Virus record (IMG/VR): IMGVR_UViG_3300042476_000355
Span: 1 to 27,665 of that record
Direction: 5' to 3' (one strand)
Source of the DNA: a virus
Length of the DNA stretch: 27,665 nucleotides
Shown: one piece after another, positions 1 to 27,665 of the stretch
Layout of the letters: each line of letters starts with the position of its first letter
Position numbering within the stretch: the first letter of the stretch is position 1
Position numbers and translations under genes: made by a program
Notes under the pieces: model-generated
What the model was told of the DNA's origin: nothing
Database searches by the model: none
The model's input: only the letters and a program-made list of their open reading frames with translations

Positions 1-506
1 GTGACTTCCTTGCGATTGAGTGCCTGTGTGATCTGAGCATCAGACAGTTCGTTAAGGTCTTCCAGGCTTTCGGGTGTGACATGCAGGATGTTAGTAGTAG
101 ACTTGTCCACATTGTTCTGAACAAGTTTACGACCAGCAGTTCCTGTGGTCGCCTTTAGCCCTTGTGCTTCAGCAATCGCAGAGGCAGCAGTGATGGCTGT
201 CTTGATGTCACCACGTTCAACAGCCATTGCGTATGCTTGCTCAAGTCTTAGCAGATACAGACCACGATTGATGTTTACGTCTGTCAGTAGCTTAGCATCA
301 GATCGAGCAATGCTTTTCAGGATACGGCTTATCCAACCATTCGCAGTTGCCCTACTTACTCTTGGGCAGTACTCCACAATCAACTTAATGATTGTCTCAC
401 GGCGGTAGCACTGGGCTAGACCGTTCTTAACTATTTCTTCAATTTTTTGCCGTTCGTCAGCGGTCTCGGTTCCGGTATAGTCGTCAGGTTCTTTAGTATC
501 AGCCAT
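1..506 (-). CDS. Terminase small subunit-like DNA-binding protein (partial)
   Basis: The minus-strand frame is open from an ATG at 506 to the window edge, about 168 residues, so the C-terminus is missing. Around residues 35-65 is a helix-turn-helix-like segment (ETIIKLIVEYCPRVSRATAN). After it comes a long helical stretch with the pattern LRLEQAYAMAVERGDIKTAI, which resembles the region after the HTH in many phage small terminase subunits, proteins that recognise the packaging site and load the large-subunit motor. A GGGGAG ribosome site lies about 12 bases upstream. The start overlaps the end of the preceding gene by 8 bases, so it belongs to the same leftward operon. If correct, the large terminase and portal would lie beyond the left edge on the minus strand, divergent from the capsid genes. 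The family assignment is by pattern only; another HTH protein is possible. Confidence 0.6.
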   Translation of the reverse strand, partial: MADTKEPDDYTGTETADERQKIEEIVKNGLAQCYRRETIIKLIVEYCPRVSRATANGWISRILKSIARSDAKLLTDVNINRGLYLLRLEQAYAMAVERGDIKTAITAASAIAEAQGLKATTGTAGRKLVQNNVDKSTTNILHVTPESLEDLNELSDAQITQALNRKEV

Positions 507-690
507 AGATCAAGGACTCCCCACAAGATTCCCAGTAGATGTCGAAGCCGTTGTCGTCATCCTCACGGAACCTAATGTCCCCATAACCTTTCTGTTCTGA
601 TAATTGCCACGTCAGAACAGCCCGGCATAACGAACGACACTCTTCGTCAGTCAGTGTACCAACAATGTCCGAGACTTCACTCTTATCCAT
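499..690 (-). CDS. Small hypothetical acidic protein
   Basis: A 63-residue protein starting MDKSEVSDIV. I chose the ATG at 690 rather than an in-frame ATG 21 bases upstream, because a perfect AGGAGG lies 9 bases before it and because the ATG overlaps the stop of the upstream gene (TAATG), the usual coupling in this operon. The C-terminal half is acidic and aromatic (REDDDNGFDIYWESCGES). No family is recognised and no membrane segment is seen. Its neighbours are a small membrane protein upstream and the terminase-small-like gene downstream. Confidence 0.7.
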   Translation of the reverse strand: MDKSEVSDIVGTLTDEECRSLCRAVLTWQLSEQKGYGDIRFREDDDNGFDIYWESCGESLIYG

Positions 691-896
691 TATAGACCAA
701 CCTCCTGACACTTAATCCAGACAAACTCTGTCTCACCTGTCTTTGGATCGACACGCCATTCAGCAACACCCACTTCCACTGCTGCTTTTTGCCAATCCGC
801 TCCGCACAGATGGGAGCCAGCAGCACAACCGATTACACCACCGGACACAACCAACAAGATGCAACAGATAACGACAACGACTAATTCTCTTGGCAT
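690..896 (-). CDS. Small membrane protein or lipoprotein
   Basis: A 68-residue protein with a charged N-terminus (MPRE) and a hydrophobic segment at residues 5-24. The segment ends in VIGC, which fits a lipobox with Cys24 as the lipidated residue; a plain signal anchor is equally possible. The rest (about 44 residues) is soluble and would face the periplasm if exported. Its start overlaps the stop of the metallophosphoesterase gene (TAATG), and its own stop overlaps the next start in the same way, so translation is probably coupled. Small exported phage lipoproteins can act in superinfection exclusion or as outer spanins, but nothing here selects between these. Confidence 0.65.
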   Translation of the reverse strand: MPRELVVVVICCILLVVSGGVIGCAAGSHLCGADWQKAAVEVGVAEWRVDPKTGETEFVWIKCQEVGL

Positions 897-2011
897 TAGT
901 TCCTCACCTTCGACAAATGGCTTCCGATGTACCCCTCTGTAAACGAATACAGATGGGACTCCGCTGCTCGTGCTGATCCCACAAACCCAGAATCAAAATG
1001 CCAACGATCTGTTGCAGACAGTGATGGCAAGATGCGGACAACAACACCAGCAGTTTCGTAGTAGTTGTAGTGTTCTTTAGCCCGCTGGGTGTGCAGGTGT
1101 CCTGTATGAACCTCTCGCGTGATGCTATTAGCCCACTGCTGTGGTGCCTCTGTCGCCATGATAACAGGAGCCTTGTCCAGCTTGGTGAACCTGTGAGAGA
1201 AGCACAGCAGGTTCTTGCCCCAGTGGTAGTACTTGCGTGAAATCTCATCGTCATCAATGACAATCCGTGGATCATCTTTGAAGTACTGCTTGACTGCCTT
1301 AGCCAGCAAGATGCTAGAGCAGTAGTCATGGTTGCCAGGAACAACCGGAGCATAGACATCAGCGATTGAGATGCAATCCTCAAGACCAGCAATCACAGCA
1401 GCCATCGCAATGTCGAAGACGTGGTGGAACCGAGTGTCAGTCGATTCGACAGGCGTCCCGGAAGTAGTAGTCCCCTGCATGTTGTCCGTGTGCAGCAAGT
1501 CTGATCCGATTGGGAAGACAATGTGCTTAATACGTGCAGGGTTGAAGAACTTCAAAGCATCATTAACAGCATCTTTGTAAAGTGCCGCAGCAATCTTCGG
1601 ATCGTAGTCACTTCCGGTCTCGCGGTTGTAGGACAACTTTGCAAAGTGAACATCATGGATCGACACGACCAGCATGCAGTCTGCTGATTCATGTTGTGGC
1701 TTGTTGACCACATGGGTGCGTGCCTTCTCCAGCAGCGTAACGAAGTCTTCACTGAGTGTTGTGGTCTGTGGTCGCTTCTTTACCTGAACCGTACCGGTCT
1801 TTGACTTCAACCATGCACCGGTAATGTCTCCCAGATCAAAGCCAGCAGCGAGTACAGCAGCATCCAGTTCGTTTGTAGATTGGCTAACCGGTACTTCAGG
1901 AGCACTGACCTCATCCTTGTACTGCCGCCTGAATGTGGTCCAAGGAATACCCAATGCCTTTGCGGCTGCTCGCTTGCTTCCGTGCAACACTACAGCTTCG
2001 TGAAGTTTCAT
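896..2011 (-). CDS. HTH-metallophosphoesterase fusion protein
   Basis: A 371-residue protein. Residues 14-33 form a helix-turn-helix of the kind that reads AAAKALGIPWTTFRRQ. After a linker, residues 115-310 carry the calcineurin-like metallophosphoesterase motifs in order: D120-V-H122, G169-S-D171, GNHD at 226-229, and HTGHLH at 302-307. These bind two metal ions and cleave phosphomonoester or phosphodiester bonds. The HTH suggests action on DNA or at a specific site, like the SbcD/Mre11 group, but no SbcC partner is visible here. The gene lies with a deoxynucleotide kinase, an HD hydrolase and a methyltransferase, so nucleic-acid or nucleotide processing is the likely setting. Domain assignment is firm; substrate is unknown. 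Confidence 0.85.
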   Translation of the reverse strand: MKLHEAVVLHGSKRAAAKALGIPWTTFRRQYKDEVSAPEVPVSQSTNELDAAVLAAGFDLGDITGAWLKSKTGTVQVKKRPQTTTLSEDFVTLLEKARTHVVNKPQHESADCMLVVSIHDVHFAKLSYNRETGSDYDPKIAAALYKDAVNDALKFFNPARIKHIVFPIGSDLLHTDNMQGTTTSGTPVESTDTRFHHVFDIAMAAVIAGLEDCISIADVYAPVVPGNHDYCSSILLAKAVKQYFKDDPRIVIDDDEISRKYYHWGKNLLCFSHRFTKLDKAPVIMATEAPQQWANSITREVHTGHLHTQRAKEHYNYYETAGVVVRILPSLSATDRWHFDSGFVGSARAAESHLYSFTEGYIGSHLSKVRN

Positions 2012-2014
2012 GTG

Positions 2015-2209
2015 TTAATCCTGTTTCCTGAATTCCCCAAAGACGCCGCTAGACTTGGCAGGTTTAGTTTCCCATGTCAATCTAGCAGTAACAGACTCAC
2101 GCCACGCAGCGAACGCCTCGTTACACCTATTCCAAGCATCGATAAACTTCCTGTCCATTACAACGACTGTACCGTTGTCTACAGCGTAGCGGTGGATAGG
2201 GACGCTCAT
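2015..2209 (-). CDS. Small hypothetical protein
   Basis: A 64-residue basic protein starting MSVPIHRYAVDNGTVVVMDR, with a central helical segment (FIDAWNRCNEAFAAWRESV). Its ATG overlaps the stop codon of the kinase gene (ATGA), and its stop lies 3 bases before the metallophosphoesterase start, so it sits tightly in the operon. No family is recognised. Coding status rests on operon packing and absence of a competing frame. Confidence 0.65.
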   Translation of the reverse strand: MSVPIHRYAVDNGTVVVMDRKFIDAWNRCNEAFAAWRESVTARLTWETKPAKSSGVFGEFRKQD

Positions 2210-2847
2210 TCAGTGACTCCAGTTACGGTTCGTGAGTGGCAGATGAGTTTCAGTTGTCGCTTAGGCGGCTTGCGTTCCGCAATGTAACATGCAGCCCATC
2301 GCAGATCGTCTAGCGTACCCTCGTTGAAAACTAGATAGTCGAACAGGTAGTCCGGCAGGTCTTGCTCACTTGCATGCTTGGTAGCTTCCTGAGTATGCTC
2401 CCGTCTACTCTCACCTACCATTTTAACAAGTGCAACCTTGTTCTTCAGTTTAGGCTTAGTAAACTCCCAAGCATAGATTGCATCGACTTCATTCTGGAAG
2501 CGTACATCACGAATGACGACCTTATCGTGATTGTCTACAAACTTTTCGGCCAACTTAACCCAGCAGTCCTTGCCGTGGATGTCTCTGCCAGCCTCTGTGC
2601 CGTACGCCTGCATCAGTCGTCGGACTTCTGGGTTCTTCTTAGCCTCATCCCAACCTTCCGTACTGACCACATCTGAGAGCCTACGTCTACCATCGTCTGT
2701 AGGAATCCAAGGATCAAGTGCCAACAGACCTTTACGCAGTGGATCAGCAAAACTGTACGGAGTGTGTTCAGTAAGGAACGAGGCCAGTGTGTCCTTGCCT
2801 GTTCCTAATTTTCCATGAATGGCTATTAGATCAATCACAGACTGCAT
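2206..2847 (-). CDS. Deoxynucleoside monophosphate kinase-like P-loop protein
   Basis: A 213-residue protein with a P-loop at residues 12-20 (GKLGTGKDT). Downstream features are typical of the phage dNMP kinase family (T4 gp1-like): a SFADPLRKGL segment, a LMQAYGTEAGRDIHGKDCW segment, and VVIRDVRFQNEV for nucleobase and strand positioning. Such enzymes transfer phosphate from ATP to dNMPs for phage DNA synthesis. I chose the ATG at 2847, not the in-frame ATG at 2916, because AAAGGATCGACA lies directly before it and homologous proteins begin close to the P-loop. The gene overlaps the methyltransferase end by 17 bases. Together with the HD hydrolase it suggests remodelling of host nucleotide pools. 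Confidence 0.85.
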   Translation of the reverse strand: MQSVIDLIAIHGKLGTGKDTLASFLTEHTPYSFADPLRKGLLALDPWIPTDDGRRRLSDVVSTEGWDEAKKNPEVRRLMQAYGTEAGRDIHGKDCWVKLAEKFVDNHDKVVIRDVRFQNEVDAIYAWEFTKPKLKNKVALVKMVGESRREHTQEATKHASEQDLPDYLFDYLVFNEGTLDDLRWAACYIAERKPPKRQLKLICHSRTVTGVTE

Positions 2848-3565
2848 TGTCGATCCTTTCCTTTGCGATTGCAAAATACTTCTCATCCTTCTCAATCCCA
2901 ATGAAGGAGCGACCAAGACGCTTACATGCTACTCCAGTTGTTCCACTACCCATAGTGAAATCAAGGACTGTATCCCCTTCGTTGGTGTAAGTCTTGATTA
3001 GATACTCCATGAGAGTTGTGGGTTTCTGAGTTGGGTGTGTTGCTTTACCTTCTGAGCCAAATTGCAACACAGACTTCGGCCAGTTGGTGTGTGTTTGCCG
3101 CCCGCCTTTTGCACAGTCCGAGCGAAAGAAACCACCCGCTCTCCGAAGAGAGCGGGTTTTATCACATTCAACCAAACCTTGCGGATTGTACAACATAGGC
3201 GGCTTACTTCCAGTCGAACAGCCAGCACTAGAAAACACACAAACATCCTCATGCTCTTTTAGCGGCCTATGGCGAACGTCCTGAAATCCCGTTGACCTGC
3301 TTTTTTGCCACACCCAACAATACTTAAACATTCCAGTGTTGCTCATAATCAGCGCAGAAGTGAACGGCTGACTAGCCGTCATAACGATAGCTGATCGCGG
3401 TTTAGTGATACGCTTCAAATGAGTCCACATGGGTTCAAACGGTATTACCGAATCCCACTTACAGGCTGTGGTCCCATAAGGCGGATCAGCAAGGACCATA
3501 TCAACCGATCCGTCTGGGATATCCGCCATCTTAATCAGACAGTCTGCGTTGTACAATTCGATCAT
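2831..3565 (-). CDS. Site-specific DNA methyltransferase (DPPY class)
   Basis: A 244-residue protein with catalytic motif IV DPPY at residues 27-30 near the N-terminus and the SAM-binding motif at 201-211 (LDFTMGSGTTG) near the C-terminus, preceded by HPTQKP at 177-182. This order is the beta class of adenine-N6 or cytosine-N4 methyltransferases. The segment between, about 80-165, would be the target-recognition region. No restriction enzyme gene is adjacent, so this is an orphan phage methyltransferase, expected to mark phage DNA against host restriction or to regulate it. Its target cannot be read from sequence. It overlaps the HD gene stop/start by 4 bases. The coding sequence contains a perfect 10-base-pair hairpin, listed separately. 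Confidence 0.9.
   Translation of the reverse strand: MIELYNADCLIKMADIPDGSVDMVLADPPYGTTACKWDSVIPFEPMWTHLKRITKPRSAIVMTASQPFTSALIMSNTGMFKYCWVWQKSRSTGFQDVRHRPLKEHEDVCVFSSAGCSTGSKPPMLYNPQGLVECDKTRSLRRAGGFFRSDCAKGGRQTHTNWPKSVLQFGSEGKATHPTQKPTTLMEYLIKTYTNEGDTVLDFTMGSGTTGVACKRLGRSFIGIEKDEKYFAIAKERIDNAVCD
3134..3157 (-). other. Perfect UUCG hairpin inside the methyltransferase gene
   Basis: The arms ACCCGCTCTC and GAGAGCGGGT pair over 10 bases. On the minus-strand transcript the loop is UUCG closed by C-G, an exceptionally stable tetraloop. On the plus strand the second arm is followed by TTTTAT, so it could also stop rightward transcription. It lies in codons for residues about 136-144 of the methyltransferase. 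No other gene in the window shows such a hairpin within its coding sequence by eye. Confidence 0.6.
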
Positions 3566-4146
3566 CGAACTCTCCCAGTTGGTCCTAGTTTGTTAAAGCG
3601 ATCCATGAACTCATTAAAGGCTCTGTCTGGAGTCCAGACTTCCTGGATCATCCATTCATTGTACAATGGCTCAAGCCCCAACTTACGCAACGAAGTTTTC
3701 ATCTCATTAGACGCCAGAGATGCTACTTCAATGCGACGGGACAGGTGGTCTGCCTTATGCACTTCTTCTGGGAACGGGAATGTTACCCCCCAGTAGTGGC
3801 AGAACCGTTTAGCAATAGCGTTCTCGAACTCACGCCATACACCATTGCCTAGTAGGTTCAGTGCATTCTTGACTGGTGTACTAACGTCGCCACAGATTGC
3901 TTCATGCCCATCGTGCATTAGACCACAGTAAGAGCCTCCAAGGAGGTCACTGACTAGGCATGAATGCTGAGCGGTACTGTACTGTCCTAGATGACCGTTG
4001 AAGCTATTGACATTGCTGAGGCTATAAGCCACATCAGCGATTGCCATCTTCATTCGACCGCCTACGAGAGAGATTATAGAACCGGTACTCGTCCCGATTT
4101 GAAAGTAGAGCGGAGATGTATCGATGGATTGTAGTACGTCCTGCAT
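3562..4146 (-). CDS. HD-domain phosphohydrolase (YfbR-like 5'-nucleotidase)
   Basis: A 194-residue protein. It has the pattern of phage YfbR-like HD hydrolases: an N-terminal TSTGSIISLVGG strand pair, then SLSNVNSFNGHLGQYSTAQH (His61), the HD pair at 78-79 (LMHDGHEA), and Asp87 in GDVSTPVKN. Such enzymes dephosphorylate deoxynucleoside monophosphates. The start is uncertain. The ATG at 4146 keeps the N-terminal strands expected for the family but overlaps the upstream gene by 113 bases; an internal ATG at 4053 would shorten the overlap. With the dNMP kinase three genes away it would adjust the nucleotide pool. Its 3' end overlaps the methyltransferase start by 4 bases. Confidence 0.8.
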   Translation of the reverse strand: MQDVLQSIDTSPLYFQIGTSTGSIISLVGGRMKMAIADVAYSLSNVNSFNGHLGQYSTAQHSCLVSDLLGGSYCGLMHDGHEAICGDVSTPVKNALNLLGNGVWREFENAIAKRFCHYWGVTFPFPEEVHKADHLSRRIEVASLASNEMKTSLRKLGLEPLYNEWMIQEVWTPDRAFNEFMDRFNKLGPTGRVR

Positions 4147-4468
4147 TGGGCAGTTTCCGTAGTTTGCGAATGAACATTTCCTGTGTTGCTTCTGGATTCA
4201 GTCCGAGCATCTCACAGGCGTTGTTGAATGTAATCAGGGTTGCTGAAGTATCATCAGCAGAAGCCAGCCATTCGATAACATTGACCACAGGTCTAAGGAA
4301 CTCTCTCACGCACTTCTGAGAAGGCTTGGTGTTAGAGAAGTAGTCCTTGTCTGCATTCTCAGCGAACCGGTCAATGTCATCTGATGCGTTCTTCAGGATG
4401 CCCGCCATGAGCATCTTGATAGGATCATCGACAAGTCGGCTGCTAGAACCGTGCTCCATTGTAGGCAT
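4034..4468 (-). CDS. Hypothetical phage protein
   Basis: A 144-residue, mainly helical protein with a segment LNPEATQEMFIRKLRKLP and a basic C-terminus. I chose the ATG at 4468 because AGGAAG lies 6 bases upstream; an in-frame ATG at 4522 also has AGGAAG 8 bases upstream and would add 18 residues. The shorter form reduces overlap with the small gene at 4443-4622. Its 3' end overlaps the HD gene by up to 113 bases, so two frames may be read here. No known domain is recognised. Confidence 0.65.
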   Translation of the reverse strand: MPTMEHGSSSRLVDDPIKMLMAGILKNASDDIDRFAENADKDYFSNTKPSQKCVREFLRPVVNVIEWLASADDTSATLITFNNACEMLGLNPEATQEMFIRKLRKLPNAGRTTIHRYISALLSNRDEYRFYNLSRRRSNEDGNR

Positions 4469-4622
4469 CGTAGTCTTCCTGCTGTGATGTGAGGTAGAAC
4501 CAGTTAAACCGATCTGCATCATCTAGGACTTCCTGTTGTAGAAGTCTTCTGATCTCTCGATCTAGTTTACTGGTCCTGTGGTCAGAGCGAATACCTTCGC
4601 TGATGATAACTTCTGCAATCAT
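4443..4622 (-). CDS. Small hypothetical protein
   Basis: A 59-residue frame starting MIAEVIISEGIRSDHRTSKL and ending in DYDAYNGARF. It fills what would otherwise be an empty gap between the 107-residue gene and the next. Its middle (LDREIRRLLQQEVLDDADRF) looks like a real amphipathic helix. The ATG lies 5 bases after the preceding stop; the ribosome site is weak. It overlaps the next gene start by 26 bases or more. No family is recognised. Confidence 0.5.
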   Translation of the reverse strand: MIAEVIISEGIRSDHRTSKLDREIRRLLQQEVLDDADRFNWFYLTSQQEDYDAYNGARF

Positions 4623-4627
4623 TTGAT

Positions 4628-4951
4628 TTAATCTCGCATAACCAAAATGGTGTCACTGTCATTGATTGTCCAGTCTCGGTAGTAGTCTTCATAGCACGTG
4701 CCGTCACTACGAACTACAATGAATGTACCAATCTTCTCACGTTCATCCTCTGTGTAGTCGCCGTACCGAACTACACGTGGCTGATTCAACTTCGGCCTTA
4801 CCCGATACTCAACATTGTCAGTATCTAAATCTGGCATACCCTCGAAATCAAACCATGCACCACCTTCGAGGCGGTACTGCATCGGTTTGTCATTGATGAT
4901 TGCATCAATGATGCCAGCATCAACAAGTTGTTTGAGTTTGTCTTTGGTCAT
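4628..4951 (-). CDS. Hypothetical phage protein
   Basis: A 107-residue acidic protein starting MTKDKLKQLVDAGIIDAIIN. It has an N-terminal helix, then strands around GGAWFDFEGM and NVEYRVRPK, and a C-terminal part rich in Asp and Tyr. The segment VEYRVRPK resembles small accessory proteins of many phage early regions that I cannot name further. It is the second full-length gene of the leftward operon, 5 bases after its upstream neighbour. Confidence 0.7.
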   Translation of the reverse strand: MTKDKLKQLVDAGIIDAIINDKPMQYRLEGGAWFDFEGMPDLDTDNVEYRVRPKLNQPRVVRYGDYTEDEREKIGTFIVVRSDGTCYEDYYRDWTINDSDTILVMRD

Positions 4952-4956
4952 TTGTG

Positions 4957-5196
4957 TTATCCGTGAAGAAGGACTTGGATGAGTGTGAATGTATACCCTA
5001 CAGTGGGTGGGTTAATGCACCCAGTGCTGAACAGGTAGGCAGCAAGACGCACATCCTTCGGCATCACTGGACAAAGATGCCCATAGAGTTCAATTTCCAT
5101 CCCGGACCCTCCTGTCTTTGAAGTAACAGTTCCTGCCTCTAAGGTATCCGAGAACGCCTGAAGTCGCTCAATGATGATTTTTCCGATCCGTGACAT
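4957..5196 (-). CDS. Hypothetical protein, first gene of the leftward operon
   Basis: A 79-residue protein starting MSRIGKIIIERLQAFSDTLE. I chose the ATG at 5196, with GGGG 7 bases upstream, over a GTG two codons earlier. Residues 33-48 (MEIELYGHLCPVMPKDVR) carry a Cys-Pro pair. No family is recognised. It lies about 175 bases downstream of the nearer leftward promoter, behind a hairpin leader. Confidence 0.6.
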   Translation of the reverse strand: MSRIGKIIIERLQAFSDTLEAGTVTSKTGGSGMEIELYGHLCPVMPKDVRLAAYLFSTGCINPPTVGYTFTLIQVLLHG

Positions 5197-5198
5197 TC

Positions 5199-5294
5199 TC
5201 ACACCCCATGTGTTCGAACTCCCTTGGCTGATTGACTGTCTGGGAGAGTAGACAGGAAAGACTGGTCATGCTCCAGTTCGTGCTGCTCAGCCAT
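5199..5294 (-). CDS. Possible short leader peptide
   Basis: A 31-codon frame starting MAEQHELEHDQSF in the leader between the leftward promoter and the first clear gene. Its TGA overlaps the start region of the 79-residue gene, which is the coupling style of this operon. There is no good ribosome site, so it may not be translated. Confidence 0.25.
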   Translation of the reverse strand: MAEQHELEHDQSFLSTLPDSQSAKGVRTHGV

Positions 5295-5379
5295 GCACAG
5301 ATCGATTTGCTACACGCTGGCTAGTCACCAGTTATCGCACCACCATCGACAAGGTTCGCTGGCCGAAGCCAGTTTGCGA

Positions 5380-5408
5380 ATGATACCAAGTCAGAACGGA
5401 CCTGTCAA
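5380..5408 (-). promoter_or_regulatory. Leftward sigma70-like promoter, inner copy
   Basis: On the minus strand it reads TTGACA, 17-base spacer, TATCAT, then TCGC. The start point should be near 5373. The RNA would begin with a short UUCG hairpin (CTGGC/GCCAG arms, 5359-5372). The -35, -10 and downstream TCG match the promoters at 5454-5483, 17358-17386, 24502-24531 and 27272-27301. It would drive the leftward operon. Confidence 0.85.
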
Positions 5409-5453
5409 CCGTCCCAGATTGACCTGTACCGGACTGCCGTGTACCGAAAGCGA

Positions 5454-5483
5454 ATGATACACATCCTTCAAACCACCTGTCAA
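5454..5483 (-). promoter_or_regulatory. Leftward sigma70-like promoter, outer copy
   Basis: On the minus strand it reads TTGACA, 18-base spacer, TATCAT, TCGC. It lies 75 bases upstream of the inner copy, giving tandem promoters. A TGTGGTC heptamer (5488-5494) sits 4 bases upstream of its -35 box, where a regulator could act. Confidence 0.85.
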
Positions 5484-5930
5484 GACCTGTGGTCAGGCAA
5501 ATCCAAAATACTTGGCTGGTAGTGCTGGTGATCTTGACCACCTTGGCAACCTTGAAAGGTATCTTACACCTGTCAGACGCTCTAAAACGCTCTAGGAAGC
5601 CTCCAAATTGAGCGGGACGTGTCTAACCATTACCCGACCCTCCCAATGGCTTCCTGAGCGATCCTGTGCGATTTGGTGGGGTTTTGGAAGGTGGGCTTAG
5701 GTACAATTTCTGACCAGTCCGGCAGGAAGGTCGCTTTCCAGTACCCTGGTAGACCACAGTGGGTTACCCCTCCAAGAATTTCTGAAAGATTTTATCCTCA
5801 TGTGGTCTATAGGGTTATGTCAATCCTGACCACATCTTGGTGAGATTTCCTCGAACACCGGTTCTTGACTTCCCGCGAAAGCATGTCATCTTGCGTGTAC
5901 ACTCGATTCTTAGATAGATAGATATACTTA
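5484..5930. other. Non-coding control region, left part
   Basis: No convincing gene is seen. It contains the diverged repeat at 5586-5695 and heptamers at 5752, 5801 and 5828. The last two form an inverted pair, ATGTGGTC then GACCACAT, with 20 bases between. GC content is near that of the genes, unlike the AT-rich block that follows. It separates the leftward operon from the rightward virion genes. Confidence 0.6.
5586..5695 (+). repeat. Diverged non-coding repeat, copy A
   Basis: It shares with 24915-25031 the start AACGCTCTAGGA and, about 62 bases later, GGCTTCCT followed by a GAT-CTGTGCG-TTTGG series and GAGG/GAAGGTG. In copy B the two blocks are 71 bases apart. Both copies lie in non-coding DNA next to regulatory elements. 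The middle of the element is not conserved. Role unknown. Confidence 0.55.
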
Positions 5931-6281
5931 GTACAAGTATTACTATGTAATACTTGTACAATACAAACTTACAAGGACAATATCTAACATTACGAAGTAA
6001 TGTTAGATATTGGACGAGTAAGTTTGACAGGGAGAATTCTTTTTTGTTGTTACTGTAGACCAGTAACCAATTACTCACTTCGTTCGTAATTGGTTACGAT
6101 ATCTATCATTGTATGTAATACAATAGATAGATAAGATAAGTAATGTAGAATCATTTATGTAAGGTAGTACTGTAAAATGGGTATGTATATTACATACATA
6201 CAATACATGATTACATAACTGAAGTACATAGATAAGTAATACAAAGTAGATGTCAATACTCTTTTATGTAGATAGAGTATT
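5931..6281. repeat. Cluster of six AT-rich inverted repeats (candidate origin or switch)
   Basis: Perfect or near-perfect palindromes follow each other: 5931-5959 (13-base arms, TAT loop), 5978-6012 (16-base arms, GAA loop), 6063-6097 (12-base arms, 11-base loop), 6101-6132 (14 pairs with one bulged A), 6181-6197 (7-base arms, TAT loop) and 6255-6281 (7-base arms). The right arm of the first three begins GTAAT. The block is strongly AT-rich and includes (GATA)3 near 5911. It lies between divergent operons. Known roles of such blocks include replication origins and repressor binding; neither is shown here. Confidence 0.75.
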
Positions 6282-6353
6282 CATATCTGTTTTGCATAGG
6301 AAAAATAGTTACTAGGTAATCAAGTGGTCTACTAACACAAAAGAGGATGTTCA
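6282..6353 (+). promoter_or_regulatory. Leader of the virion operon
   Basis: This is an AT-rich leader before the first capsid-morphogenesis gene, with AGAGGA about 7 bases upstream of its ATG. No TTGACA/TATCAT promoter of the family seen elsewhere is found. The late promoter is therefore of another kind, or lies further upstream within the hairpin block. Confidence 0.35.
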
Positions 6354-7316
6354 ATGAAATGTCAGAAACTCATTTCTGAACTTGAACTGAATCTTGAATC
6401 AGTTGAAGTAGATTCTGAAAGTAGAGTAATCAAGAATGTATTACTCTGCGGCAACGAATCGAAAAATGGGTACAAGTACCCGCCAAGCTGTTTCAAGAAC
6501 CAAGACCATGTGGTCAGCCTTTACGAAGGTAAGGCTGTCTGCATTGACCACAGCGATAAACCCATGAATCGCAAGATCAGGGACGTTGCTGGGTTCATCC
6601 AAAATGTTCGCCTTGTTGAAGGCAAGCCGTACGGAGACATCGCAATCGAAAGTGCCATCGATTGTGGAGTTGACTTACTGACCCTTGCTAAAAACAAGCG
6701 TAAGAACATCGGAATGTCTCATGTTGCGATGTGCAAAATGAGCAAGGATCGGCAGACTGTGGAATGCATCGAGCAGGTAGTTACCGTCGATGTGGTCTTT
6801 AGTCCAGCCACAACGAAAACTTTCTTTGAACAGGATCAGGGAATGGAACTTGAACAACTGAAGGCCGAGAACGATGTTCTCAAGGCACGAGTTGCAGTTC
6901 TTGAGTCTGACTTGACAAAAGCAACGGCCTCTGCCGAGACCTTTAAGTCTGAGAACACTAGCCTGCTGGGTGAAGTGACTAATCTCCGGACGGAAGTTGC
7001 TGACATCAAGCCCAGACTTGAGAGCTATGTAAAGGCTGAGCAGAAGCTCGCCGACGAGACTGCCGTCAAGAAGTTGCTGGAAGAAGCAGGACTGGACCTT
7101 AGCGACCCTGTGGTCGTTAGTGAACAGTTCATGGCTATGCTCCTCAACGCTTCACCGGATGCACGTACGCCTTTGATCGAAGATCGCAAGGCTGCTGTGA
7201 GTCGTGGTGGATCGGTAGCCACTGGGACTGTTCGTTCTCCGGAACGGACGGTCAAGACTGAAACAAAGGCAGAGGCATTTGATCCTCTTGCATACCTCGA
7301 CAAGTTTGTCGGCTAA
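6354..7316 (+). CDS. Prohead maturation protease fused to scaffold domain
   Basis: A 320-residue protein. Residues 25-160 look like a herpes-U35/HK97-type prohead protease: a glycine-tyrosine strand (NGYKYP), AVCIDHSDKP with candidate catalytic His66, the VAGFIQNVRLVEGKPYGDI strand pair, and NIGMSHVA with candidate nucleophile Ser122. Residues 164-240 form a heptad-rich coiled coil (LEQLKAENDVLKARVAVLES), as in scaffolds, and the C-terminal region is basic then acidic. In such phages the scaffold shapes the procapsid and the protease cleaves it and the capsid delta domain. The position directly before decoration and major capsid genes fits. An internal ATG at 6843 could yield free scaffold. 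Confidence 0.8.
   Translation: MKCQKLISELELNLESVEVDSESRVIKNVLLCGNESKNGYKYPPSCFKNQDHVVSLYEGKAVCIDHSDKPMNRKIRDVAGFIQNVRLVEGKPYGDIAIESAIDCGVDLLTLAKNKRKNIGMSHVAMCKMSKDRQTVECIEQVVTVDVVFSPATTKTFFEQDQGMELEQLKAENDVLKARVAVLESDLTKATASAETFKSENTSLLGEVTNLRTEVADIKPRLESYVKAEQKLADETAVKKLLEEAGLDLSDPVVVSEQFMAMLLNASPDARTPLIEDRKAAVSRGGSVATGTVRSPERTVKTETKAEAFDPLAYLDKFVG
6843..7316 (+). CDS. Possible nested scaffold protein (internal start)
   Basis: Same frame as the protease gene, starting at codon 164 (MELEQLKAENDVL), exactly at the border between the protease domain and the coiled coil. AGGGA lies directly before the ATG, with GGATC a little further upstream. Lambda C/Nu3 is the precedent for a scaffold made from an internal start in the protease gene. 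The spacing of the ribosome site is short, so this is an inference. Confidence 0.35.
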   Translation: MELEQLKAENDVLKARVAVLESDLTKATASAETFKSENTSLLGEVTNLRTEVADIKPRLESYVKAEQKLADETAVKKLLEEAGLDLSDPVVVSEQFMAMLLNASPDARTPLIEDRKAAVSRGGSVATGTVRSPERTVKTETKAEAFDPLAYLDKFVG

Positions 7317-7328
7317 TAGGAGATTTCA

Positions 7329-7814
7329 ATGGCTCGTGCTATTCATCGCCTCGGTCCTGCGACCCTGAAGGACTACCCGGTAGATTCGTCTACTGTGGTC
7401 ACCAAGGGTGATATGATGTTCCTGGATACCGATGACGTTAAACCAGCGGCATCGTTTACCTGGGACACGAATATCGCAACTACTCAGGCCGCGTTCAACA
7501 ACGTGTTTGTTGGTATCGCTGCTGAAGGTCGTGCAAGCGGTGACGCTGCGACCACAATTGCAATTGATGTGAATCCCGCAGGTGTCTGGGAATACGATCA
7601 GGCGGCTGATGCTGTTCTGACCGGTGGTCTGATTGGACCTGCCAAGGCATCTGGTAACGCACTTGAAAACCAGAAGGTTGTCGAGTGTGCCGCAGCAGCC
7701 GCAATTGGTCGATGCCACGTTGGTGTCGGCTCTAGTGCCACTCGCATTCAGTGTACGTTCGGTTCTGCCCGTCATACGGCTAGTGCCAACGCTAACGCAG
7801 CCTTCGGTAGCTAA
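7329..7814 (+). CDS. Capsid decoration/stabilisation-like protein
   Basis: A 161-residue protein rich in Ala, Gly, Thr and Val. Its order is KGDMMFLD, then FVGIAAEGRASGDAATTIAI and AGVWEYD, resembling the beta-rich DUF2190/decoration-type proteins encoded just before major capsid genes. These sit on the capsid surface and stabilise it. The spacer before it (GCTAATAGGAGATT) is repeated exactly before the next gene, giving both the same ribosome site. Family assignment is by composition and position; it could be another head protein. Confidence 0.55.
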   Translation: MARAIHRLGPATLKDYPVDSSTVVTKGDMMFLDTDDVKPAASFTWDTNIATTQAAFNNVFVGIAAEGRASGDAATTIAIDVNPAGVWEYDQAADAVLTGGLIGPAKASGNALENQKVVECAAAAAIGRCHVGVGSSATRIQCTFGSARHTASANANAAFGS

Positions 7815-7826
7815 TAGGAGATTAAC

Positions 7827-9098
7827 GTGGTACGTCTTAACCAAGAGTTCTTCACTGGACTCACCAAAGATCGTCCGGTCGCTGAAGGCTATAAGAACGT
7901 CTTCATCACTCTGACCGAAGGTCTTAAATCGGGTAAGCTGAAGGCTGAGCACGCTGTGCCTAGCTTCCGTCAGCTTGGTCTGTGGCTCGGTGCCATTGAT
8001 CCTAACGATGAAGCCGGATCGTGGAAGCGGGTCGCAGAAGAAGTGCGATTTGTGGACCACGAAGGTCTTGAGCCTCATCAGGTCAATGCTCGGGTCTTCA
8101 CCGAATCCAACTTGGCTGTTCGGTCGCAGGCATTTGCAACTCTGACATCGACACTCATCGCCTCGAAGATGATCGATGCCTATGAGGCAGTGCCCAGCGT
8201 TGCCGACACGCTGATGACCATGATGCCTAACCAGAAGCTGCGTAATCAGCGGCTGGCAGGGCTGACCCACATTGCTGCTCCTGATGATGAAGTTCTGGAA
8301 GGTCACCCCTACCCAGAAACCGACTTCAGTGAGAAGTACGTGACCACTTCGGAAACGAAGCGTGGTCGCATCCTGCGTCTCACCGAAGAACTGATGATCT
8401 TCGATCAGACCGGTGAGTGCTACCGGCGTGCAGCACTCTTGGGACAGGCTCTCAAGAATGAGCAGGAACGGCGTAAGATTCGCCTGCTGATTGATGCTGA
8501 TGCTGGTTCTAGTGTCTATGTCTATCGTCCAAGTGGTACGGGAGAGACCCTGTACAACACCGATGGTAGCAACCTGAACTACATCGGTTCGGGTGGGGTT
8601 ACGAACTACAACTCGGCATCGCCGCTGGTTGACTGGACTGACCTCGACCTGGTTCGTAAGTACCGAGCAACGCAGGTTACCGATGACCGTATCGACGGCA
8701 CTGCCCGTCCGATTGGCGGCATCAACAGCAACCTGACCCTGCTTGTGCCAGAAGGCAAGCGTGCTACGGCTAACACCATCGTCTATCCTTCTCAGGTTGG
8801 ATACGAGCCGAGTTCTTCGGGCGGTGTTCATTTCCAGTATGCTCAGCCGGTGGCAGGCTTTGTGACCCGTGTGGTCTCCAGCCCGTTCATTGATGAAGTC
8901 AACGGCGATGATTACTACATCGGCGACTTCAACAAGCAGTTCATCTGGACTGAAATTTGGCCTCTGCGAACCGCTGTGCAGGGTCGTGACAGCGAGTCTG
9001 CGTTCAATCAGGACGTGATCTTCTCGGTCAAGGCAAGCTACTACGGTGGTCTGTCGGCAGTCGATTCGGTCTACGTCACCAAGGTTGACGGAGCTTAG
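7827..9098 (+). CDS. Major capsid protein
   Basis: A 423-residue protein with a GTG start 6 bases after AGGAG. It follows the protease/scaffold and the decoration-like gene, and a strong intrinsic terminator stands right behind it, a common arrangement for the most abundant phage protein. Codons are regular and G/C-ending. Segments such as FTESNLAVRSQAFATLTSTLIASKM and RILRLTEELMIFDQTGECYRRAALLG look like long-helix elements of an HK97-fold shell protein. I recognise no exact family motif, so the call rests on length, order and terminator. The antisense strand of this gene also holds a long open frame, which is a codon-bias shadow. Confidence 0.75.
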   Translation: MVRLNQEFFTGLTKDRPVAEGYKNVFITLTEGLKSGKLKAEHAVPSFRQLGLWLGAIDPNDEAGSWKRVAEEVRFVDHEGLEPHQVNARVFTESNLAVRSQAFATLTSTLIASKMIDAYEAVPSVADTLMTMMPNQKLRNQRLAGLTHIAAPDDEVLEGHPYPETDFSEKYVTTSETKRGRILRLTEELMIFDQTGECYRRAALLGQALKNEQERRKIRLLIDADAGSSVYVYRPSGTGETLYNTDGSNLNYIGSGGVTNYNSASPLVDWTDLDLVRKYRATQVTDDRIDGTARPIGGINSNLTLLVPEGKRATANTIVYPSQVGYEPSSSGGVHFQYAQPVAGFVTRVVSSPFIDEVNGDDYYIGDFNKQFIWTEIWPLRTAVQGRDSESAFNQDVIFSVKASYYGGLSAVDSVYVTKVDGA

Positions 9099-9113
9099 TA
9101 GTAACTGAGTTAA

Positions 9114-9148
9114 GGGGTCACGGGCTGTGGCTCGTGGCCCCTATTTTT
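9114..9148 (+). terminator. Intrinsic terminator after the major capsid gene
   Basis: The arms GGGGTCACG (9114-9122) and CGTGGCCCC (9133-9141) form 9 pairs including one G-U, followed by TATTTTTG. It would reduce readthrough from the capsid gene into the tail genes. Confidence 0.85.
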
Positions 9149-9170
9149 GTCTAGTTCTGGGGAGAACTGA

Positions 9171-9701
9171 ATGTCACTGAAGATTGGTAACAAGACCCTT
9201 TCGAAAAAGAACACTCGCACTGTAACCTTCTATCGTGGTGAAGAAGCTATCAGTCTTGTGGTCGGACCACTGCCGCCTAAGTACATCGAGCGTTTGCGTA
9301 ATGATGTGCTGCCTTGGCCTGAACCGCCTCGCAAGGCTGTTGAGACCAAGCCCGGTATCTTCCTTTACGAAGGTGAAGGTAAGAACCGCAAGGTAGTGTT
9401 CCAAGAAGATGACAAAGACCCGGCATACCGGGAAGCACTATCGCTGCTTTCAAAGCGATACACAGCAGCCAAGATTCTGGCCTACACTTCACACGATTCT
9501 TCCTTTAGCGTTGGCCCTGATAAGCCAACACAGAGTTACAAGGAAGACCCTGAAGCATGGCGGCAGTATCTCGATGTGGTCTATAGTGACCTGACAGATG
9601 AGACCACAGGTCTTACTGAAGCCGAGATCACACTGATCTTGGATGAAGGTGAGAAGACTGAACTCGCTGTCGACATTGATGAGGCCAAGCGGACTTTCTA
9701 G
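9171..9701 (+). CDS. Tail assembly chaperone (G-like)
   Basis: A 176-residue protein. It has the features of phage tail assembly chaperones: an N-terminal beta part, a LPPKYIERLRNDV helix, proline-rich PWPEPPRK, and a DPAYREALSLLSKRYTAAKI helix followed by an acidic C-terminal part. These proteins bind the tape measure during tail assembly and are often made in a short and a frameshifted long form. The stop TAG at 9699 overlaps an open -1 frame that runs to 9943. Its place directly after the capsid terminator, rather than before the tape measure, is less usual. GGGGAG lies 7 bases before the ATG. Confidence 0.55.
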   Translation: MSLKIGNKTLSKKNTRTVTFYRGEEAISLVVGPLPPKYIERLRNDVLPWPEPPRKAVETKPGIFLYEGEGKNRKVVFQEDDKDPAYREALSLLSKRYTAAKILAYTSHDSSFSVGPDKPTQSYKEDPEAWRQYLDVVYSDLTDETTGLTEAEITLILDEGEKTELAVDIDEAKRTF

Positions 9702-9943
9702 TTAAGCCATCAGGTGTACGCTCTGGTGAGCAGAGCAGCATCCTGGTGGATGAGAATGGTCAGCACTACGCTCGCTCAGAGGAGTATTACATTCTTCGGA
9801 TTATCGAACGGATGGGATCACCGAAGGAACTCGTCGAGCATTTTGAGCAGTTCTATGATCTCGATGAAAATTGGGTCAGTCACTTGATGGCGTATGAGGT
9901 CATACGTCAGTCAGAAGAAGCAGTCTTTGCAGGAGTACGCTGA
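9683..9943 (+). CDS. -1 frameshift extension of the chaperone (T-like)
   Basis: The -1 frame is open from 9683 to its stop at 9941-9943. The only candidate start for a separate gene is a GTG at 9746 without a ribosome site, and a 44-base gap would be left. If Phe-TTC at 9696 slips back to TTT at 9695 with the TAG in the A site, translation continues as LVKPSGVRSGEQSSILVDEN and so on for about 82 residues. The extension has an acidic helical sequence (YILRIIERMGSPKELVEHF), as in lambda GT-type products. If there is no frameshift, this is a 65-residue gene from 9746. Confidence 0.5.
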   Translation, partial: GQADFLVKPSGVRSGEQSSILVDENGQHYARSEEYYILRIIERMGSPKELVEHFEQFYDLDENWVSHLMAYEVIRQSEEAVFAGVR

Positions 9944-10272
9944 TGCCTATAGTCAACTCGCTCAGTCAGATGGGTGATGGTACTCCGATTACGGAGGAGC
10001 AGATTCACTCGTTCTTGAACAAGCTCACACTAAAGTTGTTCAACCTGCTTCACGGCAACGGAGTAGAATCAGCAGTAGATTACGAAGAGTTCGGACCTAC
10101 CGGGCACAGAGTGTACTTCTCTAACTCTATCAGAGAGATTCGAGAACTACATGCCTACTTCAGCAACCTACTGGCTAATCCAGAACTGCGTGGTGATTTC
10201 GGCTTCTACTTGACAGAAGCACAGCCAGTATCTCTTGTGGAGTGGGTGAATGATAACACGCGGCTTCAATAG
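9943..10272 (+). CDS. Head-tail connector-like protein
   Basis: A 109-residue protein whose ATG overlaps the previous stop (TGATG). It has a helix (EQIHSFLNKLTLKLFNLLHG), then a two-strand GPTGHRVYFSNS segment and a helix EIRELHAYFSNLL. This helix-hairpin-helix order resembles lambda gpW-type joining proteins, which prepare the portal for tail attachment. Position among connectors supports it. Sequence evidence alone is weak. Confidence 0.4.
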   Translation: MPIVNSLSQMGDGTPITEEQIHSFLNKLTLKLFNLLHGNGVESAVDYEEFGPTGHRVYFSNSIREIRELHAYFSNLLANPELRGDFGFYLTEAQPVSLVEWVNDNTRLQ

Positions 10273-10579
10273 GGCTATGGCTTTTGTATACAACGGTCAA
10301 GATGTAGAGGTGCGACTCCAGGGTGCTCAAACAATAGATTTCACCACCGCAGGAGCGTCGATCACCAGAACATATACCGGTGTTACAATCAAGTCACTGG
10401 TTGGACCAGAGGTAAAGGCTAAAGAAGGACACACACGAGAATTCGCCTTTCTAACTGCCGAATACCCAGAAAATCCACCACTGACGACCACAAGGGTTGT
10501 ATTTGACAACCTGATCTATGAGATTTTTGACTACACGACAGACGGTGTGGTCACTAAGGTTTACACTAGGAGACCCTGA
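10250..10579 (+). CDS. Head closure (stopper)-like protein
   Basis: A 109-residue beta-rich protein starting MITRGFNRAMAFVYNGQDVE and ending TKVYTRRP. Its order, strands around VEVRLQGAQT, a central variable loop, and a final VVFDNLIYEIFDYT strand pair ending in a basic tail, is typical of small stopper proteins (gpFII/HK97 gp7 group) that seal the portal. It overlaps the previous gene by 23 bases. Assignment is by fold pattern and position. Confidence 0.45.
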   Translation: MITRGFNRAMAFVYNGQDVEVRLQGAQTIDFTTAGASITRTYTGVTIKSLVGPEVKAKEGHTREFAFLTAEYPENPPLTTTRVVFDNLIYEIFDYTTDGVVTKVYTRRP

Positions 10580-10875
10580 TGCAGACTAACAAACTGTGGG
10601 GAGCATTGATCCTGACATTGGCTGTTACAATAGCAGTCATTGGATTGGTAGATGCTGGTGTATTCATAGGCTGGGGACTCCAGTCGACCTTATCCCAGCA
10701 CGTTGCTGATGCAATGCACAGCAATGGTGGGGTATACATCTTCTTCATTGCATCTGCCTTTGTTGGTGGCATGCTGGCAACCCATTTTACCGGGTTTGGC
10801 ATGGAGCACTCAGATGTGGTCGCATTGAAGAGGCGTATTGCTGAATTAGAAGCTCAACTCGACAAGGAGAAATAA
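10579..10875 (+). CDS. Two-pass membrane protein, holin candidate
   Basis: A 98-residue protein with hydrophobic segments at about residues 7-33 and 50-72, a short loop between, and a charged coiled-coil C-terminus (VVALKRRIAELEAQLDKEK). Two segments plus a charged tail is a class II holin shape, but there is no lysin next to it, and it lies among structural genes. It shares a TGATG overlap upstream and an ATAATG junction downstream. Another membrane role is possible. Confidence 0.5.
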   Translation: MQTNKLWGALILTLAVTIAVIGLVDAGVFIGWGLQSTLSQHVADAMHSNGGVYIFFIASAFVGGMLATHFTGFGMEHSDVVALKRRIAELEAQLDKEK

Positions 10876-11717
10876 TGCCTTTTGTTAATCTGTCGGGTAA
10901 GCAAGATGCGGATGCAACATTGGCAGAATTGGCTGCGTGGGACTGGTCGAGCGGGGTGGAGGTGCCCACCTTCACTGCCGACGACACGCTTTCCATCCTG
11001 CGAGTCGGAACCAGTGCAAACAACTTGGTCCAACTGAACGGCTCAGGGGCGTTGCCTGCCGTTTCGGGAGCTAACCTGACAGACCTTCCGGGAGGAGCCA
11101 GTAGCCTAGATGGGCTATCCGATGTGACCATCACGGCAGCGGCTTCTGGTGAGTATCTGCGGTACAACGGAACGGCGTGGGTCGATGCAGTAATCGCAGC
11201 CGGCGACCTGCCATCAGCCATTGACCGCACGAAGATCGGCAACGGAATCGATGTGGTCGAGACGATTTGTTACAAGCAATCGTCGAGCGTCGATTACAAC
11301 GGAACCAGTGCGTCATACACAATCGAACCAGCCGACTTGCAGATCACAATCCCTTCGACGGGCCTGTGGCAGATCAACGCCATCATCAATGTGCAGAAGG
11401 CGTCGACGGGTGCCCAAACCGGTGTACGATTGGCGATGGGCACAGCGGTCATCAGCGGCACAACAGGCTGGCCAGCGGGCGGGCACTTCTCCGCTGCGGT
11501 GACCGGAAACTGCACGATCACAACCGGCTCGCCGACGATTGTCTCCGGAGCCAGCCGTTCTCCAGGGTCGAATGACATTTGCTTTGCGATCACCTGGAAT
11601 TTGAATGTCACGACAGCAGGGACGATTAAGTTCCAGATGATGGACGCAACCGCCACAGCGAACATTATCAAACTACTCAACACGTCCACTATTGTTGGAC
11701 GGAGGTTAGCAGCATGA
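10875..11717 (+). CDS. Tail fibre or receptor-binding-like protein
   Basis: A 280-residue protein rich in Thr, Ser, Ala and Gly. Residues 54-74 carry a GSGALPAVSGANLTDLPGG motif, a common shaft/adaptor element of phage fibres, followed by SLDGLSDVTITAAASGEYLRYNGTAWVDA. The C-terminal half is beta-rich, like a jelly-roll tip (LQITIPSTGLWQINAIIN). Two 60-base stretches counted here have 33 and 40 G+C, against 28 in a stretch of the next gene but one, and only one heptamer occurs. This fits a recently acquired host-range module. Target unknown. Confidence 0.6.
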   Translation: MPFVNLSGKQDADATLAELAAWDWSSGVEVPTFTADDTLSILRVGTSANNLVQLNGSGALPAVSGANLTDLPGGASSLDGLSDVTITAAASGEYLRYNGTAWVDAVIAAGDLPSAIDRTKIGNGIDVVETICYKQSSSVDYNGTSASYTIEPADLQITIPSTGLWQINAIINVQKASTGAQTGVRLAMGTAVISGTTGWPAGGHFSAAVTGNCTITTGSPTIVSGASRSPGSNDICFAITWNLNVTTAGTIKFQMMDATATANIIKLLNTSTIVGRRLAA

Positions 11718-12181
11718 TTGAACAGATTCGTAATCTGGCTAGACCTGCGTTTCTCCCTATGACAGAGCAGTTCGATGTATCGGCATGGGTCTCTTGTGAT
11801 GTTGATGGTGACGGTACAGTTGATAAGGTTCGATTGAATCTAGAAGCATCACCACCGCATCTGGTATTTGAGTGTAGTGCTCAGGCAATTATTGACGGAA
11901 CCGGTATCACTGTCCGAGATGCGGCAGAAAACGAACTGACAGCAATCCTAACTGGACTGCAAGCTAATCCACCAAAGCCGAAAGAATTGACTCCTCTAGA
12001 AGCTCTGGAGCGGTTCACTGAGCCGGAGCAGGATGTCATTGAAGCTCATGCCCCTCGGCTGGCTCGCAGGCTGTTCTCGGCAATCGCACCGATTGCATGG
12101 GAGACCTTTGCCGCGTCAGTGGCGGAACTACAAACAGGTGGGCTGCTCACACCCGAACAGGCGGAAAGGGTACTGTCCTAA
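11714..12181 (+). CDS. Hypothetical virion-region protein with a calcium-loop motif
   Basis: A 155-residue protein. Residues 29-37 (DVDGDGTVD) match the D-x-D-x-D-G loop of EF-hand or dockerin-like calcium sites. The C-terminal half is helical (EALERFTEPEQDVIEAHAP). ATGA overlap with the fibre-like gene before it suggests coupled synthesis, perhaps as partner or chaperone of that protein. No family is recognised. Confidence 0.55.
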   Translation: MIEQIRNLARPAFLPMTEQFDVSAWVSCDVDGDGTVDKVRLNLEASPPHLVFECSAQAIIDGTGITVRDAAENELTAILTGLQANPPKPKELTPLEALERFTEPEQDVIEAHAPRLARRLFSAIAPIAWETFAASVAELQTGGLLTPEQAERVLS

Positions 12182-13398
12182 TGGCTACTCAAACAATTCT
12201 ATTTCCATTCCTCACAGGCTCAACCCCTGTGGTCAGACTGTTCGCGGATGACGGTTCAGATACTATCCTTGATACCCCTTCTGCAACAGAAGCAACTAAT
12301 CGAGACGGTGTTTTCAGTTTCACACAAACTGACAGAGCAGCAGGCACATACCTGATTACTGTAACAGGTGGGGACAACAATGCTGTATATGTGGTCACTT
12401 TAACACTGACCACAGCTACGTTCTGGGCTTATGAGCGGCCTACAATTGCTGAGCAGCAGGCAGGTCTTTTAACAACCAGCACGTTCAGTTCTACAGTTGA
12501 GACTATTCCAGAGTCAGTTGCAGACTACGTGTGGGATGATCTTGTTTCTAGCCACATTGCAGCAGGGTCTACTGGGGAGGCTCTTTACAGAACGCTTGCA
12601 ATCAAGACCAAGACGGACAACCTTCCGTCTGATCCTGCTGACCAGTCTGCTGTTGAGGCAGCAATCACTGCGGCTACTTCTGGACTTGCTACAGCGTCTT
12701 CAATTGTATCGCTGACCACAAAGGTCGATACGCTCGATGACTATGTTGATACCGAAGTGGCAGCCATTAAGGCAAAGACAGACAACCTGCCTGCTGATCC
12801 AGCCGATGCTTCTGACATTGCAGCATCCTTTGTCACAGTCAACTCGAAACTTGATGCGATTGATGACTACGTTGATGCTGAGGTTGCTGCCATTAAGGTA
12901 GTAACCGACAGACTGTCTGGCATGTTGGTTCAGGATGGTTTGGTCTACCAGTACACCACAAACGCACTGGAGAATGCTCCAAGCGGCGGTGGAGGTGGTG
13001 GGACTACTACGATTGCTGTCTACCCGCTCAATGCCACGATGCCTGCTAGGGTCTATGACCTGAACCTGACGTTCTACAAGAATGAAGACGGTACGGTTGT
13101 TGGGCCTATTGCAGTCACGTCTCGCAATGCTGATGTGTTTGAACCTGTTGACCTGTCAGGTCGTACCCTCTCTGTTCGCTTTGTGGACTATGAGGGCACA
13201 GAACTCCTGACAGTTGCTGACTCGGACATCACGGTAAGCGGTGCTGATGACAATCAAATCAGTTTCCCTGTAACTACTGACCTTACAGGCTCTGTCACTG
13301 AACTGCCTCAAGATCAGTGGCACATCTGGACACTCCGCGATCTCACGAACGGCGATAACGTCCTGATTTCGGGTCGTGCTCGTGTTCTTCTTAGTTAA
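12181..13398 (+). CDS. Virion protein with KTDNLP repeats and BppU-like end domain
   Basis: A 405-residue protein. I chose the ATG at 12181 over an in-frame ATG at 12097, because GGAAAGGG precedes it and its ATG overlaps the preceding stop (TAATG). The N-terminal 80 residues are an Ig-like beta domain. The middle has repeated units (TDNLPSDPADQS, KAKTDNLPADPADAS, with DDYVDTEVAAIK and DDYVDAEVAAIK), probably a trimeric helical stalk. A glycine linker follows (residues about 274-281). The C-terminal 120 residues have the order of the BppU N-terminal-type fold of baseplates. The protein is probably displayed on the tail or baseplate. Confidence 0.6.
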   Translation: MATQTILFPFLTGSTPVVRLFADDGSDTILDTPSATEATNRDGVFSFTQTDRAAGTYLITVTGGDNNAVYVVTLTLTTATFWAYERPTIAEQQAGLLTTSTFSSTVETIPESVADYVWDDLVSSHIAAGSTGEALYRTLAIKTKTDNLPSDPADQSAVEAAITAATSGLATASSIVSLTTKVDTLDDYVDTEVAAIKAKTDNLPADPADASDIAASFVTVNSKLDAIDDYVDAEVAAIKVVTDRLSGMLVQDGLVYQYTTNALENAPSGGGGGGTTTIAVYPLNATMPARVYDLNLTFYKNEDGTVVGPIAVTSRNADVFEPVDLSGRTLSVRFVDYEGTELLTVADSDITVSGADDNQISFPVTTDLTGSVTELPQDQWHIWTLRDLTNGDNVLISGRARVLLS

Positions 13399-13406
13399 GG
13401 TGAACA

Positions 13407-13760
13407 ATGGCTACAATTCGAATTCAAGGTGGTTGGTCCTCTAGTTCTGCTGCTAACCCAGGCATTACAAACATTGACCACACGTGGCTGACTTCTTACG
13501 GTTCTGATGACAGGTTTCACTCCATCGGGACCACAGAGGAGTCAATCACGTTTACGGACATTTCCGTGAATGGTTGGGTTAAACTCGAAAACACGGACGC
13601 AACTAATTACGTGCAGGTCGGCTTCTCAACAGGCGTTTACGGTATCAGGTTGAAGGCTGGCTTTTCTGCGGTCTTCTTTCTTGAACCGGGAGCAACCATC
13701 TACTTGAAAGCCAATACCGCCGCATGTCGAGTTAGGGCAAGTCATCTAGGAGCAGTGTGA
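13407..13760 (+). CDS. Hypothetical beta-rich virion-region protein
   Basis: A 117-residue protein starting MATIRIQGGWSSSSAANPGI. It contains GWVKLENTDATNYVQVGFST and a C-terminal ATIYLKANTAACRVRAS, a pattern seen in small phage proteins next to fibre or baseplate genes. AAGG precedes the ATG. It shares the promoter-less run of the virion operon. Exact role unknown. Confidence 0.55.
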   Translation: MATIRIQGGWSSSSAANPGITNIDHTWLTSYGSDDRFHSIGTTEESITFTDISVNGWVKLENTDATNYVQVGFSTGVYGIRLKAGFSAVFFLEPGATIYLKANTAACRVRASHLGAV

Positions 13761-14323
13761 TGACTGTCAAATACAGCAAAGAAGAGATCAACTCGGACTT
13801 GATGGAGTTCCTTTGGGACGCTGCCGGAGAACTGACAGATACCTTCTTTAGCGTAGTTGACAGGGAGGCTCCTGTCGAAGACGGACACCTGCATGAGTCA
13901 TTTGCAACGGCACTCGATGGGCTTATTCGATTTAAGCTCCTGCATGTTGCGGATACACAGGCTTCTATGTCGGTCAGAGGTTCTAACGACCCCGAGGCCA
14001 AACGGGGTGGAACAGGTGTGGCATCTAAATTCAAAACAGGTGTCACAGTCTTGGTCAGGAATGATCTTGGTTTTGTTGAGCGTTTGAATTCTGGTGGCAC
14101 TCAGGAAGCAGACGTTACAGGGAATCAGGGTCGAAAAACAGAAGGGGCAGCGACCGTAGGTCAGCTATACGCTCCACGTTCCGAAGGCAGAGATGGAGTT
14201 CTGATGTGGATGGATGGCGGGACCAGACGCTACGCCAGAACACGGACCATCCAGCCTCACGGATTTTTTGATGCAGCCGAACAGGCTGTGGTCACTCTTG
14301 CAAAAGAAATGGGGTTTGCATAA
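13760..14323 (+). CDS. Tail completion protein (HK97 gp10-like)
   Basis: A 187-residue protein. I chose ATG at 13760, 6 bases after AGGAG and overlapping the preceding stop (TGATG), over a GTG one codon earlier. APVEDGHLHESFATA matches the 'APVDTG.L..S' start of HK97 gp10-type proteins, LGFVERLNSGGT matches their central 'vE.GT' strand, and PHGFFDAAEQAVVTLAKEM matches the C-terminal 'P.f...A' helix. These proteins cap the tail and join it to the head. The usual insertion of about 60 residues around MWMDGGT is present. Being next to the major tail protein supports the call. Confidence 0.7.
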   Translation: MTVKYSKEEINSDLMEFLWDAAGELTDTFFSVVDREAPVEDGHLHESFATALDGLIRFKLLHVADTQASMSVRGSNDPEAKRGGTGVASKFKTGVTVLVRNDLGFVERLNSGGTQEADVTGNQGRKTEGAATVGQLYAPRSEGRDGVLMWMDGGTRRYARTRTIQPHGFFDAAEQAVVTLAKEMGFA

Positions 14324-14820
14324 TGCCTACTGTCACTAACGTAGCCCGTAACATTCAAAACGGGTCTCTTGTGATTAAGGACGGATCGGCTACACCGAAG
14401 TCTTGTACTGTAGCTTGCTCCGGTAATCTGAAGTGGTCTGAATCACGCACAATGGTTGAAGTCCTTTGTCGTGGTTCGGTTGACCACAGACGAGAAGGTA
14501 ACACTGTCGGTTTTACGGTTAGCTTCGATGCCGCTTGGTATCAGCTTATCTCTAAGACCGCCAACTCTGGCGATGCTGTGTCTGTCTACGAAATTCTGTC
14601 TAATCCGGGGTCGTACTTCACGTCGACTGAGGATGGGGCTTACTGTCTTGATATCGAATTCACTGTTGCCGATCCAAACACCACGAACGGCAACGATGAA
14701 AAGATTACCTTCCCGGATGTGTTCATTGAGAAGGTGGACTGCTCGGAAGGCGAAGACAAGAACATGATCTCGTTCTCTGGACGCGGTAAGGTTCGTGCCC
14801 CAACCATCACTCGTGTGTAG
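14323..14820 (+). CDS. Major tail tube protein candidate
   Basis: A 165-residue beta-rich protein starting MPTVTNVARNIQNGSLVIKD. It lies between the tail-completion gene and the tape measure, and an intrinsic terminator follows it, a common arrangement for this abundant protein. VDHRREGNTVGFTVSFDAAW and the C-terminal MISFSGRGKV fit the 'polar beta sandwich' of tail tube subunits. The sequence itself is not of a family I can name. Its start overlaps the previous stop (TAATG). Confidence 0.65.
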   Translation: MPTVTNVARNIQNGSLVIKDGSATPKSCTVACSGNLKWSESRTMVEVLCRGSVDHRREGNTVGFTVSFDAAWYQLISKTANSGDAVSVYEILSNPGSYFTSTEDGAYCLDIEFTVADPNTTNGNDEKITFPDVFIEKVDCSEGEDKNMISFSGRGKVRAPTITRV

Positions 14821-14838
14821 TATACTTCGGTTCTCCCG

Positions 14839-14876
14839 CCCGGTATGTCCAGTCGGGCATACCGGGTTTTCTTTTT
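14839..14876 (+). terminator. Intrinsic terminator after the major tail gene
   Basis: Arms CCCGGTATG (14839-14847) and CATACCGGG (14858-14866) form 9 pairs, followed by TTTTCTTTTT. The loop side begins TGTCCAG, which recurs in the terminator at 27325. Confidence 0.9.
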
Positions 14877-14892
14877 AGCTGGAGAGGCTTAG

Positions 14893-17361
14893 ATGAGTAA
14901 GAAGTTTGAGTATGAACTGACTCTACGGCTGGAGAAGGCCGAGAAGGCGATTGCCTCCCTTGCTTCAAAGATTGAGAAGGACTTAGGGGGAGCGGCAAAT
15001 AAGGGGTTGAAAGACCTCACCGATGCTGATAACAAGTATACCAAAGAACGCATTGACAATATCCGGAGACGTTCGCAAGAAGATTCTGAGGCAAGGAAGA
15101 TTCGATTTGATGACCACAAGGGTGTGCTGTCACGGATCGAGCAGGCTGAGATTATCAATGCTCAGAAGTTAGCTGAGATCGAAGCAAGAGTGACTACGCT
15201 AACTAAGAAAGAACTTGAGGATCAACTTAGAGAGTACCAGAAACTCGCAAGGGCACGCATTCAGTATGCAACTGAGGCTGGGTATAAAGCGGAAGCAATA
15301 ACTAGCCAATCAATGGCTAACGGTGCCAGAGGTGTTTCTGCAATCTTCCAGGTTCAGCAGGGTATCGAAGATGCCATGTACGCTGGTCTGCGTGGTGCTG
15401 GTAACAACATCGCCTTCTTGCTGACCAAGGTAACCAGTAGTTGGGTTGCTATCGGTGGTCTGATTGGTGTGGCTACTCTGCAACTTGCTGACCACCTTGG
15501 TGTGTTTGAGAAACTCAACGAAGCCTACGATGGTGCTTTGTGGAAGACTAAAGAACAGGTCAGGTATGAAGAACATCTGCTTCGGTTGAAGAAAGAGCAA
15601 CTGGACAGAGAAGACCAGAAAAAAGAGGATGAGGCTAAGTTTTCTCCAGCAAGTAAGACACTAGCCGGGCTGCAAGATGAGATCAAGGAAAAGAAAGAGA
15701 TACTTACTGGTCAAAGAGAGCGACAGTTCGCCTATGAGCGTACTATCGAACTTGTAACTGAGTTGAAAAATAGGCAGAAAGAGTTACGCGGTGTCGAGAA
15801 GGCGATGGAAGAAGACCTTCTGCCAATCACCGTGAACGAGAAGAAGGAACTTGAGCGAAGGAAAGCCGAGCTTGAGAATCAGATCAGTAAGTTGAAGGGT
15901 CGCATTGAAGATCAGAAGCCCGGCTTTACTGCCGACGAGCTGGTTAAGAACGCTAAAGCGTTTGAGGTTGTTCAAGAAAAGGCAGAGAACTTCGGCAGTG
16001 CTGTCGCAAAGACCACAGACGAAGTGAAGAACTTGTTAGAGCAACTCAAACCTGTTGAGGAGGCCAGTTTCCGCAAGGAAGCAATGGAATGGGTTAAGCA
16101 AGAAACCCTTGCCATGCTCGACCGAGAAATCGAACAGTCCAAGGATGTGGTCAAGGCTCGTGAAGAAGAACTTAGGACAGTCCAGCAGACTCTTGCTACT
16201 GCTGAGCAACTACTGAAGACTGAGCAGAATCGTGAAGATGCTATCCGTAAGGCAGCATCGGCACGGGAAGATGAGTTCGCTAAGCAGAAACTGGGTCTCC
16301 AGAATACCATTCTGGATATGGAGGCTTCTGAGACTGCTAAGGCTGAAAAGGCCAAAGCAGACTCTGCAAAAGAGGCTGTTGCTAGTCAGATGGATAGCCA
16401 TCGTAAGTGGGCAGAGAAGCAGGCACAGATTGACAAGTTCAACAATAAGGGCAACTCAGCCAATATCGATGCTGCTAAGCAGAACTGGCTTAGTAACATG
16501 CAGGCACAAGCCGATGCTGAGATTGCTCGCATTGAAGCGAATGAAAAGCGTGCCATTGAATCTGCCAAGAAGATTGCTGAAGAGGCCAAGAAGGCCAACC
16601 TCGATGCTATGGAAGTTGTGCAGAAGAAGAAGGTCGAAGACCTGCTTGAAGAAGCGGAAGGTATCCAGTTCGGCGGTGGTGATTGGGGTGATCCTGAAAA
16701 AGCAAAAGAGATGTACGACGACGCACAAGAGGCGTTAGATAAGGCCCTGAAGACTTTGAAAGAAATGGCTGACGCCAAGGTTGGTAATCTCAATCAGAAG
16801 GATTCTGTGCAGCAAGGTAAGCAAGCTCTACGCGAGTGGGAAGAACTTACCGAGAGGATCAAAGAAGTCAATGACCTTAAATTGGAATATAACAAACAGG
16901 CTCAGGAAGAGTCCCATGATCGTGTTCAGGATATAGCTGCTGATATGGTTCAAGAGATGAATCGTCTGGATGATGTTAAAGAGAAACACGACGAACTTCT
17001 CAAAAAGAAGGAACTCATCAGCAAGACTCCAATGACAAGTGCTGATGATCTTCAGGCTATTGAAAAGTATCGTGCTGCTTTGCAGGCGATTCTTGATATG
17101 CGAATCCAGATTGCGAATCAGCCGTTGCAGGCTCCAATGCAGGTTCCTGGTTTGGGTGCTCCGGGTGCTCCACAACCTCCTGCTGGTGCTGGCGGTCAAG
17201 GTGCTCCAGGTGCTCCTTCCAACCCAGCACCTACCCCACCACCGAATTCAGGCATGTCGTTGACATTCAACATGAACAACACGACACCGAATGCTGTGAT
17301 GGCGGCTGCTGCTGCCTACCAGCAGAATCAGCGGGCAGTGGCAATGCTCAGCGGTAATTGA
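14893..17361 (+). CDS. Tape measure protein
   Basis: An 822-residue protein, the longest in the window, in the usual place after the major tail protein and before distal-tail and hub genes. It is mainly coiled coil: heptads run from residue 1 to about 130 and again from 235 to 740, rich in Glu, Lys and Ala. A hydrophobic segment at about 175-205 (VAIGGLIGVATLQLADHLG) is the membrane-active part often found in tape measures. The C-terminus has a collagen-like GAPGAP stretch and ends in a short beta region (MSLTFNMNN). In siphoviruses length sets tail length; at about 0.15 nm per residue this would be near 120 nm. GGAGAGG precedes the ATG. Confidence 0.85.
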   Translation: MSKKFEYELTLRLEKAEKAIASLASKIEKDLGGAANKGLKDLTDADNKYTKERIDNIRRRSQEDSEARKIRFDDHKGVLSRIEQAEIINAQKLAEIEARVTTLTKKELEDQLREYQKLARARIQYATEAGYKAEAITSQSMANGARGVSAIFQVQQGIEDAMYAGLRGAGNNIAFLLTKVTSSWVAIGGLIGVATLQLADHLGVFEKLNEAYDGALWKTKEQVRYEEHLLRLKKEQLDREDQKKEDEAKFSPASKTLAGLQDEIKEKKEILTGQRERQFAYERTIELVTELKNRQKELRGVEKAMEEDLLPITVNEKKELERRKAELENQISKLKGRIEDQKPGFTADELVKNAKAFEVVQEKAENFGSAVAKTTDEVKNLLEQLKPVEEASFRKEAMEWVKQETLAMLDREIEQSKDVVKAREEELRTVQQTLATAEQLLKTEQNREDAIRKAASAREDEFAKQKLGLQNTILDMEASETAKAEKAKADSAKEAVASQMDSHRKWAEKQAQIDKFNNKGNSANIDAAKQNWLSNMQAQADAEIARIEANEKRAIESAKKIAEEAKKANLDAMEVVQKKKVEDLLEEAEGIQFGGGDWGDPEKAKEMYDDAQEALDKALKTLKEMADAKVGNLNQKDSVQQGKQALREWEELTERIKEVNDLKLEYNKQAQEESHDRVQDIAADMVQEMNRLDDVKEKHDELLKKKELISKTPMTSADDLQAIEKYRAALQAILDMRIQIANQPLQAPMQVPGLGAPGAPQPPAGAGGQGAPGAPSNPAPTPPPNSGMSLTFNMNNTTPNAVMAAAAAYQQNQRAVAMLSGN

Positions 17362-17386
17362 CAGCTACCCTGTGGTCCAGTATCAT
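17358..17386 (+). promoter_or_regulatory. Rightward sigma70-like promoter before the distal tail genes
   Basis: TTGACA (17358-17363), a 17-base spacer, TATCAT (17381-17386), then TCGT. The spacer contains a complete TGTGGTC heptamer (17371-17377). The -35 box overlaps the stop region of the tape measure gene. Start point is near 17393, directly at the first base pairs of the following terminator-like hairpin. Confidence 0.85.
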
Positions 17387-17390
17387 TCGT

Positions 17391-17426
17391 GCCAGAGTAG
17401 GCTTCGGCTTACTCTGGCCTTTTTCT
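17391..17426 (+). terminator. Intrinsic terminator directly at the promoter start point
   Basis: GCCAGAGTAGGC and its complement at 17407-17418 form 12 pairs (one G-U) around a TTCG tetraloop, followed by CTTTTTCTT. It would end transcripts from the tape measure gene. RNA started at the adjacent promoter would begin with this hairpin, giving either a tiny RNA or a 5' stabilising cap. Confidence 0.85.
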
Positions 17427-17436
17427 TGGAGTTGAG

Positions 17437-17967
17437 ATGGCTTTTTCATTCGCACCTGCTCTCTGGCGTTCTGGTACGTCGTATACGCCTCCCAGTGGCA
17501 CCACACGGACCACAACCGTCAACAGTGGTCAATTGTTCTTCCTGCCCCAGCCGATCACAGCATTCCCTCTCCTAGACGATTTCAGGGGTAGGGTTGAGGA
17601 GATGCCAGCCAAGGTTGGTGGTAATGCTGTCAGAGGCAACAGACATGCTCATAAGCAGATCAGTATCACCGGCTTGTATGGTAAGCATTTGGTGTCAACT
17701 GAGACTACTCTGATTACTGAACTTCAGATGCTCGACTTGCATCGAGACCTGCTTGAGTTTCTCAATCCAACTGAGCCTACACAAGAGCATGAACTATTCA
17801 TGTACTACGATTCAGGTACAAATACCTATCGCAAGTACAAGCAATGCTTCAAGGCAAGTTTGCAGACTGACATTGGTGACTCTGCCTATGCAAACAAAAT
17901 CTTCACCATGAGCCTGCAAATGATTATCCTTGATCCAGTCATCTACACTACAGGACCGGGGGCTTAA
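17437..17967 (+). CDS. Distal tail protein-like
   Basis: A 176-residue protein following the tape measure. MAFSFAPALWRSG, a central QISITGLYG strand, LLEFLNPTEPTQEHELFMYY and a C-terminal LQMIILDPVIY fit the pattern of Dit-like proteins (about 100-residue core, ending in strands that contact the tube). These form the hub platform at the tail tip. TTGGAG lies 6 bases upstream. Position is the main evidence. Confidence 0.55.
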   Translation: MAFSFAPALWRSGTSYTPPSGTTRTTTVNSGQLFFLPQPITAFPLLDDFRGRVEEMPAKVGGNAVRGNRHAHKQISITGLYGKHLVSTETTLITELQMLDLHRDLLEFLNPTEPTQEHELFMYYDSGTNTYRKYKQCFKASLQTDIGDSAYANKIFTMSLQMIILDPVIYTTGPGA

Positions 17968-17969
17968 CA

Positions 17970-19532
17970 ATGGCTCTATTTGACTTTGATGAATCTGAAT
18001 ACAAAAGGATCATCGAACTCTATGACACTGATGCCTCAACCCTACTGAGTACTCTTTGTGACATCAGTCAGGACATCGATAAGGTTCAGCATTGTGAGTT
18101 TGATTGGCTGCGTCAGGCGGGTCTTGGTGGCGGCTCAATCACACTCGATCTGACCACAGATGATACTATTCCTACAGTCGGTCAGTGGATCGTCTGCAAG
18201 TACAACTCAACCGATGTCTGGTACAAAGGTCGTATTGAAGAAGTCGCTGTCAACTCGCCTGACGGCGGTATCAGCCTACGACTCTTCTCACTGTGGTCAG
18301 TGTTGACTGAGATTCAAGTTGGCGGCAACCCTTGGTGGGATGAGGGTGCTAAGACCTTCGGTCGTTATGACTACTTCACTAACGATCCAGACTATGCAAC
18401 GCAGGTCTACACCAACATCACCAACCTTCAGCAACTTGTTGAGAAACTTTACAACGATTACCTGCTGCCTTGGGGCAACGGTGCAACCATCCTGCTGGAT
18501 GTCATTGATGCACCGACTGATGCGGACTCATTCGCCAGTATGACCTTTCGTGGCGGTGAGTCTCTCAATCAGGTTCTTAGAACCGTTGCTGAGGCTGCTG
18601 GTGACTACTCTTACGGCATTACGGCAGATAACAAGTTCTTCTTCAAGCCCAAGGAAACCAGTTCACAGCATACCTACCAAGAAGGGGTAAACTGCAATTA
18701 CTCCTACACCACAGATCGTAGTCTGATGTACAACAGACTGATCCTGACTGGTGGGTATGTCTATGGTGCTCCATCGACTGCTGGCTTCTATGTCTGGAAC
18801 TACCATGCAGAAGATGCAGCTAGTGTTGCTCTGTACGGTGTTAGTAAGTCATTGACTGTCAAGATTCCTTGGATCAGGAATCATGTTGATAGTCAGAACT
18901 TTGCAGACGCTTTCTTTGCCAAGTACGCTATACCTACCACACGGTATTCAATCCAGACAATTGCTCAGGGCTATCCGCTCTGGCCTTGGATGGGCGGAGT
19001 TACTGTGGTCGATCAGGACTCAATAACGGTCAATACCAATACCTTCGATTCAGTCAAGGTCACATTCAATGAGGCTCCTAGGTTCTCATTGACCACAGGA
19101 CCGTCTGAGCCGATGTATCCCGGTGCTAAGGTTGTCGAGCCTAAAGACGGTGAGAGCAATTCCGGTGCTGGCGGTGGTGGTGATGCTGGTGGTGTCAGTG
19201 GTTTCGATAGCGTCATTCTGAGCGGTCTATCGATTGACAGTTGCCGCTGGCCCCCCTGCGAAGTCAAGACAATGGGCTTCTATGTCACCAGTGCCTACCC
19301 AGCCTCTGGCTATGTGGTAGGTGATATGTACTACTCGACTAAGCCAGTCTGTCCGCGTACAGGCATCACTGTCTGGGACATGGAGACACCGTTTGGGCAA
19401 TACGTTGCTCTTGACGGTTTGTCTGGTGGCGAGGTCGTTGGTAGGATGGGTGTTGCTGTATTCATGCGTAGGTACGCTGACCACGACATCAACGGCTGCA
19501 AATGGTTCATGACAGGTCTCTCTTGCCCTTAA
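17970..19532 (+). CDS. Tail hub / tail-associated protein (gp27-like)
   Basis: A 520-residue protein directly after the Dit-like gene. Residues 30-120 (ITLDLTTDDTIPTVGQWIVC) and 195-330 (ESLNQVLRTVAEAAGDYSYGI, then NNKFFFKPKE) resemble the beta domains of T4 gp27/Tal-type hubs, where SFASMTFRGGESL-like segments precede a 'YSYGITADNKFFF' strand. A glycine-rich linker at about 396-410 leads to a C-terminal 110-residue part with several Cys. Such proteins form the tail tip ring and carry the central spike or fibres. Enzyme motifs for cell-wall cleavage are not seen. Confidence 0.7.
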   Translation: MALFDFDESEYKRIIELYDTDASTLLSTLCDISQDIDKVQHCEFDWLRQAGLGGGSITLDLTTDDTIPTVGQWIVCKYNSTDVWYKGRIEEVAVNSPDGGISLRLFSLWSVLTEIQVGGNPWWDEGAKTFGRYDYFTNDPDYATQVYTNITNLQQLVEKLYNDYLLPWGNGATILLDVIDAPTDADSFASMTFRGGESLNQVLRTVAEAAGDYSYGITADNKFFFKPKETSSQHTYQEGVNCNYSYTTDRSLMYNRLILTGGYVYGAPSTAGFYVWNYHAEDAASVALYGVSKSLTVKIPWIRNHVDSQNFADAFFAKYAIPTTRYSIQTIAQGYPLWPWMGGVTVVDQDSITVNTNTFDSVKVTFNEAPRFSLTTGPSEPMYPGAKVVEPKDGESNSGAGGGGDAGGVSGFDSVILSGLSIDSCRWPPCEVKTMGFYVTSAYPASGYVVGDMYYSTKPVCPRTGITVWDMETPFGQYVALDGLSGGEVVGRMGVAVFMRRYADHDINGCKWFMTGLSCP

Positions 19533-19541
19533 AGGTGCTAC

Positions 19542-20696
19542 ATGGCTGGCTGGAACAATAAGAACTGCTGCTGTGAAGCCAAAGCATACACGTGTGCTGA
19601 CGGTACAGTCGACATCTGCTGCGTTACACTAGAAGTCAGCACGTGGGTGAGAAAGCTGCCTGCATATGCTAGAAACACAGACCCCGATGACATCTGCGGT
19701 TATGTTTCCTCGCCATATCCGCACAACAACGTCTGCGGTTATGCAAGTAACGGTAGTCCCTGTGGTCTACCATCATTCAGTATCTTTTGGGGGATTCAGT
19801 CAGACGGAACAATAGCTCTTAACTTGGAACTCTATTCTACCGTAGACGGCAGCGGTAACTATGTTCCACCAGTGTTTCATCGTGTTACAGGACTAGACCC
19901 GAACACATGGTATCTGTCGCCTGTTACGTTCACTCTTTCTGGTGTAACCTACACTATTGAGGTTTGTCCTGATCCGCACACACCGTTCCCTGAGTGGCCT
20001 CTTACAGATGTGTTCTATGAGCTTAGGGATTCAACAGGTGCATTGATGCGGGCAGCAGGGGGCCTACTGTGTGGGGAAGAGTGTGACCCTTCACGGTTCC
20101 TCTGGAGACTGCGGTGGAAGTACAGCATTTACACGGACGAGATCACCATCTCGCCCTTTGTGCAGGCTCGCACAGGTCCTCTCTCCGTTTCGAATTACAG
20201 TGGAACGATTGTTGTTCCGTACGACGATGGTAACTGGGCAGACGACGATTACACAACGACACTGACAGCACCCGGAGTTGCTGACCTGCCTGTTTCTGTA
20301 CTCCGAGTGGATTCCTGTACTATACCTCCCCCACCTGAACCTTGTGAAGTAGAGAACGCCTGTTTCCCTGATGGCTGTCCTTGCATTATCGACGGTTCAG
20401 ATGGTAGTCTGTATCGTACACTCACTGCTGACATCTCTGGCCCAGTCACTGCAACAGGGCTTACACTGATTCCATACTTAGCTGAGGGATGGGACTATAG
20501 TTCTGGCGGCGATTCCATTGCCATTAGGTGTACTAATGGGGGGGTCGATCCGTACTATGTGTATGTCAGTGTCGGTGGTACAATCATGTTCGGTTCTATC
20601 CCTGCTGGCGGTTTTGACTGCACTCCAGATGGTCTGGATATCGTTGATATCACAGTGACAGATGGAATAACAACAATGGTGCTCTACACACTATGA
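19542..20696 (+). CDS. Cysteine-rich tail-tip protein
   Basis: A 384-residue protein with 19 cysteines, including NCCCEAK, DICCVT and CPCIID. Many sit in loops of a beta-rich sequence (LYSTVDGSGNYVPPVFHRVT). No signal peptide is seen. It lies directly after the hub gene and would be a tip or fibre protein; the Cys residues may bind metal or form disulphides after release. Its end overlaps the next gene start (ATGA). AAAGGTGC precedes the ATG. Confidence 0.6.
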   Translation: MAGWNNKNCCCEAKAYTCADGTVDICCVTLEVSTWVRKLPAYARNTDPDDICGYVSSPYPHNNVCGYASNGSPCGLPSFSIFWGIQSDGTIALNLELYSTVDGSGNYVPPVFHRVTGLDPNTWYLSPVTFTLSGVTYTIEVCPDPHTPFPEWPLTDVFYELRDSTGALMRAAGGLLCGEECDPSRFLWRLRWKYSIYTDEITISPFVQARTGPLSVSNYSGTIVVPYDDGNWADDDYTTTLTAPGVADLPVSVLRVDSCTIPPPPEPCEVENACFPDGCPCIIDGSDGSLYRTLTADISGPVTATGLTLIPYLAEGWDYSSGGDSIAIRCTNGGVDPYYVYVSVGGTIMFGSIPAGGFDCTPDGLDIVDITVTDGITTMVLYTL

Positions 20697-21991
20697 AACA
20701 CGCCTGTGGTTGGGATAAGTGGCTTGCACCCGGACAGCCAGACGGTACGCCCGGGTTTTGTAATGCCTGTGGTCTGAATATGACCTACGGTGGTGTGAAG
20801 CGTTGCCTGCTCAAGCGAGGCGGTGCGGTGGTGGATCAGGAAAAGCCTGCGGCTCAGCGGTGGGTGTCCCTGACTGATCTGAGTCGGGATTCTGCACAAC
20901 TTGCTTCTATGCTTTCCGGGAAGGCAGATTGCATCATCGGTGTAGCCCGTTCGGGACTAACCCCTGCAACAATTGTAGCTACACTACTTCACCTGCCTCT
21001 CTTTGTTCTCCGAGAGTCTGAGGGGGACATTGTTGATGCAGGGCACGGTTGGAGATTGAAGACAGACCAGTTCCAAACCCCTGTGGTCATCGATGACACA
21101 TCGTGCTCGGGCCAGAGCCTAGCAAGAATAAAGAAGGTGGTTGAAAGCAGTCACCTGACTCCTAAGTACGCCGTGGTATACTATGACACTAAGTCAAAAG
21201 AGTCTGTGGACTACTTTGTCAGGGAACTGCCCAGACCACACGTACTGGAATGGAACATTGCTAACAGTGTCTACTCCAGTCAGATGCTGTGGGATATGGA
21301 CGGGGTGATCTGTGAGGACTGCCCTAATTACACCGCTGATGACGAGTACTACGCAAAGTGGTTGGATACCGCTAAGCCCAAATGCCTGCCTTTGAGAAGC
21401 AAGATCAGGATCGTCACCGGTCGCAGAGAGATGTGGAGACCACAGACTGAAGCATGGCTGGCTAGGCATGGTGTGCAGGCAGAACTGATAATGCACCCAG
21501 ATGGGGAGCGTACAGGCGAGTCTGTCATTGAGCACAAAGCCAATGCAGTGCTGAAGTATGCGACCGGACCTGTTGCAATGCTGGAGAGCGATAAGCAGCA
21601 GGCTCTGCGGATACAGGAGATCACCGGCAAGGCAGTCTGGTATGTGGGTGATGGTCCTGAAGTAGCAAAACAAAAACCGCAGAAGACAGTAACAACTGTC
21701 CCTGCGGTTCAGGAAGTTCGGGTTGATTGGTTTGAGGACTATCCTTGCACTTACCGTGCAGGAGAGCCTCAGAAGAAGACGTGCGGATGCGGTGGCACAG
21801 GTGTGGTCTACACGATGGATTGCACAGAAACCACAGGTAAGTCCTGTGTTGCAACAGAACTACAGCGTAAGGGGCTTCTCAAGAAGCATCCGGACCTGTA
21901 TCATTCTGTGAGGGTCTGTGAAGACTGTCCGCTGGCTAAGGCAGTGTCCGTGGCTCCCGGCCTTCCTGCTGGGCAATCGCCTTCTCATTAG
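20693..21991 (+). CDS. Phosphoribosyltransferase-HAD fusion with zinc motifs
   Basis: A 432-residue protein with four parts. Residues 5-38 have a Cys set (C5, C23, C26, C38), likely zinc-binding. Residues 60-190 form a type I phosphoribosyltransferase with the PRPP loop VVIDDTSCSGQS at 131-142. Residues 198-320 are a HAD phosphatase core: D201-M-D203-G, TGRR at 242-245, Lys282, and ESD at 298-300. The C-terminus has CGCGG and CEDC. The pair of activities suggests processing of a nucleotide or sugar-phosphate. The substrate is unknown. It starts within the stop of the tail-tip gene (ATGA). Confidence 0.75.
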   Translation: MKHACGWDKWLAPGQPDGTPGFCNACGLNMTYGGVKRCLLKRGGAVVDQEKPAAQRWVSLTDLSRDSAQLASMLSGKADCIIGVARSGLTPATIVATLLHLPLFVLRESEGDIVDAGHGWRLKTDQFQTPVVIDDTSCSGQSLARIKKVVESSHLTPKYAVVYYDTKSKESVDYFVRELPRPHVLEWNIANSVYSSQMLWDMDGVICEDCPNYTADDEYYAKWLDTAKPKCLPLRSKIRIVTGRREMWRPQTEAWLARHGVQAELIMHPDGERTGESVIEHKANAVLKYATGPVAMLESDKQQALRIQEITGKAVWYVGDGPEVAKQKPQKTVTTVPAVQEVRVDWFEDYPCTYRAGEPQKKTCGCGGTGVVYTMDCTETTGKSCVATELQRKGLLKKHPDLYHSVRVCEDCPLAKAVSVAPGLPAGQSPSH

Positions 21992-22202
21992 TCAGGCAGA
22001 GTTGATTGACTGCGATCTGTAACTGCCTGTTCGAGTGGGTGTTCGCTGCTACTGCTTGATAGAGTTCAAGTGCTGCAAATACAGCAGCAGCGAACATGGT
22101 CAGAAGCATGAAGCAGCAGCAGACGCACAGGATGCCTACCCAATCTCGATTGACTGGCTGAGGGGTGGTACTGATGCTGGTTGGATGAATGTTCTCGTGC
22201 AT
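21936..22202 (-). CDS. Lone minus-strand single-pass membrane protein
   Basis: An 88-residue protein starting MHENIHPTSISTTPQP. AAGGAG lies 7 bases upstream of the ATG, one of the best ribosome sites in the window. Residues 22-48 form a hydrophobic segment (VGILCVCCCFMLLTMFAAAV) and the C-terminus is a helix of soluble type (LQIAVNQLCLTNEKAIAQQE). It overlaps the end of the fusion gene by 56 bases, tail to tail. It fills a gap between two plus-strand genes. It may be a holin, inner spanin or inner-membrane exclusion factor. Confidence 0.65.
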   Translation of the reverse strand: MHENIHPTSISTTPQPVNRDWVGILCVCCCFMLLTMFAAAVFAALELYQAVAANTHSNRQLQIAVNQLCLTNEKAIAQQEGREPRTLP

Positions 22203-22281
22203 TGCGGTCTCCTTGTGAGTGGTGGGGTCTGTAACAGTACCACTTAAACTTGCAAAGTGTTCGAGCAATTTGGAGAGAATT

Positions 22282-22878
22282 TTGGAACTGACCACAAGTG
22301 AACTTGTCTTTTCCTTCATGCAGACCACATCTGCAAGGCACTGGAGAATACTTGCTGTTGACTCACAGAGCATTGATTTCGTGGCTGCATCCCTTGAGCA
22401 GTACGGGTTTGCCTACTCTGTCGACACAGTACCTGACTTCAGACTACCCTATGATGTTGTGATTGGTAAGATTGACCACCCCCTGTGGTCTACAATCAAG
22501 GATGCCGCCTCTGTGGTCATCATGGAGTTTCCGGATCAGGGGACAGTTGAGAGCCTCACCAAGCAGTACACCTGTTCACGTAATGGCAACCTTTTTTCAG
22601 TTCTTCTGGATTTCGGGCGAACATCTTGCATAGAATCGCGGTACTCTTGTAGACACCGCTCAACCGAACCGGTCAGGTTTGCTGAGTGTGCTCCTTGCGA
22701 AGCCTTGACAGGCGAGAGCAGGGTTCCTATCTTCAGGTGCAGTCTGTTCGACTGTGAGTGTTCTGTAGCCAGTCGAGAGATCGCTGGTGAAGGAAAGCTC
22801 AACCTGAAGACAGGAAAGCAGTCACGCAGGGCTTTGCCTTGCACAACCTGCCGAGATCGAGTACCATTTGCAGAGTGA
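22282..22878 (+). CDS. Zinc-ribbon protein of unknown function
   Basis: A 198-residue protein from a TTG with GGAGAG upstream; an ATG at 22318 is an alternative without a ribosome site. The N-terminal half is alpha/beta (WRILAVDSQSIDFVAASLEQ, then ASVVIMEFPDQG). The C-terminal third has a Cys series: CAPC, FRCSLFDCECS and LPCTTCRDR. This tail resembles one I know from Planctomycetota and some phage proteins encoded near glycosyltransferases; that memory is not a verified match. It precedes the DUF115-like gene by two small genes. Confidence 0.6.
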   Translation: MELTTSELVFSFMQTTSARHWRILAVDSQSIDFVAASLEQYGFAYSVDTVPDFRLPYDVVIGKIDHPLWSTIKDAASVVIMEFPDQGTVESLTKQYTCSRNGNLFSVLLDFGRTSCIESRYSCRHRSTEPVRFAECAPCEALTGESRVPIFRCSLFDCECSVASREIAGEGKLNLKTGKQSRRALPCTTCRDRVPFAE

Positions 22879-22882
22879 CCAC

Positions 22883-23086
22883 ATGCAGCAGTACATTGTC
22901 ATTCCGGAGATGCCTGCTATCATCAGGAAGATTGTACCAGATGGAGCACACATAGCACCGTTCATTAGTGCTACTGCCGCAGTATCACACCACGGTTTCC
23001 TTGTGTCTGGGCAAGTCTCTGAAACTCGATACGGCTGGCTCAGAGAGATGTACAATGCAGGAATCAGATCGAGAGGGAACGCCTGA
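22883..23086 (+). CDS. Small hypothetical protein
   Basis: A 67-residue protein starting MQQYIVIPEMPAIIRKIVPD, with an even mix of hydrophobic and polar residues and no membrane segment. It begins 4 bases after the zinc-ribbon gene's stop, and its own TGA overlaps the next ATG (TGATG). The ribosome site (AGAG) is weak. No family is recognised. Confidence 0.55.
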   Translation: MQQYIVIPEMPAIIRKIVPDGAHIAPFISATAAVSHHGFLVSGQVSETRYGWLREMYNAGIRSRGNA

Positions 23087-23229
23087 TGGATGTCAGCCTT
23101 GAATCTTTTGTTGGGTTTGCATTCAGTGATCCAACAACCGTCTTTGCCAGTCTGACCTACAATGAGTGCATGTTACTGGCCCGTGAGGCCAGCGATCTAG
23201 AAGATTGGTTCAACAACCTCACCCTCTAA
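23086..23229 (+). CDS. Very small hypothetical protein
   Basis: A 47-residue protein starting MDVSLESFVGFAFSDPTT and ending ASDLEDWFNNLTL. AGAGGGAAC lies about 7 bases before its ATG, and the ATG overlaps the previous stop. It continues the uninterrupted chain of coupled genes; its stop TAAGGA forms the ribosome site of the next gene. Acidic; role unknown. Confidence 0.6.
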   Translation: MDVSLESFVGFAFSDPTTVFASLTYNECMLLAREASDLEDWFNNLTL

Positions 23230-23237
23230 GGACAACC

Positions 23238-24275
23238 GTGATCTTTCACCGCCTCTTGCCTGACGGCTTCAAACGAGATGCAGACGGTTTCGTGGGTCTC
23301 TGCTCAGGGATTCACGATCAACCCCTGGTGATCCTGCTTGGTGGTCCTTCAGCAACCTGGGACAGTGTTGAGAAGATTGTGTTTACCAAGAAATTGGCAA
23401 ACTTGTCGGTCAACTGTGGTCACAGACCAGTAGGTATCAACCCACACCTGTTCCCCACTTATTGGACAGGCTACGACAATCCAGTCAGGTTCGACCAGTC
23501 GGTGTTCCTTGATCCTCGGACTATCAAGTTCTGCCCATCAACACGGGCAAATGAACTACTTCGTGACGGGACCACGTTACTATCTGAATGTCCTTCTGTG
23601 GTCTTCTTTGATCCACAGAAGCGTGCTAGTAACGGTGAACTGTTCACGCTCGGTCCTGTGATTGATACTCGTGATTCAATGCTTCAGGCAATCGACATTG
23701 CTGTGAAGCTGGGCTATCGAGACATCTACCTTCACGGTGCTGACCTGTACACTCCGCTCTCTGACGAGCAGGTTGAGTTCATAAATCGTAAACTCACTGA
23801 GACAGGTGCTAACCTACCATTCGAGTTAGCCTGCATGGTCAATTCCAGTATGGAAGCCCTGTCTAGCATCGCTCATGCTCTGACCTGCAAAGATACACCA
23901 CCTGCTGAGATGTCCGATGAGCAGAAGGCTGCTTGTGAAGACTGTCTTGACGGTTTGATTGCTTCTCTGTCCTGTCTGGGTAGTCCAGATATGTACAGCA
24001 TGGGCAATGCAAACACCAAACTGAAGGACAACCTGCGGTCTGACTACCACTACCGGGTTACATCAGGTCGTCTGATCGGAGCGAGGCGGAACTTGGCGAA
24101 CCTGGGTGTACGGGTGTCACTGCTCAGAGGGACCACAGGTTGTAAGAGTCGCCTCAACGGATACTTCCCTGTGGTCAGGCTTGACGAGATCGCAGACACT
24201 GAGTATCATTCGTCCTGTGAACCTGACTACCAAGCAGTTGGGATGTACCGGCGAGTCGATGGAGGGATTGCCTGA
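23238..24275 (+). CDS. DUF115/MptE-like Rossmann protein
   Basis: A 345-residue protein from a GTG with AAGGA 6 bases upstream. Near the N-terminus, VILLGGPSATWDSVEK followed by NLSVNCGHRPVGINPHLFPTYWTGYDNP is the glycine-rich loop and Rossmann core of the DUF115/MptE-like and sialyltransferase-like group. Later GYRDIYLHGADL is a second core strand. A CEDC pair and a basic C-terminal region follow. Relatives are glycan- or pterin-modifying enzymes, so modification of a glycan or nucleotide is possible, perhaps with the phosphoribosyltransferase-HAD protein. Family call moderate; function inferred. Confidence 0.45.
   Translation: MIFHRLLPDGFKRDADGFVGLCSGIHDQPLVILLGGPSATWDSVEKIVFTKKLANLSVNCGHRPVGINPHLFPTYWTGYDNPVRFDQSVFLDPRTIKFCPSTRANELLRDGTTLLSECPSVVFFDPQKRASNGELFTLGPVIDTRDSMLQAIDIAVKLGYRDIYLHGADLYTPLSDEQVEFINRKLTETGANLPFELACMVNSSMEALSSIAHALTCKDTPPAEMSDEQKAACEDCLDGLIASLSCLGSPDMYSMGNANTKLKDNLRSDYHYRVTSGRLIGARRNLANLGVRVSLLRGTTGCKSRLNGYFPVVRLDEIADTEYHSSCEPDYQAVGMYRRVDGGIA
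24181..24209 (+). promoter_or_regulatory. Possible intragenic promoter
   Basis: TTGACG, 17-base spacer, TATCAT, then TCGT, differing from the strong promoters by one base in the -35 box. It lies in the DUF115-like gene, 66 bases before the next gene, and a heptamer (24170-24176) stands just upstream. Could be coincidence of codons. Confidence 0.35.
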
Positions 24276-24505
24276 TGGATAACACAACACCGCAGGTTGG
24301 TCAGCACTGGCGACTGAGACGCAAGGACTCACACGGATTTGTCACTTATGATGATGTTGTGGTCGCGGCTGTCTCTGAAGATGGTCAATATGTCCGGACA
24401 AGACTGGGCGGGTTTCCTTGGTTGGATTTTCCGATCAGTGACTTCCAGCGTGCTGGGCAGTACATCAGTCCGAACTGGTTCTGGCGTCTCTTCGGCTTCA
24501 CTTGA
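24275..24505 (+). CDS. Small hypothetical protein
   Basis: A 76-residue protein starting MDNTTPQVGQHWRLRRKDSH, with a beta-rich body (GFVTYDDVVVAAVSEDGQYV) and an aromatic C-terminus (NWFWRLFGFT). It may be an SH3-like small barrel. The ATG overlaps the previous stop (TGATG). Its stop codon overlaps the -35 box of the following promoter. Confidence 0.6.
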   Translation: MDNTTPQVGQHWRLRRKDSHGFVTYDDVVVAAVSEDGQYVRTRLGGFPWLDFPISDFQRAGQYISPNWFWRLFGFT

Positions 24506-24531
24506 CAACCACCAGCCAGTCTTTGTATCAT
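24502..24531 (+). promoter_or_regulatory. Rightward promoter for the tRNA region
   Basis: TTGACA (24502-24507), 18-base spacer, TATCAT (24526-24531), then TCGC. Start point near 24538. It drives a structured leader, a tRNA-like element and tRNA-Arg, and perhaps the small genes from 25036. Confidence 0.85.
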
Positions 24532-24541
24532 TCGCAAACGC

Positions 24542-24675
24542 ACTCCCCACACGACCGGTAACGAGCAGTAACATGCTTAGGACCGAGTGCATCTTTGGGG
24601 AGTCAAATCCAGCAGTTGGGAAGCCTACCTATTCTGACGAGAATAGGTAATCGCGATAGGCGGAAATCTGCTGGG
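24542..24675 (+). ncRNA. Structured RNA of unknown class
   Basis: Two folding units follow the promoter. The first is closed by ACTCCCCA (24542-24549) and TGGGGAGT (24596-24603). The second is a three-tier stem: CCAGCAG/CTGCTGG (24609-24615 with 24668-24674), GCCTA/TAGGC (24623-24627 with 24657-24661), and CCTATTCT/AGAATAGG (24628-24635 with 24640-24647) around a GACG loop, with internal loops TTGGGAA, GGAAAT and TAATCGCGA. The nesting is too regular for chance. No ribosomal site or long frame lies here. I do not recognise the class. Confidence 0.5.
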
Positions 24676-24746
24676 TGTTCTCTAGCCGGATACTGCGAGG
24701 GTGGACTAATCATCTTCGTGGTGGGTTCGACTCCCGCCAGAGAACA
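24676..24746 (+). tRNA. tRNA-like element, degenerate or without D stem
   Basis: TGTTCTCT at the start pairs with AGAGAACA at the end (8 pairs), and the T arm is canonical (GTGGG-TTCGACT-CCCGC at 24721-24737). Only about 44 bases precede the T arm, against 48 in ordinary tRNAs. The D stem cannot be formed beyond two pairs. Bases 24695-24717 make a 9-pair hairpin (three G-U) with an ACTAA loop. I cannot assign an anticodon. It is either a decayed tRNA or a tRNA mimic. Confidence 0.45.
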
Positions 24747-24835
24747 TGCGTATCTACCACGTGTAGATGTCGTAACGAATGCGTCAGTAATGGCGTGTTC
24801 AGCACGGATGTGTCAGGGATGACATATCCGTTCAC
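24747..24835 (+). other. Spacer between tRNA-like element and tRNA-Arg
   Basis: About 90 bases with no gene. A hairpin TCTACCACGTGTAGA (24752-24766) with a 6-base arm is seen. It may be a processing site between the two RNAs. Confidence 0.35.
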
Positions 24836-24909
24836 ATCCTTGTAGCTCATCTGGACAGAGCAACGACCTTCTAAGTCGTTGGCAGTAGGTTCGACTCCTA
24901 CCAAGGATG
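24836..24909 (+). tRNA. tRNA-Arg (anticodon TCT)
   Basis: A full cloverleaf: acceptor ATCCTTG with CAAGGAT, D arm GCTC/GAGC, anticodon arm ACGAC-CTTCTAA-GTCGT with anticodon TCT at 24870-24872, variable loop TGGCA, T arm GTAGG-TTCGACT-CCTAC, discriminator G at 24909. No CCA is encoded. It reads AGA codons, which are used in the phage genes. Confidence 0.95.
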
Positions 24910-24914
24910 CTCAC

Positions 24915-25031
24915 AACGCTCTAGGATGCCCTATACGGGCTTCAGATTCTCAGGATGACTCAAAGTACGTCCTGACCCATTTGGCGGCTTCCTACGTGAT
25001 TCTGTGCGGTTTGGGAGCATTTTGAGAGGTG
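24915..25031 (+). repeat. Diverged non-coding repeat, copy B
   Basis: It shares with 5586-5695 the start AACGCTCTAGGA and the end block GGCTTCCT, GAT-CTGTGCG-TTTGG, ending in GAGGTG near 25030. The ribosome site of the next gene is at its right end. The middle differs. It lies between tRNA-Arg and the membrane protein gene. Confidence 0.55.
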
Positions 25032-25035
25032 TTCT

Positions 25036-25374
25036 GTGGACAGATTCTACGACTTTTTTCTCTCGCTTGGTCCAGAAGGTCAGTTCGGCATCTTTATGGT
25101 GTCTATCTGTACAGTATACATGGCCCTGGGGCTGTTGTCTGGTCTGTTAGACTGGCTGTTCCGCAAGCCTGTCGTTCAGGAGAAACAGGTAGTCCTAGCT
25201 TGGAACATTGTTGTTATCGATCCAGGGCGAACCTACCAGCAGATTCTTGTTGTGCCTACCTCGATAAGTGCGGAATCACTAAGTTGTGTGGTCAATGGGC
25301 ATGTCATTGAAGGTCCATTCAACGATCTGGACAAGGCGATTGCCCGCAAGGACGAACTCAAGAAGAAACTCTGA
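25036..25374 (+). CDS. Single-pass membrane protein
   Basis: A 112-residue protein from a GTG, with GAGAGG 6 bases upstream. Residues 17-42 are hydrophobic (FGIFMVSICTVYMALGLLSG); the rest is soluble beta-rich (NIVVIDPGRTYQQILVVPTS) ending in a basic helix (KAIARKDELKKKL). It begins a new group after the tRNA region. No family is recognised. Confidence 0.65.
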   Translation: MDRFYDFFLSLGPEGQFGIFMVSICTVYMALGLLSGLLDWLFRKPVVQEKQVVLAWNIVVIDPGRTYQQILVVPTSISAESLSCVVNGHVIEGPFNDLDKAIARKDELKKKL

Positions 25375-25577
25375 TGGTTTGGTTCTATGGGGCGATAAGT
25401 CCATACATTCAGATCATCAGATCAAACCAGACCACGGATGAAGAGAAAGAACAGGCAAGACTGGCTTGCTGGTCTTTGGCACACAGTGACCACAGGGATT
25501 GCTTGGTTGATCTCTGGTTGCTACTACAAACCCTTGAGAGGATGACGGGAAATGAACACGGACAAAGAACTGATTGA
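25374..25577 (+). CDS. Small hypothetical protein
   Basis: A 67-residue protein starting MVWFYGAISPYIQIIRSNQT, with a mainly helical middle (EEKEQARLACWSLAHSDHRD). Its ATG overlaps the previous stop (TGATG). The 3' end overlaps the next gene by 26 bases. Role unknown. Confidence 0.5.
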   Translation: MVWFYGAISPYIQIIRSNQTTDEEKEQARLACWSLAHSDHRDCLVDLWLLLQTLERMTGNEHGQRTD

Positions 25578-25860
25578 CTATGTGGTCGATGTGTTCCCCA
25601 TCAAGCCTGGGTGTGTAGGACTCTCGCAGTTCCACAGTCAGATGATTAACATTGTCCTGCCTGCCTATGCTAAGCTGAGACAGGATGAGGTGCAACTATT
25701 GCAAGAGGAGCAGGAATTTGATCTGACAGTGCAGTCGATTGCTCCGCTGACTTGGGATGGGATTAGTTGGACCGGCGATCCTCTAGTGCCGTTGGTGTAT
25801 CAACTACCTGATGGTGTTGTGATTGGCAGTATTAGCAATACCCGGAGCGATGGAGGTTGA
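25552..25860 (+). CDS. Hypothetical protein
   Basis: A 102-residue protein starting MNTDKELIDYVVDVFPIKPG, with GGGAA right before its ATG and GAGAGG further upstream. An N-terminal helical half (MINIVLPAYAKLRQDEVQLL) is followed by a polar second half rich in Trp and Pro. No family is recognised. Its TGA is one base before the next ATG. Confidence 0.6.
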   Translation: MNTDKELIDYVVDVFPIKPGCVGLSQFHSQMINIVLPAYAKLRQDEVQLLQEEQEFDLTVQSIAPLTWDGISWTGDPLVPLVYQLPDGVVIGSISNTRSDGG

Positions 25861-25861
25861 G

Positions 25862-26251
25862 ATGGGACTCTTTCGTGTGCTTGTCTGCGGTGGTCGTGAC
25901 TTCTCTGACTTTGAGTATCTCTGCACAGTAATGGACAGGTACAATCCTGAAGGGTTTCCTGTCTCTGTGGAGATTTGTCAGGGAGGTGCGAGGGGTGCTG
26001 ATAACCTAGCTAAACTCTGGGCAAGTCTTAGAGATGTTCGATGCATCGAATACCCTGCCGACTGGGTAACACATGGTAAGGCTGCTGGACATATCCGTAA
26101 TCAGCAGATGTTGGATGACTTTGGACCGCAGATTGTAGTAGCGTTTCCTGGTGGTCGTGGAACAGATGATATGATTCGCCGTGCTGAAAAGGCCGGTGTA
26201 CCCGTACTAAAAGTGAAAGAGAAGAATGACTCCGCTAGCAAAGCTGAATGA
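25862..26251 (+). CDS. SLOG-family (DUF2493/YspA-like) nucleotide-sensing protein
   Basis: A 129-residue protein; I chose ATG at 25862, after GGAGG, over an upstream in-frame ATG at 25823. It shows the SLOG pattern: RVLVCGGRDFSD at the start, QGGARGADNLAKLWA, then EYPADWVTHGKAAGHIRNQQ and VVAFPGGRGTDDMIRRAEKA. These Rossmann proteins bind nucleotide-derived ligands or modify nucleotides, and phages carry them often. In some systems SLOG proteins sense defence signals. No partner effector is adjacent, so a role in nucleotide handling is likely but unproved. Confidence 0.85.
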   Translation: MGLFRVLVCGGRDFSDFEYLCTVMDRYNPEGFPVSVEICQGGARGADNLAKLWASLRDVRCIEYPADWVTHGKAAGHIRNQQMLDDFGPQIVVAFPGGRGTDDMIRRAEKAGVPVLKVKEKNDSASKAE

Positions 26252-27275
26252 CTTCTACGACAAGCAGGCAGACGAAGGAGCCGATCATTGGGACGTAGAG
26301 ACTGCCCGTGCTATCATGTACGGCTACTGGATGAAGTATGAGCGTGAGGATGCAGACATAAAGGTTCGAGGGATCGAAGTACCGTTCTGCATTGAACTGC
26401 CTGTGCCTGACGATCTACCAGAAGACCTGCGACCACAGCAGCCGAGATACATTGGTGGAATCATCGACTCCATTATTGAGCGTAATGGAGAGATTCATGC
26501 AACAGACATGAAGACTGCCGGGTATGTCAGTAATGACTACTGGACAGAACTGCTGACCAATCCACAACTCACACAGTACCAGTTCGTGCTATATGCTGCT
26601 GGATTCAGTGATGCGGGACTGGAATGGGATGTGGTCCAGAAGCCCGGAATTGAGCCAAAGAAACTGACTAAGGCTGCTGTGGCTGAGATTAACGACCTCG
26701 GCACATACGCAGGCTGGCCGGTTTCTAGGGAAGTGCCTAGTGATGAAAAAGAGTCGCCAGTACTGTACGGGCGGCGATTGATGTCGTGGTACGAACAGTA
26801 CCCAGATCGCTTTCAGAGGAGGTTTTTCCGTCGAAATGAGAAGCAACTTTTGGAGTTCATCTACAATGAACACTGGATGCAGTCGCAGATGGAACAAACT
26901 CGTTTGAGAGGAGGTGGTCAATCTTGCTCACAAAGAAACTTCAGAGCCTGCTTAAACTACGGATCACTTTGTGAGTATCATCCGCTGTGCAGCGATCAGT
27001 GCAATGCTGCGACATTGTACAAACCGCGACAGTTAGTGGCTGATGGTAAGCCTGAACTCGGGGTAACACCCAGCCAAGAGGCTATATTCTCAGCCTGCCG
27101 GGCGAAGTGGTTGTATCGCTACGGCGACCAACCGATTGAACCTGTGGTCAAGGTTAAGACGAAGGCGCAGAACCTTGGCACACTGTGTCACGCCGGTCGT
27201 GAAGTTCTCCTAGCAGACAGATTGGAAAATCCAATTGTCCTGCCCTTGGAAAAGCCTCAAAAGACCGGTGCTTGA
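26226..27275 (+). CDS. PD-(D/E)XK nuclease, RecB/Cas4-like, with permuted motif order
   Basis: A 349-residue protein. Residues 20-260 contain the phage PD-(D/E)XK core: GGIID at 77-81, DMK at 94-96, the QLTQY motif at 114-118, WDVVQKPG, and a Cys cluster (C234, C242, C249, C255, C259) that may hold an Fe-S cluster. The elements normally at the N-terminus, S-x-x-x-x-x-x-x-C-R-x-K-W-x-Y-R-Y and GT-x-x-H, are found instead at 281-300 and 318-322, after the Cys cluster. The order is thus circularly permuted, or the gene is a fusion of two fragments. Its partner is likely the P-loop protein downstream, for recombination. Confidence 0.7.
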   Translation: MTPLAKLNDFYDKQADEGADHWDVETARAIMYGYWMKYEREDADIKVRGIEVPFCIELPVPDDLPEDLRPQQPRYIGGIIDSIIERNGEIHATDMKTAGYVSNDYWTELLTNPQLTQYQFVLYAAGFSDAGLEWDVVQKPGIEPKKLTKAAVAEINDLGTYAGWPVSREVPSDEKESPVLYGRRLMSWYEQYPDRFQRRFFRRNEKQLLEFIYNEHWMQSQMEQTRLRGGGQSCSQRNFRACLNYGSLCEYHPLCSDQCNAATLYKPRQLVADGKPELGVTPSQEAIFSACRAKWLYRYGDQPIEPVVKVKTKAQNLGTLCHAGREVLLADRLENPIVLPLEKPQKTGA

Positions 27276-27301
27276 CAAACAGCGAATGGTTTTGGTATCA
27301 T
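27272..27301 (+). promoter_or_regulatory. Rightward promoter before the P-loop ATPase gene
   Basis: TTGACA (27272-27277) overlaps the nuclease stop codon, then an 18-base spacer and TATCAT (27296-27301), then TCGC. Start point near 27308. The RNA begins with a small hairpin (ACAGTT/AACTGT) and runs into the terminator at 27325. Confidence 0.85.
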
Positions 27302-27324
27302 TCGCTCCACAGTTGCAGAACTGT

Positions 27325-27364
27325 CCGGGATGTCCAGAGTGGTGACTGGCATCCCGGTTTTTCC
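27325..27364 (+). terminator. Intrinsic terminator or attenuator
   Basis: CCGGGATG (27325-27332) pairs with CATCCCGG (27350-27357), followed by TTTTTCCTT. It lies about 17 bases after the start point of the adjacent promoter and 20 bases before the ATPase gene, so it could attenuate that gene or release a short RNA. The loop begins TCCAG, like the terminator at 14839. Confidence 0.85.
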
Positions 27365-27385
27365 TTAACCCCATCAGGAGCATCA

Positions 27386-27665
27386 ATGGCACAGAATGTA
27401 TTGGATAGGCTGCGAAAAGCAGTCAACACGGATCAGAAGGAATTGCTCGTCATCTACGGTGCCCCAGGCACAGGCAAGTCATCCTTCGCTGCTCAGTTCC
27501 CCAAGCCGTTGTTCGTGACTGATGGTCGTGACGGTGGTTATGCTGACCTTGTTCGATCTGGTCAGGTAGTGAATGGGGTAGCCCCAATTGAGACCACAAG
27601 TTGGTCTGAACTGCGTGAAGTGACTAAGGCACTCGCTGATCCATCGACCACACTTGATTGTCAGA
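27386..27665 (+). CDS. P-loop ATPase, Sak4-like recombinase (partial)
   Basis: The start is an ATG with AGGAG 7 bases upstream; the frame is open to the window edge, so about 93 residues are seen. LLVIYGAPGTGKSSFAAQFP carries the Walker A motif early in the protein, followed by PLFVTDGRDGGYADL and a SWSELREVTKAL segment. This is the order in phage AAA_24/Sak4-type RecA-like ATPases, single-strand annealing or recombination proteins. The RecB-like nuclease next to it supports a recombination module. The Walker B motif lies beyond the window. Confidence 0.75.
   Translation, partial: MAQNVLDRLRKAVNTDQKELLVIYGAPGTGKSSFAAQFPKPLFVTDGRDGGYADLVRSGQVVNGVAPIETTSWSELREVTKALADPSTTLDCQ

Follow-up and report, generated by a model that had tools for sequence, protein, structure and literature searches.

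Short cassettes in which a strong sigma-70-type promoter appears to overlap an intrinsic terminator recur in a little-known group of phages. The promoter-hairpin layout is the same at three loci, and we give about an even chance to the reading that each is a gene-boundary cassette.

Results

The stretch of DNA analysed here (the window) is the phage contig IMGVR_UViG_3300042476_000355, 27,665 bases long. Among the genes that run leftward are those for a DNA repair exonuclease, a deoxynucleotide kinase and a methylase. The genes running rightward include one for a capsid-like protein, tail genes, a tape-measure-like ORF, a tRNA region, an exonuclease and, after it, Sak4. When viral contigs and species genomes were scanned by protein and by pattern, only four close relatives emerged, the IMG/VR contigs 3300032092_000144 (G001), 3300010354_000110 (G002), 3300034103_000704 (G003) and 3300005664_000049 (G004); G003 is identical to positions 1-14933 of the window and does not extend to either window cassette. 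In the annotated phage records, the capsid-like, tail and portal proteins had no match, and the exonuclease and Sak4 had distant matches only, Tunturi phages among them; a scan of a stretch of Tunturi_2 found no promoter-hairpin pair. An AT-rich intergenic stretch of the window (about 5960-6260) separates divergent gene blocks and is a possible candidate for an origin or control region; positions 5964-6026 match their own reverse complement at 82%.

The first cassette, on the plus strand, consists of a -35 box, TTGACA (17358-17363), a 17 bp spacer (17364-17380) and a -10 box, TATCAT (17381-17386), followed by TCG as at other promoters of the same class. A hairpin of 12 pairs, one of them G.U, with a UUCG loop closed by a C-G pair (17391-17418), begins four bases past the -10 box, and a single C separates it from a TTTTT tract (17420-17424). 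The upstream gene is an 822-aa tape-measure-like ORF (14893-17361) whose TGA stop sits within the -35 box; downstream, a Shine-Dalgarno-like TTGGAG (17426-17431) precedes the ATG at 17437 of a gene (17437-17967) whose 176-aa product, a tail-region protein, matches no family. A preliminary description of the window had placed a promoter at 17358-17386 and a 12-pair UUCG hairpin with a T tract from 17391 on, which our analysis matches base for base. That description called the terminator perfect, which is slightly generous given the G.U pair and the base before the tract. Sigma-70 promoters usually start 7-8 nt past the -10 box, and we therefore assumed a start at 17393-17394, inside the 5' arm of the hairpin; RNA from this start would reach the T tract after about 32-33 nt, in agreement with the roughly 35 bases proposed earlier. 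In G001, both boxes and the entire stem are unchanged, the 5' third of the spacer has diverged while its 3' part is identical, and one base of the loop differs (UUAG), which rules out UUCG as an essential element. The C-terminus of the tape-measure protein, encoded just 5' of the cassette, has diverged in G001 with indels.

At the second site, where the preliminary description had reported two hairpins before a T tract, we found that arrangement at 27272-27362 (plus strand). The promoter is TTGACA-18-TATCAT (27272-27301; -35 box at 27272-27277, -10 box at 27296-27301), and the TGA that ends the exonuclease ORF (26226-27275) lies within its -35 box. Hairpin 1 (27309-27324; 6 pairs) begins at the expected transcription start. 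Hairpin 2 (27325-27357) has 8+4 pairs with one bulged T and an 8-nt loop, AGTGGTGA, and is followed directly by TTTTT (27358-27362). The ATG at 27386 opens a Sak4-like recombinase gene that runs off the window (27386-27665). G001 and G002 both retain this cassette, and hairpin 2 is the same in them as in the window, bulge and 8-nt loop included; the tract in G002 is TTTT. An Rfam scan of the window gave no match except a tRNA.

The third cassette lies behind the portal gene, at 10085 in G002 and 19920 in G004, with the layout TTGACA-18-TAYCAT, two bases, a hairpin of 14-15 pairs and TTTTCTC. The small gene on its 3' side differs between the two contigs and the cassette is preserved. In G002, an HNH endonuclease ORF (9311-10078) stands between portal and cassette, and is missing there in G004; the C-terminal end of this ORF resembles the C-terminal tail of the portal protein. 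Two positions of the stem differ between G002 and G004 (A or G opposite U) and both remain paired. Covariation is minimal at all loci, because each is represented by two or three sequences only.

Across the three loci, the boxes are common and the hairpin sequence is not. The 17358 layout is present in the window and G001, the 27272 layout in the window, G001 and G002, and the portal-downstream layout in G002 and G004; every cassette is retained in the related contigs that cover its locus. Each separates co-directional genes (tape measure and tail, exonuclease and Sak4, portal and small gene), with its -35 box on the upstream stop codon or at most about 10 nt after it, and the hairpins have the form of intrinsic terminators, a GC-rich hairpin followed directly by a T tract. 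All cassette promoters are identified as matches to the sigma-70-type consensus. The 27.7 kb of the window hold five exact TTGACA-17/18-TATCAT sites, each followed by TCG, and none when the pattern is read backwards, compared with 0.4 near-consensus sites per shuffled window. We also scanned 600 dinucleotide shuffles of the window for promoters with no more than one mismatch that are followed, no further than 12 nt away, by a T-tailed hairpin of 8 or more pairs, and found such a promoter-hairpin pair once in total, which rules out chance as the source of the pairing. By this strict definition the window has one pair, the 27272 cassette being additional to it because the scan does not count its bulged stem.

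Promoters of the same class recur at the same positions in G001 with divergent spacers. One of them, TTGACA-18-TATCATTCG (24502-24531, plus strand), precedes the tRNA region, and its -35 box overlaps the TGA of ORF 24275-24505. In G002, this promoter is immediately followed by an additional tRNA-like insert of about 80 nt; the tRNA region (24502-24910) has more tRNA-like stems in G001 and in the window, where ARAGORN does not call them. On the minus strand, the RNA expected from a promoter at 5380-5408 begins with a 5-pair UUCG hairpin (5372-5359) that has no T tract, is identical in G001 and is possibly a stabiliser of the 5' end. Another minus-strand promoter (5454-5483) has no adjacent simple terminator hairpin. 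Conversely, strong 13-pair terminators without promoters follow the capsid-like gene (9113-9142) and a tail-like gene (14838-14867), and so the phage seems to terminate between late genes.

The complete heptamer that the preliminary description saw in the 17358 spacer is indeed there, as CTGTGGTC (core TGTGGTC) at 17370-17377, and is conserved in G001. There are 36 copies of CTGTGGTC in the window on both strands, with about 0.8 expected, for example at 17370, 24169 and 27142. It ranks first among 8-mers in the window, G001 and G002 and joint first in G004, and it is not among the top 8-mers of Tunturi_2 or RB49. The other promoter spacers lack it, such that one of the three cassette loci (17358) has it. 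Given this genome-wide distribution and presence in a single cassette spacer, we ruled it out as a promoter-specific binding site for the group; CTGTGGTC is a genome-wide feature of these phages that needs a separate explanation.

We folded RNAs cut at each possible start, with starts assumed from the distance to the -10 box. RNA from the 17358 promoter would lose 2-3 outer pairs of the hairpin, weakening it from -21 to -15 or -12 kcal/mol, and would have 3-4 nt between stem and U-tract, as compared to 1 in the full hairpin. For the portal-locus promoter, 4-5 pairs would be lost, and the gap to the U-tract would be 4-5 nt rather than 0. With these assumed starts, the full stems at both loci form only in RNA arriving from upstream. 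By contrast, the terminator at 27272 lies wholly within the RNA of its own promoter.

Discussion

From the observed sequences, their recurrence and their conservation, we infer promoter activity, start position, termination and escape as follows. RNA polymerase arriving from the upstream gene (tape measure, exonuclease or portal) would transcribe the full hairpin and T tract and be released, and the cassette promoter would start a fresh transcript for the next gene. We read the hairpin as a terminator of the upstream gene because the full stem would be present only in upstream RNA; at 17358 and the portal locus, the outer pairs lie upstream of the expected start and would therefore be useful only to that RNA. 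Transcripts begun at these two promoters would lack the outer 2-5 pairs and carry a 5'-terminal stem 3-5 nt from the U-tract. The shortened stem and wider gap would weaken termination, letting much of this RNA through. The pattern of divergence between the window and G001, which falls in the 5' third of the spacer and in the loop and spares the boxes and stem, argues for a boundary cassette, as does the persistence of the portal-locus cassette despite a change of neighbouring gene. On the other side, the starts are assumed, and a start at G17391 would include the full hairpin; moreover, termination might persist with a shortened stem and a gap of 3-5 nt to the U-tract. We rejected the idea that the cassettes are recombination hot spots: mosaic boundaries between the window and G001 are so frequent that nearness to a cassette proves nothing.

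A stronger version, which we offer tentatively and think less probable than the boundary reading itself, is that the hairpin is an origin-selective terminator, stopping polymerases from upstream and passing those started locally, and would thus act as a one-way insulator that needs no protein factor. This selectivity would follow from the position of the start within the 5' arm of the terminator. The idea covers two of the three loci. At 27272, hairpin 2 is wholly past the expected start, so that escape by this route is inapplicable and the promoter's own RNA should terminate too; there, partial termination or regulation seems as likely.

Alternatively, the cassettes could be attenuators or antitermination switches, with their own transcripts stopped by default and released by a phage or host factor or by partial termination. 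This is the main rival of the boundary reading, although for the three loci together we regard it as rather unlikely; at 27272, where the terminator lies entirely inside the RNA of its own promoter, it is a serious rival. The hairpin reaches beyond that RNA at the two other loci, 17358 and portal, which argues against a switch, and no motif is common to the three spacers, the heptamer being in one only. Neither Phage_antitermQ nor Antiterm (PF06530 and PF03589) was found in the five contigs, which is weak evidence against antitermination since all are fragments and the search covered these lambda-type Q and Antiterm families only. The 25 top families listed for the 87 proteins of G002 include DNA polymerase, DnaB, integrase, resolvase and many HNH nucleases, and no antiterminator. 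Thus, of the antitermination control suggested in the preliminary description, the position of the 27272 terminator speaks in favour, and the lack of a Q or Antiterm match and of a shared spacer element speaks against.

Promoter-proximal terminators of this kind are nonetheless documented. The leader of lambda PR' is 194 nt long, and the terminators described here are much closer to their promoters. AlpA and GafZ load between the -35 and -10 boxes and pass downstream terminators (PMC7969949; PMC11150451). Our cassettes resemble the lambda Q, AlpA and GafZ systems in that the promoter has an intrinsic terminator behind it and that one spacer, at 17358, holds a repeated motif; they differ in the two respects just noted, the Q/Antiterm match and the common spacer element. 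The E. coli greA leader, from which GraL derives, likewise has a promoter followed by a close intrinsic terminator, with only about 19 nt ahead of its hairpin; some two thirds of the transcripts end there, and the remainder read on into the gene (PMC6829880). In that leader, however, the start precedes the entire hairpin and the ATG lies at +150, whereas at two of our loci the start would fall within or at the stem, with the gene about 45 nt on. Lastly, the two adjacent hairpins near the promoter start, at 27272 only, loosely recall the antiterminator put of HK022, which is about 70 nt long and has two long bulged stems (PMC9378689), but the second hairpin at 27272 is itself a T-tailed terminator.

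A protective stem-loop at the 5' end of the mRNA, with the T tract secondary, was also among the earlier suggestions, and we consider it improbable as a general explanation. At 17358, 27272, the portal locus and 5408(-), only 0-1 unpaired bases would separate the 5' end of the expected RNA from its first stem. Three of these four have a T tract right behind the full stem, which protection from decay would not need, and at two loci the outer pairs are absent from the promoter's RNA. The UUCG hairpin of 5 bp at 5408(-), conserved in G001, lacks any T tract and lends a 5'-stabilising role some support; that role is countered by the T tracts elsewhere.

The hairpins could also be plain terminators of the upstream genes beside non-functional promoter look-alikes, given that the promoters are consensus matches only. 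This seems very unlikely in view of the excess of exact sites over shuffled sequence, the TCG common to all five, and their recurrence at matching positions in G001, where the spacers have diverged. Least credible is a small hairpin RNA acting in trans (about 33 nt, or about 55 nt at 27272), which the geometry would yield if termination were efficient and for which the leader fragment GraL, with its trans effects, is a precedent (PMC6829880): we found no specific support for the earlier proposal of small hairpin RNAs, the 17391 RNA being nearly all stem with no free seed and a 4-base loop that differs in G001, and the hairpin sequence not being common to the three loci. The three options of the preliminary description did not include a hairpin that serves RNA from the upstream gene.

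The nearest known kind is the PeSL (promoter-early stem-loop) cassette of T4-type phages, which Arbiol in 2010 and Comeau in 2014 are said to have described (both cited in PMC4503421 and PMC5931544). Like PeSL cassettes, ours are short, intergenic and repeated, pair a strong sigma-70-like promoter with a terminator stem-loop between co-directional genes, and, at the portal locus, adjoin exchanged genes. When we scanned 84 kb of RB49, the terminator preceded the promoter in six of seven strong pairs, 12-32 nt apart, whereas here the promoter only ever comes first and overlaps the terminator. PeSL copies would further be expected to be alike enough for recombination and gene shuffling; the loci described here have the boxes in common but no one sequence, and gene exchange is seen only beside the portal-locus cassette. 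The boundary function would be of the PeSL type, but the order is reversed and overlapping; we therefore rejected filing the cassettes as PeSL.

If the geometry works as proposed, neighbouring genes would be separated in about 75 bp without a regulator, by a single sequence that both terminates the upstream message and starts the following one. This would explain why these phages place a strong terminator immediately after a strong promoter.

Follow-up and report, generated by a model that had tools for sequence, protein, structure and literature searches.

Organization and conservation of the locus

The window, by which we mean the entire stretch of DNA analyzed here, comes from a public metagenome collection, as a virus record of 27,665 bases with a match to a phage capsid and, close to the RNA described below, Sak4-like and exonuclease genes, the Sak4 match being that of its relative L002. 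Upstream of the tRNA region, 20693-21991 encodes 432 aa that match polynucleotide kinase and, weakly, phosphoribosyltransferase (PHROG 415 and 8995), possibly with a role in RNA repair. Further along, between a promoter at 24502-24531 and a genuine, canonical tRNA-Arg(TCT) at 24836-24910 (called by ARAGORN; 64.1 bits against Rfam RF00005), both on the plus strand, we found a conserved block at 24542-24803. On the same strand this comprises, in order, the structured domains P1 and P2, a tRNA-like element (TLS1) and the hairpins P4 and P5. The initial annotation had placed a structured RNA candidate at 24542-24675, ahead of tRNA genes. This stretch is indeed structured, but the conserved element continues to 24803; one downstream tRNA gene is canonical, whereas the other is the tRNA-like TLS1. 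TLS1, the P4-P5 pair and the T4 precedent considered below go beyond that annotation.

Scans of viral contigs and a genome scan recovered the block from two other phage contigs only, L002 (IMGVR_UViG_3300010354_000110) and L008 (IMGVR_UViG_3300032092_000144), and all comparisons are between these three sequences. Positions 24542-24804 of the window align with 3871-4127 of L002 at 92% identity; the three contigs are mosaic, so that such local identity and conservation may partly reflect recombination. The true stretches among those returned by the pattern scans of viral contigs were 1 of 3, 2 of 4, 2 of 2 and 2 of 4, the others (L003, L004, L006, L007, L017 and L018) being chance pattern matches in unrelated sequence, as were both stretches from the genome scan (L019 and L020). 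Protein-guided scans brought no carriers beyond L002 and L008; they also returned L015, a further related fragment that shares a gene with the left part of the window and whose record is devoid of the element. P1-P2 occurs as one copy in each of three of the four records and is absent from that of L015, the records being possibly incomplete. Among annotated phages, P1-P2 drew four matches and P4-P5 one, all at E about 5, and the best 20 of the 864 records matching the wider region align at the tRNA-Arg. Protein searches for related cultured phages gave remote matches only for the helicase and none for the capsid protein.

At fourfold-degenerate sites, the window and L008 share an identity of 0.53-0.81 in four genes and of 0.42 in gene 26226; the corresponding values are 0.45 and 0.80 for the window and L002 (two genes) and 0.415 for L002 and L008 (one gene). 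Judged from these alignments, P2, with 69-70 of its 73 positions identical among the three sequences, and P4-P5, with 55-56 of 58, are conserved above the level of fourfold-degenerate sites.

Pairing and folding of the conserved block

The structure amounts to 72 pairs, namely 15 in P1, 24 in P2, 12 in TLS1 and 21 in P4-P5, and standard pairs occupy all 216 cells (three sequences by 72 pairs) of this structure, which was proposed after the sequences had been seen and leaves the variable bodies of TLS1 and the P1 loop outside the count. Changes that break the stems without compensation, which the initial annotation had named as evidence against the candidate if seen in relatives, did not surface in L002 and L008: none of the 216 cells is broken, and five pairs are changed on both sides, four in P1 and one in the T-stem of TLS1. 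Column shuffles with RNAalifold returned z-scores of -6.5 for P1, -5.0 for P2, -6.9 for P1 and P2 together, -5.5 for TLS1 and -4.7 for P4-P5, with 0 of 500 shuffles as low for each element (1 of 200 in a repeat for TLS1); those for P1 and TLS1 are biased in their favor by a structure-guided alignment made by hand, and those for P2 and P4-P5, which vary one-sidedly, reflect stability more than covariation (shuffled SCI 0.94).

P1 (24542-24603) is closed by an 8-bp clamp, ACTCCCCA/TGGGGAGT, followed by 3 bp, a GAC/A internal loop, 4 bp and a variable loop, with 45 of 45 cells paired. Its interior in L008 resembles that of the window at the level of shuffles (432 of 2000 as high), yet the succession of 3 bp, GAC/A loop and 4 bp is retained there, a layout reached by 171 of 200,000 shuffles.

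P2 (24604-24676) combines a 9-bp closing stem, a purine-rich junction, a 10-bp apical helix and a CGC/GCG arm. Two stem systems had been noticed behind the promoter, the second with three tiers of 7, 5 and 8 pairs; both systems are present as P1 and P2, and so are the tiers of the latter. The outer 7 and apical 8 pairs hold up, with probabilities of 0.98-1.0 in the three sequences, whereas the middle 5-pair tier is disfavored (0.02-0.25). In the fold of lowest energy, 2.3-2.8 kcal/mol below the three-tier fold, the 9-bp stem meets arms of 2, 10 and 3 bp at a four-way junction, and the substitutions are compatible with either arrangement. Since all changes in P2 are one-sided, covariation furnishes no proof of its fold, the support for which is stability and conservation. 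Two features of the P2 loop CUGACGAG were considered and set aside. Together with the downstream GGAAAU it resembles a hammerhead core, a reading rejected by eye, as the ends of the loop fall within the conserved apical helix and no stem II is visible; and its possible pairing with CGUCAG in P5 spans six bases, a length expected by chance.

Folded by itself, 24538-24680 reaches -57.7 kcal/mol, an energy (z -4.73) that none of 200 shuffles attained. When ranked with GC correction against 2754 segments of 140 nt on both strands, the segment at 24541 comes 15th (z -2.78), those above it including an AT-rich hairpin cluster at about 5.9 kb, a stretch at 22.7 kb and the RNA's own downstream part. 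The most extreme fold of the whole window is at 5914-6250, an AT-rich (about 30% GC) intergenic region with several near-perfect hairpins (13 bp, 30-nt arms and 12 bp).

P1-P2 falls into no family of Rfam 15, either at the gathering cut-off or at E<=10, in line with the initial annotation, which had recognized no known class; matches to tRNA-Sec, YrlA and RsmW near P1-P2 lie far below the cut-off. In searches of open-access papers, the titles and abstract openings listed mention neither the element nor phage tRNA-like elements with replaced bodies, a scope that does not establish their absence from the literature. These observations support a structured RNA outside the known Rfam classes, situated between a phage promoter and a tRNA.

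The promoter family and the tRNA-like elements

The strong promoter initially reported at 24502-24531 stands: it consists of TTGACA, an 18-nt spacer and TATCAT, and the same signal recurs in the window, L008 and L015. TTGACA-N17/18-TATCATTCGC occurs four times in the window as against none in 100 shuffles. With the spacer widened, TTGACA-N16-19-TATCATTC occurs five times in the window, five times in the L008 record, twice in that of L015 and not at all in that of L002, where the -10 at the matching place reads TATCCT; the reversed control has no occurrence in any of the four records. Thus, the promoter belongs to a real family, with five copies in the window and seven in two of the three related records. 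Members of this family at 17358-17437 and 27272-27386 are directly followed by a hairpin with a T-run that precedes the next gene, an arrangement suggestive of attenuation or antitermination.

The distance from the -10 to the start of P1 is 10 nt in the window and 8 nt in L008. The corresponding place in L002, 10 nt past the -10, is taken by the start of a tRNA-Met, whose end lies three bases ahead of P1. In each case, then, P1 starts where either a predicted transcription start or the 3' end of a tRNA would free it. Given the tRNA-Arg 3' of the element in the window and L008, and the tRNA-Met 5' of it in L002, the gene order indicates that the element lies within a phage tRNA transcription unit, presumably read as a single transcript.

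TLS1 (24677-24745) couples a tRNA acceptor stem and T-arm to a body that is not that of a tRNA, with a predicted RNase P site at 24677/24678. In the window, it reaches 20.5 bits against tRNA-Sec (cut-off 47) and has neither an ARAGORN call nor an RF00005 match above the cut-off; its counterpart in L008 scores 42.4 bits against RF00005 (cut-off 29), yet it too is passed over by ARAGORN. The stack of acceptor and T-stem has 12 of 12 pairs in L008 and 11 of 12 in the window and L002, where the junction of the two helices is an A.C mismatch; neither of these two encodes the CCA. The bodies of TLS1 in the window and L008 are unrelated (1694 of 2000 shuffles as high). A second such element, TLS2, is present in L002 (4150-4267) and on the minus strand of L008 (4733-4639) and absent from the window, where 24804-24831 forms a 12-bp hairpin in its place. 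Between these two contigs the acceptor stem of TLS2 is unchanged and its T-arm nearly so, around bodies of 86 nt in L002 and 63 nt in L008 that are again unrelated (820 of 2000 shuffles as high); its 24 cells in these two contigs are all paired and are additional to the 216. Within each of TLS1 and TLS2, the T-arms are identical at 15 of 17 positions and the acceptor stems are unchanged. The retention of these parts at the 3' side of P1-P2 fits the early guess that tRNA processing might be involved. Behind TLS1, P4 and P5 (24746-24803), the latter with a GUAA loop, are paired in all 63 of their cells.

Precedents and competing interpretations

Taken together, the block is apparently an undescribed conserved structured phage RNA, and probably a released small RNA with tRNA-like processing marks. 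Specifically, we consider it moderately probable that P1-P2 is a small phage RNA forming the 5' part of the tRNA-operon transcript and set free by a cut that TLS1 directs. The RNA would span about 24538-24677, roughly 139 nt. The promoter would put its 5' end a few bases ahead of P1, whose stem might shield that end and so leave a product that is presumably stable. All that TLS1 retains of a tRNA is the acceptor stem and T-arm; since this is the part that RNase P is reported to need, cleavage at 24677/24678 is predicted to set the 3' end. A passage of PMC11143913 describes RNase P as cleaving hairpins made of an acceptor, T-stem and T-loop and as measuring 12 bp, and it includes the C4 and M3 RNAs among phage RNAs matured by this enzyme. 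P2, in which loops and stems alike are conserved, is the probable working part, and would probably be bound by a protein or RNA of the phage or of its host. P4-P5 could constitute a second small RNA behind TLS1.

The RNAC and RNAD of phage T4 are the closest precedent. In T4 (NC_000866), rnaC and rnaD, of 139 and 119 nt (T4s001 and T4s002; species 1 and 2 RNAs), lie beside a tRNA-Arg, and rnaC has matches in 718 annotated phage records, 698 of which cover at least 80% of it. Passages of PMC9697503 report validation of both by Northern blot and class them as late RNAs, and those of PMC3014915 and PMC9697503 give their roles as unknown. Small and structured like the present RNA, they too belong to a phage tRNA cluster and adjoin tRNA-Arg, although they stand at the 3' end of the cluster and the present RNA at its 5' end behind the promoter. 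RNAC further resembles TLS1 and TLS2 in that a perfect T-arm lies close to its 3' end while its long body is not that of a tRNA (five of its seven acceptor positions are paired), and it differs from P1-P2, which itself has no T-arm. A blastn comparison of 24496-25050 with the T4 region gave short matches only (best E 0.077), and a search of the T4 locus (L021) with model R1 gave no match. The present element has no Rfam match to the C4 antisense RNA. GOLLD and ROOL are ornate structured RNAs, often phage-borne and near tRNAs; they are much larger than the present RNA, which has no Rfam match to them at E<=10. They form RNA-only complexes, according to a passage of PMC12286853.

The placement of P1-P2 also permits an unlikely alternative, namely that it is never released and acts in cis as an operon leader, either as an antitermination RNA comparable to HK022 put, its two stem-loops acting on RNA polymerase, for which put uses the enzyme's zinc-binding domain, or as a 5' stabilizer protecting the long transcript that carries the tRNA and the genes beyond it. 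In the window and L008, the two stem-loop domains lie directly 3' of the promoter, much as a passage of PMC9378689 describes two stem-loops just past the promoter for HK022 putL, and the hairpins with T-runs behind the promoters at 17358 and 27272 would make antitermination useful. In L002, however, the tRNA-Met intervenes between promoter and P1, a point softened by HK022 putR, which the same source places about 270 nt past the start. Further, put RNAs are about 70 nt long and occur as two copies per genome, as against about 135 nt and one copy per record here, where the records are fragments. Finally, the present RNA is followed by a tRNA-like element, unlike put RNA, and a cis-acting leader would leave this element unexplained.

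It is less likely still that P1-P2 and the tRNA-like elements are decoys, mimicking parts of tRNAs and thereby engaging nucleases of the host, or other proteins that bind tRNA, which are directed against the phage. The tRNA-like size and predicted four-way junction of P2, the replaced bodies beneath the tRNA-like tops and the polynucleotide kinase-like gene upstream would all accord with such a role; on the other hand, P2 lacks a T-loop and is not matched by the tRNA models of Rfam, and there is no known defense target. Phages commonly gain and lose tRNAs, and the L008 counterpart of TLS1 scores as a tRNA, though its anticodon stem is unpaired by eye. Yet we regard it as very improbable that P1, TLS1 and TLS2 are merely tRNA genes in functionless decay: closing stems and T-arms have been retained with compensation despite the replacement of the bodies, and decay would not spare P2 and P4-P5, with their conservation beyond fourfold sites. 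That 24573-24650 encodes a 25-aa leader peptide with incidental stems is hardly credible: the frame, complete from ATG to stop in the window (contrary to the initial view of a region with no protein frame) and in L002, lacks a start codon in L008 (by reading frames) and differs at 4 of 25 residues between the window and L002, and the structure explains the changes better.

Returning to the released small RNA, we tentatively entertain a broader and doubtful extension of this reading, in which the locus is an RNA array whose constant closing elements hold exchangeable bodies between conserved functional RNAs, with T4 RNAC following the same design. The closing elements would be the 8-bp clamp of P1 and the acceptor stem with T-arm of TLS1 and TLS2, the tRNA tops serving as pure punctuation for the tRNA-processing enzymes of the host. 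If so, several small RNAs would issue from one promoter, bodies could be swapped with no loss of processing, and RNAC would be another example of such a design. An RNA with no homology to RNAC and RNAD in the same kind of place shows the parts that are under selection, and the replaceable bodies of the tRNA-like elements suggest the purpose of their tRNA-like ends. A testable rule follows: an acceptor stem with T-arm would mark a site of processing, and whatever is conserved between two such marks would be the product.

Beyond the tRNA-Arg, the leader of the next gene (24909-25048) is 89-92% identical in both relatives; over 24905-25060 it is conserved, with weak support for structure (z -2.4; 9 of 500 shuffles as low).
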